This document shows positions 1 to 64,000 of a stretch of DNA of 64,000 bases, piece by piece. Origin of the DNA: Planctomycetota bacterium. Lineage in GTDB: Bacteria; Planctomycetota; Planctomycetia; Pirellulales; PNKZ01. The notes below the pieces were generated by a model. It was not told the DNA's origin, searched no databases, and saw only the letters and a program-made list of their open reading frames with translations. How positions within the stretch are numbered: the stretch's first letter is position 1; each line of letters opens with the position of its first letter. The translations under genes were made by a program, and so were the position numbers. The stretch spans positions 79,527 to 143,526 of the forward strand of contig JAFEBQ010000026.1 of the NCBI GenBank assembly GCA_018242585.1. The letters are read 5' to 3'.

Positions 1-1
1 A

Positions 2-1138
2 GGGGACAGCTTCGAGCGCGGCGTGCAACTGGCCGCCCAGGCGGTGCTGGTCTCGCCACACTTCCTGTTCCGCGTCGAAACCGACCAGCACCCCGGCCCC
101 GACGGCAGCTACCAACTGAACGATTACGAGCTGGCCTCGCGGCTCTCGTACTTTCTGTGGAACAGCATGCCGGACGACGAGCTGTTCAAAGTCGCATTCG
201 CCGGCAAGCTGCGCCAGCGCGACGAGCTGACGCGGCAGGCGCGGCGGATGATCGCCGACCCCAAGTCGCAAAGCTTCGTGGAAAGCTTTTCCAGCCAGTG
301 GCTGCAAACTCGCAACTTGAACATCGTGAACCCTGCCACCCAGGTGTTCCCCAAGTTCAAGCCCGAGTTGCTCGACGCCATGCGAACCGAAACCGAGATG
401 TTCTTTGCCGCGGTGATGCGCGAGGACCGGAGCATTCTTGACTTTATCGATGCCGACTTCTCGTTCGTGAACGACGTGCTGGCCGAGCACTACGGCATTA
501 AGGAGGTTTCCGGGCGGGAGTTTCGCCGCGTCAAGCTCGACAACCCGAACTTGGGTGGCGTGATTACCCAGGCCAGCATGCTGACGATCACCTCGAACCC
601 GACCCGCACATCGCCAGTCAAGCGCGGCAAGTGGATCCTGGAAAACATCCTCGGCACGCCACCGCCACCGCCGCCCCCCGAGGTGCCTGCGCTGACGGAA
701 AACCGCAAGGTGAACGAATCGGCGCCGCTGCGCAAACGGCTGGAACAACATCGCGCCAACCCGGCCTGCGCCAATTGTCACCAGCGGATGGACCCGCTGG
801 GCTTCGGCCTGGAAAACTTCGACGCCATCGGCCAGTGGCGCGAGCAAGACGGCAAGTTCCCGCTCGACACTGCCGGCGTCTTGCCCAATGGCGAGCAATT
901 CAACGGTCCCCAGGAACTGAAGCGCGTCCTTCGCGGTCGGCGCACCGAGTTCACCCGCTGCTTGAGCGAGAAGCTGCTCACCTACGCCCTGGGGCGCGGA
1001 CTCGAGTATACTGACAAACTGGCCGTCAACGGCATCGTGCGCGGCGTTGAACGGCAGGACTTCAAGTTCTCGGCCCTGGTGGCCGAAATTGTCAGCAGCG
1101 AACCATTCACCCGTCGTTCCCTGGCAGGGGCGCCATGA
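2..1138 (+). CDS. DUF1592/DUF1588/DUF1585 domain protein, 3' part
   Basis: The reading frame is open from the window edge, so the N-terminus lies upstream; a GTG at 23 is unlikely to be the start because homologous sequence already precedes it. What is present is the C-terminal half of a planctomycete exported protein. The DUF1592 block comes first, then a proline run (GTPPPPPPPE, about nt 655-680), then DUF1588 with a c-type haem motif CANCH (about nt 766-780) followed by RMDPLGFGLENFD, and last DUF1585. Full members usually also carry DUF1587 and a cytochrome-c-like region. The role is unknown; they are usually predicted to be secreted redox or polymer-degrading accessory proteins. The stop overlaps the next ATG by four bases (ATGA), so the two genes are translationally coupled, the usual arrangement with DUF1552 partners. 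Confidence 0.93.
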   Translation, partial: GDSFERGVQLAAQAVLVSPHFLFRVETDQHPGPDGSYQLNDYELASRLSYFLWNSMPDDELFKVAFAGKLRQRDELTRQARRMIADPKSQSFVESFSSQWLQTRNLNIVNPATQVFPKFKPELLDAMRTETEMFFAAVMREDRSILDFIDADFSFVNDVLAEHYGIKEVSGREFRRVKLDNPNLGGVITQASMLTITSNPTRTSPVKRGKWILENILGTPPPPPPPEVPALTENRKVNESAPLRKRLEQHRANPACANCHQRMDPLGFGLENFDAIGQWREQDGKFPLDTAGVLPNGEQFNGPQELKRVLRGRRTEFTRCLSEKLLTYALGRGLEYTDKLAVNGIVRGVERQDFKFSALVAEIVSSEPFTRRSLAGAP

Positions 1139-2478
1139 TGCAACCTGTTTCCCGCCGGATGGTCTTGCGTGGCGTCGGCTCGACGCTGGCCTTGCCGTGG
1201 CTCGACGCCATGTTGCCGCGCTCGTTCGGCAAAGATTCCGCGCCGGCCAACTCACCGCTGCGGATGGCGTTCTTGATGGTCCCCAACGGCGCGCACATGC
1301 CCGAGTGGACCCCAGTGGCCGAAGGTGCCAGTTTCGACCTGCCGCCGATTTTGCAGCCCCTGCAAAACGTCCGCGGCGACATCAGCGTGCTGAGCGGTCT
1401 GACCCAGGCCCAGGCGTTCGCGCTCGGCGACGGCGGCGGCGATCACGCCCGCAGCGCGGCGGCGTTCTTGACCGGCATTCACCCGCGTAAGACGCACGGC
1501 GCGAACATCCATTGCGGCGTGTCGGTCGATCAACTGGCGGCGAACGCCATTGGACGCCAGACGCGACTAGCCTCGCTCGAACTAGGGTGTGAGCCGGGGC
1601 TGACCTCGGGCAACTGCGACTCGGGCTACAGTTGCGCCTATCAATCGAACATCTCCTGGCGCAACGCCACCACCCCCTGCGCCAAGGAAGTCAACCCGCG
1701 GCTAGTCTTCGAGCGACTGTTCTCAAGCGGCAGCCCGCAAGCCAAGCACGAAAGCCGCGAGAAGCGACTGCTGTACCGGCAGAGCATTCTGGATCTGGTC
1801 AATGATGACGCGCAACGGCTGCGCGGCAAGCTGGGCGGAACCGACCAACAGAAGCTCGACGAGTACCTAACTGGCGTGCGCGAGCTGGAGCTGCGCCTGC
1901 AACTGGTCGAATCGAAAGACGTCAAGCCACCCGCCGACTTCAAGCAGCCCGCCGGCGTGCCGGGCGAGTATCGCGAGCATCTGCGGCTGATGTGCGATCT
2001 GATCGTGCTGGCATTCCAAGGAGACCTGACACGGGTCACGACGTTCATGCTGGCCAACGAGGGAAGCAACCGGAACTACCAGATGGTCGGCGTCTCCGAA
2101 GCGCACCACGAGCTGTCACACCACGGCGGCAGCAAAGAGAAGCAAGAGAAGATCGCCAAGATCAATCACTTCCACATGGAGCAATTCGCCTATCTGCTCG
2201 AGCGATTGAAAAAGATCAAGGAAGGAGAACGATCGCTGCTGCACCATTCGATGATCATGTACGGCAGCGGCATCGGCGACGGCGACCGGCACAACCACGA
2301 CGATCTGCCGATCGTGCTGGCCGGTCAGGCCGGCGGCACGATCACCAGCGGCCGCCACGTGAAGTACGCGAACCGGACGCCGCTCAACAATCTGTACCTG
2401 GCCATGCTCGAACGGTTCGGCGTCCAGGGCGAAAGCTTGGGCGACGGCACCGAAGCGCTGAAGAATCTCAAGGCGTAG
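1135..2478 (+). CDS. DUF1552 domain protein with Tat-like signal
   Basis: A 447-residue protein that starts inside the stop of the preceding DUF1592-type gene. The N-terminus has a twin-arginine pattern (SRRMVLRG, residues 6-12) followed by a short hydrophobic stretch, so export by Tat is likely. The rest matches DUF1552, a family related to sulfatase/alkaline-phosphatase-like DUF1501 proteins and nearly always paired with DUF1592/1588/1585 proteins in planctomycetes and their relatives. The conserved late motif HNHDDLPIVLAG is present near residues 380-395. Length is as expected for the family. No enzymatic activity is established, so the pair is named by domain only. Confidence 0.93.
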   Translation: MMQPVSRRMVLRGVGSTLALPWLDAMLPRSFGKDSAPANSPLRMAFLMVPNGAHMPEWTPVAEGASFDLPPILQPLQNVRGDISVLSGLTQAQAFALGDGGGDHARSAAAFLTGIHPRKTHGANIHCGVSVDQLAANAIGRQTRLASLELGCEPGLTSGNCDSGYSCAYQSNISWRNATTPCAKEVNPRLVFERLFSSGSPQAKHESREKRLLYRQSILDLVNDDAQRLRGKLGGTDQQKLDEYLTGVRELELRLQLVESKDVKPPADFKQPAGVPGEYREHLRLMCDLIVLAFQGDLTRVTTFMLANEGSNRNYQMVGVSEAHHELSHHGGSKEKQEKIAKINHFHMEQFAYLLERLKKIKEGERSLLHHSMIMYGSGIGDGDRHNHDDLPIVLAGQAGGTITSGRHVKYANRTPLNNLYLAMLERFGVQGESLGDGTEALKNLKA

Positions 2479-2496
2479 CCGGCTACCGCGTTGAGA

Positions 2497-2561
2497 TTGC
2501 ATCTCCCCTCGCCCCTTGCGGGCTGAGGGTGGTTTGCGTCGCGGATCGGGTGAGGGGCAAT
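2497..2561. repeat. imperfect inverted repeat after the DUF1552 gene
   Basis: A CTCCCCTCGCCC-type arm is answered by GGGTGAGGGGC about 45 bases later. The type resembles the CCCTTCTCCC/GGGAGAAGGG elements elsewhere in the window. It lies just after a stop codon and may help terminate transcription. There is no T-run, so it is annotated as a repeat, not as a terminator. Confidence 0.45.
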
Positions 2562-2749
2562 CCAAGTTCGTGCGGCAAGGTACTACGGGAACCAAGTTGC
2601 ACGATTTTCTCTTTCCTCGTTCTCTTGCTGGCTGGTATTTGGGGCCCGCTCCAACAAATGTGGACATATATATCCGCTTTTGGTATCGTGGAGAGACCGC
2701 TCGACAAGCGGCGGGGCGAAGTGGTTGATGTGAACTAAGGAGCGGTGCC

Positions 2750-3316
2750 ATGAACCGATCGGTGGGAGACGCGGCCACAATGGCCGGCTGTCTGGTGTTG
2801 GTCGCGCTCGTCTTCTGCTCGATCGTGGCTGGCGCGGCGGAGCAGGATGACGCTAAGAGGCCTGGTGAAGCCGGCGCGCCAGCCGTGCCGGTTTCGCGCG
2901 ACGAAGCGCGCCGGCAAGCACGGCTGTTGCATCAAGCCATGCACAACACGTTGCAGGCGGTCCATCATCAGTACTTTCACGAAGACGAAAATCTGGTTCT
3001 GCCGGCGGCCATGATGAAGGACATTTTCGACGAACTTGAGCAAGAGCAGCGCGTCAAGCTGCGCTGGCTGGTGGTCGACGGCACGGCAATGAATTCCGAT
3101 CACAAGGCCAAGAATCAGTTCGAGCGCGACGCCGTCGAAGCCCTGAAGGCTGGCCAGCGCGAATTTGAATGGGAAGAGCAGGGCCACTATCGCCGCGCCG
3201 GCGCGATCGCGCTCCTCAACCCTTGTCTGAAATGCCACGTCCCCAATCGAACCAATTTGGAAGAACGAACCGCGGGGCTGATTATCAGTATTCCGGTCAA
3301 AGCAAAGCCGGAATGA
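2750..3316 (+). CDS. exported Tll0287/DUF3365-like haem-binding protein
   Basis: A 188-residue protein with a good ribosome-binding site (AAGGAG, 7 bases before ATG). Residues about 10-30 are hydrophobic and end in AGAAEQ, a likely signal peptide. The mature part is helical, with a CLKCH (CXXCH) motif at about residues 159-163 in an NPCLKCHVP context close to the C-terminus. That layout, with a late single CXXCH in a roughly 160-residue domain, is that of the DUF3365/Tll0287-like family, a haem-associated sensory or redox domain. It is monocistronic and faces a convergent gene. Family assignment is by motif and layout, so moderate confidence; it could also be a stand-alone monohaem cytochrome. 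Confidence 0.7.
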   Translation: MNRSVGDAATMAGCLVLVALVFCSIVAGAAEQDDAKRPGEAGAPAVPVSRDEARRQARLLHQAMHNTLQAVHHQYFHEDENLVLPAAMMKDIFDELEQEQRVKLRWLVVDGTAMNSDHKAKNQFERDAVEALKAGQREFEWEEQGHYRRAGAIALLNPCLKCHVPNRTNLEERTAGLIISIPVKAKPE

Positions 3317-3369
3317 CGAAGGCGGAGGGTAAGAAGAGGATAAGCCCCGAATGGCGGGAGCTTTGTACC

Positions 3370-3411
3370 CTTCTCCCGCCCACCGGGCATCTCCTCCCAC
3401 AAGGGGAGAAG
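3370..3411. repeat. CTTCTCCC/GGGGAGAAG inverted repeat between convergent genes
   Basis: The arms CTTCTCCC (3370-3377) and GGGGAGAAG (3403-3411) can form a stem of 8-9 pairs around about 25 bases. It sits between a plus gene ending at 3316 and a minus gene ending at 3461, a position suited to a bidirectional terminator. The arm sequence recurs at 18331-18465. Confidence 0.55.
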
Positions 3412-3460
3412 CACTGGTGCATGCCGCATGACGGTTGAGAATAAAACTGTCCAGCGGCGA

Positions 3461-5503
3461 TTACTTCGTGGCCGGATTCACTAGCCAGGCTTCCACCTGG
3501 CGCTGGACCGGTTGCGATTGCCAAACGAACAGGCTTTGCGAAGGCTCGTCATAGACCAGGGCGCCCGCCCCGCCGGCCGATTGCCAGCGCGTCGGCGACA
3601 CCTCGTTGCGCAGCCGTTCGATCAAGGCCGCGGGCTGCACGCCGGCCTTGATGTAGGGCGCGGCCGAATAGACTTCCAACTCGCCATGCTGGTCGACGAC
3701 TTGTTGTGACGTGATCTGCACGGTCGTCTCGTCAAAAGCCCGCCAGGCCAGCCCCAACGGGTTGAGCGCCTGATCCAGCGCGTCGCGCAGCGGCCGGTCG
3801 CTGACGGCAACCGTCGCCTGGCTGCCGGCGAATCGTCCAGCCGCGGCCAAGGCCACGCCGTCGGCGGGCAACTGAACCTCGGCCACCTCCTCAAGTTTAG
3901 ACAGCACTTGCCCCAGCGGGGCCGAGTTGCTGAAGTTAATCGTCACCGCGCCGTCGAGCTTTTGCCGGGCCGCCGTCGAACGACTGACGTTGCGCGGCGG
4001 CTTGGCCACGGTATTCTTGATGGACAGGTGGCGAGCCACGCGCAAGCGATCGAGGAAACCGGTCACGGCGGCTTGCATCTCGGCCGTGTGCCGGATGTTC
4101 AGCTTACCACCGGTCACGTTCGCGACTCCCTCGCCTCCTTGCGCGGCCCACGAGGTCGGCTCGACGAGCGTGGTGACCAACTTGACCACCGTGGCGGGAT
4201 CACTGCCGGCCAAATCGGAAATGTCGTAGTCGCGCGCAGTTGCCAGGTTCTTGTGCCGCACGTCGGTCGTGACCAGCAGTTGGCCGCCATGTTCGACGGC
4301 GATCAACCCGCGCGGGCCAAGTGCGCAAGCCAGCACTTCCGTCAGCGTGACATTCTTGGCGTCGATGGTGACCGGGTCGCGCAAGGTGACGCCGGCTTCG
4401 GCCAGCGCGTCGAGATCGAACGTCACCGGCACCGCGTTGGTCAGGCCGATCATGTTCGCGAAGCGGGCCAGTGATTTGTTGAACTTGATGCCCGGCACCT
4501 TGTGCAGCAAACTTTCTTGAATGTTGACCGGGGGAATCGTGTCGGCCGGGCGAACGTGTACCGCCGAACGAGGCTGCAACGTGTCGAGGGCGGACGGTGG
4601 ATCGATCTTGGGCAGGACCGGCTTTTCAGGCTCGGCCACGGGCGCCGCCGCGGGAACGGCGGGCATCGCAGCCGGAGCAGGATTCGTCACCGCAGCCACT
4701 TGAACAGGTTCAGCAGCCGGCTTTGGAGCGACCGGAACAGGCGGCATAGCGGGCACCGCAGGCGCCGAGTCCGCTCGCTGTCCACCTCCGTCTTTTTGTT
4801 GGGCCGCAGGCGCGGAGAATACGTTATTGGGAACCACGGGCGCTGTGGGCGCCGGAGCGGTGATCGCCGCGGGCTGCGGCACTAGCACAGTCGGAGTTGT
4901 CGTTGTGGTCACGACCGCGGGGACGACCGACGCTGGTGTGACGGCCACGGCCACTTCCGTGTTGGCGGCGTTACCACTGGTCACCCAGGCGGCCACGGCA
5001 GCTGACAAGATACCAGCCACCGGGATCAACACCCAGGGGAGCCAAGCCAGGGACGATCGTGACGGCGCGGCCTGCAGCAAATCGGGCAAGGGCGGCGCGT
5101 TCGATGCCGCCGGCGCGATTTTCGCCGCCGCGACGCTCGTGGGCGCGGACGCTGGCGGCTTGGACGAAGTTTTTTCCGGCGCTGGGCGCGCGGGCTGCTT
5201 CGGTGCCGCCGCATTGCGCGCGGCATTGGCGGCCGGCGAATCGCTCCAGGCCAAATCATCGAACGGTGTCGTCACGGCGCCGGCGGCAGCCGCGCCAGTG
5301 ATGATGCCCGACGACGAGGCCGAGGCCAGTTGTGATTGCGAGTCGGACGCTGCGGCCGACGATCCGGGCTGCCAACCTGCGGGGGGCGCAATCTGCACCA
5401 TGCCGCCGCACTTGGGACAGCCGACGATCTGGCCGATGATGTCGCTGTTGACGACCTTCAGCTTGGACTTGCAGGTCAAACAGCGTACTGAAAACAGTTC
5501 CAC
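3461..5503 (-). CDS. zinc-ribbon membrane protein with two STN-like modules
   Basis: 680 residues, GTG start with a weak AAGG-type site. Residues 1-35 form a zinc ribbon (C8, C11, C29, C32), a leader common in planctomycete membrane proteins. After an Ala/Pro-rich stretch, a single membrane segment spans about 148-172 (LAWLPWVLIPVAGILSAAV). A long Pro/Ala/Val linker to about residue 330 is followed by a probable periplasmic part. This holds two regions resembling secretin/TonB short N-terminal (STN) domains: about 360-415 (VTLRDPVTIDAKNVTL, then LLVTT) and about 515-600 (VTINFSNSAPLGQVL, then a second ALNPLGL segment). No enzyme motif was seen. It lies 111 bp downstream of the pseudokinase gene on the same strand, and the shared architecture suggests they work together. 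Function unknown. Confidence 0.85.
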   Translation of the reverse strand: MELFSVRCLTCKSKLKVVNSDIIGQIVGCPKCGGMVQIAPPAGWQPGSSAAASDSQSQLASASSSGIITGAAAAGAVTTPFDDLAWSDSPAANAARNAAAPKQPARPAPEKTSSKPPASAPTSVAAAKIAPAASNAPPLPDLLQAAPSRSSLAWLPWVLIPVAGILSAAVAAWVTSGNAANTEVAVAVTPASVVPAVVTTTTTPTVLVPQPAAITAPAPTAPVVPNNVFSAPAAQQKDGGGQRADSAPAVPAMPPVPVAPKPAAEPVQVAAVTNPAPAAMPAVPAAAPVAEPEKPVLPKIDPPSALDTLQPRSAVHVRPADTIPPVNIQESLLHKVPGIKFNKSLARFANMIGLTNAVPVTFDLDALAEAGVTLRDPVTIDAKNVTLTEVLACALGPRGLIAVEHGGQLLVTTDVRHKNLATARDYDISDLAGSDPATVVKLVTTLVEPTSWAAQGGEGVANVTGGKLNIRHTAEMQAAVTGFLDRLRVARHLSIKNTVAKPPRNVSRSTAARQKLDGAVTINFSNSAPLGQVLSKLEEVAEVQLPADGVALAAAGRFAGSQATVAVSDRPLRDALDQALNPLGLAWRAFDETTVQITSQQVVDQHGELEVYSAAPYIKAGVQPAALIERLRNEVSPTRWQSAGGAGALVYDEPSQSLFVWQSQPVQRQVEAWLVNPATK

Positions 5504-5614
5504 GCGACTCGCCTTATCAACCGGGCCAGCAACTTTGCGCCGGCGTCAATCCTCGTGCGTCGATGCTCTCAATCGTACGTCGCCAATCACCTCGGCTGAT
5601 GCGCATTACGCCGG

Positions 5615-8600
5615 TTATTTCTTCTTTTTCGGGTCCGGCGCGCCAGCGAACTCGGGGGGCAGCGTGTCCCCACGCTTGGCGGTCTGGGCCCGCGTGCTGA
5701 CGAACAACGTTTCCGACCCGTCGATGTCGGGTTTGATGAAATAGACCAGCTTGCCCTCTGGGCTAGCCCGCATGAAGATCGTCATCAAAATTTCCCGGAT
5801 GCTCTTGTTCTTCTCGTCCAGGGTAAAGGACTGGTTCTTGGTGATGCCGTCGAGCTGCAAGTCGCCCCCCATGATCACAATCGGAGATCCCAGTTCGTCG
5901 GCCAGCAATTGCATCGAGACTTCCAGCGTATTCTTTGGGAACGAGAGTGACGTGACCTTGTTCAACTTGTCGGCCGTGGTCTGCGGCCCAGCCCCTGCCG
6001 GCGCGGCGGTCATGCCCGGCGCCGCCGGCGCTCCGCCCGCAGGCGCAGCCGCGACGACCGCGACCGGCGCGACGCCAATTGGGTTCTCGAGCATGGCCAG
6101 ATGCGTCCCCAAGGCCAGGTGCAAGGCCGCCCCGGCCGGCAAGTAGCACCGGGCGATCACCTGCTTGTCGAGTACGCCAAATCTGAGCGCGTGATCGGCC
6201 AGCTTCACACGGTCGTCGAAGTCGGCCAGGATCGGCAAGCTGAACGGCGTCTTGGCCAGCGAAGCGTTGTAGAGCTTCACGCGGCGCGGCAATTGTTTGG
6301 CGCGTTCCAGGTACGCCGCCGCAGCGGTCGCTTCCTTGACCGTGGCGTCGGGGTTCGACAGTCGCGCCTCGGCAAAGAACGCGCCGTCGCTGAAGTGAGC
6401 GCTCAGCAAGATCACCTTCGGCGCTTCGGTCGTTCCTTCCGCATCGCCAGCGCCGGTCAGGAGCCATTCGACCGGCTCCTTGAGCTTGGCGCCCAGCCCT
6501 TCGAAGATCGCCCCGCCCGCCCCTTCCAGGAACTTGTGCGGGAAGATCCAAGTGAATTGCCGCTCGGCGTCGGTCGACTGCATCATCTTCTCGACCTCGG
6601 GCGAGAAGATCACCGCGTCGCCGTCGATCATCCCTTTGATTTCCTCGGGCGGCGCGATCGCCACGAACTTGCCGCCGCCATCGGCAGGGATGTAATAGCC
6701 GCGGCCGTCGCGTATGTAGTACTTCTTGTCACCGACGGGTTGCGGTTGCGGGTTGCCCCAGGCCGTCAACAGCGTCGCCTCTTCGACCGGCTCGACCAGT
6801 CGGGCGACAACGGCCAACACGCCATGCGCGTCGTGGCTTTGCGGCCAGCAGATGATCGCTTGCTCGATGTTATCCAGCGGCACACCGACCAGCGCCGGCA
6901 ACGACGTGGCCAGCCAGCGTCCCGGCACGCCCAACGGATTCTGCCCGGCCAGCTTTTCGATCTGCGGCGACATCTCCGGAGCGAGCAGAAGTTTGGCCTC
7001 GGGCTGTTTCAGCAAATCGGCCGGGCGCACGATCAGGATCGACTGCATAAACTGGGCCATGTACCTGATTTCGGTCGGCGTCAGCGGCTTGCCCGACGTC
7101 GGCGACGCCCAGATCGGCTCGTTCGCGCCGGCAATCGCTTCGCCCTTGGCCTTCTCGACTGCTGGCTTCGCTTCGCCGGGCTGCTCCGTCATTGCGCCCG
7201 GTGCATTGGTGGCCGAGCCATCAGTTGCCGGTTGAGTACCAGGCGTGCCGGTTGACGGAACGCCGGTCGCGGGGACCGACGGCTTGGTGCCAGTGCTGGC
7301 CTGTGGATTGGCATTGGCTTGAACATTGGCCTCGGTCTTGTCCCCACCGCCGCCGACGAGCGCCATCAGGTCAAAGCCGCTAAAGTGCAAGCCCACGGCG
7401 GTTCCGACCAGGGCCAACAGCAGCACGACGGCAATCAAAGGCAGGCTCGAACTCTTCTTGCGCCGCAGGGCGCGCTCTGCCAGAATGCCACCGTCGCTAG
7501 GGGCCGAGTCGAAGCCCATCCCCATCGGCGCGCCGCTCGGTGCGCCCATCACGGGCGCGGCCATCATCGGCGCGGCCATCATCGGCGCGCCCATCGCGCC
7601 GTAAGGATCAGCCGCGGGCATGGCCATCACTGGCGCAGCCATCATGGGCGATCCGCCGACAGGCATGGCGGTCATCGGTGCTCCCATCATCGATCCGGCC
7701 GGCATGGCCATGGGCACTGCGCCCCCTGCGCTCATGGCACCGTAAGGATCGGCCGTGGGCATCGCCATGACTGGCGTCGCCATCATCGGCGCTATGTTCG
7801 GGTTGACCGGCATGGCGACCATCGGCGCTTGCACCGGCGGAATCGGGTCAGCCATCACCGCGGCGGCCATGGGCGCCGGCGTCGCGCTAGGCGCGGGGGT
7901 GGCGCTGGGGGCTGCCGGGGTCGCATTGGCCGGCGGAGCCGGAGGCGGCGCGACGTTCTTTTTCAGCCAGACCTCGTACGCTTTGCCGGCGGCCGTGGTG
8001 CTGAGTTGTTCCGACTGAGCAGCCCCGGGGGGCAAGTGCTCAAGCAACGCCTCGACGATGCTGTCGGCGCGCTGGTAGCGCATATCCGGGTCTTTGGCGA
8101 TCATATAGCCGACCAAGCGCGACAGTTCGGGCGTGACGGCGGGATTCAGTTTTTCGAGCGGCGTCGGCTCGGCGGCGGCGTGGCGTTGCAGTTTTTGCTG
8201 CAGCGTGCCGCCGGGGAATGGCACCTGGTTCGACAACATCTGGTACAGAGTACACCCGAGGCTGTACAGGTCGCTGCGCGCGTCGGGGGCGCGCGAGCCG
8301 TCGAGTAATTCAGGTGCGGTATAGTCGGCCTCGACCGGCAATTTGCCTTCCTGACGATTGCCCGACAGCACATCAGCCAACCAGGCCCGCGGCGGCGCAA
8401 GCGGATCGCGCGACAACGGGAACAACAAGATGCGGACGTGTCCGTTGCGGTCGACCCACAGGTTGGCGGGACGGATTTCCTCGTGAACCTGCCCCATGGC
8501 GTGCAAGCGGCCCAAGCCCAGCGCCGCCTGGCGAGCAATCCGGCAGGCCTCGCGCGGATCGAGCGCCCCTTGCGTGGCGAGCAGACGTTCGACGCGCTTT

Positions 8601-9082
8601 CCCTGCAAGTCGTCGAGGACGATGAACTTGAAGCGCCCCTCGTCGGCCAGATAGTACGTGCGAAACAGGTTCGGGTGTCCCAAGCTGGCGCGATTGGCCA
8701 TGCCAGCCTGCTGCGCCAAGCTGGCCAAGACTTGCGAGTCTTGGACCGTCGCCCCGGATAGGAAAAACAGACAAACGCGATGACTGGTCGGGGTGTGGAA
8801 CGCGCGAAAGATGCCCGCCAGGCGTCCGCTTTCGATCCGGTCATAGATCAGGTAATCGCCGTAGCGAAACGGCCCCGCACGACCGGCCAACAGGATCTTG
8901 GCCTGATAGGGACTGATCTTTTGATTGCTGACCAGCCATTGAGCCACCTTGTCGGGGGACAGCTTCCCGGCGGCTTCCATCTTTTGCGACGCTTCGAAGA
9001 GCTTGGCCAGCTCCTCATTCTTGAGGAGCCTGCTCTCGGACAGGTGCTTCCAAAATGTTTGAAGGTTTGAGGTTGTCGCCAT
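5615..9082 (-). CDS. membrane protein kinase-like protein, probable pseudokinase
   Basis: 1155 residues, starting at ATG 9082; an in-frame extension to 9124 is possible but lies outside the conserved leader. Residues 1-60 are the helical leader usual in planctomycete Ser/Thr kinases. A kinase-like fold follows (about 60-350), including the late DLYSLGCTLYQML helix. Key residues are missing: the Gly loop reads IESGRLAGIF, the VAIK position reads RVCLFFL, HRD is HEE (HEEIRPAN, about residue 197), and DFG is replaced in ILLFPLSRD. Phosphotransfer therefore looks unlikely. A Met/Ala/Pro-rich repetitive linker (about 370-530) leads to one membrane segment (about 543-565), a large extracytoplasmic part and a C-terminal STN-like module (about 1030-1130). 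It probably acts as a transmembrane scaffold or sensor and is likely cotranscribed with the zinc-ribbon gene. Confidence 0.87.
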   Translation of the reverse strand: MATTSNLQTFWKHLSESRLLKNEELAKLFEASQKMEAAGKLSPDKVAQWLVSNQKISPYQAKILLAGRAGPFRYGDYLIYDRIESGRLAGIFRAFHTPTSHRVCLFFLSGATVQDSQVLASLAQQAGMANRASLGHPNLFRTYYLADEGRFKFIVLDDLQGKRVERLLATQGALDPREACRIARQAALGLGRLHAMGQVHEEIRPANLWVDRNGHVRILLFPLSRDPLAPPRAWLADVLSGNRQEGKLPVEADYTAPELLDGSRAPDARSDLYSLGCTLYQMLSNQVPFPGGTLQQKLQRHAAAEPTPLEKLNPAVTPELSRLVGYMIAKDPDMRYQRADSIVEALLEHLPPGAAQSEQLSTTAAGKAYEVWLKKNVAPPPAPPANATPAAPSATPAPSATPAPMAAAVMADPIPPVQAPMVAMPVNPNIAPMMATPVMAMPTADPYGAMSAGGAVPMAMPAGSMMGAPMTAMPVGGSPMMAAPVMAMPAADPYGAMGAPMMAAPMMAAPVMGAPSGAPMGMGFDSAPSDGGILAERALRRKKSSSLPLIAVVLLLALVGTAVGLHFSGFDLMALVGGGGDKTEANVQANANPQASTGTKPSVPATGVPSTGTPGTQPATDGSATNAPGAMTEQPGEAKPAVEKAKGEAIAGANEPIWASPTSGKPLTPTEIRYMAQFMQSILIVRPADLLKQPEAKLLLAPEMSPQIEKLAGQNPLGVPGRWLATSLPALVGVPLDNIEQAIICWPQSHDAHGVLAVVARLVEPVEEATLLTAWGNPQPQPVGDKKYYIRDGRGYYIPADGGGKFVAIAPPEEIKGMIDGDAVIFSPEVEKMMQSTDAERQFTWIFPHKFLEGAGGAIFEGLGAKLKEPVEWLLTGAGDAEGTTEAPKVILLSAHFSDGAFFAEARLSNPDATVKEATAAAAYLERAKQLPRRVKLYNASLAKTPFSLPILADFDDRVKLADHALRFGVLDKQVIARCYLPAGAALHLALGTHLAMLENPIGVAPVAVVAAAPAGGAPAAPGMTAAPAGAGPQTTADKLNKVTSLSFPKNTLEVSMQLLADELGSPIVIMGGDLQLDGITKNQSFTLDEKNKSIREILMTIFMRASPEGKLVYFIKPDIDGSETLFVSTRAQTAKRGDTLPPEFAGAPDPKKKK

Positions 9083-9598
9083 GGGAACCAGATTCAATCG
9101 CTCGAGCGCCGCCGTCCTGGCCACCGCGCGGCCAATGGGTCTGTAATGACAGCCCGGGGCGTGCGCCTTGTTAGACGCGACGCCTACAGCTTCAGTTCAA
9201 CAAAAAAGGGGAACGCGCTTCGCGCTTTTTCAGCGAATTGCCCCACGGGTCATGGATGGCGGGCGTGCCGTGTTGACCCAACATACACGGCCTATTCAGT
9301 TTAGCCCGAGCGGATCGATTACACAAAGGTTTAGGACAATACTCAGCGTGGCATGAATAACGGGTTTTTAATGGCCGTTTCACCCTCCTAACCCCATCGC
9401 CAACAAGTGAATCGGCCAGAGGTTGCGCTTTTGGCCGATGCAAACCGATAGGACTGCTGGCGTCCATACCCCGCGCGTCGCATTGAGTCGATGAGGGCAC
9501 ACCGATAAGATTCCCGCGCCCCGTCCCCAGGCCGAAGCGTAGACTTTTCATAGCGGTTGGCATCGAACGACTGCCTGACCTTGCGAGACGAAACATCC
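9083..9598. other. divergent intergenic region
   Basis: 516 bp between the pseudokinase gene (minus) and glutamate dehydrogenase (plus). It must hold promoters for both directions. The stretch 9260-9380 is richer in A+T than the flanking genes and is the likeliest promoter area, but no convincing pair of -35/-10 boxes was found. No open frame here looks coding. Confidence 0.5.
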
Positions 9599-10834
9599 AT
9601 GAGCGAACTGGACTCCACTCAGCACTACTTCCATAAAGCCGCCGATCAGATCGAACTGAACGATAATATTCGACGGCTGCTGTTGATGCCCAAGCGCGAG
9701 GTCCAGGTCCAAGTGGCCATCGAGCGCGACGACGGCGAAATCGCCACTTATGTCGGCTATCGCGTCCAGCACGACGACTCGCGCGGCCCGATGAAAGGCG
9801 GCTTGCGCTACCATCCAGACGTCAGCCTGGACGAAGTCCGCTCACTGGCCGCGCTGATGACCTGGAAGACGGCGGTCGTGAACATCCCCTATGGCGGCGC
9901 CAAAGGGGGCATCGCCATCGACCCGCGCCAGGTCAGCCCGCGCGAGTTGGAGCGGATCACGCGCGCCTTCGTTGACGGCATTCACGACGTGATCGGTCCG
10001 GACGTCGATATTCCCGCACCCGACATGGGGACCAACGACCGGGTGATGGCCTGGTTCATGAATCAATACGGCAAGTACCACGGCTTCAGCCCCGCGGTCG
10101 TCACCGGTAAGCCGGTCGAAATGCACGGCCTGCCGGGACGCGAGGAAGCGACCGGGCGCGGTGTGGGCATTGTGACCATGAAGCTCTGCAGCCGGCTGGG
10201 GCGCGACGCGACCAAGCTGCGTGTCGCCATCCAAGGTTTCGGCAACGTCGGCTTCCACACGGCCAAGTTCCTCAGCGACGCCGAGTGTCGTATCGTGGCG
10301 GTCAGCGACGTGAGCGGTGGGTTCTATCGGGCCGATGGGCTCGATATGAAGGGCCTGATGCGCTACGCTCTATCCAATCGCGGCGGCCTGGCCGGTTACA
10401 AGGAAGCCGATCAGTTGAGCAACGCGGAGCTACTTGAGTTGGATGTCGATCTGTTGATTCCGGCGGCGCTTGGCGGTGTGCTGACCAAGCAGAACGCCGA
10501 GAAGATCAAGGCCCCGCTGATCGTCGAAGCGGCCAACTCGCCGACCAATCTGGAAGCCGACGACGTCTTCGATCGTCGCGGGCTGACGGTGTTGCCGGAC
10601 ATTCTGGCCAATGCGGGGGGCGTGACGGCCAGTTATTTCGAGTGGGTCCAGAATCGGCAGCATTACCAGTGGGGCATGAATCGCGTGCGTCAGGAACTGG
10701 ACCAGGTGATGAGCGAGGCCTTTGAGCGGGTTTGGGAAACGGCACAACAACGCAAGGTCAGCCTGCGCACCGCGGCCTACGTCCTGGGCATCGGTCGCGT
10801 GGGCCGTGCTACCGTCTTGGGAGGAGTGACATGA
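9599..10834 (+). CDS. gdhA: glutamate dehydrogenase (Glu/Leu/Phe/Val family)
   Basis: 411 residues from ATG 9599; a TTG 42 bases upstream would add 14 non-conserved residues. It catalyses reversible oxidative deamination of glutamate to 2-oxoglutarate and ammonium with NAD(P). The N-terminal dimerisation/substrate domain contains [10 protein letters not shown] and PYGGAKGGI (lysines near residues 70 and 98). The signature [14 protein letters not shown] follows. The Rossmann domain has GFGNVG near residue 213, then the late EAANSPT and [10 protein letters not shown] motifs. The length fits the hexameric roughly 420-residue class. The coenzyme cannot be settled by eye. The stop overlaps the start of the cyclic-nucleotide-binding gene by four bases. 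Confidence 0.95.
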
Positions 10835-11370
10835 GCGATAAAACTTTGACCGCGGCGCAACTCGAACAGATTCCGATCTTTGCCGGTCTGACGGTCGATC
10901 AATTGAAGCAGTTGAGTGGCGTGGCCGAGTTGGTCGCCGCCCCGGCAGGTCAGACCATTGTCGAACAAGACGGCATGAGCCAGTATCTGTGGGTGTTGCT
11001 CGAAGGACGCTGCGAGGTCGCCCTCGTCGGCAAGCCCAACGAGGCCAAGCAGCCGATCGTCCTAGCCACGTTGGAGCCTTACAGCAACTTTGGCGAGATG
11101 TCCTTCTTTCATGCCGCGCCCCATTCGGCATGCGTGCGTGCGAAGGGGCCGGTGCAGTTGCTGCGTCTGGATCGCGAAGCGTTCGACAAGCTAGGCACGA
11201 CGCAGCCGGCGATTTGCACCCGACTGGCGATGAACACGGTGGCCAATCTGGCCGAGCGGATGCGACGGATGGACAACTGGGTGGCGGAACTGGTGCGCAA
11301 GACGAACGGCCAGAAAGTACCCGACCTGGATCAACTGCGCGTGCAACTGTTTGACAGTTGGAAGCTCTAA
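10831..11370 (+). CDS. cyclic-nucleotide-binding-domain protein without output domain
   Basis: 179 residues from ATG 10831, which overlaps the gdhA stop (ATGA), with GGGAGGAG just upstream. Residues about 12-125 form a Crp/PKA-type beta-roll ([10 protein letters not shown] to [13 protein letters not shown]). In the phosphate-binding cassette, FGEMSFF is followed by APHSACVRA, so the arginine that usually holds the cyclic phosphate is replaced. The remaining C-terminal helices show no helix-turn-helix, so it is probably not a transcription factor. The tight coupling to gdhA suggests an allosteric partner or sensor for nitrogen metabolism, but that is inference. It may bind another ligand or none. 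Confidence 0.88.
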
Positions 11371-11567
11371 GTAGATCGCCGCCTTTGTGATGGCTTTGTC
11401 CAGTTGCCAATGACGAAGCCCGAATGACGAATGAAATGCCGCGATAGCGAGGCAAGTGGCGAGCCTCTTCGTCCCTCTACTCCTACTGCGGCCTTCTCTG
11501 CGCCTCCGCGGTGATCCCTCTTCCGTCGTGCCGTCGTGGTTGGCATTTATCTGCAGCGCAAGCGCGC

Positions 11568-13574
11568 TTAGCCGCGCGGCGCGCGGAACCGGTAAAGGCG
11601 GCCTTCGGGCGTCATGAAGTAGACCTCCCCGTCCTGATCTTCGCCGAATGACATCACCGGCGCCGTGTTGCCGGCAATCGGTCGATTGGCAACGACGCGC
11701 TTGGCCTGCTTGTCATACTTCAGCCCCCACACTCTGCCGGTCACGTAGTCGGCGTAAATGTAGTGTCCCTGCAACGCCTGGATCGGTCCACGATAGACGT
11801 GCCCGCCGGTGACCGACTTGCCCACGTCGTGATGGTACTCCCAGATCGGCTCGGTCAGATCGCGGCGCGGGCCCGAACCAGTTTCGCGGAAGCGGTGCAT
11901 CGACTCGCGCAGCGCCCAGCCGTAATTCGCCCCAGGCTTCAGCAAGTTGATCTCTTCCCAAATGTCCTGTCCGACGTCAGCAAACCAGCCTTCGCCGGTC
12001 TGCCGGTCGAATGACATCCGCCAGATGTTGCGCACGCCATAGGCATAGGTCTCGGGCTTGGCGCCGTCGGCGCGGCCAGCCTGGCTCCCACCAGGCAGGA
12101 ACGGATTGTCCTGGGGAATGCCGTAGGCTAGCTTCCCTTCCTTGCGGTCGACATCGATTCGCAGGATCGAGCCAAGCCAAGTGCTCAGGTTCTGGGCGTT
12201 GTTCTGTGGATCGTTCGCCGAACCGCCGTCACCGAGCGCGATGTACAAGAAGCCATCGGGACCAAAGGCCAGCGTGCCGCCGTTGTGGTTCCAATAGGGC
12301 TGCGGAATTCGCATCAGCACTTCTTCGCTCTTCACGCTGGCATGGTTCGGATTGTCGGCATCGACGCGGAACCGCGAAATCTTCGACAGGTGCGGCGACT
12401 CGGTCGACGTGTAATAGACGAAGAATTGGCCGTTCTCCTTGAACTTGGGATGGAAGGCCATGCCCAAGAACCCCTCTTCGTTTTCGCTGTTTTTGTAGCT
12501 CACGCTTTCGTGCAGATCGAAGAACAGCGTCGCCTGGCTGTCATCGTCGTTCTTGGGCAGGATGTAGACCTGGCCCAGTTGCGACGCGCAGAACCGACGG
12601 CCGCTGCCGTCGTTGGCGTGAGTCAGCACGATCGGCCGCGCGATTTCCACGTTGGGCCAAACTTGAGCGATCTCGACTGGCAACGGTGTTTCATCCACGT
12701 CGGTCGGACGGGGCGAGACCAATGGCAAGGTCGAAACCGTGCCAGCCTTCATGTCCGGCACAATCACGTGACCGGTCTTGTAGTTGATGCAAATGTCGGC
12801 GGCCTGCTGGAACTTTGTGCTCAGCAGTTCCACCTGCTTGCTGCCACGACGCAAGACCGTCACTTCACCGGTCTTCCACTGGCTGAGGTAAATATTGCCA
12901 TCATAATCCCGGGCAATGCCGTCGCCGCCAGGCAGATTTTCGGCCAAGGTGGCCAGCGAGTTGTCTTCCAAATCGACGCGGTGCAACTTGCCAGCGATGA
13001 AATCGAATAACAGCAAATGCCCGGCGCCGTCAACCAACAACCCGTTCGGCCCTTTCAACTCGGGCGTGGTCTTGGCGTCGATGATCGTGGTGACCTTCCC
13101 TTTGGGGTCGATGCGGAACACGCCACCACCAGCCCCCTGCAGGTCGCCCGTGTCGGTGACGTAGACGTTCCCCTTGGCATCGACTTCGACGTCGTTCAAG
13201 AACAACGGCGAACGCGGAAATGCCTCGGCCGCGGCAAAGACTTCAACCTTGCCGGCCATGTCGACGCGCAGCACGCGCTTCTGGTCGGCGACATAGAAAG
13301 CGCGGTTGAAGTAGTCGATCCCCTTGGGGTCGTCCAAGCCGGTGACAAATGTCTGTGTCTTGCCCGGCACCATCGCCACGATGCCGCCATCGCCCGGCTT
13401 GTCGAACTCGCCGATGGTGGTCACGTACATCCGCCCGTCAACGCCAACGCAGACCGATTCGGGATTGACCAGGCCGTCGGCAATCTTGATCGGCGGCGCC
13501 GGTTCGGCGGCTTGCGGGGCGCTCGACAAGACCAGCGATGACAAGACGACGGCGAGCGCAAAGCGCAATTTCAT
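11568..13574 (-). CDS. two-propeller protein: SMP-30/NHL region fused to glucose/sorbosone dehydrogenase
   Basis: 668 residues. The start is ATG 13574, where MKLRFALAVVLSS begins a clear signal peptide ending near SAPQAAEP; a longer frame to 13760 has no homologous look. The first half (about 25-330) is an NHL/SMP-30 gluconolactonase-like propeller with repeats such as GLVNPESVCVGVDGRMYVT and PNGLLVDGAGHLLLFD. The second half (about 340-668) is a PQQ-dependent glucose/sorbosone dehydrogenase-type propeller (FLGMAFHPKF, YWNHNGGTLAFGPDGFLYIALGDGG, YGVRNIWRM, GQDIWEEIN). It is expected in the periplasm, oxidising sugars or sugar-like alcohols; substrate unknown. It is monocistronic and convergent with the cNMP-binding gene. 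Confidence 0.88.
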   Translation of the reverse strand: MKLRFALAVVLSSLVLSSAPQAAEPAPPIKIADGLVNPESVCVGVDGRMYVTTIGEFDKPGDGGIVAMVPGKTQTFVTGLDDPKGIDYFNRAFYVADQKRVLRVDMAGKVEVFAAAEAFPRSPLFLNDVEVDAKGNVYVTDTGDLQGAGGGVFRIDPKGKVTTIIDAKTTPELKGPNGLLVDGAGHLLLFDFIAGKLHRVDLEDNSLATLAENLPGGDGIARDYDGNIYLSQWKTGEVTVLRRGSKQVELLSTKFQQAADICINYKTGHVIVPDMKAGTVSTLPLVSPRPTDVDETPLPVEIAQVWPNVEIARPIVLTHANDGSGRRFCASQLGQVYILPKNDDDSQATLFFDLHESVSYKNSENEEGFLGMAFHPKFKENGQFFVYYTSTESPHLSKISRFRVDADNPNHASVKSEEVLMRIPQPYWNHNGGTLAFGPDGFLYIALGDGGSANDPQNNAQNLSTWLGSILRIDVDRKEGKLAYGIPQDNPFLPGGSQAGRADGAKPETYAYGVRNIWRMSFDRQTGEGWFADVGQDIWEEINLLKPGANYGWALRESMHRFRETGSGPRRDLTEPIWEYHHDVGKSVTGGHVYRGPIQALQGHYIYADYVTGRVWGLKYDKQAKRVVANRPIAGNTAPVMSFGEDQDGEVYFMTPEGRLYRFRAPRG

Positions 13575-13819
13575 GTTCCAACCTCGGCGTGAAGAATCCG
13601 AAAGAAGATCAGCCGCGCCACGGCACGCGCCGATCGAGGGTTTCCAGGCAGGCCAGGCGACGAGCGTAATCACACCCGCCGGCTGATGGACCCCGGACAG
13701 TGTACTTGGCGGCCCGGTGCGACGCCACCAGCACGAGAAAAGGCTCGTGACGGCATCCAATAAGCGCTGCCGCGTCTTCCGCTGCCGCGATTACTGCGAG
13801 TGCGGACCTGATGAGTCAA

Positions 13820-14584
13820 CTACAGCAAGCTTTCCAACAGCAACCGAAGCTTGCGCATTTCGCCGTAGTGGTCGACTTCGGGATCTTCCAGATCGATGAT
13901 GTTCACCGAGAAGACCCGGTTGTAGCCGAGCTTGCCCAACTGGGTAACCAGCCGGCCATATTCGATCTCACCTTGGCCGACGCGCGTTTGCAGCTTGCTC
14001 TTGGACGTGTCGCGCAATTGGACGTGGCAGACATGCTTGAACAGCCGGTCATAATCGGCGCCGCCGTAGGGGCCATAGACATAGTGACTGGGGTCGAGCG
14101 TGATGCCCAAGCCGCGCACGTTGTCACACAGCACGCCGGCCGTGGCCGGATCCTGGGTCATGTGGCCGACTTCGGTCTTCAGCCCGACGACCACTCCTTC
14201 GAGCGAGGCAATCCGCACCATCTCGCGCAGCCGCTCGACCTCGGCATTGAAGGGCGTGCCCAACTCGCCGCTGCGAACGGCAATGGTGGCGATCTTCAAC
14301 GCCTTGGCCAGCCGGCAGCAACTCTTCCATTGATCGTAGTAGGCTGGAATCTCGGGCTCGATGTCGACGTACAGCGCAACCGGCGTCAGCCGATGCTCGT
14401 CGCGACACAGGTGGACAACTTCTTCCAGCCGGTTATGCACTTCAGATGGCTTGAGATGATTGCCCGACTCGAACACATCGAGTTCGACGTGCGAGTATTC
14501 CAGATCGACCAGCCGTTGCAGCGCCTGGTCGAGCGGCAGCTTGGGGAAACACTCCGTTGATCCTGCGACAAACACGCTGGCCAT
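13820..14584 (-). CDS. sugar phosphate isomerase/epimerase-like TIM-barrel protein
   Basis: 254 residues, no signal peptide. It belongs to the xylose-isomerase-like / AP-endonuclease-2-like TIM barrel superfamily: HVELDVFESGNHL early, VVVGLKTEVGHMTQDP in the middle, then LGITLDPSHYVYGP and HVCHVQLRDT. These are the usual metal-ligand strands with Glu, Asp and His. Members isomerise or epimerise sugars, inosose or related compounds, and the substrate cannot be told from sequence. One of the usual metal-ligand glutamates appears as TEVGH, not an E-N motif. The gene stands alone, upstream of the minus-strand propeller gene but more than 200 bp from it. Confidence 0.85.
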   Translation of the reverse strand: MASVFVAGSTECFPKLPLDQALQRLVDLEYSHVELDVFESGNHLKPSEVHNRLEEVVHLCRDEHRLTPVALYVDIEPEIPAYYDQWKSCCRLAKALKIATIAVRSGELGTPFNAEVERLREMVRIASLEGVVVGLKTEVGHMTQDPATAGVLCDNVRGLGITLDPSHYVYGPYGGADYDRLFKHVCHVQLRDTSKSKLQTRVGQGEIEYGRLVTQLGKLGYNRVFSVNIIDLEDPEVDHYGEMRKLRLLLESLL

Positions 14585-14689
14585 CCCTTTTTACTAAACA
14601 ATCACAGTGCGGCTGGCCCCTGGCGATGCACAAGCGTTGGGCCGATACTTGGCGCCGCGCTGACAATTGCGAATGTTGTACCGCAATTG

Positions 14690-15268
14690 CTACGGCAATT
14701 CAAAGAGCGACTGGCTTTTGACCAGGGCACAGTCGTCGGGAAACGTGTGAAACGCCTGGATCAGCAGGCTGCGGTTCCGCGTTTCGAGCGAAATGTAGCT
14801 CAACGCCCCCAGGGCCAACCGGCCACTCGACGAGAACCGGTGGAGCATCCCCCGCAACTGACCGTCCTGGGAAAGCTCCTGTTGCAGGTTCCAGAACACC
14901 TCGGGGGGGACCGTTTCGAGCTGCAAGCTGGTCTCGTAGCGAATGCCGCCGCGGGTCTCAAAGCGGTCGTTTCGCTCCCCTTTCAGGCGATGGGACAGCA
15001 GCCGACGCTTGCGCGGCAGGGGCTGATGGACGTCGGCACAGACTTCGGTCAGCGTGACCCCCTGGTAATTCCAGGTCACCACGTGGCCGGCGCTGGTGAT
15101 GTCGATTCGCGCCCGATAATCACCCCGTTCCAACGAGCGGCTGCTTTTGATCTCGAACAACTCCGGATGCAGCGAACGACCAAACAGTTGAAACGACAGC
15201 TCGGCAACTTTCGGTCGGACGTACAGCACGGCAATGAACCTCGGCAGTGAAGAGGAATCGCTCAACAT
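14690..15268 (-). CDS. DUF2617-like protein
   Basis: 192 residues, soluble, no signal or membrane segment. It begins with YVRPKVAELSFQLFGRSLHPELFE and continues through RGDYRARIDITSAGHVVTW, a pattern I associate with the DUF2617 family of uncharacterised planctomycete proteins. The family name is from memory and not certain. The fold looks like alternating beta strands with a helical C-terminus. It is transcribed away from modA across a 376 bp gap and precedes the TIM-barrel gene by about 100 bp on the same strand, so the two could share a transcript. No function can be assigned. Confidence 0.75.
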   Translation of the reverse strand: MLSDSSSLPRFIAVLYVRPKVAELSFQLFGRSLHPELFEIKSSRSLERGDYRARIDITSAGHVVTWNYQGVTLTEVCADVHQPLPRKRRLLSHRLKGERNDRFETRGGIRYETSLQLETVPPEVFWNLQQELSQDGQLRGMLHRFSSSGRLALGALSYISLETRNRSLLIQAFHTFPDDCALVKSQSLFELP

Positions 15269-15644
15269 TCGCCGCGGCGTGAACGAGTGTCACGCATGGT
15301 GCGGCGCGATCGAGCGGGCGGCATTATATGCGCGCTGGTCGATAAGCGCGAAGAGAATTTATTTAGAAACGCGCCACGCAAAAATCGCGTCAATGCTCTT
15401 GACGCGCCGCGCAACTTTGCGCGCTGTCGTGCTAGCGGCCGCACACGCCCGATAAGCCGCGCTGATGCTGACTTCAGCGTCGACTTCTGTCGCAATCGGC
15501 AAGCCATTTGCTCCTTGACAAGGGCGTGGAAGCTGCTCGCCCGCGCCAACTGGCGGTTTTCTCCGCCACAGTTTATCCTGAGCGCACGCTCCGCTCGGCG
15601 TTCTCGGTTTCAATCGCCCGACACACAGGACGAGTGTTCATCTC
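15269..15644. other. divergent intergenic region upstream of modA
   Basis: 376 bp between the DUF2617-like gene (minus) and modA (plus). It contains two adjacent hairpins at 15386-15425 and an AT-rich patch (GAATTTATTTAGAAAC, about 15355-15370) that is a candidate promoter region. No coding frame was found. No clear ModE palindrome was seen. Confidence 0.5.
15386..15425. promoter_or_regulatory. two tandem hairpins upstream of modA
   Basis: The first hairpin has an 8-bp perfect stem CGCGTCAA/TTGACGCG with loop TGCTC (15386-15406). The second follows at once with CGCGCA/TGCGCG around a 4-base loop (about 15409-15425). There is no T-run, so an intrinsic terminator is unlikely. They may be leader-RNA structure or protein-binding palindromes controlling the molybdate operon or its divergent neighbour. 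Confidence 0.4.
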
Positions 15645-16484
15645 ATGCGCACTGCGCTGGCTCGCTTCGTTGCTTTTACTCTGTTGTTGACGGTCGCGCT
15701 GGTTGCGGGCTGCGGCAAAGTGCGTTCGGCCAGCCAGGGAACGGTTCGCGTTTTCGCGGCCGCCAGCACGGCCGACGCCTTGAAAGAGATTGCCAAGTCC
15801 TTCGAGCAGCGCACCGGGTGCAAGGTCGTGCTCAACCTGGCGGGCACGGCCACCCTGGCGCAACAAGTCGAGCAAGGCGCGCCGGCCGATTTGTTTCTTT
15901 CCGCCGACGAGAAGTGGGCCAACGCCCTGAGCGACAAGCAACTCGTGGCGCGTCGCCGCAAGCTGTTGGGCAATCGGCTGGTGCTGATCGTGCCGGCGCG
16001 CGTCGATTCGTCGGTGAAGCGGCTGGAAGATCTCGCCGACAGTGGCGTCGCACACGTGGCCCTGGCCGAAACCAGCAGCGTCCCCGCCGGGCGATATGCG
16101 CGAGCGGCGCTCGAAAAGCTGGAACTCTGGGCCAAGGTCTCTCCCAAAGTGGTGGCCGGCGATGACGTGCGCCAGGCGCTGCTCTTTGTCGAGCGAGGCG
16201 AGGCCGAAGCCGGCATCGTCTATGCCACCGACGCCGCGCTGAGCAAGAATGTCCGTGTCGTCACGGAAATCGATCCCAAGTTGCACGCGCCGGTGGTCTA
16301 CCCCTGGCTCGTCCTCAAGCAAGGGGCCGAGAATCCCCACGCGGTGAAGTTCTACGACGAGCTGACTTCTCCCGAAGCGATCGCTGTCTTCAAGCGGTTT
16401 GGCTTCAGTATTCTCAACGACGACGCCGAAGTGACGAAAGTCCCATCGGTGCCCGCCAGCGCTGCGCCCCAGGCCCAACCATGA
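15645..16484 (+). CDS. modA: molybdate ABC transporter substrate-binding lipoprotein ModA
   Basis: 279 residues. A lipoprotein signal ends in the lipobox LVAGC with C23 as the lipid anchor. The mature part is a type II periplasmic binding fold: VRVFAAASTADAL (the ModA start motif), GTATLAQQVEQGAPADLFLSAD, GNRLVLIVP, LAETSSVPAGRYAR and AGIVYATDA, which are the molybdate/tungstate-binding loops. It captures molybdate outside the inner membrane and delivers it to ModBC. The stop overlaps modB by four bases, and the three genes form a compact modABC operon. The C-terminal Pro/Ala tail is unremarkable. Molybdate versus tungstate preference cannot be read from sequence. Confidence 0.96.
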   Translation: MRTALARFVAFTLLLTVALVAGCGKVRSASQGTVRVFAAASTADALKEIAKSFEQRTGCKVVLNLAGTATLAQQVEQGAPADLFLSADEKWANALSDKQLVARRRKLLGNRLVLIVPARVDSSVKRLEDLADSGVAHVALAETSSVPAGRYARAALEKLELWAKVSPKVVAGDDVRQALLFVERGEAEAGIVYATDAALSKNVRVVTEIDPKLHAPVVYPWLVLKQGAENPHAVKFYDELTSPEAIAVFKRFGFSILNDDAEVTKVPSVPASAAPQAQP

Positions 16485-17191
16485 ACGCCGACGACCTTGA
16501 AGCGGTGCTGCTCAGCTTGCGCGTCGCCGCTTGCGTGGTCGTGATTGGGCTGCCTGTTTCCATCGCGCTGGGGTATGCGCTGGTTCACTCGCGCGGCATC
16601 GTGCGCTGGCTGCTCGATACGCTGGTCAATCTGCCGCTGGTGCTGCCCCCCGTGGTCACCGGGTACGTGTTGCTGGTATTGCTGGGGCGGCATGGCTGGC
16701 TGGGGGGCTGGCTCGAAAACACGCTGGGGGTGCGGTTGGTCTTCAATTGGCAAGGGGCCGCGCTCGCCGCCTTGGTGGTCAGCTTGCCGCTGATGGTCCG
16801 CGCGGTGCGGACCGCCATCGAGTTGGTCGACCCGCGACTGGAACAGGCCGCGCGCACGCTCGGCGCACGGCCGCTCGACGCCTTCTTGAGCGTCGTGCTG
16901 CCGCTGGCGTGGCCTGGCGTGCTGGCCGGCGCGGTGTTGGGCTTTGCCCGCAGTCTGGGTGAGTTTGGCGCGACGATTCTCGTGGCCGGCAACATTCAAG
17001 GCGAAACGCGCACCATCCCGCTGGCGGTCTACACGCACATGCAACAGCCCGACGGGCTCTCGGCCGCCTGGCCGCTGGTCGGCGCGTCGATCGCGCTGTG
17101 CGCGTTGTCACTGGCCGCCAGCCAGTGGCTCGAGCGCCGTGGGCCGCGCCTGGCTACCGCCAGGGCCGCGCGGAGCACGCACGAATCGTGA
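16481..17191 (+). CDS. modB: molybdate ABC transporter permease ModB
   Basis: 236 residues, start overlapping the modA stop (ATGA). A binding-protein-dependent permease with about five to six membrane segments: first at about 12-33, then LVNLPLVLPPVVTGYVLLVLL, and the EAA loop EQAARTLGARPLDAFLSVVLPLAWPGV near residues 123-150 that docks on the ATPase. GFARSLGEFGATILVAGN, a ModB hallmark, follows. The length is normal for ModB. Its GTGA overlap with modC supports coupled synthesis of the complex. Confidence 0.96.
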   Translation: MNADDLEAVLLSLRVAACVVVIGLPVSIALGYALVHSRGIVRWLLDTLVNLPLVLPPVVTGYVLLVLLGRHGWLGGWLENTLGVRLVFNWQGAALAALVVSLPLMVRAVRTAIELVDPRLEQAARTLGARPLDAFLSVVLPLAWPGVLAGAVLGFARSLGEFGATILVAGNIQGETRTIPLAVYTHMQQPDGLSAAWPLVGASIALCALSLAASQWLERRGPRLATARAARSTHES

Positions 17192-18303
17192 CCCATCTTT
17201 CGTTCACGGCCAAGCATCGGTTCGACTCGGGCTTTCAGCTCGATATGGCCTGGGAGAGCGACGCCCAGGTGACCGCGTTGTTCGGACCATCGGGCGCCGG
17301 CAAGACGTCGTGCTTGAACGTGCTGTGCGGCCTGCTGCGAGTGCGGGAAGGTCGCATCGAATGCGGCGGACAGACTTGGCTCGACACCGCGCGGCGCATC
17401 TTTGTGCCCCCCGAACGCCGCCGCATCGGCATGGTCTTCCAGGACCAGTTGCTCTTTCCGCATCGCACCGTGGCCGACAATCTGACTTATGGGTTGCGAC
17501 GCCATCGGGGCGGCGAGGCTCGCGTCAAGTACGATGACGTTGTGCGTGTGTTGGAGTTGGGAACGCTCGTCGACCGGCGGCCGGCGACTCTTTCGGGAGG
17601 GGAACGGCAGCGCGTGGCGCTAGGGCGAGCGCTATTGGCTCAGCCGCAACTGTTGCTGCTCGACGAGCCTGTGTCATCGCTTGACGATCGGCTGCGATGG
17701 CAGGTGCTCGACTATCTCGAACACATCGTCGAGCGCTGGCAGATCCCCGCCCTGTTTGTCAGCCATGCCCAGGCCGAAGTCCGCCGCTTGGCCCAATATG
17801 CCGTGGTCGTTGACGCCGGACGAGTCGTCACCGCGGCCGGGGTGAACCAAGCGCTGTTGCATCGCGCCCCGTTGCAATGGCGCGATCAGTTGGGGCCGAT
17901 CAACCTGCTGCGGCTGACCAATGTGAAGACCGTAAACGGCGAACGCACTGGACGACTTGGCGAGCACGTTGTCACGCTGCCACCACCACCGCTGGAAAGC
18001 CTGCACGTCGCCGACGCCGTGTCGCGTGACGCGGCCGCGCCCCAGGTAAAGTACGCGCAACTCGACCCGCGTGACGTGCTGCTGGCGTCGCCGGGCGCGA
18101 CGCTCGACATCAGCGCCCGCAATCGCTGGCCCGGCGTGGTGTGCCAAGTCGCCGAAGTCGACGACGGCCTGATGGTCGCGATCGACGTTGGGCAAGTGGT
18201 CTGGGCCGAGGTCACTCATTCCAGCGCCCAGCAACAGCAACTGACCGTGGGCCAGCGCGTGGTGTGCGTCGCCAAGACGTACAGTTTGAAGGTGATGGAG
18301 TGA
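17188..18303 (+). CDS. modC: molybdate ABC transporter ATP-binding protein ModC
   Basis: 371 residues. The start is GTG 17188, overlapping the modB stop; a longer in-frame reading back to 17098 lies inside modB. Motifs in order: Walker A GPSGAGKTS, Q-loop VFQDQLLFPH, signature LSGGERQRVALGRALL, Walker B LLLLDEPVSSLD, and H-loop ALFVSHAQAEV. The C-terminal 65 residues form a TOBE/molybdate-binding domain (SARNRWPGVVCQVAEVDDG). It powers uptake through ModB and may sense molybdate through TOBE. Length is that of classical ModC. Confidence 0.96.
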   Translation: MTHLSFTAKHRFDSGFQLDMAWESDAQVTALFGPSGAGKTSCLNVLCGLLRVREGRIECGGQTWLDTARRIFVPPERRRIGMVFQDQLLFPHRTVADNLTYGLRRHRGGEARVKYDDVVRVLELGTLVDRRPATLSGGERQRVALGRALLAQPQLLLLDEPVSSLDDRLRWQVLDYLEHIVERWQIPALFVSHAQAEVRRLAQYAVVVDAGRVVTAAGVNQALLHRAPLQWRDQLGPINLLRLTNVKTVNGERTGRLGEHVVTLPPPPLESLHVADAVSRDAAAPQVKYAQLDPRDVLLASPGATLDISARNRWPGVVCQVAEVDDGLMVAIDVGQVVWAEVTHSSAQQQQLTVGQRVVCVAKTYSLKVME

Positions 18304-18330
18304 AGTAACCACCGTGACACGGTAAGCAGC

Positions 18331-18465
18331 AACCCTTCTCCCTCCGGGAGAAGGTGGCCGAAGGCCGGATGAGGGTCACCGAACCATTGGAGCGCCGCTC
18401 CCGACTGACGCGCGACCCTCATCCGTCGGCTAGCGCCGCCACCTTCTCCCCGGGGGAGAAGGGTT
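18331..18465. repeat. 135-bp composite inverted repeat between convergent genes
   Basis: The left arm (18331-18377) and right arm (18414-18465) are near-complementary over about 47-52 bases. Each arm also contains its own small palindrome CTTCTCCC..GGGAGAAG. It lies exactly between modC (plus) and the nucleoside transporter (minus). It fits a REP/MITE-like element that also serves as a bidirectional terminator. Confidence 0.8.
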
Positions 18466-18501
18466 TAGCGAGGACTCTCTCGCCGCATCAGCACACCAGT
18501 C

Positions 18502-19728
18502 TCACGGAATCAACACACCGGCGACACAGGCGGTCATGAAGCACGCCAGCGTTCCGCCGATCATCGCCCGCAGGCCCAGTCGAGCTAGGTCGCGTTGCCG
18601 CTCCGGCGCGATCGCCCCGATGCCGCCGACGGTGATGCCGATCGAACCGAAGTTGGCAAAGCCGCACAGGGCGTAGGTCGTGATGATCGCGGAACGCTCG
18701 CTGAGCTTGCCTTGCTGCATCAGTTCGGCCAGATCGCGGTAGGCCAGAAACTCGTTGGTCGCCATTCGCAAACCCAGCAGCCGCCCCACCTCGCCGCACT
18801 CGTTGGCGTCCACGCCCATCAGCCAGGCGAAGGGCCAGAACAAATAGCCGAGTGCCACGTCAATCGACCAGGCCGCGCCGAACCAGCCGCCAACCCACCC
18901 CAGCAGCGCGTTGAGCATGGCAATCAACGCCAGGAACGCAATCAACATCGCCCCGACATTCATCGCGAGTTTCAGCCCATCGGCCGCGCCGACAACGACC
19001 GCTTCGATCGTGTTGGTCACCGTCGAGGGCAACTCGACCGCCGCTTTGCCCGAGGTCTGGGGCTCGTCGATCTCGGGCAACATGATCTTGGCGATCAGCA
19101 ATCCCGCCGGGGCCGAAATGACCGACGCCGTCAGCAAGTGCCCGGCGTCGATGCCAAAGCTGACATAGGCGGCCATCACGCCGCCGGCCACCGTGGCAAA
19201 GCCGCCCACCATTACGGCGTTCAGCTCCGAGTTGGTCATGCTGGCCAAATAGGGTCGAATGAACAGCGGCGCTTCGGTCATGCCGACAAAGATATTCGAC
19301 GCGGCGGACAAGCTTTCGGCCCCCGAGGTGCCGAGCGTCCATTGCATGAGCCGAGCCATCAACCGCACCAGCCGCTGCATCACCCCCAGGTGATACAACA
19401 ACGACATCAACGCCGAAAAGAAGATGATCGTCGGCAGCACGCTGAACGCGAACGACTGTAGCAACAGCCCGCGGTTCGGCTCGTCAACGCCAAAGACAAA
19501 CATCGACGCCTGGGTTACATATTCGAGTAGCCGCGTGAACAGATCGCCGGCTGCCTGGAACAATCGCCGTCCAAAACCGGTGCGCAGCACCAGCAGCGCA
19601 AAGCCAAATTGCAACACCAACCCGCCGACGATCACTCGCAGGCTGACGCGGCCGCGCCGCGAGCTGAGCAGCCAGGCCAGCCCGATCATTGCGAACAACC
19701 CGCACAGGCTGACAATACGGTGCGTCAC
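18502..19728 (-). CDS. concentrative nucleoside transporter (CNT/NupC family)
   Basis: 408 residues from GTG 19728 (GGGGAA about 10 bases upstream). A longer frame to 19929 is open, but its first 67 residues are charged, unlike the family, and would run almost to the divergent sthA start. A multi-spanning inner-membrane protein with hallmark CNT segments: NIFVGMTEAPLFIRPYL, then VMVGGFATVAGGVMAAYVSFGI, then LLGLRMATNEFLAYRDL, and a final GFANFGSIGITVGGIGAIAP. It imports nucleosides by proton or sodium symport; which ion is unclear. Convergent with modC. Confidence 0.9.
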   Translation of the reverse strand: MTHRIVSLCGLFAMIGLAWLLSSRRGRVSLRVIVGGLVLQFGFALLVLRTGFGRRLFQAAGDLFTRLLEYVTQASMFVFGVDEPNRGLLLQSFAFSVLPTIIFFSALMSLLYHLGVMQRLVRLMARLMQWTLGTSGAESLSAASNIFVGMTEAPLFIRPYLASMTNSELNAVMVGGFATVAGGVMAAYVSFGIDAGHLLTASVISAPAGLLIAKIMLPEIDEPQTSGKAAVELPSTVTNTIEAVVVGAADGLKLAMNVGAMLIAFLALIAMLNALLGWVGGWFGAAWSIDVALGYLFWPFAWLMGVDANECGEVGRLLGLRMATNEFLAYRDLAELMQQGKLSERSAIITTYALCGFANFGSIGITVGGIGAIAPERQRDLARLGLRAMIGGTLACFMTACVAGVLIP

Positions 19729-19937
19729 TGGCGGCAGTTCCCCACGGGTTTTCTGGCCGACCACGGCGGGCCGGCACGTACGTTTGAACGGCGTTAACGC
19801 GGCACTAGTCTCGCGCGAGTCGACTGCCGCAAATCGTACTGATTTGCTAGACTTGCCGCGACCCCCGCGCACTGCGCCACGTCCCCGAATTTCGCCGAGC
19901 AACCGCTCGGCGCCGAACGCGACCTGCAAAGGGAAAC

Positions 19938-21344
19938 ATGGCTAGCATTTCCGAATCGAAATACGACCTGGTGGTGATCGGCACTGGCCCGGGGGGCGAA
20001 GGCGCCGCCATGCAGGCCGTCAAACAAGGCCATTCGGTCGCGGTCGTCGAACGCTTTCACCAGATCGGCGGCGGCTGCACCCACTGGGGAACCATTCCCA
20101 GCAAGGCGCTGCGGTATTCGATCTTTCGGATGACCGAGGCCAACAGCAATCCGCTGTTCCGCGAGCGAATCGGCACGCTTCGCTTTTCGTTCTCGGAGCT
20201 GCGACGCTCGGCCCGTAGCGTGATCGAACGCCAGGTTGACATGCGGCGAGGGTTTTACGACCGAAATGATATTCCGATCTTCGGCGGCCACGCCACGTTC
20301 ATCGGTTCGCACACCGTCGAGGTCGACTCCGAAAGCGGCGCCAAGCGGCGGCTGACCGGCGACAAGATCGTGCTGGCCATGGGGGCGCGCCCCTATCGGC
20401 CACCCGATATCGACTTTTCGCACCCGCGCATCTTCGACAGCGACTCGATCCTGAGTCTGAACGAGACGCCTCATTCGATCACCGTGTACGGGGCGGGCGT
20501 GATCGGCTGCGAATACACGTCGATGTTTCGCAACCTGGAATGCAAGGTCAACCTGATCAACACGCGCGGCAAGCTGCTCGAGTTCCTCGATGACGAGATC
20601 ATCGACGCGCTCAGCTACCACATGCGCGACCGGGGCGTGCTGCTGCGTCACGGTGAAACCTACGAACGGGTCGAACCGCTCAACGACGGCGTGGTGCTGC
20701 ACCTGAAGTCGGGCAAGCAGCTCAAGACCGACATCCTGCTGTGGGCCAACGGTCGCACCGGCAACTCGGACAACATGAACTTGGAGCACATCGGCATCCA
20801 GCCGGACAAGCGCGGCAACATTCCGGTCAACGACGACTTCCAGACTTCGGTGCCGCATATCTACGCGGTCGGCGACGTCATCGGCATTCCGGCGTTGGCC
20901 AGCGCGGCCTACGTGCAAGGCCGCTTCGCCGCCACGCACGCATTCTGCGGCTGTGGCGATCACAAGATGGTCCGGGATATTCCGACGGGCATCTATACCA
21001 GCCCCGAAATCAGCTCACTGGGCAAGACCGAGCGCGAGTTGACCGAGGCGAACGTCCCGTACGAGATCGGCCACGCCTTGTTCAAGAGCCTGGCCCGCGC
21101 CCAGATCACTGGCCAGACGGCCGGCATGCTCAAGCTGCTGTTCCATCGCGAGACGCTGCAGCTACTGGGCATTCATTGCTTCGGCGCGAACGCTTCGGAA
21201 ATCATTCACATCGGCCAGGCCATCATGTCCCAGCCGGGCGAAGCGAACTCGTTGATGTACTTCATCAACACGACATTCAATTACCCGACCATGGCCGAAG
21301 CGTACCGCGTGGCGGCCCTGAACGGTTACAACCGGTTGTTCTAG
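19938..21344 (+). CDS. sthA: soluble pyridine nucleotide transhydrogenase SthA
   Basis: 468 residues. It transfers hydride between NADPH and NAD, balancing the two pools in the cytosol. It is a pyridine-disulfide-oxidoreductase-fold flavoprotein: FAD dinucleotide site [20 protein letters not shown] (residues 10-30), the [16 protein letters not shown] segment, where the first redox cysteine of dihydrolipoamide-dehydrogenase relatives is absent as is typical of SthA, the NAD(P) site [11 protein letters not shown], and the late FAD motif IYAVGDVIG. The C-terminal dimerisation domain ([18 protein letters not shown]) is complete. The divergent start lies about 210 bp from the nucleoside transporter start. 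Confidence 0.95.
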
Positions 21345-21360
21345 TCAACGGTCGAAGACG

Positions 21361-22470
21361 CTACGCCGAGCGGCTTTGCCACCAACCGCGAAGGTGTCGC
21401 GCGGCGCGTAGTGCCGACGCCCGCAGACCCGGGCCAAAGTGAGTGTAACGCGCGACCCGAGCGCTGCGCGTTCGCCAATGCCGCTTGCAATCCACGTAGT
21501 CGACTCCGAGGTCGATCATCGTGTCGCCGCGGGCAAAGCTGTCGGCGATCCAGTGTCGCAGCAACACGGAACCAGCGCCGGACTTCGAGACCCGCGGGTC
21601 GAAACCCATGCGCAAACCGAACACGTTCCCTTGGCCTTGATACCCATAGGCAAACGCCGCCGGCTGGCCGTTGACCTTGAGCAAGGCCACATCCGCCGCG
21701 CCAGCGCGGCAAGCCGTTACGTGCATCTCGCGCAAGAAGTCGCGAATCGCCGGGCTGGTGATCGTCGTGCCATCGTCGCGATCGGCTTGCCAACTGGCGG
21801 CGGCCACTTGCTCGCAGGCGTCGTAAAGATCGAACCGCGGGGCATCATCGTCGTGCCGGACGCCCGTGGGCCGGTATCGCACGAATTCGACCGTGCCATG
21901 CGCGGCCAGGGTCTGCTCGGCGCGACGAATGTTGCCGCGAAAGTGTTTCGAGCGGCCGCGCCAATATTCGTCCCAAGTGCCGCGCAGCTCAATTTGTGAC
22001 GAGGCGCCTTCGGTGCGTTCGATCGTCGGCAAGCCAACCGTCGCCAGGGCGGTCGCCGTCCGCCGCGCGTCGCTGCCGTCGGCGTCGACCCATGGCAGAT
22101 CGATCACATCCCAATCGCGCTCGGTCGATTGCAGGTAGCGCAATGCCGCGGCGAGCGTGGCGGCGGGCTGCGAAGTGATCGGCCCGTAGAATGAGCCCCA
22201 ACAATCCAGCGGATACGTCAAGGCGCGAATCGTGCCGAGTCGCGTTCGTTGCCGGCGCACGACCAGCGGGACGATGCCGATCACGTCGCCGGCAGCCTCG
22301 ACCACCAGCACGCGCAGCCGCTGTTCCGCCCCATAATGCCCCCAATACGTCATCAGCCAGTCGAGCGACTGAAAGAACGTCGCCCCTCGAGTGCGCAGGA
22401 GGAGCGACTGCCAGACGAGCCGCAGGGGTTCCAACTGGGCCGGGTCGTTGATTTCGTGAACGTGCGTCAT
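21361..22470 (-). CDS. FemAB/CelD-type GNAT N-acyltransferase
   Basis: 369 residues from ATG 22470 (MTHVHEI); an upstream in-frame ATG at 22545 would add 25 Arg-rich residues with no family look. The C-terminal part (about 160-330) matches the acetyltransferase 6 domain found in CelD/BcsL and FemAB-like proteins: FRGNIRRAEQTLAAHG, QPAAFAYGYQGQGNVFGLRMGFDPRVSKSGAGSVLLRHWIADSFARG, and DLGVDYVDCKRHW. Such proteins often acylate or aminoacylate cell-surface polymers. There is no signal peptide. It ends 17 bp from the convergent sthA stop. The exact substrate is unknown. Confidence 0.87.
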   Translation of the reverse strand: MTHVHEINDPAQLEPLRLVWQSLLLRTRGATFFQSLDWLMTYWGHYGAEQRLRVLVVEAAGDVIGIVPLVVRRQRTRLGTIRALTYPLDCWGSFYGPITSQPAATLAAALRYLQSTERDWDVIDLPWVDADGSDARRTATALATVGLPTIERTEGASSQIELRGTWDEYWRGRSKHFRGNIRRAEQTLAAHGTVEFVRYRPTGVRHDDDAPRFDLYDACEQVAAASWQADRDDGTTITSPAIRDFLREMHVTACRAGAADVALLKVNGQPAAFAYGYQGQGNVFGLRMGFDPRVSKSGAGSVLLRHWIADSFARGDTMIDLGVDYVDCKRHWRTRSARVARYTHFGPGLRASALRAARHLRGWWQSRSA

Positions 22471-22757
22471 GGGACCGGGAACAACGTGCAATCTCGGTGC
22501 CACCCGGCGCGATCGCGGCCTCGGCCGACGGTTCAGCGTGCGCAAGTCCTTACCCGGCGGGCGTCGCCGCCACAGTCGGCGAGTGCGCCGGGCCGTGGCC
22601 GCCTACCGCTTGATGTTGCCAAAAGGCAACACGGCGCGGCCGATTCGCCTCACTGGACCGGCCAGTTGCGTACCCGACCCAGGGTGTGCATCATGCCTGC
22701 TGGTTTGCGTGATTTGCCGAATCGCCCGCTGGGTCGTCCGCCGAAAGGAATGTTGCC

Positions 22758-24464
<1,707 letters not shown>

Positions 24465-24477
24465 CCGTCTCTCGCAC

Positions 24478-24500
24478 GCCCCCGGTCATTGACCGGGGGC
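24478..24500. repeat. GCCCCCGGTCA-T-TGACCGGGGGC palindrome
   Basis: A perfect 11-bp stem with a one-base centre, 13 bp after the FAD oxidoreductase stop. There is no U-tract. A near copy lies at 27460-27482 after groES. Confidence 0.75.
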
Positions 24501-24640
24501 TAATGTCTCGTGGCGGAACGAATTGACGATGCCAAATCGTTGCGTTCCACCGAGTGGGAGTTTATCGTAAATGTCCCCGTCGAATCCCACCCCTATCGTT
24601 CTCTCTGCTTAAGCATGCTCTCACAGAGGAGTCGTTGGCC

Positions 24641-25930
24641 GTGATCGACCGCCCCGCACCTTCGCGTCGTACGTTTCTCAAGACTTCGACCGCGGCGCTT
24701 GCCGCGCCGACCATTGTTCCCGCCACGGTGTTCGCCAAGGACGACCGTCCGGCCCCGAGCGACCGTGTGGTCGTCGGCTCGATCGGCGTCGGCGACTTGG
24801 GACGCCGGCATCACCTGAACAACAAGTTGCTCAAGAACCCGCGCATCGATGTGGGCGCGGTCTGCGACGTCGATCGCAATCACCGCGACGCCGCGGTGGC
24901 CGACGTGCTGGAAAAGACCCAGCGTCGCATTGAGGGGTACAAGGACTTCCGCGATCTGTGCGACCGCAAGGACATCGACGCGGTGCTGATCGCCACGCCC
25001 GACCATTGGCACGCCCTGACCTCGATCTATGCCATGGAAGCCGGCAAGGACGTCTACTGCGAAAAGCCGCTGACGCTCACGATCGAAGAAGGTCGCAAGA
25101 TGGTCGAGTCGGCCCGCCGCTACGGCACCGTGTTCCAGACCGGCAGCCAGCAGCGCAGCGAAGGCCCGTTTCGCCAGGCCGTCGAACTGATTCTGAACGG
25201 CAAGATCGGCAAGTTGGTGCGCATCGACGCGGTGATCGGCAACATCGACGCCGGCGTCTGGCAAAAGCCCACCACACCGCCGCCGGAACTGGACTGGAAC
25301 TTCTGGCTCGGTCCCGCTCCGTGGGCCGAATACTTCCCGAACCGTTGCCATTACCAGTTCCGCTGGTTCAGCGATTACTCGGGGGGCAAGATGACCGACT
25401 GGGGCGCGCACCACTTGGACATCTCGCAATGGTCAATGGGCATGGACAAGAGCGGCCCGGTTCGCGTCTCGGGGCAAGGAACCTATTACCCCGATGGCCC
25501 GCACGACGTGGCTGGCAAGTTCGACGTGTTGTACCACTATGCCAACGGCGTCGAGTTGCACTGCCACAGCGAGGGGGACAACGGCATCAAGTTCACCGGC
25601 ACCGATGGCTGGGTCTTTGTCACCCGCGACAAGAAGAAGTTCGCCGCCCACGACATGGAACTGACCAAGTGGGAAGCGGGCGAGAACGACATTCAACTGC
25701 CGCGGAACAACGGCCACCACGACAACTGGCTCGACTGCATCAAGTCGCGACAGCGGCCAATTTGCGATGTGGAAATCGGTCACCGGTCGGCTACGGTGTG
25801 TCACCTGGGAAGCATCGCCCTGCGAATGGGTCGCGAGCTGAAATGGGATCCGGAGAAAGAGCAGTTCGTCGGCGACGAACAGGCCAATCTGATGACCAGC
25901 CGGCCGATGCGCGCCCCGTGGCGCGTCTAG
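24641..25930 (+). CDS. Tat-exported Gfo/Idh/MocA family oxidoreductase
   Basis: 429 residues from GTG 24641, with GAGGA about 10 bases upstream; the frame is open further upstream but that part is not protein-like. The N-terminus reads PSRRTFLKTSTAALAA, a twin-arginine signal. The NAD(P)-binding Rossmann fold begins VVVGSIGVGDLGRRH. The family EKP motif is in VYCEKPLTLT, and the substrate domain has WNFWLGPAPWAEYFP and GGKMTDWGAHHLDISQW. The Gfo/Idh/MocA family oxidises or epimerises sugars and cyclitols. Export with bound cofactor through Tat is typical in planctomycetes. The substrate is unknown. Confidence 0.91.
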   Translation: MIDRPAPSRRTFLKTSTAALAAPTIVPATVFAKDDRPAPSDRVVVGSIGVGDLGRRHHLNNKLLKNPRIDVGAVCDVDRNHRDAAVADVLEKTQRRIEGYKDFRDLCDRKDIDAVLIATPDHWHALTSIYAMEAGKDVYCEKPLTLTIEEGRKMVESARRYGTVFQTGSQQRSEGPFRQAVELILNGKIGKLVRIDAVIGNIDAGVWQKPTTPPPELDWNFWLGPAPWAEYFPNRCHYQFRWFSDYSGGKMTDWGAHHLDISQWSMGMDKSGPVRVSGQGTYYPDGPHDVAGKFDVLYHYANGVELHCHSEGDNGIKFTGTDGWVFVTRDKKKFAAHDMELTKWEAGENDIQLPRNNGHHDNWLDCIKSRQRPICDVEIGHRSATVCHLGSIALRMGRELKWDPEKEQFVGDEQANLMTSRPMRAPWRV

Positions 25931-25996
25931 TCGCCCGACGGTCCCGCTCGTTTCACCCCAGCCATTCTTAAGCCAGCCAGCACAGGAATCTTTAAT

Positions 25997-26917
25997 ATGC
26001 CAATCGATGTTGAAATCAAGGTTGATGTCGCCGTGGGTGACAAGGCCAAGAAACCGGCGGCCGACCAAAGGCCCGCTGCCGCTTCCAAGCCCGCCACAGC
26101 CGCGAAGACCGACGAAAAGAAAGACGCCAAGCCGGCCGAGAAGAAAGAGCCCCCCCGGCCCGAATTGCCGAAAGGCGAGATCGGCGACTTGTGCAAAGAG
26201 CTGGCCTCGGGGGACCAACTGCGGATGTATCACGGCCGGGTGAAGCTCACGGCCAAGTGGACGGCCGCCGGCGCGCCGGGGAAGGAAAATGAACGCACGA
26301 AACTGGCCAAGGATTTGGCGGCCTGCTTGCCGGCGCTGCAGCCCGAGAAGGACAAGCGCGGCGAGCCGACCGAGACATCGATGAAGCAAGTCGCGGCGTG
26401 CCAGGAACTGTTCCGCGTGTTGTCGCTGGTCGGCGGCGCGGGGGAAGTTGGCGCGGTGGCCGCGTGCCTGAAGCAGATCGACCTGCGCGAGACAGCCCGC
26501 TACTGCCTCGAGCGCTTGAACTGCCAGGAAGCGACCGATGCGCTGGTCAACGCCTTGCGCACCCTGTCGGGGAACGAGTTCCGTTGCGGCTTGCTGAACA
26601 GTTTGGCGCGTAAGTCGGGCTCGAACGTCAATGCCGCGTTGAAGGAGTGCCTGGGCGAGAAGGGCACCGCGGTTCGTTTGGCGGCGGTCGAGGCGCTGGC
26701 CAATCAGCCCGAGTTGGAAAACGACGCCGCCATCGCTTCGGTCAAGTTGAACGGCCGTGGCGCGGCGCGCGTGATCCGGGCACGGCTGCGGTTGGGCTAC
26801 ACGCTATTGAAGGCCGATCGGAAGGATCAGGCGCGCAAGGTGTTCGATGCGATTGGCGCGGGCCCCTGCACCGAGTGGCAAAAGAAGGCGGTCGAAGTGG
26901 CCATGCAGGCCTGCTAA
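25997..26917 (+). CDS. HEAT-repeat-like protein with charged N-terminal linker
   Basis: 306 residues, AGGAA ribosome-binding site before ATG. Residues 1-60 are a Lys/Ala/Pro-rich low-complexity tail (KPAADQRPAAASKP, KKDAKPAEKKEPP). From about 60 on it is all alpha-helical, with paired helices such as ATDALVNALRTLSGNEFRCGLLNSLA and AVRLAAVEALANQPELENDAAI, which look like HEAT/PBS-lyase-type repeats. The last segment (LGYTLLKADRKDQARKVFDAI) is TPR-like. No signal peptide, so probably a cytoplasmic binding scaffold. Function unknown. It follows the Gfo/Idh/MocA gene by 66 bp. Confidence 0.8.
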   Translation: MPIDVEIKVDVAVGDKAKKPAADQRPAAASKPATAAKTDEKKDAKPAEKKEPPRPELPKGEIGDLCKELASGDQLRMYHGRVKLTAKWTAAGAPGKENERTKLAKDLAACLPALQPEKDKRGEPTETSMKQVAACQELFRVLSLVGGAGEVGAVAACLKQIDLRETARYCLERLNCQEATDALVNALRTLSGNEFRCGLLNSLARKSGSNVNAALKECLGEKGTAVRLAAVEALANQPELENDAAIASVKLNGRGAARVIRARLRLGYTLLKADRKDQARKVFDAIGAGPCTEWQKKAVEVAMQAC

Positions 26918-26937
26918 CGCAGCTTCAAGTAACCAAG

Positions 26938-26996
26938 AGCCGGGGACGTAACCCCCGGTTTGCGTTAGGGCTAACCCCGGACTTACGTCCGGGGCT
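26938..26996. repeat. AGCC..GGGGACGTAA / TTACGTCCGGGGCT inverted repeat
   Basis: The arms at 26938-26960 and 26973-26996 are nearly complementary (CCGGGGACGTAACCCCGG type) around a short spacer. It lies just after the HEAT-like gene and before groES. No T-run follows. Confidence 0.7.
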
Positions 26997-27141
26997 CCTT
27001 TGGTATCGTCGGTTTCTTCCAATAGGTAATCCCCGCATTTCGCCTGCCATTGAATTGCCACGTCCCAGGTGCGACAATCGGCGGCCAACCGCGGTCGACT
27101 GCCGACGACACGCGGCGAACTATCATCGAGTAATCTTCAAC

Positions 27142-27429
27142 ATGCGAATTGTCCCTTTGGGTGACCACGTCGTGGTCAAGCGTCTCGACGCCGAGGAAAC
27201 CACCACGGGGGGCGTCATCCTGCCCGAGTCGGCCCAGTCGCCGCCGCAACAAGGCCGAGTGCTGTCGGTCGGCGATGGCCGCACCTTGCCCGACGGCTCG
27301 CGCGCCGCGCCAATGGTAGGCGAAGGGGACCGGGTGCTGTTTCCGCAGTATTCAGGTCAGGAACTGCTGATCGATGGGCAGAAGCTGCTGATCCTGCGCG
27401 AAGACGACCTGCTGGCGATTGTGCATTAG
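27142..27429 (+). CDS. groES: co-chaperonin GroES
   Basis: 95 residues from ATG 27142 (MRIVPLGDHVVVKRLD). All GroES landmarks are present: the mobile loop ETTTGGVILPESAQSPPQQGRV, roof and base strands, and the C-terminal EDDLLAIVH. It caps GroEL during protein folding. No groEL lies downstream within the window: the next gene is an unrelated squalene-cyclase-repeat protein. This is therefore an orphan copy. Planctomycetes often carry several groES/groEL copies. No CIRCE (HrcA) operator was seen in the 220 bp upstream, so heat control by HrcA is not supported. Confidence 0.93.
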   Translation: MRIVPLGDHVVVKRLDAEETTTGGVILPESAQSPPQQGRVLSVGDGRTLPDGSRAAPMVGEGDRVLFPQYSGQELLIDGQKLLILREDDLLAIVH

Positions 27430-27459
27430 TAACGCTGGTCGTTAGATCACAAGCACAAG

Positions 27460-27482
27460 ACCCCCGGTCATTGACCGAGGGC
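27460..27482. repeat. second copy of the CCCCGGTCA palindrome
   Basis: CCCCCGGTCATTGACCGAGGGC, the same sequence as at 24478-24500 with one base changed in the right arm, and again placed just after a stop codon (groES ends at 27429). It is followed by the same GCTAA. Confidence 0.7.
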
Positions 27483-27628
27483 TAAAGTCGAAGTCACGTT
27501 GACGCTGTCACGATTCGCATCTTTTTTCGCTCCGGCTTGATACAATCGAGCTAGTGGCCCGTCGTAGTCGGCATGGAAGCCCGGCTATTGCCGTCGCCGT
27601 CGTCCGATTTCCCTGGGAGGAGCGTGAA

Positions 27629-28765
27629 ATGTTCCGTTCTCTGAGCACTGCTTTCTTGGTGGTTACCGTGGCGGCGACTGGACTTGCGCCGGCGTGCCAG
27701 GCGGCGAGTCCAAGCCTGAGCGGCGACGCGCTGGCCAAGGCCCGTGGACAGGCGGTCGCCAAGGCGGTCGAGTTCCTGCGCGCGAAGGGGCAAGCGGCTG
27801 ACGGTTCGTTCACGGCGCCGGCAGGGCCGGCGGTGACGGCCCTGGTGGCCACGGCCATGCTGCGCAGCGGCCGCACGCCCGACGATCCGACCGCGGCGGC
27901 GGCGCTCAAGTACCTGGACCAGTTCGTCCAGCCCGATGGGGGCGTCTTCAAGCCCGACACCAATCACGCCAACTACGAAACCTGTCTGGCGCTGGTCTGC
28001 TTTATCGAAGCCAACAAGGATGGTCGCTATAACGACCGGATTGCCAAGGCTCACAAGTACATCAAGTCGCTGCAGTGGGACGAAAGCGAAGGACACGACC
28101 CGAACAATCCTGCGTATGGCGGCGCAGGTTACGGCAAGAGCAAGCGTCCCGACCTGTCGAACACCAGCTTCTTTCTCGACGCGCTCAAGGCCGCTGGCGA
28201 TGGCCCGGACGATCCAGCCATCAAGAAGGCGCTCGTTTTCGTCTCGCGCTGCCAGAACCTGGAATCCGAAGCCAACACCACCGAGTTCGCCGCCAAGAAC
28301 CCTGACGGCGGCTTTTACTACACCCCGGCCGGCGGCGGCAACAGCCAGGCGGGCAAGACCGACGAAGGAGGCCTGCGCAGCTACGCCTCAATGACCTATG
28401 CAGGGCTGAAGAGCATGATCTATGCCGGCCTGACGCCCAACGATCCTCGGGTAAAGGCGGCGCTCGAATGGCTGGGCAAGCACTACACGCTGGAAAGCAA
28501 CCCGGGCATGGCGGACGCCGGCTTGTACTACTATTACACCACGTTTGCCAAGGCGCTCGACGCAATGGGGCAGGAATCGTTCACCGACAACCAAGGGGGA
28601 GCTCACCGCTGGCGCGACGAGCTGGCCAACGAGCTGATCCGCCGACAGCGCGAGGACGGGTCGTGGGCCAACGAAAATGCCCGCTGGATGGAGGGTGACC
28701 CCAATCTGGTGACCGGCTATGCTTTACTGGCGCTGAGCTATTGCCAGCCGACGGCCAAGCCCTAG
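27629..28765 (+). CDS. exported prenyltransferase/squalene-cyclase-repeat protein
   Basis: 378 residues from ATG 27629, preceded by GGGAGG at 8 bases. A signal peptide (FRSLSTAFLVVTVAATGLAPACQA) is followed by an alpha/alpha toroid of the prenyltransferase/squalene oxidase-repeat superfamily: VEFLRAKGQAADGSFTAPAG, YLDQFVQPDGGVFKPD, NPDGGFYYTPAG, LIRRQREDGSWAN. The catalytic DxDD of squalene-hopene cyclases was not seen, so a cyclase role is doubtful. Such exported members are frequent and uncharacterised in planctomycetes. A strong hairpin with T-run after the stop probably terminates the transcript and overlaps the next gene's ribosome-binding site. Confidence 0.88.
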   Translation: MFRSLSTAFLVVTVAATGLAPACQAASPSLSGDALAKARGQAVAKAVEFLRAKGQAADGSFTAPAGPAVTALVATAMLRSGRTPDDPTAAAALKYLDQFVQPDGGVFKPDTNHANYETCLALVCFIEANKDGRYNDRIAKAHKYIKSLQWDESEGHDPNNPAYGGAGYGKSKRPDLSNTSFFLDALKAAGDGPDDPAIKKALVFVSRCQNLESEANTTEFAAKNPDGGFYYTPAGGGNSQAGKTDEGGLRSYASMTYAGLKSMIYAGLTPNDPRVKAALEWLGKHYTLESNPGMADAGLYYYYTTFAKALDAMGQESFTDNQGGAHRWRDELANELIRRQREDGSWANENARWMEGDPNLVTGYALLALSYCQPTAKP

Positions 28766-28813
28766 TCGCTTTGCAGGCGACGTCGCCCTAGAAGCGACAA
28801 CGGTAAACAACAG

Positions 28814-28847
28814 GCCTCTGGCGGCTCGCTGCTGCCGGAGGCTTTTT
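28814..28847 (+). terminator. intrinsic terminator hairpin overlapping the next gene's ribosome-binding site
   Basis: A 12-bp stem (GCCTCTGGCGGC with GCTGCCGGAGGC, two G-T wobbles), 5-base loop TCGCT, then five T. The GGAGG in the 3' arm (28837-28841) is 7 bases before the ATG at 28849 and is the only Shine-Dalgarno candidate for that gene. The hairpin would therefore both end the upstream transcript and hide the ribosome site. Confidence 0.75.
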
Positions 28848-28848
28848 C

Positions 28849-30141
28849 ATGCGCGCCGCTCGTTTGCTAGCCGTTGTCCTGCCGCTGTTTGTTGTTCAAC
28901 TAGTCAAGGCCGACGATTGGCCCCAGTGGCGCGGCCCGAAGCGCGACGGCGTGTGGCGCGAGACGGGCCTGGTCGAGAAGTTCAGCAGCGACGTGCTGCC
29001 GCGCCGCTGGAGCGTGCCGATCGACGCCGGTTACTCGGGCCCCACGGTGGCCCAAGGGCGCGTCTATGTCACCGATCGAGTGATCGAGCCCAAGCAGATC
29101 GAACGCGTCCTCTGCTTGGATGAAACGTCAGGCAACCTGGTATGGAAGTACGAGTACGAATGCCCTTACTCCATCGGCTACAAGGCCGGCCCGCGGGCCA
29201 GCGTCTCGATCGACGACGGCCGAGCGTACGCCTTGGGGGCGATGGGGCACTTGCATTGCTTTGATGCCGCGACTGGCACGATCGCCTGGCAGCATGATCT
29301 GAACACCGAGTACAAGATCCGCATGCCCATCTGGGGTATCGCCGCGTCGCCGTTGGTCGATGGCCCGTTGGTGATCGTGCAAATCGGTGGCGAAGAGGGC
29401 GCCTGTCTGGTGGCCTTTGACAAAAAAACGGGCCAGGAAGTCTGGCGGGCGCTCGACGACGACGCCTCGTACGCGGCCCCGATCATCATCGAGCAAGCGG
29501 GCCAGCGCGTGCTGGTCTGTGCCGCGGGGCAGCATGTCGTGGGCCTGAACCCGGTCGATGGCAAGTTGCTGTGGAGCTACCCGAACCCGCCCAAGAAGAT
29601 GGTGATCACCATCGCCACGCCGATTGTCGATCGGGGCCGGCTGTTCGTCAGCAGCTTCTATGACGGCTCGCTGATGCTGCAACTCGACAAGAACCAACTG
29701 GCCGTCGAGAAGCTCTGGCAGCGCAGCGGCCGCGACGAGAAGAAGACCGATGCGTTACACGTGATGATTGGCACGCCGATCTTGCTGGGAGACTACCTGT
29801 ACGGCGTCGACAGCTATGGCGAGCTGCGCTGCCTGGACGCCAAGACCGGAGACCGCGTCTGGGAAAGCACGGCCGCCACGCCCAAAAGCCGTTGGAGCAC
29901 GATTCACATGGTCCGGCAAGGTGACAAGCTTTGGATGTTCAACGAGCGCGGCGAGTTATTGATCGCGCGGCTGTCGCCGTCGGGTTTCGAGGAGATTAGC
30001 CGAGCCCAGTTGATCGAGCCGACGATGGAACAACTGGGGCAGCGCGGCGGCGTTTGCTGGTCGCACCCCGCCTTTGCCAACAAGTGCGTCTTCGCCCGCA
30101 ACGACAAGGAGCTTGTCTGCGCAAGCCTGGCGGCGGAATGA
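28849..30141 (+). CDS. exported PQQ-like beta-propeller protein
   Basis: 430 residues. The signal peptide (AARLLAVVLPLFVVQLVKA) is followed by DWPQWRGPKRDGVW, the entry motif of planctomycete PQQ-like/quinoprotein-alcohol-dehydrogenase-like propellers. WD-like blades recur with W-motifs: LCLDETSGNLVWKYEYE, HCFDAATGTIAWQHD, VAFDKKTGQEVWRA, GLNPVDGKLLWSY, RCLDAKTGDRVWES. Members related to BamB mostly lack enzymatic residues; this one is probably a periplasmic binding or scaffold protein. Its ribosome-binding site lies inside a terminator-like stem. Function unknown. Confidence 0.9.
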   Translation: MRAARLLAVVLPLFVVQLVKADDWPQWRGPKRDGVWRETGLVEKFSSDVLPRRWSVPIDAGYSGPTVAQGRVYVTDRVIEPKQIERVLCLDETSGNLVWKYEYECPYSIGYKAGPRASVSIDDGRAYALGAMGHLHCFDAATGTIAWQHDLNTEYKIRMPIWGIAASPLVDGPLVIVQIGGEEGACLVAFDKKTGQEVWRALDDDASYAAPIIIEQAGQRVLVCAAGQHVVGLNPVDGKLLWSYPNPPKKMVITIATPIVDRGRLFVSSFYDGSLMLQLDKNQLAVEKLWQRSGRDEKKTDALHVMIGTPILLGDYLYGVDSYGELRCLDAKTGDRVWESTAATPKSRWSTIHMVRQGDKLWMFNERGELLIARLSPSGFEEISRAQLIEPTMEQLGQRGGVCWSHPAFANKCVFARNDKELVCASLAAE

Positions 30142-30789
30142 GTGCCCGCTTGGCGATTAGGGCGTTGCAATCACGATCCTTGTATTTGAGAGCAACGGTT
30201 TTTCCGTGGCCCAGGCGTTTACGCCTGCGCCATGCAGCGAGGAATTGAGATGCCTTGCTCTTAAGCACCAAAGGTGCGCACCATACCAGCCTGGGCCAAC
30301 GGCCCAGGTACGACGGCGCAATTAGTTCCGAGGGCTGAAAGCCCGCCCCATCTAATGACGACTAGATTGGGGCGGGCTTTCAGCCCTTGGGTATTCTTAC
30401 GCGATGGATTGCCTGGGGCGCTGCCCCAGGCTGGTATGGGGTCGGGCCTTTGGCCCTGCAATCTCGCGGCCCACACAAGCCGTTGATAAACGCCTGGGCT
30501 ACGGAAGCGGTTCGCTCTGTCCTACACACCACCGAATCGCGAAATAACCATCCCGCGCACGATTGTAACGGCCGTGGCCCACGGGCTGCTTTCCTGGCCC
30601 GAATTCTGATTTGACCGCTCCCAGTTTTCGACCTAGATAACTGTTGGAGCTTTTCTGGTCGTCTTTGACCGCCCGTCCATCACTTGTCACGCCCCCAGCC
30701 GCGCCTCCGGTTCGTGCCTTGCTTGCCGAACCAGGATCGCGCTGGACTTTGCATCGATTGTTTCTCGGGACCGTTGCGAGCCGCTGGTT
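30142..30789. other. 648-bp intergenic region with nested palindrome
   Basis: No credible coding frame. The middle (30281-30439) is a nested inverted repeat. The rest (30500-30789) shows no repeat or RNA gene and presumably holds the promoter of the PilZ-like gene. Confidence 0.55.
30281..30439. repeat. 159-bp nested inverted repeat
   Basis: The outer arms CCATACCAGCCTGG and CCAGGCTGGTATGG bound the element. Inside are the hairpins CCTGGGCC/GGCCCAGG and GCCTGGGGC/GCCCCAGGC, and at the centre a stem of about 24 bp (30331-30354 with 30363-30387, AGGGCTGAAAGCCCGCCCCA type). It is the most elaborate palindrome in the window. Confidence 0.85.
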
Positions 30790-31290
30790 ATGATTTCCGC
30801 CGCTGACCCAGGCGTTCCTTCGAGCGTCGTTACCTTTTCCAGCCAACTGGCTCCGGCCGTGCGCCGGCTGCGGGCGCGTCGCGCGCCGACGGTCGAAATG
30901 CTGGAACAAGTCACCGCGCTGGCCGACGATCCGCGGCCGTTCATCCGCAGCTTGCTGCAAGCCACTTGTCGCCCCAACCCGGGCGCCGAGCGCCGCCGCG
31001 AGCAGCGTTACCCCTGCCCGCGGTTGTTCATGCTCGTCCCCATCGACCAGCAGACGCTCAAGCCCGTGGGCGAAGCGGTGACGGTCGTGGGGAAGCACAT
31101 TTCGGAATCAGGCATTAGCTTTTTCCATCCCGAGACGGTCCCCTACCGCTGGATTCTGGCGGTGGTCGAGAACGACGGGAAAGAGATGCACTTCGTCGTC
31201 GACCTGGAATGGTGCCGCTTTACCAAGCAGGGTTGGTACGAGAGCGGTGGCCGCATCTTTGGCGTGCTCACCACGCCACCGACGTCCTAG
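30790..31290 (+). CDS. PilZ-like domain protein
   Basis: 166 residues, no signal peptide. Residues about 70-160 resemble a PilZ domain, the c-di-GMP receptor. An RREQRYPCPR segment supplies the RxxxR motif. About 30 residues later KHISESGISF matches the (D/N)xSxxG motif except that the first position is His. An IFGVLTTPP strand closes the barrel. The preceding 65 residues are helical (LAPAVRRLRARRAPTVEMLEQV) and of unknown role. It stands alone. If it binds c-di-GMP it may regulate surface behaviour, possibly the pilus-like system further along, but the changed motif makes binding uncertain. Confidence 0.78.
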   Translation: MISAADPGVPSSVVTFSSQLAPAVRRLRARRAPTVEMLEQVTALADDPRPFIRSLLQATCRPNPGAERRREQRYPCPRLFMLVPIDQQTLKPVGEAVTVVGKHISESGISFFHPETVPYRWILAVVENDGKEMHFVVDLEWCRFTKQGWYESGGRIFGVLTTPPTS

Positions 31291-31358
31291 GCTGCCGGAC
31301 TGGGCATTTTGTTACCGAGCTGGGTTTTCCCAAGAACACTGCTCTGTGCCGGCCAGCC

Positions 31359-32300
31359 CTAGGCGACTCGTTCAGCCGACGGGCTGTTGATCAGCTCGTT
31401 GAAGCGCCGCCGCCAATCGGCCGCCCGCTCGGCGGTCCACCAGCCGCGGAACTCGGTCACAATCGCGTCGAGTGCCGCGCGCTCCTCTTGCAGCAAGGCC
31501 GACAACGTCGGCGTCAGCGTCGGGTCATTCCACTCGGCAATCCATTGCTCCAATCGCTGGGCCGCGGTCGCGTGATCGTTCAACGTCCCCAGGTGTTCTT
31601 GCAAGTCGGCGACCAGTGGATATAGCTCGCCGCGAACCCGCGGATTCAACGGGCCGGCGAACAGTTCCATCGCGTAGCGCAGCTGCTTGCCGGCGATGCG
31701 GAACTGGTGCAAGCTGGCGATGTCCTCGGCCGCGTGCTCGGAGTGGGCAAAGAATTCGGTCACCACCCCTTGCAGTCGGGTTTGGGCAGTGGCGGCGAAG
31801 CTCGGTTCAGGAACGCTTTCGTCGCGCCAGCGAATTCGGTCCAGCAGTTTCCGAACTTTCCTGTCGAAATCGCGTCGATGCAGCCGACGCCAGGCGTGGA
31901 CCAACTCGGGCAATGCCTCACGGCGCAACTCGCACAGCCGAGCAGCCAACGCCTGGAACTCGCCAGGGCGATTCTCCTCGACTATCTTTTCGACGCGCGA
32001 CAAGAACACGTCGACGTCCCGGGCGTCGTTCGCCGCCTTGCGGACCAGCCGCAATTGCTTGGTCACCCAGGCGGTGCGGCGATTGGGAGTCAGATCGTCG
32101 TAGCATTCGAGCGCCGCCATCGCGCGACGCGTCGAGACGCGTAATTGATGGATCAAATCGGGCTTGGGGTGCCGATCGCCGCCGATTTCGCGCAGATACT
32201 GGCGCACCGCCTGCAACCGCCGACGAATCGAGCGCCGCGCCATGCGCGACGCGCCGTCATCGGCGTCCAACCTGTCCATCCATTTCGATTGTCCAACCAT
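31359..32300 (-). CDS. CHAD domain protein
   Basis: 313 residues from ATG 32300 (MVGQSKWMDRL); the open frame upstream to 32492 is not protein-like, though ATGs at 32330/32333 cannot be excluded. It is a helical CHAD domain: IHQLRVSTRRAMAALECYDDL with conserved His and Arg, ARDVDVFLSRVEKI, LHQFRIAGKQLRYAMELFAG and LGTLNDHATAAQRL. CHAD domains bind inorganic polyphosphate and locate to polyphosphate granules, and they often accompany CYTH triphosphatases. None is adjacent here. Convergent with the PilZ-like gene. Confidence 0.9.
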   Translation of the reverse strand: MVGQSKWMDRLDADDGASRMARRSIRRRLQAVRQYLREIGGDRHPKPDLIHQLRVSTRRAMAALECYDDLTPNRRTAWVTKQLRLVRKAANDARDVDVFLSRVEKIVEENRPGEFQALAARLCELRREALPELVHAWRRLHRRDFDRKVRKLLDRIRWRDESVPEPSFAATAQTRLQGVVTEFFAHSEHAAEDIASLHQFRIAGKQLRYAMELFAGPLNPRVRGELYPLVADLQEHLGTLNDHATAAQRLEQWIAEWNDPTLTPTLSALLQEERAALDAIVTEFRGWWTAERAADWRRRFNELINSPSAERVA

Positions 32301-32638
32301 GGCGAGCGATAATGTAGGCGTTGTCATCATTACGGCCGCTGATACGACCAAGCGGACATTGTTCGAGACGATCAGCGGCGACAGTGTGAGGGGGCGATCG
32401 CACCGAAAGCGCCGCGCAGGTTCAGGCAAACAGTGGTTTGCTGCGATAGCTGAAGGAAGGGTATTCTCTCGCCTGAAACCACCCATGTCCAACAGTTTGT
32501 GATGAGCGAAAACGCTCGGCTCTATCTATCAGGCGGGCAGTCAGTTGCGCGCTTGGTGATTCGTCGCCGTAACATTCCACAAACAATTGGCGGCGCGCCG
32601 GAGTGAATCGAAGAGCCAGCGCAAAGCCACGAGCCGTC
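32301..32638. other. intergenic region upstream of the CHAD gene
   Basis: 338 bp between the CHAD gene and the upstream GNAT gene, both on the minus strand. It contains a small AGCG-AAAA-CGCT hairpin (about 32505-32516). No coding frame or repeat family was recognised. Confidence 0.4.
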
Positions 32639-33145
32639 TCAACCGCTCGCTGCTTCCTGGCCCGCCAGTTGCGCGATCTTCTCGTCGGTCAAACGAAACA
32701 CGGTCCAATCGTCGAGCGGCTCGGCGCCGAGCGCGGTATAGAAATCGATCGCCCGTTGGTTCCAATCGAGCGCCGCCCATTCCATTCGGCCGGCTCCACG
32801 GCGATGGGCTTCGCGCGCCAGGTGAAGCAGTAGCGCCCGGCCGACCCCCTGGCCACGGAACGCTTCGCGCACAAAAAGGTCTTCGAGGTAGAACCCCACG
32901 CGCCCGCGAAACGTCGAAAACGTCTGGAAGAACAAGGCGAAGCCGAGCGCTTCGCCCGCGCGCTCGGCAATGACCGCCTCGGCCGCCGGTCGAGGGCCGA
33001 ACATCGCTGCCCGCAATCCATCGACGGTGGCCGTCACGGTATGGGCCAGGCGCTCGAACTCGGCCAACTGGCCGATCAGTTGCATCAGCAGCTCGCAATC
33101 CTCGATGCGTGCCGCGCGGATCGTAAACGCCCCCGACTCACTCAT
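32639..33145 (-). CDS. GNAT family N-acetyltransferase
   Basis: 168 residues from ATG 33145, with an excellent AAGGAG 8 bases upstream that fixes the start; the frame extends further to 33322 but is not conserved. Classic GNAT layout: FTIRAARIEDCELLMQLI, then the acetyl-CoA-binding region LEDLFVREAFRGQGVGRALLLHLA, then MEWAALDWNQRAIDFYTALGAEPLDDWTVFRLT. This pattern is close to the diamine (spermidine/thialysine) N-acetyltransferase subgroup of GNAT proteins. It would transfer acetyl from acetyl-CoA to a small amine; the substrate is not certain. Confidence 0.9.
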   Translation of the reverse strand: MSESGAFTIRAARIEDCELLMQLIGQLAEFERLAHTVTATVDGLRAAMFGPRPAAEAVIAERAGEALGFALFFQTFSTFRGRVGFYLEDLFVREAFRGQGVGRALLLHLAREAHRRGAGRMEWAALDWNQRAIDFYTALGAEPLDDWTVFRLTDEKIAQLAGQEAASG

Positions 33146-33346
33146 GGAAATACTCCTTGGAACTCCGGCGTGCCGTGGTGGCACACTCGCGGCGCGCCGG
33201 TTCGCTCTAGCGCAAACCACTAGCACATGGCCATTTGCGTTGCGCGACGCTCGTCTTGCAAGCCGGCGCGAAACTGAATACCCTGCATGAACCCGACCTG
33301 CCATGCTAGCAGGCGGCGCCACGCTCCCGCACCCTCAATCGTTTTC

Positions 33347-34423
33347 ATGGCCACTACCCTGCCCGAAGTCGACGCCAGCGAGTCGGCCGAGTTCTCGGTT
33401 CGCCAGGCGCGGGACATTGTCCGCGATCTGTTCGAGCCGAGCGCGCGAATCTATTGGACCGACTTTTTGCTCTCGATTATCCTCGGCTGGGTGGGCTTTG
33501 CCCTGCTGCGGCGCGGGCCGACTTTGGGTTGGCAAGCCGTCGGCTACGTGATCGCGGTCCTGCTTTTCTATCGCGCCGGTTCGTTTATTCACGAGCTGAT
33601 CCATCTGCGAACCGGCACGTACGCCGCGTTCCACGTGGTTTGGAATCTGTTGTGCGGCATTCCGCTGTTGATGCCCTCGTTCATGTACGCCACCCACATC
33701 GCCCATCACGCCCGGAACCATTACGGCACCGAGGGGGATGGCGAGTACCTGCCGCTGGGCACCGGCAAGATGAGCGGCGTGTTCTGGTATCTTTGCCAGC
33801 CGCTGGTGATTCCCTGGCTGGCGATCTTGCGCTTCTTGGTTTTGACGCCACTCTGTTGGATCAGCCCGCCGCTACGCCGGTTCGTCCAACAGCGGGCTTC
33901 GTCGCTGGTGATGGACCCCAGCTACATCCGACCGTTGCCGTCGCACAAGGAATTGTTCGAGTGGCGTTTGCAAGAGACGGCCACCTGGGCCTTCACCACG
34001 GGGGCGGCCGTGCTGTTCTTGACCGGGGCCTTGCCCTGGTCGCTGTTGTTCAAGGTCTATCTGATTTCGCTCGGCACGCTGTTGATCAATGAGCTGCGCA
34101 CGATGGGCGCGCATCGATTCTTGTACGACGGCAAGCACGAGTTGACCTTCGTCGAGCAGTTGGTCGACTCGGTCAATTACCCGACCAAGCCGATCGTGAC
34201 GGGGCTGTGGGCGCCGGTGGGGCTGCGTTATCACGCGCTGCACCACTTGTTCCCGTCGATGCCCTATCACCAACTGGACGCCGCTCACAAGCGGCTGATG
34301 GCGCAATTGCCGGCCGATTCGGTCTACCGGCAGGTGAACAGCCCCGGCTTGACGACAACGCTCAAAGACCTGTTCCGCCGCATTCGCGCACAGCAAGCCG
34401 GGCAAGCGAAAGCCCAGGGATAG
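33347..34423 (+). CDS. membrane fatty acid desaturase
   Basis: 358 residues from ATG 33347; an ATG at 33287 would add 20 residues, and neither has a strong ribosome site. Membrane di-iron desaturase with the three histidine clusters: HELIH (in AGSFIHELIHLRTG), HIAHHARNHYG, and HALHHLFPSMPYHQL near the end. Hydrophobic stretches at about 40-85, 100-120 and 150-185 and another near 225-250 give the usual four-helix layout. It inserts double bonds into acyl chains at the membrane and needs an electron donor, for which no partner is adjacent. Regioselectivity cannot be told. Confidence 0.88.
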   Translation: MATTLPEVDASESAEFSVRQARDIVRDLFEPSARIYWTDFLLSIILGWVGFALLRRGPTLGWQAVGYVIAVLLFYRAGSFIHELIHLRTGTYAAFHVVWNLLCGIPLLMPSFMYATHIAHHARNHYGTEGDGEYLPLGTGKMSGVFWYLCQPLVIPWLAILRFLVLTPLCWISPPLRRFVQQRASSLVMDPSYIRPLPSHKELFEWRLQETATWAFTTGAAVLFLTGALPWSLLFKVYLISLGTLLINELRTMGAHRFLYDGKHELTFVEQLVDSVNYPTKPIVTGLWAPVGLRYHALHHLFPSMPYHQLDAAHKRLMAQLPADSVYRQVNSPGLTTTLKDLFRRIRAQQAGQAKAQG

Positions 34424-34439
34424 CGTCCCTACTTTCAGC

Positions 34440-35588
34440 TTAGTTCGCCACCGGCGGTGACGGCGGGCCCCATTCGTACATCCGGTACGTCTTGTAGATC
34501 TTGGAGCCACCCTTTTCGAGACCCATCCGCGCCAGGTCGTTGTCCTCGGACACCCAGGAAAACTCCGCTTCCTGGACGTTCACTTCCTGGGCCTTGGGCA
34601 CCAGGCCGCGCATCAACACCAGCCCCAGGCCCCAGCGCTGAAACTCGGGCGCCACGTTGATGCTCAACACGCGAATCCGGTGGACGTGCTTCTTGCCTTG
34701 CAACAGCGTCCACCAGCCAAACGGCAGGATGCGACCGTTGATCTTCTTGATCGTCGGGTTGAAGTCGGGCAAACCGACGATCGCGCCGACACCTTTCCCC
34801 TCGGACTCGGCCACGATGGTCAGTTCGGGCACCAACAGCAGCTTGAGCGAAAAGGCCAGACTCTTCATCTCGGCGTCGGTCAACGGCACGAAGCCCCAGT
34901 TGACCACCAGCGAGTCGTTGTACAGTCGCAAGAACAACTCGACGTCGGCCGTGAAGTTCTTGATGTCCATCGGCCGCACCGTCACTTCACAGCGCCGCGC
35001 CGCCTGCTCGGCCAGCGGGCCCAGCTTTTCTTCAATGGCCGGCAACTGATCGCGGTAGCCGATATAGGCGTACATGTCGTGCCCCTTACGATAGCCGGCC
35101 CCTTCAATCAGCCGGGCGTAATAAGGCGGGTTGTACGTCATCATGAACGTGGCCGGGCTGTCGAAGCCGTCGATCAGCAAGCCGCATTCATAGTTCATCG
35201 ACGGGTTGGCCGGGCCGCGGATGCGCTTCATGCCGCGCTCGACCAGCCAGGCTCGCGCGGTCTCGAACAGAGCGTTGGCGACTTCTTGATCGTCGATCGA
35301 TTCAAAGAAGCCGAAGAAGCCGCATTCGTCCTTGTAGCGCTCCAAATGGCCGCGATTGACGATGGCCGCGATCCGGCCGACCACCCGGCCGTCGCGCCAG
35401 GCGAGGAACGTCTGAATCTCGGCCTGCAAAAAGAACGGATGCCGAATGTAATTCAGCAATTCTTTTTGATTGATCAGCAGCGGCGGAATCCAGTTCTTGT
35501 CGTCCCGGTACAGTTCCCAGGGAAAGCGCAAGAAGCGACGTCGATCGAAAAACGACCTGACCGGACGAACTTCGACACTCGACATCAT
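34440..35588 (-). CDS. large GNAT-like protein
   Basis: 382 residues from ATG 35588 (MMSSVEVRPV); the frame upstream to 35654 is less likely. The first 120 residues (FLRFPWELYRDDKNWIPPLL, then FFLQAEIQTFLAWRDGRVVGRIAAIVN) and the last 100 (RIRVLSINVAPEFQRWGLGLVLMRGLV) look like two GNAT-type halves. This is a widespread uncharacterised family of about 380 residues annotated as N-acetyltransferase or YghO-like. No signal or membrane segment. It converges on the desaturase with a 16 bp gap. Substrate and biological role are unknown. Confidence 0.83.
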   Translation of the reverse strand: MMSSVEVRPVRSFFDRRRFLRFPWELYRDDKNWIPPLLINQKELLNYIRHPFFLQAEIQTFLAWRDGRVVGRIAAIVNRGHLERYKDECGFFGFFESIDDQEVANALFETARAWLVERGMKRIRGPANPSMNYECGLLIDGFDSPATFMMTYNPPYYARLIEGAGYRKGHDMYAYIGYRDQLPAIEEKLGPLAEQAARRCEVTVRPMDIKNFTADVELFLRLYNDSLVVNWGFVPLTDAEMKSLAFSLKLLLVPELTIVAESEGKGVGAIVGLPDFNPTIKKINGRILPFGWWTLLQGKKHVHRIRVLSINVAPEFQRWGLGLVLMRGLVPKAQEVNVQEAEFSWVSEDNDLARMGLEKGGSKIYKTYRMYEWGPPSPPVAN

Positions 35589-35904
35589 GTACCCAATTGC
35601 CGTTATAAAAAGCGGCCGAGCCCGACGATCCCGGGCCGGCGACAAACCGCTCACGATAGTGATCGGCCAACGCGCAGGTCAAGGGTCAGCCCACGCCCCG
35701 GGCGAGCCGCGAACGGCGTTTTCGCCGCTTGTATCATCCACGGTGACCATAGTTTAGCCCAAATCATCGTCGCCACTTGCTCGCCGTTCAACCGTGTGCA
35801 GAATGACAGCTTCGCACCGAACATTCGTCGGCTTCTGGGGCCGCGCGGCGCTTTTGCCGCTGGCTTGCCATCGGGCCGTCACTTTTGCCGTTTGAGGTCG
35901 TCAC
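35589..35904. other. divergent intergenic region upstream of xylA
   Basis: 316 bp between the large GNAT-like gene (minus) and xylA (plus). It must carry both promoters. No operator palindrome or RNA gene was recognised. Confidence 0.4.
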
Positions 35905-37215
<1,311 letters not shown>

Positions 37216-37235
37216 CTCGAAATAACCGGCACTAC

Positions 37236-37313
37236 GTAGGGTACGCACCCCGTGCGTACCGCGTCTCGCTGTTGGTTCACCAGAAGAAGGTACGCACGGG
37301 GTGCGTACCCTAC
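37236..37313. repeat. perfect 25-bp inverted repeat after xylA
   Basis: The arms GTAGGGTACGCACCCCGTGC.. (37236-37260) and the exact complement (37289-37313) flank a 28-base spacer. Each arm also contains GGTACGCAC/GTGCGTACC symmetry. It lies 20 bp after the xylA stop. Confidence 0.9.
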
Positions 37314-37357
37314 ATGTGGTGATCTGAACCGCTCGTCGAAACGAAGGGGCAGTCGCG

Positions 37358-37738
37358 GTGCAACTCTACTGTCAGCGATGCCAGTCCCCTTGGGTGGCCA
37401 ACGCCCAGGTCTGCGGCAAGTGCGGTTGGTCGCCGGCCGGCCCGATCATGGCCACCACGGTCCAGAAGAACCTGGGGGACGACGCCGGCATCCGCATGTT
37501 GCTCCCCGTCGGGCGCTCGGGCTGGGCCATCGCGGCGGGTTACCTGGGCCTGTTCTCGATCATACCTTGCTTCGGGATTCTAGCAGTCATCGTTGGCTTG
37601 GTTGCACTGCGAGACATTCGTAAGCATCCCGAGAAGCATGGTTTGGGCCGAGCCTATTTCGGCATCGTCGTTGGCGCGCTCAGCATGGTCGGTTGGATCG
37701 CGCTGGTCGTTGTCGGCAATCTAACGTCGGGGCGCTAA
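37358..37738 (+). CDS. zinc-ribbon DUF4190-like membrane protein
   Basis: 126 residues, GTG start. Residues 1-25 are a zinc ribbon (CQRC at 5-8 and CGKC at 19-22). The rest contains two membrane segments, WAIAAGYLGLFSIIPCFGILAVIVGLVAL and FGIVVGALSMVGWIALVVVGNL, joined by a charged loop, RDIRKHPEKHGLGRAY. That loop-between-two-helices pattern is the DUF4190 signature. The family is uncharacterised and common in planctomycetes and actinobacteria. It precedes priA by 79 bp on the same strand; a functional link is not indicated. Confidence 0.85.
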   Translation: MQLYCQRCQSPWVANAQVCGKCGWSPAGPIMATTVQKNLGDDAGIRMLLPVGRSGWAIAAGYLGLFSIIPCFGILAVIVGLVALRDIRKHPEKHGLGRAYFGIVVGALSMVGWIALVVVGNLTSGR

Positions 37739-37817
37739 CCGGCCACTCAACGCCGCCGCGCATTCCGCGTATGATTGGGTCGCAACCATTCGACCATCAC
37801 GGACGGCGGCCCACGGC

Positions 37818-40097
37818 GTGAGCGAGCAGCGACAACTCTTCGAGACCGAAGCACCGGCCTGGGAGGCCGACGACGCCGAAACCGCGCGCGTCTGCACGGT
37901 CATCTTTCCCACCGGCCCCGAAAAGCCGTTCGACTATCTGGTCCCCGAGACGTTGCGCGACGCGGTCGAAGTCGGCCGCCGCGTCCGCGTCCCCTTCGGC
38001 GCTGGCGATCGCCGCATCATGGGCTACTGCGTCGAAGTCTCCGATCGCCCCCTCGGGCGTCGCCGGTTGAAGCCGGTGCTGGAAGTTGTTGACGAGCACC
38101 GGCTCCTCACGCCTTCAATGCTCCGGCTCACGCGCTGGATGGCCGAGTATTACCTGTGCGACTGGGGAACGGTGCTCGATGCCGTCTTGCCGGCCGGCGT
38201 GCGCGACGCGGCGGGAACGCGACTGACCACCCTGCTGACCCTGGCGCCGAAGATCGACGCTAGGCTGGCCACGGCCAAGCTGCCGACCAAGCAACTGGCC
38301 GTGATTGACGTGTTGCGTGCCGCACGCGAGCCCCTCACGCCCAAGCAACTGGCCAATGCGGCTGGCTGCGCCCAAGGGCCGATCACCGCGCTGCGCCGCA
38401 AAGGGCTGATCATCTCGGAAACGCGTCGGCTGATGAGCGAGATGGACGAGCTGCCCACCGCGCCGCAGACCGACGGGCACCAGCTCAACGGCGATCAACA
38501 GCGCGGCCTCGACGCCATTCTGACCGCCTTGCGCGCCCGCGAGCACAAAACGATTCTGCTGCACGGCATCACCGGCAGCGGCAAAACCGAAGTCTACATC
38601 CGCGCCATTCAAGAAGTGGTCAGCTACGGCAAGCAAGCCATCGTGCTGGTCCCCGAAATCAGCCTCACGCCGCAAACCTGCGATCGGTTTCGCGCCCGGT
38701 TCGGTCGTGTGGCCGTCCTGCACAGCCACCTTAGCGACGCCGAACGGCACGCCCACTGGCTGCAAATCGCCCAAGGGAGCGTCCCGGTGGTCGTCGGCGC
38801 GCGGAGTGCGATCTTTGCCCCGGTGCCGCACCTGGGCATCGTCGTCTTGGACGAAGAGCACGAATCGACCTTCAAACAGGAAACCGCTCCACGCTATCAC
38901 GCCCGCGAGGTCGCGCTGCGCCGGGCAAGAGAAGATCACGTGCCACTAGTGCTCGGCTCGGCCACGCCGGCCCTGGAAAGTTGGCAACGCGCCCGCAGCG
39001 GCGAGTTCGAGCTGATCGAACTGCCGCGTCGCGTACTCGACCGCCCCTTGCCCGAGGTATTGATCGTCGACCAACGGCACGACGCCCAGCAAGGCCGCTC
39101 CGGCGCGATCAGTCGGCAATTGCAACACGCCATGCAGCGCGCCCTGGGCAGCGGCGGACAGGTGATCTTGCTGTTGAACCGGCGTGGGTTTTCGACGCAC
39201 ATCCAATGTCCGGCCTGCGGCAAGCCGATCCGCTGTCCCCATTGCGACATCGCCCTGACGCACCATCGCCACGATAACCAGGCCCGCTGCCATTACTGTG
39301 ACTATCACACCGCGCCGCCGCGCGAGTGCCCGAGCTGCGGCGGTCCCGAGATTTTTTTCGGCGGCTACGGAACCCAACGGCTCGAAGCCGACGTCCGCGC
39401 GATGTTCCGCGATTACACCTGCCAGCGGATGGACACCGACACCATGCAGCAGCCCGGCAGCCACGAACGGGCACTCGCGCGGTTCCGCTCGGGCGAGGTG
39501 CAGATTCTGCTCGGCACGCAGATGATCGCCAAGGGGCTCGACTTTCCAAACGTGACGTTGGTCGGAGTGATCAACGCCGACGTGGCGTTGCACTTGCCCG
39601 ACTTTCGCGCCGCCGAACGTACCGTGCAACTCTTGGTGCAAGTCGCCGGGCGCACCGGGCGCGGCGAGCAAGGGGGCCGGGTGATGGTGCAAACCTTGAA
39701 TCCCGATCACCCTGCCATTCGCGCGGCCGCGCGCCACGATTACGCCCGGTTTGCCGAGGCCGAACTGCGAGTGCGCCAGGAACACCACTACCCGCCGTTC
39801 GCGGCCATGGCGCGACTGGTCGCGCGCGGGCCCGCCGACGAAGTCGTGGCCGGGTTCATGGAGCACCTGACCGAACGATTGCGCGAGGCGTTCCAGGCCA
39901 TCGACTCGGGAGCGCGCATCCTGGGGCCGGCGCCAGCGCCGATCGCCAAGATTCGCGGCCTGCATCGCTTTCAGATCCAGGTGCAAAGCGCCACGCACGA
40001 GCAACTGCACGCCGGCCTGCGCGCCGCGACCGATGAACTGACGGTTCCGGACCACGTGCAATGGATCATCGACATCGACCCGCTCAACATGCTCTGA
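37818..40097 (+). CDS. priA: primosomal replication restart helicase PriA
   Basis: 759 residues, GTG start. A 3'-to-5' DNA helicase that reloads the replisome at stalled forks. The N-terminal 3'BD-like domain (VCTVIFPTGPEKPFDYLVPETL) is followed by a winged-helix part and the helicase core: Walker A HGITGSGKTEVY (about 248), DEEH Walker B in VVLDEEHESTFKQ (about 343), VLGSATPALES, and LLNRRGFSTHIQC. Two zinc ribbons of CxxC pairs (CPACGKPIRCPHC, CHYCDY, CPSCGG; about 464-510) are complete. GTQMIAKGLDFPNVTLVGV and the QVAGRTGRGEQGG motif VI are intact. Length is normal. Confidence 0.96.
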   Translation: MSEQRQLFETEAPAWEADDAETARVCTVIFPTGPEKPFDYLVPETLRDAVEVGRRVRVPFGAGDRRIMGYCVEVSDRPLGRRRLKPVLEVVDEHRLLTPSMLRLTRWMAEYYLCDWGTVLDAVLPAGVRDAAGTRLTTLLTLAPKIDARLATAKLPTKQLAVIDVLRAAREPLTPKQLANAAGCAQGPITALRRKGLIISETRRLMSEMDELPTAPQTDGHQLNGDQQRGLDAILTALRAREHKTILLHGITGSGKTEVYIRAIQEVVSYGKQAIVLVPEISLTPQTCDRFRARFGRVAVLHSHLSDAERHAHWLQIAQGSVPVVVGARSAIFAPVPHLGIVVLDEEHESTFKQETAPRYHAREVALRRAREDHVPLVLGSATPALESWQRARSGEFELIELPRRVLDRPLPEVLIVDQRHDAQQGRSGAISRQLQHAMQRALGSGGQVILLLNRRGFSTHIQCPACGKPIRCPHCDIALTHHRHDNQARCHYCDYHTAPPRECPSCGGPEIFFGGYGTQRLEADVRAMFRDYTCQRMDTDTMQQPGSHERALARFRSGEVQILLGTQMIAKGLDFPNVTLVGVINADVALHLPDFRAAERTVQLLVQVAGRTGRGEQGGRVMVQTLNPDHPAIRAAARHDYARFAEAELRVRQEHHYPPFAAMARLVARGPADEVVAGFMEHLTERLREAFQAIDSGARILGPAPAPIAKIRGLHRFQIQVQSATHEQLHAGLRAATDELTVPDHVQWIIDIDPLNML

Positions 40098-40103
40098 GGA
40101 TTA

Positions 40104-40244
40104 GCCACGGAGTCACAGAGGCACGGAGGGAATCAAATGCTTAATGCTTAATTGAAGGCAGTAGATTCAACGATTAATGCTCGCGACGTGCCTTCTCTAC
40201 CTCTCTTCTCCGTGCTTAACTCCGTGCCGCAGTGCCTCCGTGGC
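40104..40244. repeat. inverted repeat between priA and the Hsp70 gene
   Basis: The left arm GCCACGGAGTCACAGAGGCA.. (40104-40128) and its imperfect complement (40220-40244) are about 25 bases each with few mismatches. It fills the gap between two convergent genes. The CACGGAG/CTCCGTG motif is a recurrent type in planctomycete intergenic DNA. Confidence 0.7.
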
Positions 40245-40249
40245 AAGTC

Positions 40250-42046
40250 TTAAGCGTCGGCATCGTCGCGGACGCTGAACTCGAGCTTCCAGCGGTGGGG
40301 CGAGATCGTGCTGGCGCACCACAGTTCGAACACGCCCAGCTCGGTGATCCGCGAGTGAAACCGCACGGGAATGTACGGCTCGCGCAGGTCTTCGACCGCC
40401 GGCAGCGTTGCCACCAGCGAGTCGGTTTCGATCAATTCGTCGTCGCGCCAGCGCGTGAGTTGCGTGCCCGGCCGATCGTCGCGGCGCGTGGCCGAGCTGA
40501 AGAAGCGGAAGTGCGCCTGCTCGCCGACGACCAGACCAAGCTCCTCGCTCGGCACGTCGGTCTCGGTCCCTTCCTCCATGCCGAACGGCACCACGCACAG
40601 TGCGTTCAGCGGCCGCGGCGCGCCGGGAATGGCCAGACCCGCCGTCTCGACCCCCACGTAGTACGACCGCGACGTGCCGCCGCGAATACGCATCCCCCGC
40701 CCGTGTTTGGCCAGCGCGTAGTAAGCCGCTCCGCGGGCCACGGCCAGGTCCAAGTCGGCGTCCTCGTCCAGCACGCGCGGCGCCGCCCCCGCGCCGAACC
40801 AGCCGGCAAGCACGCCGCACAGCCGCTCGCGCAGTACGTTCGACTTGAACACTCCACCGTTGAATAGCAAGTGTGTCGGCCGCGCCGGCTCGTTGGCGCT
40901 GATGCCGGCGGTCGATAGGAAATCGGCCAGGTGGCGCGTGATGGCGGTGTCGGCCTCATAGGGCAGGCCCAATTGCCGGAAGCCGCTCGCGGCGCGCCGG
41001 GCTGGCTTGTCGCTCAACTGGCATTGGGGAAAAAAGCCTTCGACCAGCAACCGCGAGACATCCTCGCGCGCCACGTCGACCGAGATCGTGCCGGCGATCA
41101 GTTTGCTACTGCGACCCAAGACGCTGACGGCCTGCTTGTCCGGTCCATCTTGAGCCAGCAGCGATTCCTTGGCCGCGCGACAGGCGTGCCACAGCGATAC
41201 CGACTGCCAGGGATCAAGTTGCACTCCCTTGTCGCCAAACGCCCCGGTCAAATGATGCGCCAGGGCCAAATCCATGTTGTCGCCGCCGACCAGCAGGTGG
41301 TTGCCGACCGCGGCGCGGTGCAACACCAGCTCGCCCCCTTCTTCGAGGACGCGAATCAACGTGAAGTCGGTCGTGCCGCCGCCGGCGTCGGCCACCAGCA
41401 ACGCGTCGCCCACCTTCAGTTGCTTGCGCCAGCGATCCCCCTGTTCGGCCAGCCAGGCGTACACCGCCGCTTGCGGTTCTTCGAGCAGCGTCAGTTGCTC
41501 GGGCAGCCCGGCGGCCAGAGCCGTCTCGCGCGTCAGCTCGCGGGCCGCCGCGTCGAACGAGGCCGGCACACAGAGGACCACTTTCTGCTCGGCCAGCGGC
41601 GCGTCGGGCATCGCCGCGTGCCAGGCATCGGCTAAATGTTTCAGGTAGCGGCTCGCCGCCTCGACGGGCGACACCTTGTGTACTTCGGCCGGCGCACCGA
41701 ACGGCAATAACGGCTGACGGCGATCGAAGCGGCTTTGGCTGAGCCAGCTTTTCGCCGCCGCTACGGTGCGGGTCGGCACGTCGGCCGATTGGCGTCGCGC
41801 CAACTCGCCGACGGCGTAGTCACGCTGGGCGGCCCAGGGAACGTCGAACTTGCCCGCGGCCTGCTCGTGCTCGGCGGCCAGGTACAAAAACGACGGCAAC
41901 AGCGGCCGGGCTTCAATGGTTCCCTGCGCCACCAACTGGGGTACCGGCAAGACCTCGATCGCTGGCGCTTCACCAGCCAGCGGCGCGTAGGCCAGCACGC
42001 TGTTCGTCGTGCCCAGGTCGATACCGATCACATATTTCGCGGCCAT
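40250..42046 (-). CDS. Hsp70 family protein paired with DUF2760
   Basis: 598 residues from ATG 42046, with AAGGAG about 10 bases upstream; the in-frame extension to 42181 lies within the DUF2760 gene. The actin-like ATPase part has GIDLGTTNSVLAY (phosphate 1), VLCVPASFDAAARELTRETALAAG, LLEEPQAAVYAWL, VADAGGGTTDFTL (phosphate 2), and VGGDNMDLALAHHL. The C-terminal part (about 400-598) departs from DnaK: no substrate-binding beta-sandwich plus lid was recognised. This is a variant Hsp70 in an operon with DUF2760, an arrangement known from proteobacteria and planctomycetes. Client proteins are unknown. Confidence 0.9.
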   Translation of the reverse strand: MAAKYVIGIDLGTTNSVLAYAPLAGEAPAIEVLPVPQLVAQGTIEARPLLPSFLYLAAEHEQAAGKFDVPWAAQRDYAVGELARRQSADVPTRTVAAAKSWLSQSRFDRRQPLLPFGAPAEVHKVSPVEAASRYLKHLADAWHAAMPDAPLAEQKVVLCVPASFDAAARELTRETALAAGLPEQLTLLEEPQAAVYAWLAEQGDRWRKQLKVGDALLVADAGGGTTDFTLIRVLEEGGELVLHRAAVGNHLLVGGDNMDLALAHHLTGAFGDKGVQLDPWQSVSLWHACRAAKESLLAQDGPDKQAVSVLGRSSKLIAGTISVDVAREDVSRLLVEGFFPQCQLSDKPARRAASGFRQLGLPYEADTAITRHLADFLSTAGISANEPARPTHLLFNGGVFKSNVLRERLCGVLAGWFGAGAAPRVLDEDADLDLAVARGAAYYALAKHGRGMRIRGGTSRSYYVGVETAGLAIPGAPRPLNALCVVPFGMEEGTETDVPSEELGLVVGEQAHFRFFSSATRRDDRPGTQLTRWRDDELIETDSLVATLPAVEDLREPYIPVRFHSRITELGVFELWCASTISPHRWKLEFSVRDDADA

Positions 42047-42078
42047 GGCCGGTCGCTCCTTGCTGGTGGGTTCCGCGC

Positions 42079-42636
42079 TTAGCGCAGCTCGACTTCGGCC
42101 GGGGCGACGATCTTGGCCGAGTCGGCGCTGCCGGTGTGGGCCGGCAGTTGCACCGCCGTGGCCTGCCAGCCGTGATGGCACAGCCGGCCGGTGAACGGCG
42201 GCTGACCCGACACCGAGCCGACCAGTCGATACCGCGCGGCGTCATAGCCCGCCGGCACCGTGACATCGCTGTTCTCGGCGCCGTCGACGGCCGGGCGCAG
42301 GGCGAATATCCGCTCGATCACCCCCGCCGCGCCGCGATGGACGTCGCGCATGGCCGCGCCGATTTGCGCGTCGCTGTAGCCGCTGATGTCGTCTTTCAAG
42401 AGATCGATCAACCGCGATTCGCGCTGCAAGGCCGCCAACAGGGCCAAGGCTTCGGCCCCGGTGGCCTGGGTTGGCTTGACGCCCGACTGCGTTGGCTTGG
42501 TTGCAGCCTGAGACTGGGGCGTTGTCGCGGCCTGGGCTAGCGTATGGCCGAGCAGGCATTGCTCGACCTGCGTTGCCTTTTCAGCACTAAACAGAATGGC
42601 GAAGAACGCGCGGAACGCGAGGACAATTCGGGACAT
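42079..42636 (-). CDS. DUF2760 domain protein
   Basis: 185 residues, upstream partner of the Hsp70-like gene with a 32-bp gap. The N-terminus (SRIVLAFRAFFAILFSAEKA) is hydrophobic but short. After a Thr/Gln/Pro-rich linker (about 35-58) comes the DUF2760 core: EALALLAALQRESRLIDLLKDDISGYSDAQIGAAMRDVHRG and a C-terminal beta-rich part (ARYRLVGSVSGQPPFTGRLCHHGW). The family is known mainly for its linkage to Hsp70 homologues. It may be a cofactor or client adaptor; no activity is established. Confidence 0.88.
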   Translation of the reverse strand: MSRIVLAFRAFFAILFSAEKATQVEQCLLGHTLAQAATTPQSQAATKPTQSGVKPTQATGAEALALLAALQRESRLIDLLKDDISGYSDAQIGAAMRDVHRGAAGVIERIFALRPAVDGAENSDVTVPAGYDAARYRLVGSVSGQPPFTGRLCHHGWQATAVQLPAHTGSADSAKIVAPAEVELR

Positions 42637-42777
42637 AGAGGTTTCTGCCGGGGTCAGGGGGCAAGAGAGGTTTTTACTTCACGGGAGCATCGAGGCGTTT
42701 TCTAAGCGGATGAGCTGGCCACCATTCACGGCAACGGAAGCCGCTTCGGAACGAGTAACCAATTGCCAGCCCTGATT

Positions 42778-42851
42778 CCGTCATTCCCCCGCAGGCGGGA
42801 ATCTAGAGGGTAACCGCAACCACTAGATTCCCGCCTGCGCGGGAATGACGG
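42778..42851. repeat. 29-base REP-like inverted repeat
   Basis: The arms CCGTCATTCCCCCGCAGGCG.. (42778-42806) and complement (42823-42851) match at 28 of 29 bases around a 16-base spacer. The CCGTCATTCCCGC..GCGGGAATGACGG type is a very widespread bacterial intergenic repeat. Confidence 0.9.
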
Positions 42852-43083
42852 CTTGTTCGGGCACGCAGCGACTCGAAAGACGCTCTAAGCTGCTGAGAAC
42901 AAACTTACCCTCTCAACCCCCGAGCCGTTAGGGGGGACCGCTCTTGGGCGAGGCAGGAAGAGCGAACCGAAACGCCGCCAAGAACTTGCGCGCCGAGCGG
43001 CATTGCGCAATGGAATAGATCGAGTGCGATGGCTAATGAGAGGGAGCGACCTAACCCTCCCCGCTGCCGCCACCTGACAGGAA

Positions 43084-43100
43084 GGCGCGATCATCGCGCC
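43084..43100. promoter_or_regulatory. 17-base perfect palindrome upstream of the DUF6398 gene
   Basis: GGCGCGAT-C-ATCGCGCC, perfectly symmetrical, 314 bp before the DUF6398 gene and at the border where base composition becomes AT-richer. It may be an operator or a boundary mark; function unknown. Confidence 0.4.
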
Positions 43101-43413
43101 GGCACCTCAAGCCATCTTTTTTTACACCCAGCACTTTTAGTGTCAATCACCACTACCGGCCAACGGGCGAACACTGAAGCATTTCGCATGCTCTTCTCCC
43201 CCAACTTCGCGAATGTCTTGTTCCGGGTCATCTTCTTTTGCAGGTTCGGCTTCTTCGTCGCCGCACCGTCCCACGCCCTTTGTTGGCCATTTCGTGGTTG
43301 ATCCTTTGAAATAACGTCGCATTCACGCTGTTCGATAATCTTCTCGCGCTTCATAATCGAACACAACTACTGGTTGTCAGATCGCTTGTCGCCATTACCA
43401 AAGGGACTGAAAC

Positions 43414-44511
43414 ATGGCCAAAGATACCGACAAGAACAAGGAAGCGTTGCGAGCCGTCAAGGAGCTGCTCGATCAGTTCTGCCGTGATCATTTGAACCAC
43501 GACTATGCCATCTTGTGCGGCAAGTTGGCCGATAAATTGGCGCGCAAGCGTCCTTCGCCCCTCACGAGCGGCAAGCCGAGTAGTTGGGCGTGTGGCATTG
43601 TGCGAGAGATCGGCTTGCTCAACTTTTTGAGCGATCCGAGTCAGACGCCGCACATGAAAATGGCCGAAGTGACCAAGGCCTTTGGAGTCAGCGAAGGGAC
43701 GGCCTGCGCCAAGGCGGCCACGATCAGACGCCTCTTCAATACCAACCAGTTCGACCCCGAGTGGCTGTTGCCCAGTGTGATCGACCAGCATCCGCTCACC
43801 TGGATTCTCTCTGTCAACGGCTTTGCTATGGACATCCGAGACGCGCCTCGCGAAGCGCAAGTGGTGGCGTACGAGCAAGGCTTGATTCCCTATGTGCCCG
43901 CCGATCGACTTTCGGCCGCCATCGAGGAACTTGCTCCGAAGATTTTTGGCGGTCCCGATAATATTGGATTCGGTGACGAGACTCTCGAATCAGCGTCAAA
44001 ATCTCGCCAGGCCAAGCGAGCAAAACGAGGTGCACCCCAGGGCGATAAGCCAGCGGAAACTGGCCGCGTCTATACGCTCGCCGTTTGGCTCACGGGCGGT
44101 CCCATGACCGAAGCGTTCGTAAAGAAGAATCCGCAGGTCGAGCGGACCATCGAAATTCGCGGCGACCAGACATTGATGGACCTGCACGGAGCAATTTTCG
44201 ACGCTTTTGGCCGCGAAGACGAACATCTGTACGAGTTTCAGTTTGGCGAGGGGCCGATGGACCCGGACGGACTTCGCTACGGCGTTAACCTGGGGCCTGA
44301 CCCAATGGGGAACGATCCCACTGGTTACGTCGAAGAGACCACGCTCGATTCGCTGACGCTGGAGGTCGGCCGGCAGTTTGGCTACTGGTTCGACTTTGGT
44401 GACGACTGGTGGCACACCATCCAAGTCGAAGCAATTGGTGAGAAGGAGCCGAGCGGAGAGTACCCGCGCGTGACGAAGCGCATCGGCCGCAGCCCGCCGC
44501 AGTACGGCTAG
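43414..44511 (+). CDS. DUF6398 / plasmid pRiA4b ORF-3-like protein
   Basis: 365 residues. The N-terminal part (about 5-120) resembles DUF6398: LLDQFCRDHLNHDYAILCGKLADKLARKRPSPL, then SWACGIVREIGLLNFL, and a helix-turn-helix-like VTKAFGVSEGTACAKAATIRRL. The C-terminal half (about 215-350) matches the pRiA4b ORF-3 family: RTIEIRGDQTLMDLHGAIFDAFG, HLYEFQF, FGYWFDFGDDWWHTIQVEAI. The two occur together in other bacteria. The family was first seen on a plasmid; function unknown. Its upstream DNA is AT-richer than the rest and it sits alone beside a tRNA gene, so recent transfer is possible. An intrinsic terminator follows. Confidence 0.87.
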   Translation: MAKDTDKNKEALRAVKELLDQFCRDHLNHDYAILCGKLADKLARKRPSPLTSGKPSSWACGIVREIGLLNFLSDPSQTPHMKMAEVTKAFGVSEGTACAKAATIRRLFNTNQFDPEWLLPSVIDQHPLTWILSVNGFAMDIRDAPREAQVVAYEQGLIPYVPADRLSAAIEELAPKIFGGPDNIGFGDETLESASKSRQAKRAKRGAPQGDKPAETGRVYTLAVWLTGGPMTEAFVKKNPQVERTIEIRGDQTLMDLHGAIFDAFGREDEHLYEFQFGEGPMDPDGLRYGVNLGPDPMGNDPTGYVEETTLDSLTLEVGRQFGYWFDFGDDWWHTIQVEAIGEKEPSGEYPRVTKRIGRSPPQYG

Positions 44512-44522
44512 ATACAAAAAAA

Positions 44523-44546
44523 AGCCACCGGGGTTGGCCGGTGGCT
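44523..44546 (+). terminator. intrinsic terminator after the DUF6398 gene
   Basis: AAGCCACCGG - GGTTG - CCGGTGGCTT forms a stem of 9-10 bp about 12 bases after the stop, preceded by an A-run (44516-44523) and followed by a short T-rich stretch. The A-run makes it also usable from the other strand. Confidence 0.75.
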
Positions 44547-44676
44547 TGATTCGTTTTCAGAGAGTGGTGAGTGGAAGGGAGACCGAGTCGAGTGGGCGAT
44601 TAGCTCACTTAGTCGCTCGCTTCAATCGTGGCCTTTTGGCCTTGTCTCCTCACTACTTTCTATTCTCGACGCTCTA

Positions 44677-44697
44677 TTTTTCGGCGAAGCCGAAAAA
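44677..44697 (-). terminator. terminator of the tRNA-Ala gene
   Basis: TTTTTCGGC-GAA-GCCGAAAAA lies directly after the tRNA 3' end on the minus strand: a GC stem, tight loop and T-run, as expected for an intrinsic terminator. Confidence 0.8.
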
Positions 44698-44770
<73 letters not shown>

Positions 44771-45167
44771 GCACTTGGGCTGGGAACCGGGCCGCAGCCC
44801 GAGACCCTCGTTCTGCGACCAAAACCAACCCTGGCCGCGGCAGGCGAAATCGCCCTAACCGCTAGCCCAGTTTGGCCTTTCGGTCGCAAAAAGCCAAACT
44901 TATCAATCACTTCTCAGACTGTCAAGGACGACACCCGCCGTGGCGCACCAGCGTCCCACGACAACGCCCTCAATCTGGCCCGGCGTCGGTTCTTACGTCA
45001 CGCTGCCAGCAGCGCTCGCCCGACGACCTGGGTTGCGTCGGCGAGCGATTCTTGATAATTCGGTCCTTTTCGCCAACCGCCTTCAGCACGTTTCGACTGC
45101 TAGCGAATTAAAATCGAGCTAGCTCGTCGGCCGGCGACGAGGCCCGATCCTTGGGGAGTACGTTGCG
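44771..45167. other. 397-bp intergenic region
   Basis: Between tRNA-Ala (minus) and the flippase-domain gene (plus). It contains a GTTTGGC..GCCAAAC hairpin at 44870-44899. No coding frame was found. Promoters for both neighbours must lie here, but none could be fixed. Confidence 0.45.
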
Positions 45168-46289
45168 TTGACTTCCGCTCGCATCAAGACGTGGGCCATC
45201 GGCCTGCTCAAATACGGCGTCTCGCTCGGCATCATCGCCTATTTGATCTATGGCTCGTGGGGCGATTTGAAGCGGCTGGTCGACGAACCCAAGCACTGGG
45301 GAATGCTCGCGGCCGCCTGGGCTTGCTGCTTCTTGGGCGTGGTGCTGACAATCGTCCGCTGGCGGTTGCTGGTCCTGGCCCTCGACATGCCGTTCACCCA
45401 CCGCGATGCGTTGCGGCTGGGATTTCTTGGCTATCTGTTCAACTTTGTTTCGCTCGGCGCCGTCGGGGGCGATCTGGTCAAGGCGGTGGTTCTGGCCCGC
45501 GAGCAGCCCAAGCGCGGCTCCGAAGCGGCCGCCACGGTGATCGTCGACAGGGCGATGGGACTATATGCCTTGTTCCTGTTCGCGTCGTTCTTCATCGTTT
45601 TGTTCGGCTATTGGCAGTCGCCGCAGTCGGACATTCGTGTGATCTGTCGCGGCACGTTGATCGCCACCGCGGTCGGCACGCTGATCTTGGCCGTGCTGGC
45701 CAGTCCGGGGCCGATTCGCCGCTGGCTGGTGGCGCCGTCGCACGGTGGTCACATTGTCCGCCGGCTGATCGGTGCCTTGGGGATGTATCGCCGCAATCCG
45801 CGCGTGTTGGCCGAAGGCATGCTCTACAGTCTGGGCGTCCACGGCGCGTTTACGGTGGGGTTGTATTTCATTTCGCAAGGGCTGCCCGGCGTGGCACCGA
45901 CGCTGGCCGAGCATTTCGTGATTATTCCGCTGGCCAACGTGACGGGTGTCCTACCGTTGCCGGTCAACGGGCTCGGCGCTTTTGAAGGGGTGCTCGGGTA
46001 CCTGTACCAGCAGATTCCCACCGATGGCGCCGTGGCCGCCAGCCAAGGGCTGCTCGTGGCGTTGGTTTACCGAGTGATCACCATCTCGATCGCCGCGGTC
46101 GGCGTGGCGTTCTATCTGTCGAATCGCAATCAACTGAGCATGGCCTTGCAAGAAGGGGCCGCCAGCGAGGCGGCGGCCGAGGCGGCGTTGGAAGAAATGT
46201 CCCAGACGTCGGCGGCCAACTCGCTCGACGGGGTGAACGCGGCCTCGGGATCGATCGTCTCGAAGACGATGCAAAAGCCGGCGCGGTGA
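45168..46289 (+). CDS. LPG-synthase-like flippase-domain membrane protein
   Basis: 373 residues with a TTG start at 45168, supported by GGGGAG 9 bases upstream and immediate homology (TSARIKTWAIGLLKYGVSLGIIAYLI). A multi-spanning membrane protein of the lysylphosphatidylglycerol-synthase transmembrane / YbhN family: VVLTIVRWRLLVLAL, YLFNFVSLGAVGGDLVKAVVLAREQPKRGSEAAATVIVDRAMGLYAL, and NVTGVLPLPVNGLGAFEGVLGYLY. The cytosolic aminoacyl-transferase domain of MprF is absent. Members are thought to move lipids or glycolipids across membranes. The C-terminal tail is Ala/Glu-rich. Confidence 0.88.
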   Translation: MTSARIKTWAIGLLKYGVSLGIIAYLIYGSWGDLKRLVDEPKHWGMLAAAWACCFLGVVLTIVRWRLLVLALDMPFTHRDALRLGFLGYLFNFVSLGAVGGDLVKAVVLAREQPKRGSEAAATVIVDRAMGLYALFLFASFFIVLFGYWQSPQSDIRVICRGTLIATAVGTLILAVLASPGPIRRWLVAPSHGGHIVRRLIGALGMYRRNPRVLAEGMLYSLGVHGAFTVGLYFISQGLPGVAPTLAEHFVIIPLANVTGVLPLPVNGLGAFEGVLGYLYQQIPTDGAVAASQGLLVALVYRVITISIAAVGVAFYLSNRNQLSMALQEGAASEAAAEAALEEMSQTSAANSLDGVNAASGSIVSKTMQKPAR

Positions 46290-46305
46290 ATCTCTTTGTG
46301 CGCTC

Positions 46306-46416
46306 GGGTGGCCCGGACAACTTGCTTGTCCGGGTGGCGCAGCCGCAAGAGAGATCGAGGTAGTGATCCATTCCCCTCTTGTCGCTGTGCGACACCGACA
46401 ACAAGTTGTCGGTGCT
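46306..46416. repeat. pair of related hairpins before nadC
   Basis: CCCGGACAA-CTTGC-TTGTCCGGG (46312-46334) and CACCGACAA-CAAG-TTGTCGGTG (46393-46414) share the GACAA/TTGTC core and lie between the flippase gene and nadC. They look like two members of one repeat family. Confidence 0.7.
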
Positions 46417-46525
46417 ACCCTTTGAAGTCTCACCCGCGTCTGACGACTTCGGCGACTGCTTGATTCGCCGCCCAGGCTCGGGTGATAATCACGGACGCTT
46501 CCACGTTGGACCCTGGCAAAGTGTC

Positions 46526-47449
46526 ATGCAGCGCGATTACCGGCAACTTGAATGGGATGACCGGCTGGCCGACGATTGCCGCCAACTGGTCCGCTTGGCC
46601 ATTCGCGAGGATCTCGATCGGTTCTACGATTGGACCACGGTTGCCCTGGTGCCGGAAGGGGCCGAGGCGCGGGCCCAGGTCGTTGCTCGCCGCCCAGGCG
46701 TGATCGCCGGCGTCGAGGCAGCCCGGCTCACCTTAGCCGAGTACGATCCGCGGGCCGTCTGGCAGGCGCGCGTGGCCGACGGCGGAGCAGTCAGGGCAGG
46801 GGACGTCATAGCCGAAATGTCGGGCGCTGCCCGCAGCTTGCTCACGGCCGAGCGGCCCATTCTGAACATCATCGGTCACCTGTCGGGCATTGCCACGTTG
46901 ACTGCGCAATACGTCGAGGCCGTGGCGGGGACCAAGACGCGGATTTACGACACGCGCAAGACGACGCCCGGCTGGCGGCGGCTCGAAAAGTTCGCCGTGC
47001 GCTGCGGCGGCGGATACAACCATCGGATCGGTTTGTTCGACGGCGTGTTGATCAAGGATAACCACTTGGCATTTGGAAGCGAGGCACAAACGGGCGCTCG
47101 CTTCACGCCGGCCGAGGCGGTCGCTCGAGCGAGGCAATTCGTCGCCTCACCCGGTTTGCCCGAAGGAAAGCCGTTGCTGGTCGAGCTCGAAGTCGACCGG
47201 ATCGAGCAGTTGCGCGAAGTGCTGCCCGCGGGGCCGGACATTGTGTTGTTGGACAACATGTCGCCGGAGCTGCTGACTCAATGCGTGGCGTTGCGCAACC
47301 AACTGGCGCTGGACGTCGAGTTGGAGGCTTCCGGGGGGATCAATCTGTCGACCGTGGCGGCCGTGGCGCGCTCGGGCGTCGACCGGATCAGCGCCGGGGC
47401 GCTCACTCATTCGGCCGCGTGGTTCGACGTCGGCCTCGACTGGCTCTAG
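46526..47449 (+). CDS. nadC: nicotinate-nucleotide pyrophosphorylase (carboxylating) NadC
   Basis: 307 residues from ATG 46526 (MQRDYRQLEWDD); the frame upstream runs through the repeat region and is not protein. It converts quinolinate and PRPP to nicotinate mononucleotide in de novo NAD synthesis. Motifs: AIREDLDRFYDWTTVALVP, AERPILNIIGHLSGIATLT, TRIYDTRKTTPGWRRLEKFAVRCGGGYNHR (substrate site with conserved Arg and Lys residues), GLFDGVLIKDNHL, LVELEVDRIEQLREVL and ELEASGGINLSTV. Full length. No nadA/nadB is nearby. Confidence 0.95.
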   Translation: MQRDYRQLEWDDRLADDCRQLVRLAIREDLDRFYDWTTVALVPEGAEARAQVVARRPGVIAGVEAARLTLAEYDPRAVWQARVADGGAVRAGDVIAEMSGAARSLLTAERPILNIIGHLSGIATLTAQYVEAVAGTKTRIYDTRKTTPGWRRLEKFAVRCGGGYNHRIGLFDGVLIKDNHLAFGSEAQTGARFTPAEAVARARQFVASPGLPEGKPLLVELEVDRIEQLREVLPAGPDIVLLDNMSPELLTQCVALRNQLALDVELEASGGINLSTVAAVARSGVDRISAGALTHSAAWFDVGLDWL

Positions 47450-47650
47450 ACCGCCGCCGCTCAAAGCGTCGCCCGTCGGGCCGGTTATATCGATTATGCC
47501 GGCTCGACCATCTCGTGCGCTGAAGCTCGACCAAGGGCATTTGCCCGCCGGGCTCGGCAACCTAGTTTTGTGTTGTGGCAAGGGGGAGTGGTGCGCGCGC
47601 ACCGGCTCCGAAACCCTTGGCCTGACAACCGTCTCCAACGAGCCGCAGCG

Positions 47651-48265
47651 ATGCGATTTCATCGAACTCCCGCCGGGCGAAACACGCGCCGCGTGCGCGA
47701 CGGCTTCACGCTTGTCGAAGCCACGGTGGCGATGGCGGTGATGAGCATCGCCAGTACGGCGGCCTTGCTGTCGATTGCCCAATCGTGCCAGACGGTCGAT
47801 AGCAGCGTGAATTCGCAGATCGCCCTGGGGCTCGCTCAGCAACTGCTCGACGAGCAGTGCGGCAAGATGTACATGGTGCCTGGTGACACGCCGACGGATA
47901 CGTACCTGGGGCCGAGTGCCGGCGAGGCGGCTTTGCCCGGACGGCAGTACAACGACATCGACGATTTCAATGGCGTGCTCTTGTCGCCGCCGACCGATTA
48001 TTGGGGCATTCCGCTGACGACCGACGACGGGGACGGCAGCACGCGCGATCCAGCCTTCAGTCTGGCGTCGGGATATCTCAACCGTTTCACGCAGAAAGCC
48101 ACGGTATCGTACGTCCAGGCGAACAGTCCCAGCACGCCGATCACCAACGGCACGACGACCTACTATCGGCTGACGCAGATTCAAATTTTGTACAACGATC
48201 CCAAGTTGGGACAGCAAACGCTGGCTTCGTTCTCAAGAGTATTCTCCTATGTGCCTGCGCCGTAA
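47651..48265 (+). CDS. prepilin-like protein (GspI/PulI-type position)
   Basis: 204 residues from ATG 47651. A type III prepilin signal: basic leader ending RRVRDG, cleavage after G18, then FTLVEA with Glu at +5, and a hydrophobic stretch TVAMAVMSIASTAALLSIAQ. The mature domain has Ser/Thr/Tyr-rich beta strands. First gene of the pilus/secretion cluster and overlaps the next start by 17 bases. It is a minor pseudopilin; the GspI-like role is inferred from order only. Processing needs a prepilin peptidase, which is not in this window. Confidence 0.85.
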   Translation: MRFHRTPAGRNTRRVRDGFTLVEATVAMAVMSIASTAALLSIAQSCQTVDSSVNSQIALGLAQQLLDEQCGKMYMVPGDTPTDTYLGPSAGEAALPGRQYNDIDDFNGVLLSPPTDYWGIPLTTDDGDGSTRDPAFSLASGYLNRFTQKATVSYVQANSPSTPITNGTTTYYRLTQIQILYNDPKLGQQTLASFSRVFSYVPAP

Positions 48266-49094
48266 TTTACGCGGCGCGCGGCCCATGGGCCGACGCCGAG
48301 GTTTGACGCTGGTCGAGTTGATGATTGCCGTCGCGATCATGACGATCATCGCCGGCACCATTTCGGCCGTGTCGATGGCCATGCAGCAAGCGTCGAACTA
48401 CACCTATGACCGCGGCACGGCCTTGCAGCACGGGCGCGTTGCGCTCGAGCGAATCAACCAGCAAATCGCCGGCGCATATACCGCGCCCGGTCACCCAGGC
48501 GTGGCGGTTTATGTCGAGACGCTGGGCACCTACCGCTATCCCGATACACTGTTGGTCTGGCGGCCGGCCGGCACGCCGGCCAACGTGAACGGCCCCCCGT
48601 TGATCAGCGAGGTTTACTTCTATTGCTTCGATCCCACCACGCCGGGCACGTTGATCGAGCTGACCGCGCCGAGCGACAACCGGACGATTCCGCTCGACGC
48701 CACGTTGCAGACGAGCACGTGGAAGACGGCGCTCGACGGCCTCAAGATGGCCTCGACCAGCAAGAAGACCACGCTGACCACGCTGCTGCGCACGGCGACC
48801 GTGACGGGCAGCGCGCCGAGTTCGATGTCCAAGACGCGCGGCGTCGTCCGCTTTGAACTGACCGTGACGCCGTCGCTGGCGAATATCACTTCCTACCAAG
48901 GGGGCAGCATCACCTGGGCAAACTTGCCTTGGCCGCAGGGGTTGTACTCGTCGCTGTTCGGCATGCGGCAAGTCTGGCTGCGGAGCGAATTGCAATTGAT
49001 GCCAGCCAGCAAAACGGGCCAGCAAGACACCAGCGGCCAATTGCCGATTCCAGTGTTCGGTTCCCAGGCCATTTACTCCTTGTTGACCCCATGA
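48249..49094 (+). CDS. prepilin-like protein (GspJ/PulJ-type)
   Basis: 281 residues. The start at 48249 overlaps the previous gene; an internal ATG (residue 13) is also possible. Prepilin signal GRRRG then LTLVELMIAVAIMTIIAGTISAVSMAM, cleavage after G18, with Glu at +5. The mature domain is long and beta-rich (ALERINQQIAGAYTAPGHPG, PDTLLVWRPAG), fitting the J-type minor pseudopilins, which are larger than I and H types. Its stop overlaps the next gene's ATG by four bases. Confidence 0.85.
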   Translation: MCLRRNLRGARPMGRRRGLTLVELMIAVAIMTIIAGTISAVSMAMQQASNYTYDRGTALQHGRVALERINQQIAGAYTAPGHPGVAVYVETLGTYRYPDTLLVWRPAGTPANVNGPPLISEVYFYCFDPTTPGTLIELTAPSDNRTIPLDATLQTSTWKTALDGLKMASTSKKTTLTTLLRTATVTGSAPSSMSKTRGVVRFELTVTPSLANITSYQGGSITWANLPWPQGLYSSLFGMRQVWLRSELQLMPASKTGQQDTSGQLPIPVFGSQAIYSLLTP

Positions 49095-50614
49095 ACGAGT
49101 TGAAGTTGGAAAACCTGACGACTACCGATGCGCTTCTCGAAGGGCCAGGTCGCCGACCGACCGGCCCGCGCGGCGGCTTTGCCACGATCATGGTCTTGTC
49201 GATGCTGGCCGTGGTGTTGACGGTTTCGTTTATCGCCCTGCGTTCCCAGACGACGCTGGTTTCGGTACAAGGCAACGCCAACCTCGATAATCTCTCGTCT
49301 CAGGCGGCATTGGCTGGATTCTCGATGGCGCTGCGCAAGATGAGCCAGACCGACTGGGGGGGCATGGACAGCAGCGTGAGTGGCACGCTGGCCACCAGCC
49401 AGTCGTTCGTCGCCCGGTACGCGACCGGCGATCCTACCCTGACGACGTCGAGCGCCAACTACAGCGACTATCCATATCGCGTGACGATCACGTCGGTGGG
49501 GACCGCGACCGATCCTGCGCGGCCCACCATTTCGGCCAAGCACACCGTGACCGCGGTGGTGCGGTTGATGCCCCGGCAAGTGCCAACCGATCCGACGGCC
49601 CTGACCACGGCGCTCAACTACACCGTCTACCAGACCGGGACCAGTACGTTCGAGCTGCAATTGCCGTGTCAAATCTCCGGCGATCTACGCATCCAGGGGA
49701 ACGTCCGCTTCTGCGACAGCTACCCGCCAAGCAACAGCGGCAATAGCCAGTATTTCTCCGACCTGAATGCGATGCGCTCGAACGGCTATGCCGACATGCG
49801 GCCGTTGACCGGCACGCTGTTCGTGCCCAGCAACCGCATCAATTCACCCACGGCGACCCTGATCACGTCGACGATGGGGGGATCGATTTCATACACCAGC
49901 TCGTCGTCAACGTCGAACTGGAGCTACCCGGGCACGATTGCCGCCTATCAGCTTTACCCTGGGGGACTGTACTACCAGGTTCCGGCATTGTCATCGACGC
50001 TGGCCAATACGACCCTGGCACCCGATCCCAAGACCAATCCCCTGGGGCTGTTTCAGCGTAGCGGCACGTTGACCATCAGCAGCAACGTCAACGTCACCGG
50101 GATGATCATTGCCTCGGGTGATGTCAACATCACCGGTCAGAACGTGACGTTGCAAGCGGCCTCGCTGCCGGCGCTCAGTGGCACGACCACACCCATTCAG
50201 TTGCCAGTGATGGTCAGTAACGGCAATTTGTACGTGGCGTCGCAAGCCAGCGCCACGGTGCGCGGCTTGATCGCGCTGTGGAGCAACTTTGACATCCAGC
50301 AGGGGAAATCATCAACCAAGTTCGACTTTCAAGGTCGGATGATCGTTGGTGGCGTGCAGGTCGAGGAACGAACCGATTGGCAACTCGGCAACACCTGGTG
50401 GAACTGGCTTTGGAACTGGTACAACGCCAGCAATGTCACCTATTATCCGATTTACTTGTCAGCCTTCGGCATGCAGCCGCAGCCGATTCTGACGATCCAG
50501 CCCGAGCAAAGTTCGGTAAACTATCAATGGAAAGACCAGTCGAACACGGTCTACGTCGCTTCGAGCTCCGACCCGGGGCTGCGGTGGACCGTGTTGAGCT
50601 GGACGATGAACTAG
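49091..50614 (+). CDS. GspK/PilX-like minor pilin-like protein
   Basis: 507 residues from ATG 49091 (ATGA overlap). After a 28-residue leader comes GGFATIMVLSMLAVVLTVSFIAL, a pilin-type N-terminus that lacks Glu at +5, as in GspK and PilX proteins that sit at the fibre tip. The large extracytoplasmic domain contains a parallel-beta-like stretch (LTISSNVNVTGMIIASGDVNITGQNVTL), reminiscent of bactofilin-like or DUF7305 segments, and a Trp-rich part (TWWNWLWNWYN). It is probably the tip or initiating subunit of the pseudopilus. Assignment is moderate. Confidence 0.8.
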   Translation: MNELKLENLTTTDALLEGPGRRPTGPRGGFATIMVLSMLAVVLTVSFIALRSQTTLVSVQGNANLDNLSSQAALAGFSMALRKMSQTDWGGMDSSVSGTLATSQSFVARYATGDPTLTTSSANYSDYPYRVTITSVGTATDPARPTISAKHTVTAVVRLMPRQVPTDPTALTTALNYTVYQTGTSTFELQLPCQISGDLRIQGNVRFCDSYPPSNSGNSQYFSDLNAMRSNGYADMRPLTGTLFVPSNRINSPTATLITSTMGGSISYTSSSSTSNWSYPGTIAAYQLYPGGLYYQVPALSSTLANTTLAPDPKTNPLGLFQRSGTLTISSNVNVTGMIIASGDVNITGQNVTLQAASLPALSGTTTPIQLPVMVSNGNLYVASQASATVRGLIALWSNFDIQQGKSSTKFDFQGRMIVGGVQVEERTDWQLGNTWWNWLWNWYNASNVTYYPIYLSAFGMQPQPILTIQPEQSSVNYQWKDQSNTVYVASSSDPGLRWTVLSWTMN

Positions 50615-50643
50615 CCGCCTCACCAGGGCAGAAGGAGTCTGAA

Positions 50644-50886
50644 ATGAGCCAAAACCGCACGTTTCGCCGGGGAAACTGGCTCCCCCTAGGATTGGTTTTC
50701 TGTGTGCTAGGGTTTTATGGCGTACTTTCGGCACAAGCGCCGCAAGTGAACCCTCCGTTCGCCAGCGCCATCGATCAGAACAACGAAATCATTTCGCAGC
50801 TCAAGGAAGTCAACCGTCAACTGCGCGAGCAGAATGCGCTGCTCCGCTCCGGACTACCTGTCACCATCGTCGAAAAGAAGAAGTAA
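50644..50886 (+). CDS. small exported or anchored protein within the pilin cluster
   Basis: 80 residues from ATG 50644, with a strong ribosome site (GAAGGAG, 7 bases upstream). A basic N-terminus (SQNRTFRRGNW) leads to one hydrophobic helix (LPLGLVFCVLGFYGVLSA), then a short coiled-coil-like segment (IDQNNEIISQLKEVNRQLREQNALLRSG) and a KKK end. It sits between the K-like and H-like pilin genes, 3 bases from the next ATG, so it is certainly part of the operon. No family recognised. It may be a signal-peptide-bearing periplasmic or a single-pass assembly factor. Confidence 0.78.
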   Translation: MSQNRTFRRGNWLPLGLVFCVLGFYGVLSAQAPQVNPPFASAIDQNNEIISQLKEVNRQLREQNALLRSGLPVTIVEKKK

Positions 50887-50889
50887 GTC

Positions 50890-51483
50890 ATGTTCAAGCG
50901 TCGCACGATTCCCGCGGGACTCACCTTGGTGGAAGTCGCCATGACGCTATTGATTTGCGCCATTCTGGCCGGCGTATTGATTGTCAGCGGCACGCCGCAA
51001 TTGGCCACCCAATTGCAGTCGGCGTGCCAGTTGGTGGCCGCCGACATGGCCCGGGCGCGGAGCCTGGCCGTGACCAATAACGACACCTATCGCTATACGT
51101 TCGACACGACCAACAACCTGTATTACCTCGAATACTCCGGCGCCAATAACACGCTGGCGACGCTCCCTTCGACGGCGTTTTACACCGGCCAGGACACGGC
51201 GACGCGGCAATATACGTTGCTGGGCAATCTGCCCGACACCAGCGCCAACGTCACCTTGTACGCAGTGGGAAGCAACGGCTCGACGCCGGCTCCTCGCACG
51301 CAAGTCGAGTTCGCCGCTTATGGCCAGACGACGCAAGTCGACGAGACGGTCATTTGGCTGACCACGGGCTCGGGCGCCGCGCAACTTTACCAATTTGTCC
51401 GCGTGAACCCGATCACCGGGCTGGCCACGGTCGAGGCTTTGCAAGCCACGGCTCCGTCGTCAGCCATTGTCAGTGGCAGCTGA
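50890..51483 (+). CDS. prepilin-like protein (GspH/FimT-type)
   Basis: 197 residues. Prepilin signal with leader MFKRRTIPAG, cleavage after G10, then LTLVEVAMTLLICAILAGVLIV with Glu at +5. The following LQSACQLVAADMARARSLAVTNNDTYRYTFD is the typical GspH/FimT continuation, in which a long helix leads into the globular beta domain. Together with the I-, J- and K-like genes it completes a minor pseudopilin set. The major pilin is not in the window and may lie beyond its end. Confidence 0.88.
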   Translation: MFKRRTIPAGLTLVEVAMTLLICAILAGVLIVSGTPQLATQLQSACQLVAADMARARSLAVTNNDTYRYTFDTTNNLYYLEYSGANNTLATLPSTAFYTGQDTATRQYTLLGNLPDTSANVTLYAVGSNGSTPAPRTQVEFAAYGQTTQVDETVIWLTTGSGAAQLYQFVRVNPITGLATVEALQATAPSSAIVSGS

Positions 51484-51536
51484 ACACTGTTCTGGCAGCC
51501 TGCCGCCAGTTGTTTTTCCGAAAAAGTTGAACGGTC

Positions 51537-52586
51537 ATGATTCGATTACTCACCAAGCGCCAATGCGGTTCGATCGGCATCGATCTGGGCACGCGCGCGC
51601 TCAAGCTGGTGCAATTGGATCATGACCGCGCTCAGATCGTCGACGCGGTTCGCTGGGATTTGCCATTCGATGCCCAGGGAGACGCGCGCGGCCAACTGGT
51701 CCGCGCCTTGCAACAAGCTCGCGAAGGGCGCAAATTCCGCGGCCGCGACGCGGTGATCTGCCTGGGAGCCAGCGAGTTGTTCGTGCAAAATGTCCGCGTG
51801 GCCAAGCCGGCGGCTGGCGGCGACATCGAACCCTCGGTCCATCAGGAGATGAGCGCGCGGTTGCCGTTTCCGGCCCAGGAAACCGAACTGCGATTCATCG
51901 AAGCCGCCGACGTGCGACAAGGCGACGCGGTTCGTCGCGAGGTGATTGTTACCGCTTGCCATCGACCGATCCTGGACGAGCGTCTGCAACTGATCGAGGA
52001 CGCTGGTTTCCGCCCGCGCGCGGTCGAGTTGGAAGCCAGCGCCTTGCTGCGCTGTTACGAATTGCAATATCGCCGCGACAACGATCGCGACCAGCGGGTG
52101 ATGTACGTCCACGTCGGCAATTCAAGCACGACGGTAATGATCGCCCGGAACGATGAAGTCTCGTTCTTGAAATATATCGATATCGGCGGTCGGCACTTCG
52201 ACGAGGCGCTGGCCCGCGGCTTGAAGATGACCGTGGCCGACGCCTGGGGCCTGCGACGTCACAATGGCGACCGGCGCGTCGATCAGCAGGATCCTGAAGT
52301 CGCGCGGAGCGTGAACGAAGCGGTTCGCCCCGTGCTGGAGCGCTTATTGGGTGAAGTCGCCCTGTGCATACGCTATCACAACGTCACCTTTCGCGGCCAG
52401 GCGCTGCAGCGCGTGGTGCTGGCGGGCGGCGAAGCGACCTCGGTGCTGGCCGAGCGGATGTCGACGGCGCTGAATGCCAAGTGTGAATTGGGAAACCCGC
52501 TGCGCAGTTTCGAGTCGACCCCGCTCGCCGGGCGTAACACGCAATGGGATGTGGCCATCGGCCTGGCGCTGAGGCCAACCGAATAG
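51537..52586 (+). CDS. pilM: pilus assembly protein PilM
   Basis: 349 residues. Actin-like ATPase of the type IV pilus inner-membrane platform. SIGIDLGTRALKLVQLD forms the first phosphate loop, ELEASALLRCYELQY and MYVHVGNSSTTVMIARNDEVSFLKYIDIGG the second phosphate region, and VVLAGGEATSVLAERMS the adenosine motif. It sits in the cytosol bound to the N-terminal tail of PilN. Full length for the family, and followed at once by pilN/O/P-like genes. Confidence 0.92.
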   Translation: MIRLLTKRQCGSIGIDLGTRALKLVQLDHDRAQIVDAVRWDLPFDAQGDARGQLVRALQQAREGRKFRGRDAVICLGASELFVQNVRVAKPAAGGDIEPSVHQEMSARLPFPAQETELRFIEAADVRQGDAVRREVIVTACHRPILDERLQLIEDAGFRPRAVELEASALLRCYELQYRRDNDRDQRVMYVHVGNSSTTVMIARNDEVSFLKYIDIGGRHFDEALARGLKMTVADAWGLRRHNGDRRVDQQDPEVARSVNEAVRPVLERLLGEVALCIRYHNVTFRGQALQRVVLAGGEATSVLAERMSTALNAKCELGNPLRSFESTPLAGRNTQWDVAIGLALRPTE

Positions 52587-52607
52587 CGGCGCGCGTTCCA
52601 GCGAATC

Positions 52608-53351
52608 ATGAGCACGAACATCAAACAAATCGATTTCCTGCCCGACCGCTACCGGCAGGTTGACGTGCAACGCCACTCGAAGTGGTGGCGGATGCTCGTG
52701 CTCGTTCTGTTTGGCGGCGCGATTTGCGCCACCCAGGTTGGGCAGATGTGCCAGCGACGCCAGGTGCAGGCTCAACTCGACGACGCCACGCTCCATTACC
52801 AAGCCGCCCAATTGGAAAGCCAGAAGCTCGCCAATATCCGCCAGACGCTGGTACCCCTGCGTGCGAAGGCGGAACTGCTTACGTACCTGCGCCACCCCTG
52901 GCCCCGCTCGCAGTTGCTGGCCTCGATCGCCGCGCCGTTGCCCAATGATGTGCTGCTGGAACGCGTGCGCTTTCAGCGCGAGCAGATTCGCACGGAACCC
53001 ACGGTGGCCGCGCCACCACCCCAGCCAGGCGTCGCGGCGGCTGACATGCGCACCCCCGTCGAACGCGACCTGGAAAAAGTTCGTGATGAAGCCGACCAGT
53101 CGCGCATCGTGATCTACCTGGAAGGGACGACGCGCGACGACGCCTCGCTGCACAACTACTTGAGCCTGCTGACACGCGAACCATTGCTGGCCGAAAACGA
53201 ATTGGCTTCGCTGGAACGGGACCAGGCGCATTTACGCTTTACCGTCCGAGTTCTAGTTCGCCCGGGTTACGGCCAACGGCGCGGGCCCGCCGGTCCGCGA
53301 CCAGCCGAGTCGACAGTCGGCGCGTTAAGTCCCCTGACGCCCAATCCCTAA
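52608..53351 (+). CDS. pilN: PilN-like assembly protein
   Basis: 247 residues, start 22 bp after pilM. The N-terminal IKQIDFLPDRYRQ stands where PilN has its INLLP motif that binds PilM. One membrane segment follows (WWRMLVLVLFGGAICATQV, about 24-42), then a coiled coil (RRQVQAQLDDATLHYQAAQLESQKLANIRQ) and a periplasmic ferredoxin-like domain with a Pro-rich insert (VAAPPPQPGVAA). It is larger than usual PilN (about 200) because of the insert and a Pro-rich tail. Confidence 0.85.
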   Translation: MSTNIKQIDFLPDRYRQVDVQRHSKWWRMLVLVLFGGAICATQVGQMCQRRQVQAQLDDATLHYQAAQLESQKLANIRQTLVPLRAKAELLTYLRHPWPRSQLLASIAAPLPNDVLLERVRFQREQIRTEPTVAAPPPQPGVAAADMRTPVERDLEKVRDEADQSRIVIYLEGTTRDDASLHNYLSLLTREPLLAENELASLERDQAHLRFTVRVLVRPGYGQRRGPAGPRPAESTVGALSPLTPNP

Positions 53352-53369
53352 CCGCATGCCGCCACGATC

Positions 53370-53918
53370 ATGTTCGATCGCCTGAAGAACAAAACCTGGC
53401 TGGTCACGATGCCCATCGCACTGGGGACGGTCGCTTACGTTTGGCTGCTCTTCCTGCCGGCTCAGCGCGAGGTGGCCGCCATGGGTACCGACATCCAGAA
53501 CAAACTGGCCTTCGCCATGACCGCCGACAAGCTGCGCGCCGAAATTCGCAGCGCCCAGGCCGAGCAAGCCGAAATCGAAACCTACGTCGCCGATTGGCAA
53601 GGTCCGTCAAGCAGCAGTGCCGACCTGGCCCAGGTGTTCTCACGCCTGGCCGACGCCATGCGCGACGCTGGCGTCGAGGCGACCCGCTTTACGCCTGACA
53701 GCCGAACTTCGCTGGCCCAGATGCAGCGCGTTTCGGTACGCATTGGTTGCCGGGGGAGCTATTCGCAATTGCTGCAGTTGCTAGCGGCCTGGGAGCGGTT
53801 GCCGGCGCGAATCTGGGTCGAGGATCTGAATATCCATCATGGCAGCGATGCCACCGCGAAGTTGGAATGCGAGGCAAACCTGGCAATCTTTGCCGTAAAT
53901 TCCGATCAGACTGAATAG
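53370..53918 (+). CDS. pilO: PilO-like assembly protein
   Basis: 182 residues. Single N-terminal membrane helix (WLVTMPIALGTVAYVWLLFLP), coiled coil (RAEIRSAQAEQAEIETYVADW), then a PilO/GspM-type ferredoxin-like domain (LAQVFSRLADAMRDAGVEATRF, then YSQLLQLLAAWERLPARIWVEDLNI). PilO pairs with PilN to join the cytosolic platform to the secretin through PilP. It is 18 bp downstream of the PilN-like gene. Confidence 0.87.
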   Translation: MFDRLKNKTWLVTMPIALGTVAYVWLLFLPAQREVAAMGTDIQNKLAFAMTADKLRAEIRSAQAEQAEIETYVADWQGPSSSSADLAQVFSRLADAMRDAGVEATRFTPDSRTSLAQMQRVSVRIGCRGSYSQLLQLLAAWERLPARIWVEDLNIHHGSDATAKLECEANLAIFAVNSDQTE

Positions 53919-53988
53919 GGAAACTTTTCTGGCCGATAACAGAAGAGCCCGCGTGGTATAGCGCCGCTGTGCTGCCGGGCCGTGTGAG

Positions 53989-54663
53989 ATGACCGTGTCA
54001 CTATCACGTTACGCCAACCAATTACAACGCGAGTTGAAGGCCAACCAGAAGAAGGCGGCCATGCTCGGACTGCTCGGCCTGGTGGCTGTGTGGTTCTGGC
54101 TGCCGTTGCTGATGCCGAAGAGCACTGCCGCTGCGGCACCCGCGCCGTCGCCAGTAGCCGCGGGGACTGCTCCGGCGCCGGCTTCGCCAATCAATCACGA
54201 CAACAAGGCGCCAACTTGGCGCTGGCAAGACCTGGACCAGTGGATGACCGCCGATTTGGAAACCAAGCCGTTCGTGTGGACCGAGGATCAAGGGCGCAAC
54301 CCGTTCGCCCTGGTCAAGCTGCCACCGAGTGAAACAGAAATTGCCGAGGCCCAGGCTAAAGCCGCCCAACAGGAACAGGCGGTTCAACAGAGCCGGTCGG
54401 TATGCACGCCACAAGAGTCAGGCCTGGAACTGAGCAGCACCATGATCGCGCGAGTGCGCAAGGCAACGATCAATGGCAAGACCTACCAGCTTGGCGACGA
54501 GGTGCCGGTCAGCCGGGCGATTGTCTTCACGCTCGTCGGCGTCGAAGTGGGGCATGTGGTTCTCGCCCGTGAAGGTAGTGAGTTTCCCTTGAAGATTCGC
54601 CGCAACACAATGACCAGCAACCAACCGACCGGCAAGCAGACCGCGGCGGCCCTAACGCCTTAA
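53989..54663 (+). CDS. PilP/GspB-like assembly protein
   Basis: 224 residues. A basic N-terminus, a membrane segment (AAMLGLLGLVAVWFWLPLLM, about 23-43), an Ala/Pro-rich linker, then a short RNPFALVKLPP motif as in PilP/GspB linkers and a C-terminal HR-like beta domain (LSSTMIARVRKATINGKTYQLGDEVP, then VFTLVGVEVGHVVLAREG). PilP is normally a lipoprotein; this one has a membrane helix and no lipobox, so it resembles GspB/GspC more. It links the inner-membrane platform to the secretin encoded next. Confidence 0.8.
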   Translation: MTVSLSRYANQLQRELKANQKKAAMLGLLGLVAVWFWLPLLMPKSTAAAAPAPSPVAAGTAPAPASPINHDNKAPTWRWQDLDQWMTADLETKPFVWTEDQGRNPFALVKLPPSETEIAEAQAKAAQQEQAVQQSRSVCTPQESGLELSSTMIARVRKATINGKTYQLGDEVPVSRAIVFTLVGVEVGHVVLAREGSEFPLKIRRNTMTSNQPTGKQTAAALTP

Positions 54664-54698
54664 CACCGCGGGGCGAACGCCCCCCTATTGCGTCACGG

Positions 54699-57167
54699 AT
54701 GACGATGAACCGATCGTTGAAAGCATGGCTGTTGATGGGCTGTGGCGCGCTGGGCGTGACCACCGCCGTCATGCTCGCTCTGTTCACGACTCCGCGGTCG
54801 GCGACCGTCGCGAGCGTGGCTCCGTCGATTGTTGTCAAAGCTCGCGTCGAGCCCGTGCCGCAACTCAGCCAGCCCGACGGCCCTCGCGCGGTCGAAATGT
54901 TGCCGCCAGCCACCACGTCTCATCCCAGCGAGCCTCCCGCGCCGCCGGTGTTCAGCTATGGCTATCCCCAGGCGATGCGCACCGAGCCGCGAATTGCCGG
55001 GCCCACGACGCTGCGCGTGGCGGCCTTGCCGCCGACGATGGCCACTTCGAACCCGATCAGCCCCGACCAGGCGGCCGCGATCCTGAGCCAGTATCCACCC
55101 GAGAAGCAGCAAGCGCTGCAGCAGGCGCTCACTACGATTCAATCGAATCCCGAGATGATGCAGCAGGTCTTGAATGGGCAAATGCCGGCCGGCTTCCCTC
55201 CCGAAGTGAAGCAGATGCTCACGCAAAGCGCGCAGGCGGCCGCGACGCAAAACCAGGCGGGAGCGGCGCCCGGCGGACCAGCCATTGCCCCGCCGGTAAA
55301 TGCGGCCCCCACTCCAGCGCGGGGCGCGGACGATCCGAATGTCGTGGGACCAGCAGCGCAACCGAAGGCTGAACTCCCGGCCCCGGCCGAGCCGGCCGGC
55401 AAGTCGGAATTCGTAATGAAGAAGGACGCCGACGGCGTGCAGAAGATCACGCTGAACATGCAGTCGGCCGACCTGCGCGATGTGCTCGACTTGCTCAGTG
55501 AGCAGGCCGGCTTGAACATCCTGGCTAGCGCCAACGTCGAGGGACGCGTTACCGCGGTCCTCAACAACGTGGAAGTCGACGATGCCCTGGACGCCATTCT
55601 GAAGAGCACGGGCTTTGTCAGCCGGCGCGAAGGGGCCTTCCTATACGTGGGTACGCCGAAGGATTTCGCCGACTTGCGAGTCGCGCTCGACAAGATCGGC
55701 ACGCGCGTCTATCGGCCCAATTACGTGCCCGCCAAGGAATTGATGGCGTTGCTGACGCCGCTGTTGACGCCGTCGGTCGGCAAGCTGAGCGTAACCACGC
55801 CGGCCCAAATTGGCATTGCCGTGAACAGTAACGACGCCGGCGGCGACGGCCCGGCGCACGGCGAGGCGGTGCTGGTCCAGGACTACGAAGCCGTCCTTTG
55901 CCAGATCGACGAAGTCGTGCGTGAACTCGATCGGCGGCCGATGCAAGTGGCGATCGAGGCGATGGTCCTCAGCGTCACGCTCAATGACCAAAACCAATTC
56001 GGCGTCAATTGGCAATTCCTCCGCGATCAACAGAACGTCCGCTTTGGCATCGGCCAGCCGCGCGTCAATCCGCTGAACGGCACGGGTGTGCCCGACGGCA
56101 CCACCGGCGGCACCGTGGGGCAGTTCAATTTCACCCAAGGAGGGCTGTCATTCGCCTTTCTGGATGATTCGCTCGGCGTGTTCATCACGGCCTTGGAAAC
56201 GATCGGCGACATCAACGTCATCGCCCAGCCGCGGCTGTTGTGCCTGAACAAGCAGCGCGCCGAGATTCTGATTGGCTCGCAGATTCCGTACACGACCTCG
56301 ACCGTTACTCAAACCTTCACGACGCAGACGGTCCAGTTTCTGGACATTGGCACGCAACTGCGCTTGCGGCCGTTCATTTCGGCCGATGGGTCGATTCGCA
56401 TGGAGGTTCACCCCGAAATCTCCAGCGCCGGTCAAAGCGTGAACAACGTGCCATCCAAGAACGTCACGCAAGTCACCACCAACATCATGTGCTACGACGG
56501 TTGCACGGTGATCATCGGCGGCTTGCTGGAAGAAGACTTGCAGAGCAATACGACGCAAGTGCCGTTCATCGGCAGCCTGCCGTACGTCGGACAGTTGTTC
56601 CGCACCAAGACCGACTCGATCGTGCGCCGCGAAATCCTGGTGCTGGTCACCCCGCGGATTGTCTACTCGCCGGATTACGACGCGGAAAGCGTCGAAGATC
56701 GACAAGACTTTGAACGCCGACAGACCGTGGCCCGCGACGGCCAGACCCTGCTGAGCCGGTCGCACTCGGCTCGTCGGTTCATTCGCCGCTCGCGCGAAGC
56801 GATCGAACGAGGGGATCTGATTACTGCCCGTCGTTATGCCGACATGGCCGTCAAGTTCGATCCCAGCAACCGCGAGGCGATGGATTTACGAACCGAGCTG
56901 ATGGGGACGCCGACGTTGCGCCGGCCCGAACCGCTGGACCGCAAGGTCGATCGCACGTTGCGAAACACGATGCCAAACACGCCGCCGGCGCCTCCGGCCA
57001 ACGACACGACTGCAAAACTGCTCGACGGCGAAAACGTCTCGCCCTGGCTGCTCGATGAATTGCAGGGACGACCGGGCACTGGTCGGGCCATGCACCCGAA
57101 GGATCCGGGCATCTCCGGCGAGATCCGCTCCATCAAGGTTCCGGAAGCGGTGAGCGATGGGAAATAG
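54699..57167 (+). CDS. type II/IV secretin (GspD/PilQ family)
   Basis: 822 residues. A signal/anchor segment (LKAWLLMGCGALGVTTAVMLALF) is followed by a long Pro/Ala/Gln-rich region to about 240. STN/N0-like domain at about 247-325 (ITLNMQSADLRDVLDLLSEQAGLNILASANVEGRV), N1-like domain to about 400, and the secretin channel at about 410-657 (RPMQVAIEAMVLSVTLNDQNQFGVNW, EILIGSQIPYTTST, VTTNIMCYDGCTVIIGGLLEEDL, LVLVTPRIVYSPD). Past the secretin, about 165 more residues include a TPR-like helix pair (EAIERGDLITARRYADMAVKFDPSNREAMDL). It forms the outer-membrane pore of the machine. Confidence 0.92.
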   Translation: MTMNRSLKAWLLMGCGALGVTTAVMLALFTTPRSATVASVAPSIVVKARVEPVPQLSQPDGPRAVEMLPPATTSHPSEPPAPPVFSYGYPQAMRTEPRIAGPTTLRVAALPPTMATSNPISPDQAAAILSQYPPEKQQALQQALTTIQSNPEMMQQVLNGQMPAGFPPEVKQMLTQSAQAAATQNQAGAAPGGPAIAPPVNAAPTPARGADDPNVVGPAAQPKAELPAPAEPAGKSEFVMKKDADGVQKITLNMQSADLRDVLDLLSEQAGLNILASANVEGRVTAVLNNVEVDDALDAILKSTGFVSRREGAFLYVGTPKDFADLRVALDKIGTRVYRPNYVPAKELMALLTPLLTPSVGKLSVTTPAQIGIAVNSNDAGGDGPAHGEAVLVQDYEAVLCQIDEVVRELDRRPMQVAIEAMVLSVTLNDQNQFGVNWQFLRDQQNVRFGIGQPRVNPLNGTGVPDGTTGGTVGQFNFTQGGLSFAFLDDSLGVFITALETIGDINVIAQPRLLCLNKQRAEILIGSQIPYTTSTVTQTFTTQTVQFLDIGTQLRLRPFISADGSIRMEVHPEISSAGQSVNNVPSKNVTQVTTNIMCYDGCTVIIGGLLEEDLQSNTTQVPFIGSLPYVGQLFRTKTDSIVRREILVLVTPRIVYSPDYDAESVEDRQDFERRQTVARDGQTLLSRSHSARRFIRRSREAIERGDLITARRYADMAVKFDPSNREAMDLRTELMGTPTLRRPEPLDRKVDRTLRNTMPNTPPAPPANDTTAKLLDGENVSPWLLDELQGRPGTGRAMHPKDPGISGEIRSIKVPEAVSDGK

Positions 57168-58560
57168 CGCACGACAAATCGGCGCCATCGCGATAGGGCT
57201 ATGCCTATTGGCTGGCTGCGGCGCGCTGCGCCGCCAATTGGTGGCCGAGGATGTCCGGCCGATGCGCGCCAAGCGTATGGCGGCCGCTTGCCAGGACTTT
57301 GAATCGCGCCGCGATCAGGCCCAATTGGCTGCGGCCAAGTCGTTCCTCGATCATCAGAACTACCGGGCCTGCAACGAACAGCTTAGGCCACTCATCGAGC
57401 GCAATCCCAAGCTGCGCGAGGCTCATTTGCTATTGCTCGAATCGCTGGCCGCCGACGAACGCTGGGACGAGGCCTGCAAGCGTGGAGGGCAAGTACTGGC
57501 CGCGTTTCCCGAAGACGCCGACGCCTTGCACGCCGTGGCCGTGGTCTACGACGCTGCCGGTCATGAGAAAGACGCCTTGGCCTGTTTCGATCGGGCGGCG
57601 CGCGCCGAGGGAACCGCGCCCGCTCCGATCGATCGGGTGACCCAGGCCCATCGTACGCGACGTGTCAGCCAGTCCATCGGGCGCTCGGCCAAAAAGGCGT
57701 CATTAGCGATGCCTGAACCGCCCAGCGAGGAGGCCTCGGGCGATTTGCTGAAGGCTGAACTCAGTGTTGCGCTCGGCGACGAGAACGAAGGCGCCGAGCG
57801 TGTCGGCGCGCTGCAACAGCGGCATCCCGACGCCGATGCAGTGAACGAACTCGCGGCCCGCGTGGGAGTTGACGCCATGCCCGTGCCGCCGCCCGACGTG
57901 CCGGAAACCGCCCCCGTTTCCAATCAAGCTCCAGCGCGAGGCGACTCCAGTGACTCACGCCACTCGGGGGCCAGTTCGCGTCGCCAGGCGCGGCGCCCCG
58001 ACGAGCCTCGCATCCTTCGCCTTTCGGCCGACGGTCCCAGTGATCGCACACCCGCCGAGTCGAACGCGCCAGGGCGATTGAACACGAACGCTCGACCGCT
58101 GCTTCCCACCGATCACATCGCGGCCAAGCCCGAGACTGCCGGGCGGTTGTTGGCCTTGGCAACCAAGGCCCTGGCGTCCGATAACGTGACCACCGCCGAG
58201 AAATATCTGACGCGGTTGATCGACCAGACGGACACCACCGAAGCCGAGGCAATCGACGCGGCAGTGTTACCCCTCAGGCATGAACAGCCGGAATTATCGG
58301 CACAACTGTGCGCGGCGGCGCGGGAACGCTGGCCGCGTGCGGTGCGACTGCTTGAAATCGAAGGAACCGCCCAGTACCGCCTGAAGCGTTATCAAGAGGC
58401 TCGCGGCGCCTTGGAGCGGGCCGTAGCCCTCGACGAAGCGCGGGCCACCACGCATTTCCTGCTGGGGGCGACGTTGCGTCAACTGGGCGAAGATGACGCC
58501 GCCCAGGAGCATCTGCAACGGGCCCGGCAACTCGACCGCCGGTTCGCCACTCAGCCCTAG
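57157..58560 (+). CDS. TPR-repeat lipoprotein
   Basis: 467 residues. The start overlaps the secretin gene by 11 bases, so it is cotranslated. Lipoprotein signal ending LLAGC (C21). TPR-like helix pairs follow: LAAAKSFLDHQNYRACNEQLRPLIERNPKLREAHLLLLESL, WDEACKRGGQVLAAFPEDADALHAVAVVYDAAGHEKDALACFDRAARAE, and at the C-terminus YQEARGALERAVALDEARATTHFLLGATLRQLGEDDAAQEHLQRARQLD. A disordered Pro/Ser/Arg-rich part (about 240-320) separates them. Probably a pilotin-like or scaffold lipoprotein for secretin assembly, in the manner of PilF/PilW, though this is inferred from context. Confidence 0.87.
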   Translation: MGNSARQIGAIAIGLCLLAGCGALRRQLVAEDVRPMRAKRMAAACQDFESRRDQAQLAAAKSFLDHQNYRACNEQLRPLIERNPKLREAHLLLLESLAADERWDEACKRGGQVLAAFPEDADALHAVAVVYDAAGHEKDALACFDRAARAEGTAPAPIDRVTQAHRTRRVSQSIGRSAKKASLAMPEPPSEEASGDLLKAELSVALGDENEGAERVGALQQRHPDADAVNELAARVGVDAMPVPPPDVPETAPVSNQAPARGDSSDSRHSGASSRRQARRPDEPRILRLSADGPSDRTPAESNAPGRLNTNARPLLPTDHIAAKPETAGRLLALATKALASDNVTTAEKYLTRLIDQTDTTEAEAIDAAVLPLRHEQPELSAQLCAAARERWPRAVRLLEIEGTAQYRLKRYQEARGALERAVALDEARATTHFLLGATLRQLGEDDAAQEHLQRARQLDRRFATQP

Positions 58561-58861
58561 ACGCCGTCACAATCGGCGCGACCGGCGTAGACGGAATTGC
58601 GTTCGGTCCTCTCTGACGTTGCCGTATGTGCGACATCGCACTGGCGGTTGCAAGTTGCGGCCCTCTTCGGGCCTGAGCGCGTAACCCGCCCTTAACGGCA
58701 AGCTACAATTTCGCGCCATTCGTGTTGCCAAAAAGAGACCCACCGAGGGGATAACCCCCAAGCCGGGTCTGGCAGCCGTCGGATCGTTCGACGTGCGATC
58801 ATAGTTCGCTCCTCGACGATTTCCGAGACGCTACCACGATCAGATCACTTGCCGTGTGCGA

Positions 58862-60355
58862 ATGATGAAGGCGTTGAACAAAGGAAACGGTTGGGCAGTT
58901 GAAGCGAGCCTGTCGATCGGCGCACTCGCGCTATCGACAGGTTGCGCCGTCGCGCTGCTTGCGCCGACGTCGCTGGGTCGTTTGACCCAGTGGTGCTTGT
59001 TCCTCTGCTCAGCACTAGTCGCGGCTTGTGTCGCCGACTACCTGCGGCGGCGTCAGGTGAAACAACTACGCGAGGCGCGGCAATTCATCACCCGCCTGGC
59101 CGATTTCGATCAACCAGGCCAGTCGGCTTCGGCGGTGCTCGACTCGTTGCCCTCGATCGATAATGGCACGCCGTGCGCGTCGGCCTTGTTCCGGCTGCGC
59201 GATGTGCTGGCCGCCCAGGCCGCTCGCCAGGCCGACGCCGACCACGCCCGCACGGCGCTCGAATTGCGCTGCCGCCGGGAAGCCGCTGAAAAGGAACGCG
59301 CGCTGGCCATCGTCGACAAGATCGACGCTCCGGTCCTGGTGGTCGACCAGTTCGACGAATTGCTGCTGGCCAATGAAACGGCCGAGTCGCTGTTGTCGCT
59401 TGATCTCGGGAAGGCCGAGACGCGTGTCTTCTCGCGGCTGGCCCACTGCGACAAGCTGGTCGCGCTGTTGGCCGATGCCCGCCGCCGCAAAGGTCCGGTG
59501 GCGAAAAGCGAAGACATCGAGTTTGAAACGGCCGGCGGCGAACGCCGCGCCTACAACGTCTTGGTCACCAATCTGGCCGACGAAGCCAATGCCGATGAAC
59601 AATCGGGCAGCCAAGGCGTGGTGGCCGTACTGCGTGATGTAAGCACGACGAAAGAACTGCTCCGCAGTCATGCTGAATTTGTTTCCAACGCCAGCCATGA
59701 GATGAAAGCCCCGCTGGCCGGCATCAAGGCCTATGTCGAGATGTTGGCCGATGGCGAGGCCGAAGACGCGGAAACCCGGGACCAATTCCTGGAAGTCATC
59801 GCCGGACAGACCGAGCGTTTGCAACGACTGATCGAGAACCTGTTGAACATCGCCCGCATCGAAGCTGGCGTGGTCAAGGTCAGCAAGCAAAGCCAGTCGC
59901 TGAACGATGTGCTGAACGACGCGATCCGCGTGGTCCAGCCGATGGCCGAGGCCAAGCAGATTTCCTTGCGGGCTGAGTTGAGCCCGCTGTACCTGGGCGT
60001 TTTTGTCGATCGCGACCTGATGCTGCAAGGCGCGCTCAACCTGTTGTCGAACGCGGTCAAGTACACGGCGCCGGGCGGGCTGGTGACGCTGCGCAGCAGA
60101 CTGGATGACGGCCAGGTGCAATTCGAGGTCGAAGACACCGGCGTCGGGCTGTCCCCCAAGGATTGCCAGCGCGTGTTCGAGAAGTTTTACCGCGTCGAGA
60201 AAGACACGCAGATGGCCTCGGGCACGGGCCTGGGGTTGCCGCTGGCGCGGCACATTGTCGAGGACGTGCATGGCGGCAAGCTGACGCTGACCAGCCAGTT
60301 GGGCGTGGGCAGTACGTTCCGGATCAACCTGCCGGCGGCCAATCGGAACACTTGA
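58862..60355 (+). CDS. PAS-domain sensor histidine kinase
   Basis: 497 residues from ATG 58862; a GTG at 58856 or ATG at 58865 are alternatives. Two membrane helices near the N-terminus (about 12-33 and 40-58) enclose almost no periplasmic loop. A helical linker, then a PAS domain (about 150-265: IVDKIDAPVLVVDQFDELLLANETAESLL). The HisKA box is SNASHEMKAPLAGIKAYVEML with His at about 279. HATPase motifs: NLLSNAVKYTAPGG (N box), VEDTGVGLS (G1), FEKFYRVE (F box), GTGLGLPLARHIV (G2). It resembles PhoR-type kinases. It leads the kinase-receiver-STAS set placed within the pilus cluster. Confidence 0.94.
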   Translation: MMKALNKGNGWAVEASLSIGALALSTGCAVALLAPTSLGRLTQWCLFLCSALVAACVADYLRRRQVKQLREARQFITRLADFDQPGQSASAVLDSLPSIDNGTPCASALFRLRDVLAAQAARQADADHARTALELRCRREAAEKERALAIVDKIDAPVLVVDQFDELLLANETAESLLSLDLGKAETRVFSRLAHCDKLVALLADARRRKGPVAKSEDIEFETAGGERRAYNVLVTNLADEANADEQSGSQGVVAVLRDVSTTKELLRSHAEFVSNASHEMKAPLAGIKAYVEMLADGEAEDAETRDQFLEVIAGQTERLQRLIENLLNIARIEAGVVKVSKQSQSLNDVLNDAIRVVQPMAEAKQISLRAELSPLYLGVFVDRDLMLQGALNLLSNAVKYTAPGGLVTLRSRLDDGQVQFEVEDTGVGLSPKDCQRVFEKFYRVEKDTQMASGTGLGLPLARHIVEDVHGGKLTLTSQLGVGSTFRINLPAANRNT

Positions 60356-60401
60356 TCGCAGTGGGGCGTTCTGAGGTTTACAGCTCACGGGACGGAACAT
60401 C

Positions 60402-60794
60402 ATGGGAAAACGAATCCTGCTGTGCGACGACGAGTTGCACATCACCAAGGCGGCGGAGTTCAAGCTGGTCCGAGCCGGCTATGAGGTCGAGTGCGCGTGT
60501 GATGGCGAGTTCGGTTGGCAGGCGATTCAACGCGTGAAGCCGGACCTGCTGATCACCGACTGCCAGATGCCGCGACTCAACGGCCTGCAACTGGTCGAGC
60601 GCATTCGCCAGCAGCCCGAGCTGCAATCGATGCCGATCTTCATGCTGTCGGGCAAGAGCATGGAATTGTCGCACGAAGAGTTGGCTCGGCGCTGGGACGT
60701 GCGGGCCGTGTTGGGCAAGCCATTCAGCCCACGCGAGTTGTTGACCCTGGTTGAACAAGCCATCGGCGTGGCCCACGAGCCGGCCACCGTCTAG
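60402..60794 (+). CDS. stand-alone CheY-like response regulator
   Basis: 130 residues, a receiver domain only. Acidic pocket CDDE (9-11), phosphoacceptor Asp53 in LLITDCQMPRLNGL, switch Ser in FMLSGKS and Lys in LGKPF are all present. No DNA-binding output domain, so it must act by protein contact. It lies 47 bp after the histidine kinase and 44 bp before the STAS gene. Likely substrate of that kinase and regulator of the STAS protein or the assembly ATPase, though this is inference from position. Confidence 0.93.
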   Translation: MGKRILLCDDELHITKAAEFKLVRAGYEVECACDGEFGWQAIQRVKPDLLITDCQMPRLNGLQLVERIRQQPELQSMPIFMLSGKSMELSHEELARRWDVRAVLGKPFSPRELLTLVEQAIGVAHEPATV

Positions 60795-60837
60795 TCGATC
60801 GGACGCGGACGAAACGACGGGGGCGAGGGACTAGGCG

Positions 60838-61164
60838 ATGAATCTGACCACGGAAATCTTTGGCGGCGTGATCGTCGTCCACACTCCCGAGGAGGTGGCG
60901 AACGAGCAAGCGTCCGAAATCTCGGTCGCGCTTTGCCAATTGGAACGCCGCAATTTGGTCGTGGATTTGGACGCCACCGAAACGATCGACAGCAAGGGGT
61001 TGACCGCGCTGGTCGAGGCGCAAGACTCGCTGCGCGGGCTAGGGGGGGAGCTGAAGCTGGCCACGACGAATCTGCAGAACCGCAAGATTCTAGAGATCAC
61101 GCGGCTGGATCAGCGGTTTGAAGTATTCGAAAGCGTCGTCGACGCGGTACGCAGCTACCAATAG
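60838..61164 (+). CDS. STAS domain protein (anti-anti-sigma-like)
   Basis: 108 residues, a single STAS domain: VIVVHTPEEVANEQASEISVALC, then NLVVDLDATETIDSKGLTALVEAQDSLRGLGGELKLATTN, then RFEVFESVVDAVRSY. Ser52 in the IDSKGL motif is at the position phosphorylated in SpoIIAA-type antagonists. No anti-sigma kinase (RsbW type) or sigma factor is adjacent; the neighbours are a receiver and the secretion ATPase. It may work in a partner switch controlling the machine, not a sigma factor. Confidence 0.9.
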   Translation: MNLTTEIFGGVIVVHTPEEVANEQASEISVALCQLERRNLVVDLDATETIDSKGLTALVEAQDSLRGLGGELKLATTNLQNRKILEITRLDQRFEVFESVVDAVRSYQ

Positions 61165-61177
61165 CGCGAGGACGTCG

Positions 61178-62947
61178 ATGACCACTCCCAATCAACCGCC
61201 GCTTCGCCTGGGAAATCTGCTGGTCGAGCGTGGCTACGTCACGCAAGAGAAGCTCGAGGCCGCGCTCAGCGAGCAGCACGACAGCAATAAGACCAAGCTG
61301 CTGGGCGAGATTCTGGTCGAGATCGACGCGTGTACCGAGGACCAGATCGCCGAGTGCATCGCGCACGAATACCGGCTCCCCTACGCCAAGCTCGAAACGC
61401 GCATCTTCGACAACAAGATCGTCGATGTCTTGCCGCGCGAGTTCATCGAAAAGAACCTGGTCCTGCCGCTGTTTCAGGTGGGCGACACGTTGACGCTGGC
61501 GGTCTGTGAGCCGGCCAACCTGTTCTTGTTCGAGGAAGTGGCCACGCTGTCCCGCTGCAAGGTACAGGTGGTGGTGTCGACGGCGAAAGACATTCGCCGC
61601 ATGCTCACCACGCTGCCCAACTCGAAGGTGTTCGTCATCGACGACATCATCGACGAGTCCGAGGCCGGCGACGTCGAGTTGATTGAAGAGGCGATCGAAG
61701 ACATCGGCAACATCGAGGAATCGGCCGGCATGTCGCCGGTGATCCGGCTGGTGAACTTCATCATCTACAACGCCGTCAAGGAAGGAGCCAGCGATATCCA
61801 CATCGAACCGGCCGAGCGCGTGCTGCGGGTGCGCTATCGCATTGACGGCCGGCTGTACAAGTCGCTCGAAGTGCCGGTCCACTTGCTGAACGCGGTTACC
61901 AGCCGTATCAAGATCATGGGCGGCATGGATATCAGCGAGCGCCGCTTGCCGCAGGACGGCCGCATCCACGTGATGCTCGACGGTCGCAAGATCGACTTGC
62001 GCTGCAGCACGTTTCCGACCACCCGCGGCGAAAAGACGGTGATTCGCGTGCTCGACACGCGCAGCGTCTCGCTGGTGCTCGAAGAACTGGGCTTTTCGGA
62101 AGACATCCTGACCGACCTGCAAGGGAACATCCGCGAGCCGAACGGCATCTGTCTGGTCACTGGTCCGACCGGCAGCGGTAAGAGCACCACGCTCTACGCC
62201 TGCTTGAACTCGATCAGTTCAATGGAAAACAACATCTGCACGGTTGAAGACCCGATCGAATACAACTTGCCGCTGATCAACCAATTCCAGGTGCAAGACC
62301 GCATTGGGCTGACCTTCGCCAAGGCGCTGCGAACCCTGTTGCGGCAAGACCCCGACGCGATCATGGTCGGCGAAATCCGCGACGAGGACACGGCTCGCAC
62401 CGCCATCCAGGCGGCGCTGACCGGCCACATGGTGTTCAGCACGCTGCACACCAACGACGCCTGTTCGGCGATTACGCGGCTGATCAATATCGGCGTTGAG
62501 CCGTACCTGATCGGCGCGGCGTTGAATATGGTGCTGGCCCAGCGGCTGGTGCGGCGGATCTGCTCGAAATGTCGCCAGGCCTACGAGCCGCCGCGCACGC
62601 TCCGTCGCACGGTCGAGCGGATGGGCTACCCGATGGAAACCTACTATCGCGGCATCGGCTGCAAACGCTGCCGCAACACCGGCTATACCGGCCGCGTGGG
62701 TATCCACGAATTGTTGAACATTACTGATGAGCTGCGCGACGTGATCGTCTCGAACCCGTCGGTGATCAACATCCGGCAAATCGCCCAGCGCAATGGAATG
62801 GTCACGCTCCGACATGACGGCTTCCGCAAGGTGCGCGAAGGGCTGACCACGGTCGAGGAAATCATGCATGTCGTCGGCGACGCGGGCGAAACCGGCGAGG
62901 CGCCGAACGCCGAAGCGGTCGCCGCCGCCACGGGAGATGAATCATGA
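61178..62947 (+). CDS. pilB: type IV pilus/type II secretion ATPase (PilB/GspE)
   Basis: 589 residues from ATG 61178, with GAGGA 6 bases upstream and only 13 bases after the STAS stop. N-terminal MshEN-like domain (LRLGNLLVERGYVTQEKLEAALSEQ, about 6-35, and a second half to 150). ATPase core: VTGPTGSGKSTTLYACLNS (Walker A, about 327-345), Asp box, DPDAIMVGEIRDEDTA (Walker B), and TGHMVFSTLHTNDACSA (His box). A tetracysteine zinc site (CSKC at about 462 and CKRC near 495) is intact, as in assembly, not retraction, ATPases. It drives fibre extension. Confidence 0.94.
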   Translation: MTTPNQPPLRLGNLLVERGYVTQEKLEAALSEQHDSNKTKLLGEILVEIDACTEDQIAECIAHEYRLPYAKLETRIFDNKIVDVLPREFIEKNLVLPLFQVGDTLTLAVCEPANLFLFEEVATLSRCKVQVVVSTAKDIRRMLTTLPNSKVFVIDDIIDESEAGDVELIEEAIEDIGNIEESAGMSPVIRLVNFIIYNAVKEGASDIHIEPAERVLRVRYRIDGRLYKSLEVPVHLLNAVTSRIKIMGGMDISERRLPQDGRIHVMLDGRKIDLRCSTFPTTRGEKTVIRVLDTRSVSLVLEELGFSEDILTDLQGNIREPNGICLVTGPTGSGKSTTLYACLNSISSMENNICTVEDPIEYNLPLINQFQVQDRIGLTFAKALRTLLRQDPDAIMVGEIRDEDTARTAIQAALTGHMVFSTLHTNDACSAITRLINIGVEPYLIGAALNMVLAQRLVRRICSKCRQAYEPPRTLRRTVERMGYPMETYYRGIGCKRCRNTGYTGRVGIHELLNITDELRDVIVSNPSVINIRQIAQRNGMVTLRHDGFRKVREGLTTVEEIMHVVGDAGETGEAPNAEAVAAATGDES

Positions 62948-64000
62948 GCACTGCTTTTGCCTACAAGGCACGCGACCCCCAGGGAAGCTTGCACGAAGGA
63001 CAAATTGAGGCCGCCAGCGCCGAAGACGCCGGCCAGCAATTGCGCCGCGACGGCTTCACCGTGCTGGAAATCAACGAAGACCTCTCGCCACCGCCGAGCT
63101 TGTTTCCGCGCCGAGTCACCCGGGCCGAAGTGGTCTACGCCAGCACGCAATTGGCGGTGATGATCGACACCGGCATCGCGCTGGCCGAGGCGCTCGAATC
63201 GATGGCCGCTCAGGAAGAGAACCCCACCTTGAAGCGTGTCTTGCTCGAATTGCACGACAGCGTGCAACAGGGCGAAGACTTCTCGCTCGCACTGGCCAAG
63301 CATCCCAAGCTGTTCGACAAGACTTACGTTTCGCTCATCAAGGCCAGCGAAGCGACTGGTACGATGGGGCCGATGCTCGAACGGATTGCCACCTATTTGC
63401 GCAAGGAACTGGAAAGCCGGGCCAGAGTCCGGGCCGCGCTGGCCTACCCGATGGTCATGTTGGTGCTGGCCGTGATGGTCACGATCTTTTTGCTGACCTA
63501 CGTCATGCCCCAGTTCGCGCCGATGTTCGCCAGTCGCGGAACCAAGCTGCCGTTGCCGACCAAGGTAATGATGGCCGCCTCGAACGTGCTGGTGAACCAG
63601 TGGTACTGGTGCTTGCTGGGGACCACCGTGGTCGTGGGGGGGCTGATTTACGGGCTACGAACCGAAGCGGGCAAGAAGGTCTGGGACGGCATCAAGATCC
63701 GAGCGCCGCTGTTGGGAACGATGTCACGCAAGGTTGCTATCGGCCGCAGTATCCGCACCCTGGGCACGATGATGGGGAGCGGCATTCCGGTGCTCGACGC
63801 GCTGAAGCTTTCGGCCGACGTGGCGGGCAACTGGTATTACGAACAACTCTGGAAGCACGTCTCGGATCAGGTCGTCGAAGGGCAGCAGATTCACGAGTCG
63901 CTAGCTGGCCAGCCGTTGTTTCCTCAGATGCTGGTCCAGATGATCTCGGCCGGCGAGCGGACGGGTCGCCTGGGCCAGGTGCTGGAACGAGTCAGCGACT
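62944..64000 (+). CDS. pilC: inner-membrane platform protein PilC/GspF, 5' part
   Basis: The ATG overlaps the ATPase stop (ATGA). The frame is open to the window edge, 352 residues, so about 50 are missing. N-terminal STAFAYKARDPQGSLHEGQIEAASAEDAGQQLRRDGF is the T2SS/T4P F-protein start. The first GspF domain (about 65-185) ends in membrane helix VMLVLAVMVTIFLLTYVMP. A second helix is at about 220-240, followed by the second GspF domain (IGRSIRTLGTMMGSGIPVLDALKLSA, then MISAGERTGRLGQVLE). It works with the ATPase and the PilM-N-O platform. Confidence 0.94.
   Translation, partial: MSTAFAYKARDPQGSLHEGQIEAASAEDAGQQLRRDGFTVLEINEDLSPPPSLFPRRVTRAEVVYASTQLAVMIDTGIALAEALESMAAQEENPTLKRVLLELHDSVQQGEDFSLALAKHPKLFDKTYVSLIKASEATGTMGPMLERIATYLRKELESRARVRAALAYPMVMLVLAVMVTIFLLTYVMPQFAPMFASRGTKLPLPTKVMMAASNVLVNQWYWCLLGTTVVVGGLIYGLRTEAGKKVWDGIKIRAPLLGTMSRKVAIGRSIRTLGTMMGSGIPVLDALKLSADVAGNWYYEQLWKHVSDQVVEGQQIHESLAGQPLFPQMLVQMISAGERTGRLGQVLERVSD

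What the first reader, a model, noticed from the sequence alone, without database searches (positions are those of the whole stretch)
5615..9082. Transmembrane pseudokinase with an extracytoplasmic STN-like module
The N-terminal domain keeps the planctomycete kinase leader and the overall kinase layout, yet all of the usual catalytic signatures are altered together: Gly loop, VAIK Lys, HRD (HEE) and DFG. It is fused through a Met/Ala/Pro-rich linker and one membrane helix to a large outside part that ends in a secretin-N-domain-like module. A kinase fold turned scaffold joined to an STN module is not an architecture I know from described systems.
Basis: partly seen in the sequence, partly recalled or inferred. 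Interest (0 to 1): 0.62.

Follow-up and report, generated by a model that had tools for sequence, protein, structure and literature searches.

The report
Membrane pseudokinase with secretin-like tip
A widespread group of planctomycete bacteria carries a membrane protein whose inner half is a protein kinase that has lost its catalytic residues and whose outer half ends in a module related to the inner rings of secretion pores; it usually sits beside a gene for a partner protein bearing the same kind of module, so it looks like part of an undescribed cell-envelope complex.

Summary
Window 5615-9082 (-) encodes 1155 residues: leader helices, a Pkinase-fold domain (Pfam 4.2e-24), an Ala/Pro/Met-rich linker, one transmembrane helix, an unclassified ~350-residue outer domain and a ~105-residue C-terminal module. 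In 40 aligned family members none keeps Lys, HRD-Asp and DFG-Asp together; DFG-Gly is Pro in 39 of 40 and HRD-Arg is Gly in 38 of 40, while the F-helix Asp is kept in 40 of 40. The C-terminal module is STN/secretin-N0-like only by profile comparison (93.9%; 30 shuffles at most 3.7%); no single sequence reaches Pfam's cut-off. New here: the gene is the first of a two-gene unit (38 of 38 companions found with it lie just downstream, same strand). The companion has a zinc ribbon, one membrane helix and two STN-N1 units; the long forms scanned add DUF1559. The outer domain occurs in 189 of 246 genomes of the order; in another family of the class a zinc ribbon replaces the pseudokinase. A few lineages lost the kinase. 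Best reading: a non-catalytic docking platform in a secretin-N-type envelope assembly, laid out like EssB/YukC but unrelated. Function is inferred.

The parts
5615..9082 (-). Gene 1: 1155-aa bitopic pseudokinase protein (ATG at 9082; alternative GTG start at 9124)
8873..9082 (-). N-terminal leader (residues 1-70) found before many kinases of this genome
   Evidence: many paralogous kinases match from residues 5-21 onward
8027..8866 (-). Pseudokinase domain (residues 73-352)
   Evidence: PF00069 E 4.2e-24; family profile vs PknB E 1.8e-48
8765..8767 (-). VAIK-Lys position, Phe106
8477..8485 (-). HRD position, His-Glu-Glu 200-202
8417..8425 (-). DFG position, Leu-Phe-Pro 220-222
7448..7987 (-). 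Ala/Pro/Met-rich linker (residues 366-545) with a 15-base tandem repeat at 7537-7595
7388..7444 (-). Transmembrane helix (residues 547-565), N-inside by the preceding RRKK
6077..7222 (-). Outer domain (profile A1), no Pfam or PDB relative found
5654..5968 (-). C-terminal STN / secretin-N0-like module (profile A2, residues 1039-1143)
3461..5503 (-). Gene 2, companion: 680-aa zinc-ribbon / TM / two STN-N1 units, 111 bases downstream of gene 1
5390..5503 (-). Companion N-terminal zinc ribbon (CxxC...CPKC)
   Evidence: Zn_ribbon_LysW E 2.6e-4, under its cut-off; conserved in the companions printed
4994..5050 (-). Companion transmembrane helix (residues 152-170)
4034..4486 (-). Companion STN-N1-like unit 1 (about residues 340-490)
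3464..3961 (-). Companion STN-N1-like unit 2 (about residues 515-680)
   Evidence: PF07660 at residues 563-599, E 1.4e-5 for the whole protein, 1.4e-6 for its C-terminal part

Best explanation
Gene 1 and gene 2 encode two single-pass membrane proteins of one envelope complex. SHOWN by sequence: gene 1 has a cytoplasmic kinase fold without the catalytic triad, a long flexible linker, one membrane helix, an unclassified outer domain and a C-terminal STN/N0-like module; gene 2 has a zinc ribbon, one membrane helix and two STN-N1-like units; the two genes lie together, same order and strand, across most of the order sampled. INFERRED: the pseudokinase does not transfer phosphate but is a docking surface inside the cell for an unknown partner; outside, the N0-like module of gene 1 and the N0-N1 units of gene 2 pack on each other, as N0/N1 domains do in secretin rings (recalled), so that the two proteins form an assembly linking cytoplasm and periplasm. 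More speculative: this assembly serves or regulates a secretin or pilin-type machine, because long companions also carry DUF1559 and the modules are secretin-type. My odds: about 0.9 that it is dead in phosphotransfer, about 0.55 that it is a non-catalytic docking part of a complex with the companion, about 0.25 that a secretin or pilin-type machine is involved.
For: Dead catalytic site shared by the family: 0 of 40 rows keep the triad; DFG-Gly->Pro 39 of 40, HRD-Arg->Gly 38 of 40, F-helix Asp 40 of 40. The 39 family kinase rows in the tree form one side of a 100/100 branch against six active-like paralogues. The fold is constrained: in the same genomes kinase identity to the window (L041 58, L043 56, L044 60%) exceeds outer-domain identity (39, 35, 35%). 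Linkage: 38 of 38 companions found with a listed gene 1 lie just downstream on the same strand, gaps -4 to 309 bases, four overlapping by 4. Shared modules: A2 vs companion profile A3 97.1%, A2 vs secretin N0 93.9%, A3 vs secretin N0 95.5%; controls 0.8, 0.2, 1.0, 0.1% and at most 3.7% in 30 shuffles. Fusions: outer domain inside the companion in L040 and in 3 of 9 f17 companions read. DUF1559 in 10 of 10 long or f21/f17 companions scanned (the short f21 companion L117:10184-11047 was also scanned and has none). Layout precedent: YukC/EssB, a pseudokinase-TM-outer protein described as the interaction hub of T7SSb and unable to bind ATP (PMC9600267 passages).
Against: No interaction, localisation or phenotype is known. 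The pair is not strictly co-inherited: the four f8 loci read (L061, L068, L070, L072) have gene 1 without a companion beside it, and the nine f17 loci read have a companion without a separate gene 1 in the stretch. The kinase part is missing in L069, L074, L075, L076, L084, reduced to the leader in L062 and eroded in L066, L071, L079, L081, so it is not indispensable. No secretin or pilus gene was recognised beside the pair (one search found N0-profile matches only in the companions themselves). The window's own C-terminal module has no STN hit by single sequence.
Confidence: 0.55

Rival explanations
1. Vestigial kinase: the family descends from a receptor-type Ser/Thr kinase, the working parts are now the outer domain and STN-like module, and the kinase part is a decaying passenger of the membrane anchor.
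For: Kinase absent in L069, L074, L075, L076, L084, leader only in L062, eroded in L066, L071, L079, L081; in f21 a zinc ribbon stands in its place.
Against: In most members read the fold is well kept: F-helix Asp 40 of 40, Gly->Pro 39 of 40, mean column identity 44% in the 33 rows used against 27% for the outer domain (the kinase rows left out truncated or eroded ones, which favours this figure).
Confidence: 0.2
2. Trans-envelope signalling receptor of FecR type: the STN-like module senses an outer-membrane transporter or secretin and the pseudokinase acts as allosteric partner of an active kinase or of transcription.
For: STN modules signal in TonB-dependent receptors (recalled); FecR_C matched 4 of 48 A2 members (best 0.0045) and 2 of 31 A3 members (best 2.8e-5); the companion carries a zinc ribbon on the other side of its membrane helix.
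Against: No conserved neighbour family besides the companion, apart from the divergent dehydrogenase and its neighbour, stood out; apparent extra kinase ORFs upstream carry none of the kinase motifs looked for, and the one read was antisense to the dehydrogenase gene.
Confidence: 0.2
3. The domain is an enzyme of another kind (as SelO or SidJ among pseudokinases, recalled), binding nucleotide in an unusual way.
For: Some pseudokinases catalyse other reactions (recalled; a SidJ glutamylation paper appears in the listing).
Against: No conserved polar residue replaces the triad: the Lys position holds 16 different residues, the HRD-Asp position 10, the DFG-Asp position 13 in 40 rows; a Lys in the Gly-loop stretch occurs in only 10 of 39.
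Confidence: 0.05

Closest known systems
EssB/YukC of type VIIb secretion systems
   Same: Cytoplasmic N-terminal pseudokinase, one membrane helix, C-terminal outer domain; interaction hub, no ATP binding (PMC9600267 passages)
   Different: No YukC/EssB model among the Pfam matches of the window protein (E up to 10); outer parts differ: here an unclassified domain plus STN-like module and a zinc-ribbon companion; a different phylum
Bacterial pseudokinase families ActPs1-3, GLW, CP1, DLHK, DYD (PMC12599244; abstract start, passages, sections 9 and 10 seen)
   Same: GLW also has a bulky residue in place of the beta-3 Lys, an altered HRD and a TM region after the kinase domain
   Different: GLW is mainly proteobacterial with a GLW motif; here HGx and xFP. 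No word beginning planctomyc occurs in that paper's main text
Transmembrane Ser/Thr kinases of Planctomycetota (PMC11032199, passages seen)
   Same: Cytoplasmic Pkinase domain, mostly one TM, varied periplasmic domains; the nearest relatives of the kinase part in the same genome are of this kind
   Different: Those analysed for domains are called functional kinases; pseudokinase and secretin do not occur in that paper's main text
Secretin N0/N1 domains (GspD, PilQ), STN PF07660, Secretin_N PF03958
   Same: Profile-level likeness of the C-terminal module and of the companion's units
   Different: No secretin channel domain; the modules are anchored by single membrane helices

Membership tests
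Protein kinase superfamily (fold) | Pkinase profile match with kinase layout | tested here: met
   PF00069 85.8 bits against cut-off 31.7; family profile vs PknB E 1.8e-48
Active Hanks-type Ser/Thr kinase | VAIK Lys, HRD Asp, DFG Asp | tested here: not met
   F, E, L in the window; 0 of 40 rows keep all three
Pseudokinase | Loss of catalytic motifs conserved in orthologues | tested here: met
Pseudokinase | Demonstrated lack of phosphotransfer or nucleotide binding | not testable with these tools
   needs purified protein
STN (PF07660) / secretin N0 | Pfam gathering score reached by the gene-1 module | tested here: not met
   11 of 48 members match at E up to 10, best E 0.0017, window copy none
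STN (PF07660) / secretin N0 | Profile-level homology to secretin N0 | tested here: met
   93.9%, pairwise E 1.5e-7; controls at most 3.7%
STN (PF07660) / secretin N0 | N0 fold in a structure | tested here: inconclusive
   single-sequence AlphaFold model pLDDT 32.6
Secretin | Secretin channel domain PF00263 | tested here: not met
   absent from both proteins
EssB/YukC | YukC/EssB family profile | tested here: not met
   no such match at E up to 10
EssB/YukC | Pseudokinase-TM-outer layout, N-inside | tested here: met
   orientation from charge only
GLW pseudokinases | GLW in place of HRD | tested here: not met
   HEE in the window, mostly HGx in relatives

The most novel reading that the evidence does not exclude
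The pair is the core of an undescribed envelope-spanning assembly of two planctomycete lineages: inner-membrane subunits whose cytoplasmic ends are a pseudokinase and a zinc ribbon and whose periplasmic ends build N0/N1 rings with a DUF1559 part, working on the large planctomycete-specific DUF1559 protein population or on a secretin.
Probability: 0.22. Interest if true: 0.82.

Novelty: new variant of a known kind. Interest (0 to 1): 0.6.

Why it matters
A pseudokinase joined to a membrane helix and an outer module is known as the hub of a secretion machine in Gram-positive bacteria (EssB/YukC). Here a separate family, found across a whole order of planctomycetes, joins a pseudokinase to secretin-N-type modules, with a conserved partner gene. 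It gives a specific two-gene target, open to deletion in cultured planctomycetes, for the open questions of what organises their unusual envelope and what their many DUF1559 proteins do.

Tried and rejected

Kinase-kinase pair: one search suggested a second kinase-like ORF upstream in L041, L044, L047, L065, L068; none of these ORFs shows the kinase motifs looked for, and the one printed (L041) reads as antisense to the dehydrogenase gene; rejected.

The search for related loci in genome contigs found one locus only, a paralogous kinase stretch. WNK-like relocation of the Lys to the Gly loop: a Lys in that stretch in 10 of 39, none conserved; rejected. Pfam and PDB searches for the outer domain gave nothing convincing. 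The promoter/terminator scan was at chance level. Literature: searches gave no description of this architecture; most subscription journals are not held and for most hits only the listing was seen.
Full report
Observation. The reading frame at 5615-9082 (-) is a real gene of 1155 codons. Pfam gives only kinase models above cut-off: PF00069 at residues 82-339, E 4.2e-24. Aligned with six active-like paralogues of the same genome, the invariant Lys is Phe106, HRD is His-Glu-Glu (200-202), DFG is Leu-Phe-Pro (220-222), while the F-helix Asp271 and Gly276 stay. A 180-residue linker with 44 Ala, 35 Pro and 27 Met leads to one clear membrane helix at 547-565 with positive residues before it, then an outer part of about 590 residues.

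Relatives. The outer part was searched in 57 genomes including the window's own: 49 match, mostly once. Stretches around the hits were fetched. Forty proteins gave a match to the N-terminal query and were listed with it; in one (L062) only the leader remains. Counting the window and the 39 others, 0 of 40 keep the catalytic triad: Lys 1 of 40 (two rows have a gap there), HRD-Asp 8 of 40, DFG-Asp 1 of 40; HRD-Arg is Gly in 38, DFG-Gly is Pro in 39, F-helix Asp is kept in 40 of 40. L048 is cut in its N-lobe by the contig. Five more distant proteins (L163-L167) added later also lack the triad and keep the F-helix Asp, though their N-lobe alignment is poor. A maximum-likelihood tree of 45 rows puts the 39 family kinases on one side of a 100/100 branch from the six active-like ones. 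The loss is therefore old and shared, not a defect of one genome. The family profile aligns nearly end to end with PknB crystal sequences (3f61, E 1.8e-48).

The kinase is constrained but not indispensable. In the closest loci it is more alike to the window than the outer domain is (58, 56, 60% against 39, 35, 35% in L041, L043, L044). Yet it is absent in L069, L074, L075, L076 and L084, reduced to its leader in L062 and eroded in L066, L071, L079 and L081. In family f21 of the same class the related outer domain sits behind a zinc ribbon instead (L116-L122 printed; profile matches; Pfam for L117 and L118).

C-terminal module. A2 (48 rows) is well conserved (mean column identity 49%). Single sequences barely see STN: 11 of 48 members at E up to 10, best 0.0017, the window copy none. 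Profiles do: A2 against 17 STN-bearing sequences of the order, most of them in secretin-sized frames, 93.9%, E 1.5e-7; A2 against the companion's C-terminal profile 97.1%, E 4.9e-11; that profile against the same 17 95.5%. That these 17 are secretins rests on their STN scores and frame lengths; their channel domains were not scanned. Controls: 0.8, 0.2, 1.0 and 0.1%, and 30 column shuffles of A2 give at most 3.65% and 1.19%. These E-values are pairwise. PDB profile hits are weak and mixed: among five for A2, PilQ 4ar0 at E 0.93 and a TonB-dependent receptor at 1.3, behind unrelated ones; for A3, GspD 5wq7 at E 0.023 and PilQ at 0.36 head the list of four.

The companion. Immediately downstream (111 bases) lies 3461-5503 (-), 680 aa: CxxC...CPKC ribbon, membrane helix 152-170, two repeated STN-N1-like units. 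Of 31 companion C-termini, 26 match STN (best 1.6e-9) and 9 match Secretin_N (best 6.7e-4) at E up to 1. Clustering the neighbours of 59 stretches (window included) found companions in 40; in the 38 cases where one lies with a listed gene 1, 38 of 38 are downstream on the same strand, gaps -4 to 309, four of them -4. Long companions carry DUF1559 above its cut-off: 8 of 8 scanned, and L118 and L158; the window's companion does not. The gene-1 outer domain is found inside the companion in L040 (1.5e-11) and in three of nine f17 companions read (L155, L158, L160), a fusion argument for a joint function.

Distribution. The outer-domain profile matches 189 of 246 genomes of the order (including weak partial matches in f17), 15 of 246 of the phylum sample and 69 of 118 of the class sample; the best f21 matches listed there run from 1e-32 to 1e-62, and those in f105, f106 and f108 are weak and partial. 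The companion profile matches 246 of 246 order genomes, but with several paralogues per genome; in the f8 genomes most best matches are weak, so f8 seems to have gene 1 without a true companion, and the f17 loci read have the companion without a separate gene 1. The two are thus linked, not inseparable.

Mechanism. Shown: fold, motif losses, membrane layout, module relationships, gene pairing, fusions. Inferred: non-catalytic docking inside; N0/N1 packing between the two proteins outside. Speculative: service to a secretin or a DUF1559/pilin-type system (that DUF1559 proteins are pilin-like is recalled). The window does hold a type IV pilus / type II secretion platform at about 51.5-63 kb (PilM, PilN, PilO, secretin, ATPase), some 42 kb away, which is no evidence of a link. 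The known protein that works most like it is EssB/YukC (PMC9600267, passages); a T4SS protein TraF has been reported as a structural homologue of EssB (PMC13037476, title and abstract start in the listing). DUF1559 is described as the largest paralogue group of Planctopirus limnophila, apparently restricted to Planctomycetes, of unknown function, with two essential members (PMC10632474, passage).

Novelty. Ten literature searches showed no description of a pseudokinase joined to STN modules; this covers the held open library only. I file it as a new variant of membrane pseudokinase hub, not a member of EssB/YukC, whose profile it does not match.

Noticed in passing
window 9557-10834 (+): Glu/Leu/Phe/Val-type dehydrogenase divergent from gene 1; the same family lies in 15 of the 59 stretches clustered, in some with the cyclic-nucleotide-binding protein (window 10732-11370; that family in 5 of 59).
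   Followed up: partly
L087:9694-11616 (own genome, contig C28): A paralogue with outer domain and two tandem STN-like modules but no kinase and no helix over the hydropathy threshold used.
   Followed up: partly
L116, L117, L121: In family f21 the zinc-ribbon version is followed by a second zinc-ribbon/STN gene, a small BFD-like ferredoxin gene and genes that in L117 are an ABC ATPase, a MacB/FtsX permease and an HlyD protein.
   Followed up: partly
window 51537-62944 (+): Type IV pilus / type II secretion platform: PilM, PilN, PilO, secretin with STN and Secretin_N, and a T2SSE ATPase.
   Followed up: partly
window 2750-3316 (+): Small protein with a Tll0287-like domain (1.3e-10), convergent with the companion gene.
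   Followed up: no
L155, L158, L160: f17 companions with two STN-N1 units also hold the gene-1 outer domain (and DUF1559 in L158) in one chain.
   Followed up: yes
own genome, e.g. G000:C50:16727-17551, C49:36886-37185, C16:96982-97494: Further places with STN-N1-like matches besides the companion (10 matches), some in frames of up to 1659 aa.
   Followed up: no
L086:255-2054: Two adjacent short genes each ending in the STN-like module, in a genome where no full gene 1 was found.
   Followed up: no

Follow-up and report, generated by a model that had tools for sequence, protein, structure and literature searches.

The window analysed here is a stretch of 64,000 nucleotides from a Planctomycetota bacterium (GCA_018242585.1 JAFEBQ010000026.1:79527-143526) with a genome of 5.57 Mb, for which the nearest named loci are from the Pirellulales (Planctomycetota). 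It contains a type IV pilus/type II secretion-like cluster, with all of the genes described below on the plus strand. Pseudopilin-like genes (47.5-51.5 kb) are followed by pilM, pilN-, pilO-, and pilP-like genes (51537..54663), of which pilM (51537-52586) was identified by Pfam (PilM_2, 3e-26) and the pilN-, pilO-, and pilP-like genes were called from their size, their order, and their conservation in relatives by tblastn. The secretin of the same machine (pilQ, 54699..57167; Pfam Secretin, 1e-41) and a TPR lipoprotein-like gene (57157..58560; Pfam TPR) precede a membrane histidine kinase (HK; 58862..60355, ATG start, alternative GTG at 58856), a single-domain receiver (RR; 60402..60794), a STAS protein (60838..61164), and a PilB/GspE-type assembly ATPase (61178..62947). 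The pilC/gspF platform gene (62944..64000) continues beyond the window end; the protein scores 365 bits against NCBIfam GspF, below the cut-off of that model, and the gene is full length in L131 (471-1673). Directly after pilC in this genome is an HK-NtrC pair, which was considered as a conserved PilSR-like part and rejected, being kept in none of the 23 loci with room for it.

From the gene coordinates, the intergenic gaps are 46 bp (HK-RR), 43 bp (RR-STAS), and 13 bp (STAS-pilB). An earlier note on this DNA had the last of these right and the first two, given as 47 and 44, off by one. It had also placed the regulatory genes in the same operon as the secretin and TPR genes. The cluster and its order are real, however between the TPR gene and HK lies a gene-free stretch of 295 bp, and HK-RR-STAS-pilB-pilC may therefore form a separate transcription unit. 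Scans for promoters and terminators gave counts not above those in shuffles, and no riboswitch, such as a c-di-GMP aptamer, was found above chance in an Rfam search of positions 48000-64000.

The HK, the output-less receiver, and the STAS protein directly before pilB, as described previously, were all confirmed, with domains assigned by Pfam and active residues present. The HK contains HisKA (7e-19) and HATPase_c (3e-26) domains and the phospho-acceptor His279 (codon 59696-59698). Its description as a PAS kinase is borne out by a PAS domain in 22 out of 26 orthologues and by the AlphaFold2 model (pLDDT 82), in which residues 158-259 form a PAS-like strand-helix-strand block, although PAS in this copy falls below the Pfam threshold. 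At its N-terminus the model has two membrane-type helices, predicted as TM and joined by a very short loop, and then a long coiled coil. Profile scores are PhoR/PnpS/WalK-like, every one under the curated cut-off. The RR (130 aa) has Response_reg alone (2e-20, residues 5-117), without an output or DNA-binding domain in Pfam, and retains D9, D10, D53 (codon 60558-60560), and K106. The active His, Asp, and Lys residues of both proteins are conserved in relatives.

The STAS protein (Pfam STAS, 5e-11) has a SpoIIAA/RsbV fold. Its AlphaFold2 model (pLDDT 92.9) matches 1vc1 with a TM-score of 0.86 and 3f43 with a Z of 17.1, and is nearest to the anti-sigma antagonists TM1442 (TM-score 0.86), TM1081, RsbV, and SpoIIAA, while in sequence it is below the TIGR00377 ant_ant_sig cut-off (40.2 vs 53.45). 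The phospho-Ser position is kept, as had been claimed: it is Ser52 here (DSKGL; codon 60991-60993) and Ser in 129 out of 130 distinct pilB-linked STAS proteins, including those where HK and RR are missing. The lone exception is Gly (L205), therefore Ser phosphorylation is not essential everywhere. The conserved Ser52 is compatible with a phospho-switch and, by analogy with Thr52 of MlaB, would also fit an interface residue. On the STAS tree, the proteins linked to pilB group together strongly, needing 2 changes where shuffles need 10.2, a pattern compatible with one origin or with several. Viral contigs scanned with the STAS protein contained no relative. PDB 3t6o, a STAS protein of Planctomyces limnophilus, was considered as a structure of a pilB-linked STAS protein and rejected, as a search with the presumed P. 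limnophila orthologue did not return it.

The ATPase contains T2SSE (3e-136) and MshEN (8e-15) domains, is encoded beside pilC/gspF and the secretin, and has PilB chains 5zfr, 6olj, and 5tsg as its best PDB sequence matches. It is below the curated equivalog cut-offs for both PilB (602.9 vs 675.65) and GspE (585.5 vs 630.25), and is thus a PilB-type ATPase, yet neither PilB nor GspE as curated by NCBI. The c-di-GMP motif NF053729 is present at 52.1 bits, over the curated cut-off of 38, in residues 10-63 (61205..61366; RLGNLLVERGYVTQEKLEAALSEQ), and the c-di-GMP domain of MshE (5htl) aligns with PilB residues 8-121. From its sequence, the MshEN motif is predicted to bind c-di-GMP. One Planctomycetales locus encodes a PilT-like ATPase, named from sequence alone, between pilB and pilC (L092, 8645-9712), an arrangement more in keeping with a retractable type IV pilus than with a system for secretion alone.

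Conservation of the gene order had been proposed as a check on the earlier note, and the outcome is strongly positive. Many of the relatives are metagenome assemblies and all of the evidence is comparative. For the Pirellulales, 57 relatives' genomes, named contigs, and 40 further genomes gave 82 distinct STAS loci. In 79 of these pilB is directly downstream of STAS, and the other three stop at a contig or region boundary. The RR directly adjoins STAS in 80 distinct loci, and HK-RR precedes STAS-pilB in every locus with enough contig except one (L075, from the genome that also holds L025), which is RR-STAS-pilB with the HK absent despite room. Within the 57 genomes, STAS orthologues (at least 48 % identity) are present in 30 and PilB orthologues (at least 67 % identity) in 29; the two co-occur, the single surplus STAS being at a contig edge, and the other genomes have neither. 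Across the order, the STAS gene is found in 82 out of 396 genomes. The HK-RR-STAS-pilB arrangement is not due to chance.

The gene order is maintained in about 20 families and, with changes, throughout the phylum. All 42 of the PilB proteins nearest to this one (52-100 % identity; 392 Planctomycetota genomes), including that of G404, have STAS encoded directly upstream. Several remoter PilB types (~40-50 % identity) also have an upstream STAS, and other remote types do not (for example L144, L149-L152, and L154). HK-RR-STAS-pilB-pilC is the order in the Pirellulales and in two Planctomycetales genomes in which RR and STAS are directly adjacent. Other Planctomycetales have HK-RR-GGDEF-STAS-pilB, the inserted protein containing GAF and GGDEF domains with an intact GGEEF, and six families (f24, f77, f84, f95, f106, and f113; 20 distinct loci) have HK-RR-HD-GYP-STAS-pilB-pilC. 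Clades thus differ in what fills the slot between RR and STAS: a diguanylate cyclase in one, an HD-GYP phosphodiesterase in others. The possibility that such a c-di-GMP gene has merely been relocated in the genome studied here was rejected, as unlinked proteins share only GGDEF-domain similarity (≤40 %) and there is no clear orthologue. Further variants are RR-HK-STAS-pilB, HK-STAS-pilB-pilC in paralogous clusters, HD-GYP-STAS-pilB with neither HK nor RR (G284), and secretin-STAS-pilB-pilC only (f61). As the flanking genes vary, STAS-pilB is the stable core, to which two-component genes and c-di-GMP enzymes would be attached as inputs.

The absence of a nearby RsbW-type kinase, previously claimed, holds in cis; elsewhere in the genome there are four REC-RsbW fusion proteins, together with three PP2C proteins and five other STAS proteins. 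With the four RsbW and three PP2C proteins as tblastn queries over ~1.28 Mb of loci, no STAS-pilB locus proved to have an RsbW-type kinase or PP2C beside it. The few weak matches at these loci came from the receiver-PP2C query only and are read as receiver-domain similarity. As a positive control, the same search found RsbW/PP2C next to STAS genes without a link to pilB, both in relatives (L107, L116, L119, and L123) and on a contig of the same genome (C9), where STAS, RsbW, and PP2C are clustered. The classical kinase/phosphatase pair is therefore absent in cis, and a strict partner switch would need an RsbW-type kinase in trans.

With no sigma-factor circuit (RsbW kinase, PP2C) in cis in any relative examined and STAS-pilB the most stable part of the cluster, the reading that fits best is an output on the pilus motor. 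This agrees with the earlier note in placing the output on the machine rather than on transcription; what is invariant, however, is STAS-pilB, since HK and RR are missing in several lineages. The explanation preferred here, with a probability of roughly 0.55, is that the STAS protein serves PilB as a dedicated regulatory subunit, fed by the two-component pair and with c-di-GMP as a co-input. The membrane HK would respond to a signal sensed by its TM/PAS part and phosphorylate the lone RR, a transfer expected from established two-component biochemistry. The target of the RR would then be STAS or PilB rather than DNA, as suggested by its adjacency and lack of an output domain and by the precedent of the PATAN regulators of PilB1. 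Most likely STAS would bind PilB, or the PilB-PilC complex, through the helical face around Ser52, and may gate motor assembly or ATPase activity. A second input may be c-di-GMP bound to the MshEN motif of PilB, with the enzyme encoded in the cluster in sister clades. Mutual-information covariation among HK, RR, STAS, and PilB, with about 60-78 effective sequences, did not resolve the HK-RR positive control. Neighbouring genes may also be co-expressed without contact between their products.

It is possible, but unlikely, that STAS is a constitutive, non-switching structural subunit of the PilB motor, and that HK and RR act separately, for example through the RR on PilB/PilC in a PATAN/CheY-like manner. 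STAS-pilB does exist without HK and RR, one genome has Gly in place of Ser, and there is a precedent in MlaB, a STAS protein that binds the ATPase MlaF with Thr52 central in the contact and with no phosphorylation known (PMC7367683). Near-invariance of Ser52 and the position of RR directly beside STAS in 80 distinct Pirellulales loci argue against a subunit that does not switch. MlaB and the STAS protein here are alike in being single STAS proteins encoded with a motor ATPase, MlaB being required for assembly of its ATPase, and in having a hydroxyl residue at the phospho-site position; the fixed place of the STAS gene beside the ATPase gene is a further MlaB-like feature, known here from gene order. 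They differ in the ATPase (ABC vs a T2SSE-type PilB hexamer) and in the residue (Thr vs Ser), and the Mla system has neither HK/RR nor a c-di-GMP enzyme. As the STAS fold is closer to SpoIIAA/RsbV (~0.86) than to MlaB (TM-score 0.54-0.58), the parallel with MlaB is functional only.

A partner switch in trans is improbable. A REC-RsbW protein would phosphorylate Ser52, and free STAS would release that kinase or an anti-sigma factor, with transcription of pilus/adhesion genes as the output. Such a switch would suit the conserved Ser52, the RsbV/SpoIIAA-like fold, and the four REC-RsbW and three PP2C proteins of this genome. It would not, however, require fixed adjacency to pilB, it finds no kinase or phosphatase at any STAS-pilB locus, and STAS survives in lineages without HK and RR; moreover, at least one RsbW already has its own STAS neighbour, on contig C9 (L168). 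Compared with the SpoIIAA/RsbV-RsbW switches, the STAS fold and the DSxGL phospho-site are common, whereas the RsbW kinase and PP2C are absent at the locus here. It is very unlikely that HK and RR are unrelated to the machine (a phosphate sink, cross-talk, or transcription via another RR, within a co-expressed and vertically inherited neighbourhood), for although the HK resembles PhoR/WalK-type kinases and an HK-NtrC pair also lies just after pilC here, the order is kept in ~20 families and that pair in no locus with room.

STAS proteins are mainly known from sigma-factor switches, anion transporters, and the Mla transporter. Regulation of PilB by a STAS subunit, as preferred here, has its nearest relatives among several known systems. 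In the HsbR-HsbA-HsbD system of Pseudomonas aeruginosa, a STAS protein is linked to both a receiver and a diguanylate cyclase (PMC5085249), and the same link is used to control a machine of the surface lifestyle. There, the receiver HsbR is itself the kinase/phosphatase of the STAS protein, and the anti-sigma factor FlgM is one partner, whereas here the RR is a bare receiver, no STAS kinase/phosphatase domains are near, and the fixed neighbour is PilB. In cyanobacteria, receiver proteins (PATAN regulators) bind PilB1 (PMC12288463); the PATAN/CheY-like PilB1 regulators of Synechocystis (PixG and relatives) are receivers acting on the pilus motor rather than on DNA, however PixG has a PATAN domain, is driven by a chemotaxis-like system, and has no STAS protein. 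Control of MshE/PilB by c-di-GMP through MshEN shares the N-domain motif, but the systems described have no STAS or two-component partner. PilS-PilR is likewise a two-component pair beside pilus genes, with the difference that PilR is an NtrC-type (sigma-54) activator and the RR here has no DNA-binding domain.

STAS is absent from a 2024 review on the cofactors of PilB (PMC11656802), and no report pairing STAS with type IV pili, or STAS in Planctomycetes with PilB, was found in the full-text open-access literature, the coverage of which is incomplete. None of the parts is new in kind; what appears to be new is their combination and its phylum-wide fixation. In a wider and more tentative form, rated somewhat below even odds, PilB hexamers across the Planctomycetota may have the STAS protein as an obligate, switchable subunit, which integrates the HK/RR signal with a pool of c-di-GMP made or degraded locally and decides whether a pilus, perhaps the fibre of crateriform structures, is built. 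It has been proposed that planctomycete fibres and crateriform structures resemble type IV pili and bind polysaccharides (PMC8303584), and genetic tools are available for the phylum (PMC11958385). If true, direct on/off control of the pilus motor would provide a genetic handle on these fibres and structures. With a diguanylate cyclase or an HD-GYP protein at one slot, depending on the clade, nature has set up an experiment on whether c-di-GMP control is positive or negative.

The genome from which the window derives encodes four proteins in which a receiver is fused to an RsbW-type domain, on contigs C9, C22, C7, and C16 (loci L032-L035). The fusion gene on C9 adjoins a STAS gene and a receiver-PP2C gene.

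Upstream of the histidine kinase gene in the window, a possible hairpin (AGACCC ... GGGTCT, 58720-58790) is present within the 295 bp gap, for which there was no match in Rfam. Directly past the window end, 480 bp after pilC, are an NtrB-like histidine kinase and an NtrC-type sigma-54 activator (2153-5165 of L131, the downstream stretch), a pair retained after pilC in none of 23 related loci. In a Planctomycetales locus, a PilT-like ATPase gene is located between pilB and pilC (L092, 8645-9712).

Among the pilB-linked STAS proteins, only one has Gly in place of the phospho-Ser (L205, 3564-3885; motif IDGAGL); the histidine kinase, receiver, and pilB are all present at this locus. In family f61 (L146, L148, L155, and L156), the cluster is minimal, secretin-STAS-pilB-pilC, with neither histidine kinase nor receiver, and the C-terminal end that is conserved in the other STAS proteins is absent from those encoded here. 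Some genomes carry a second, paralogous pilus cluster, ordered HK-STAS-pilB-pilC or RR-HK-STAS-pilB-pilC (L115, L118, L122, L124, L130; L121, L158), the PilB proteins of which are approximately 40 % identical. The planctomycete cluster is also contained in a record titled Candidatus Nealsonbacteria (L058), a title that is probably wrong.

Between the receiver and STAS genes, some loci contain an additional gene (L092, 4916-6469; L103, 4577-6226; L110, 4569-6236). In Planctomycetales this encodes a GAF-GGDEF diguanylate cyclase, whereas in other families it encodes an HD-GYP phosphodiesterase; in L143 the GGDEF motif is degenerate (GGATM). The same slot is occupied, depending on the clade, by c-di-GMP enzymes of opposite action.
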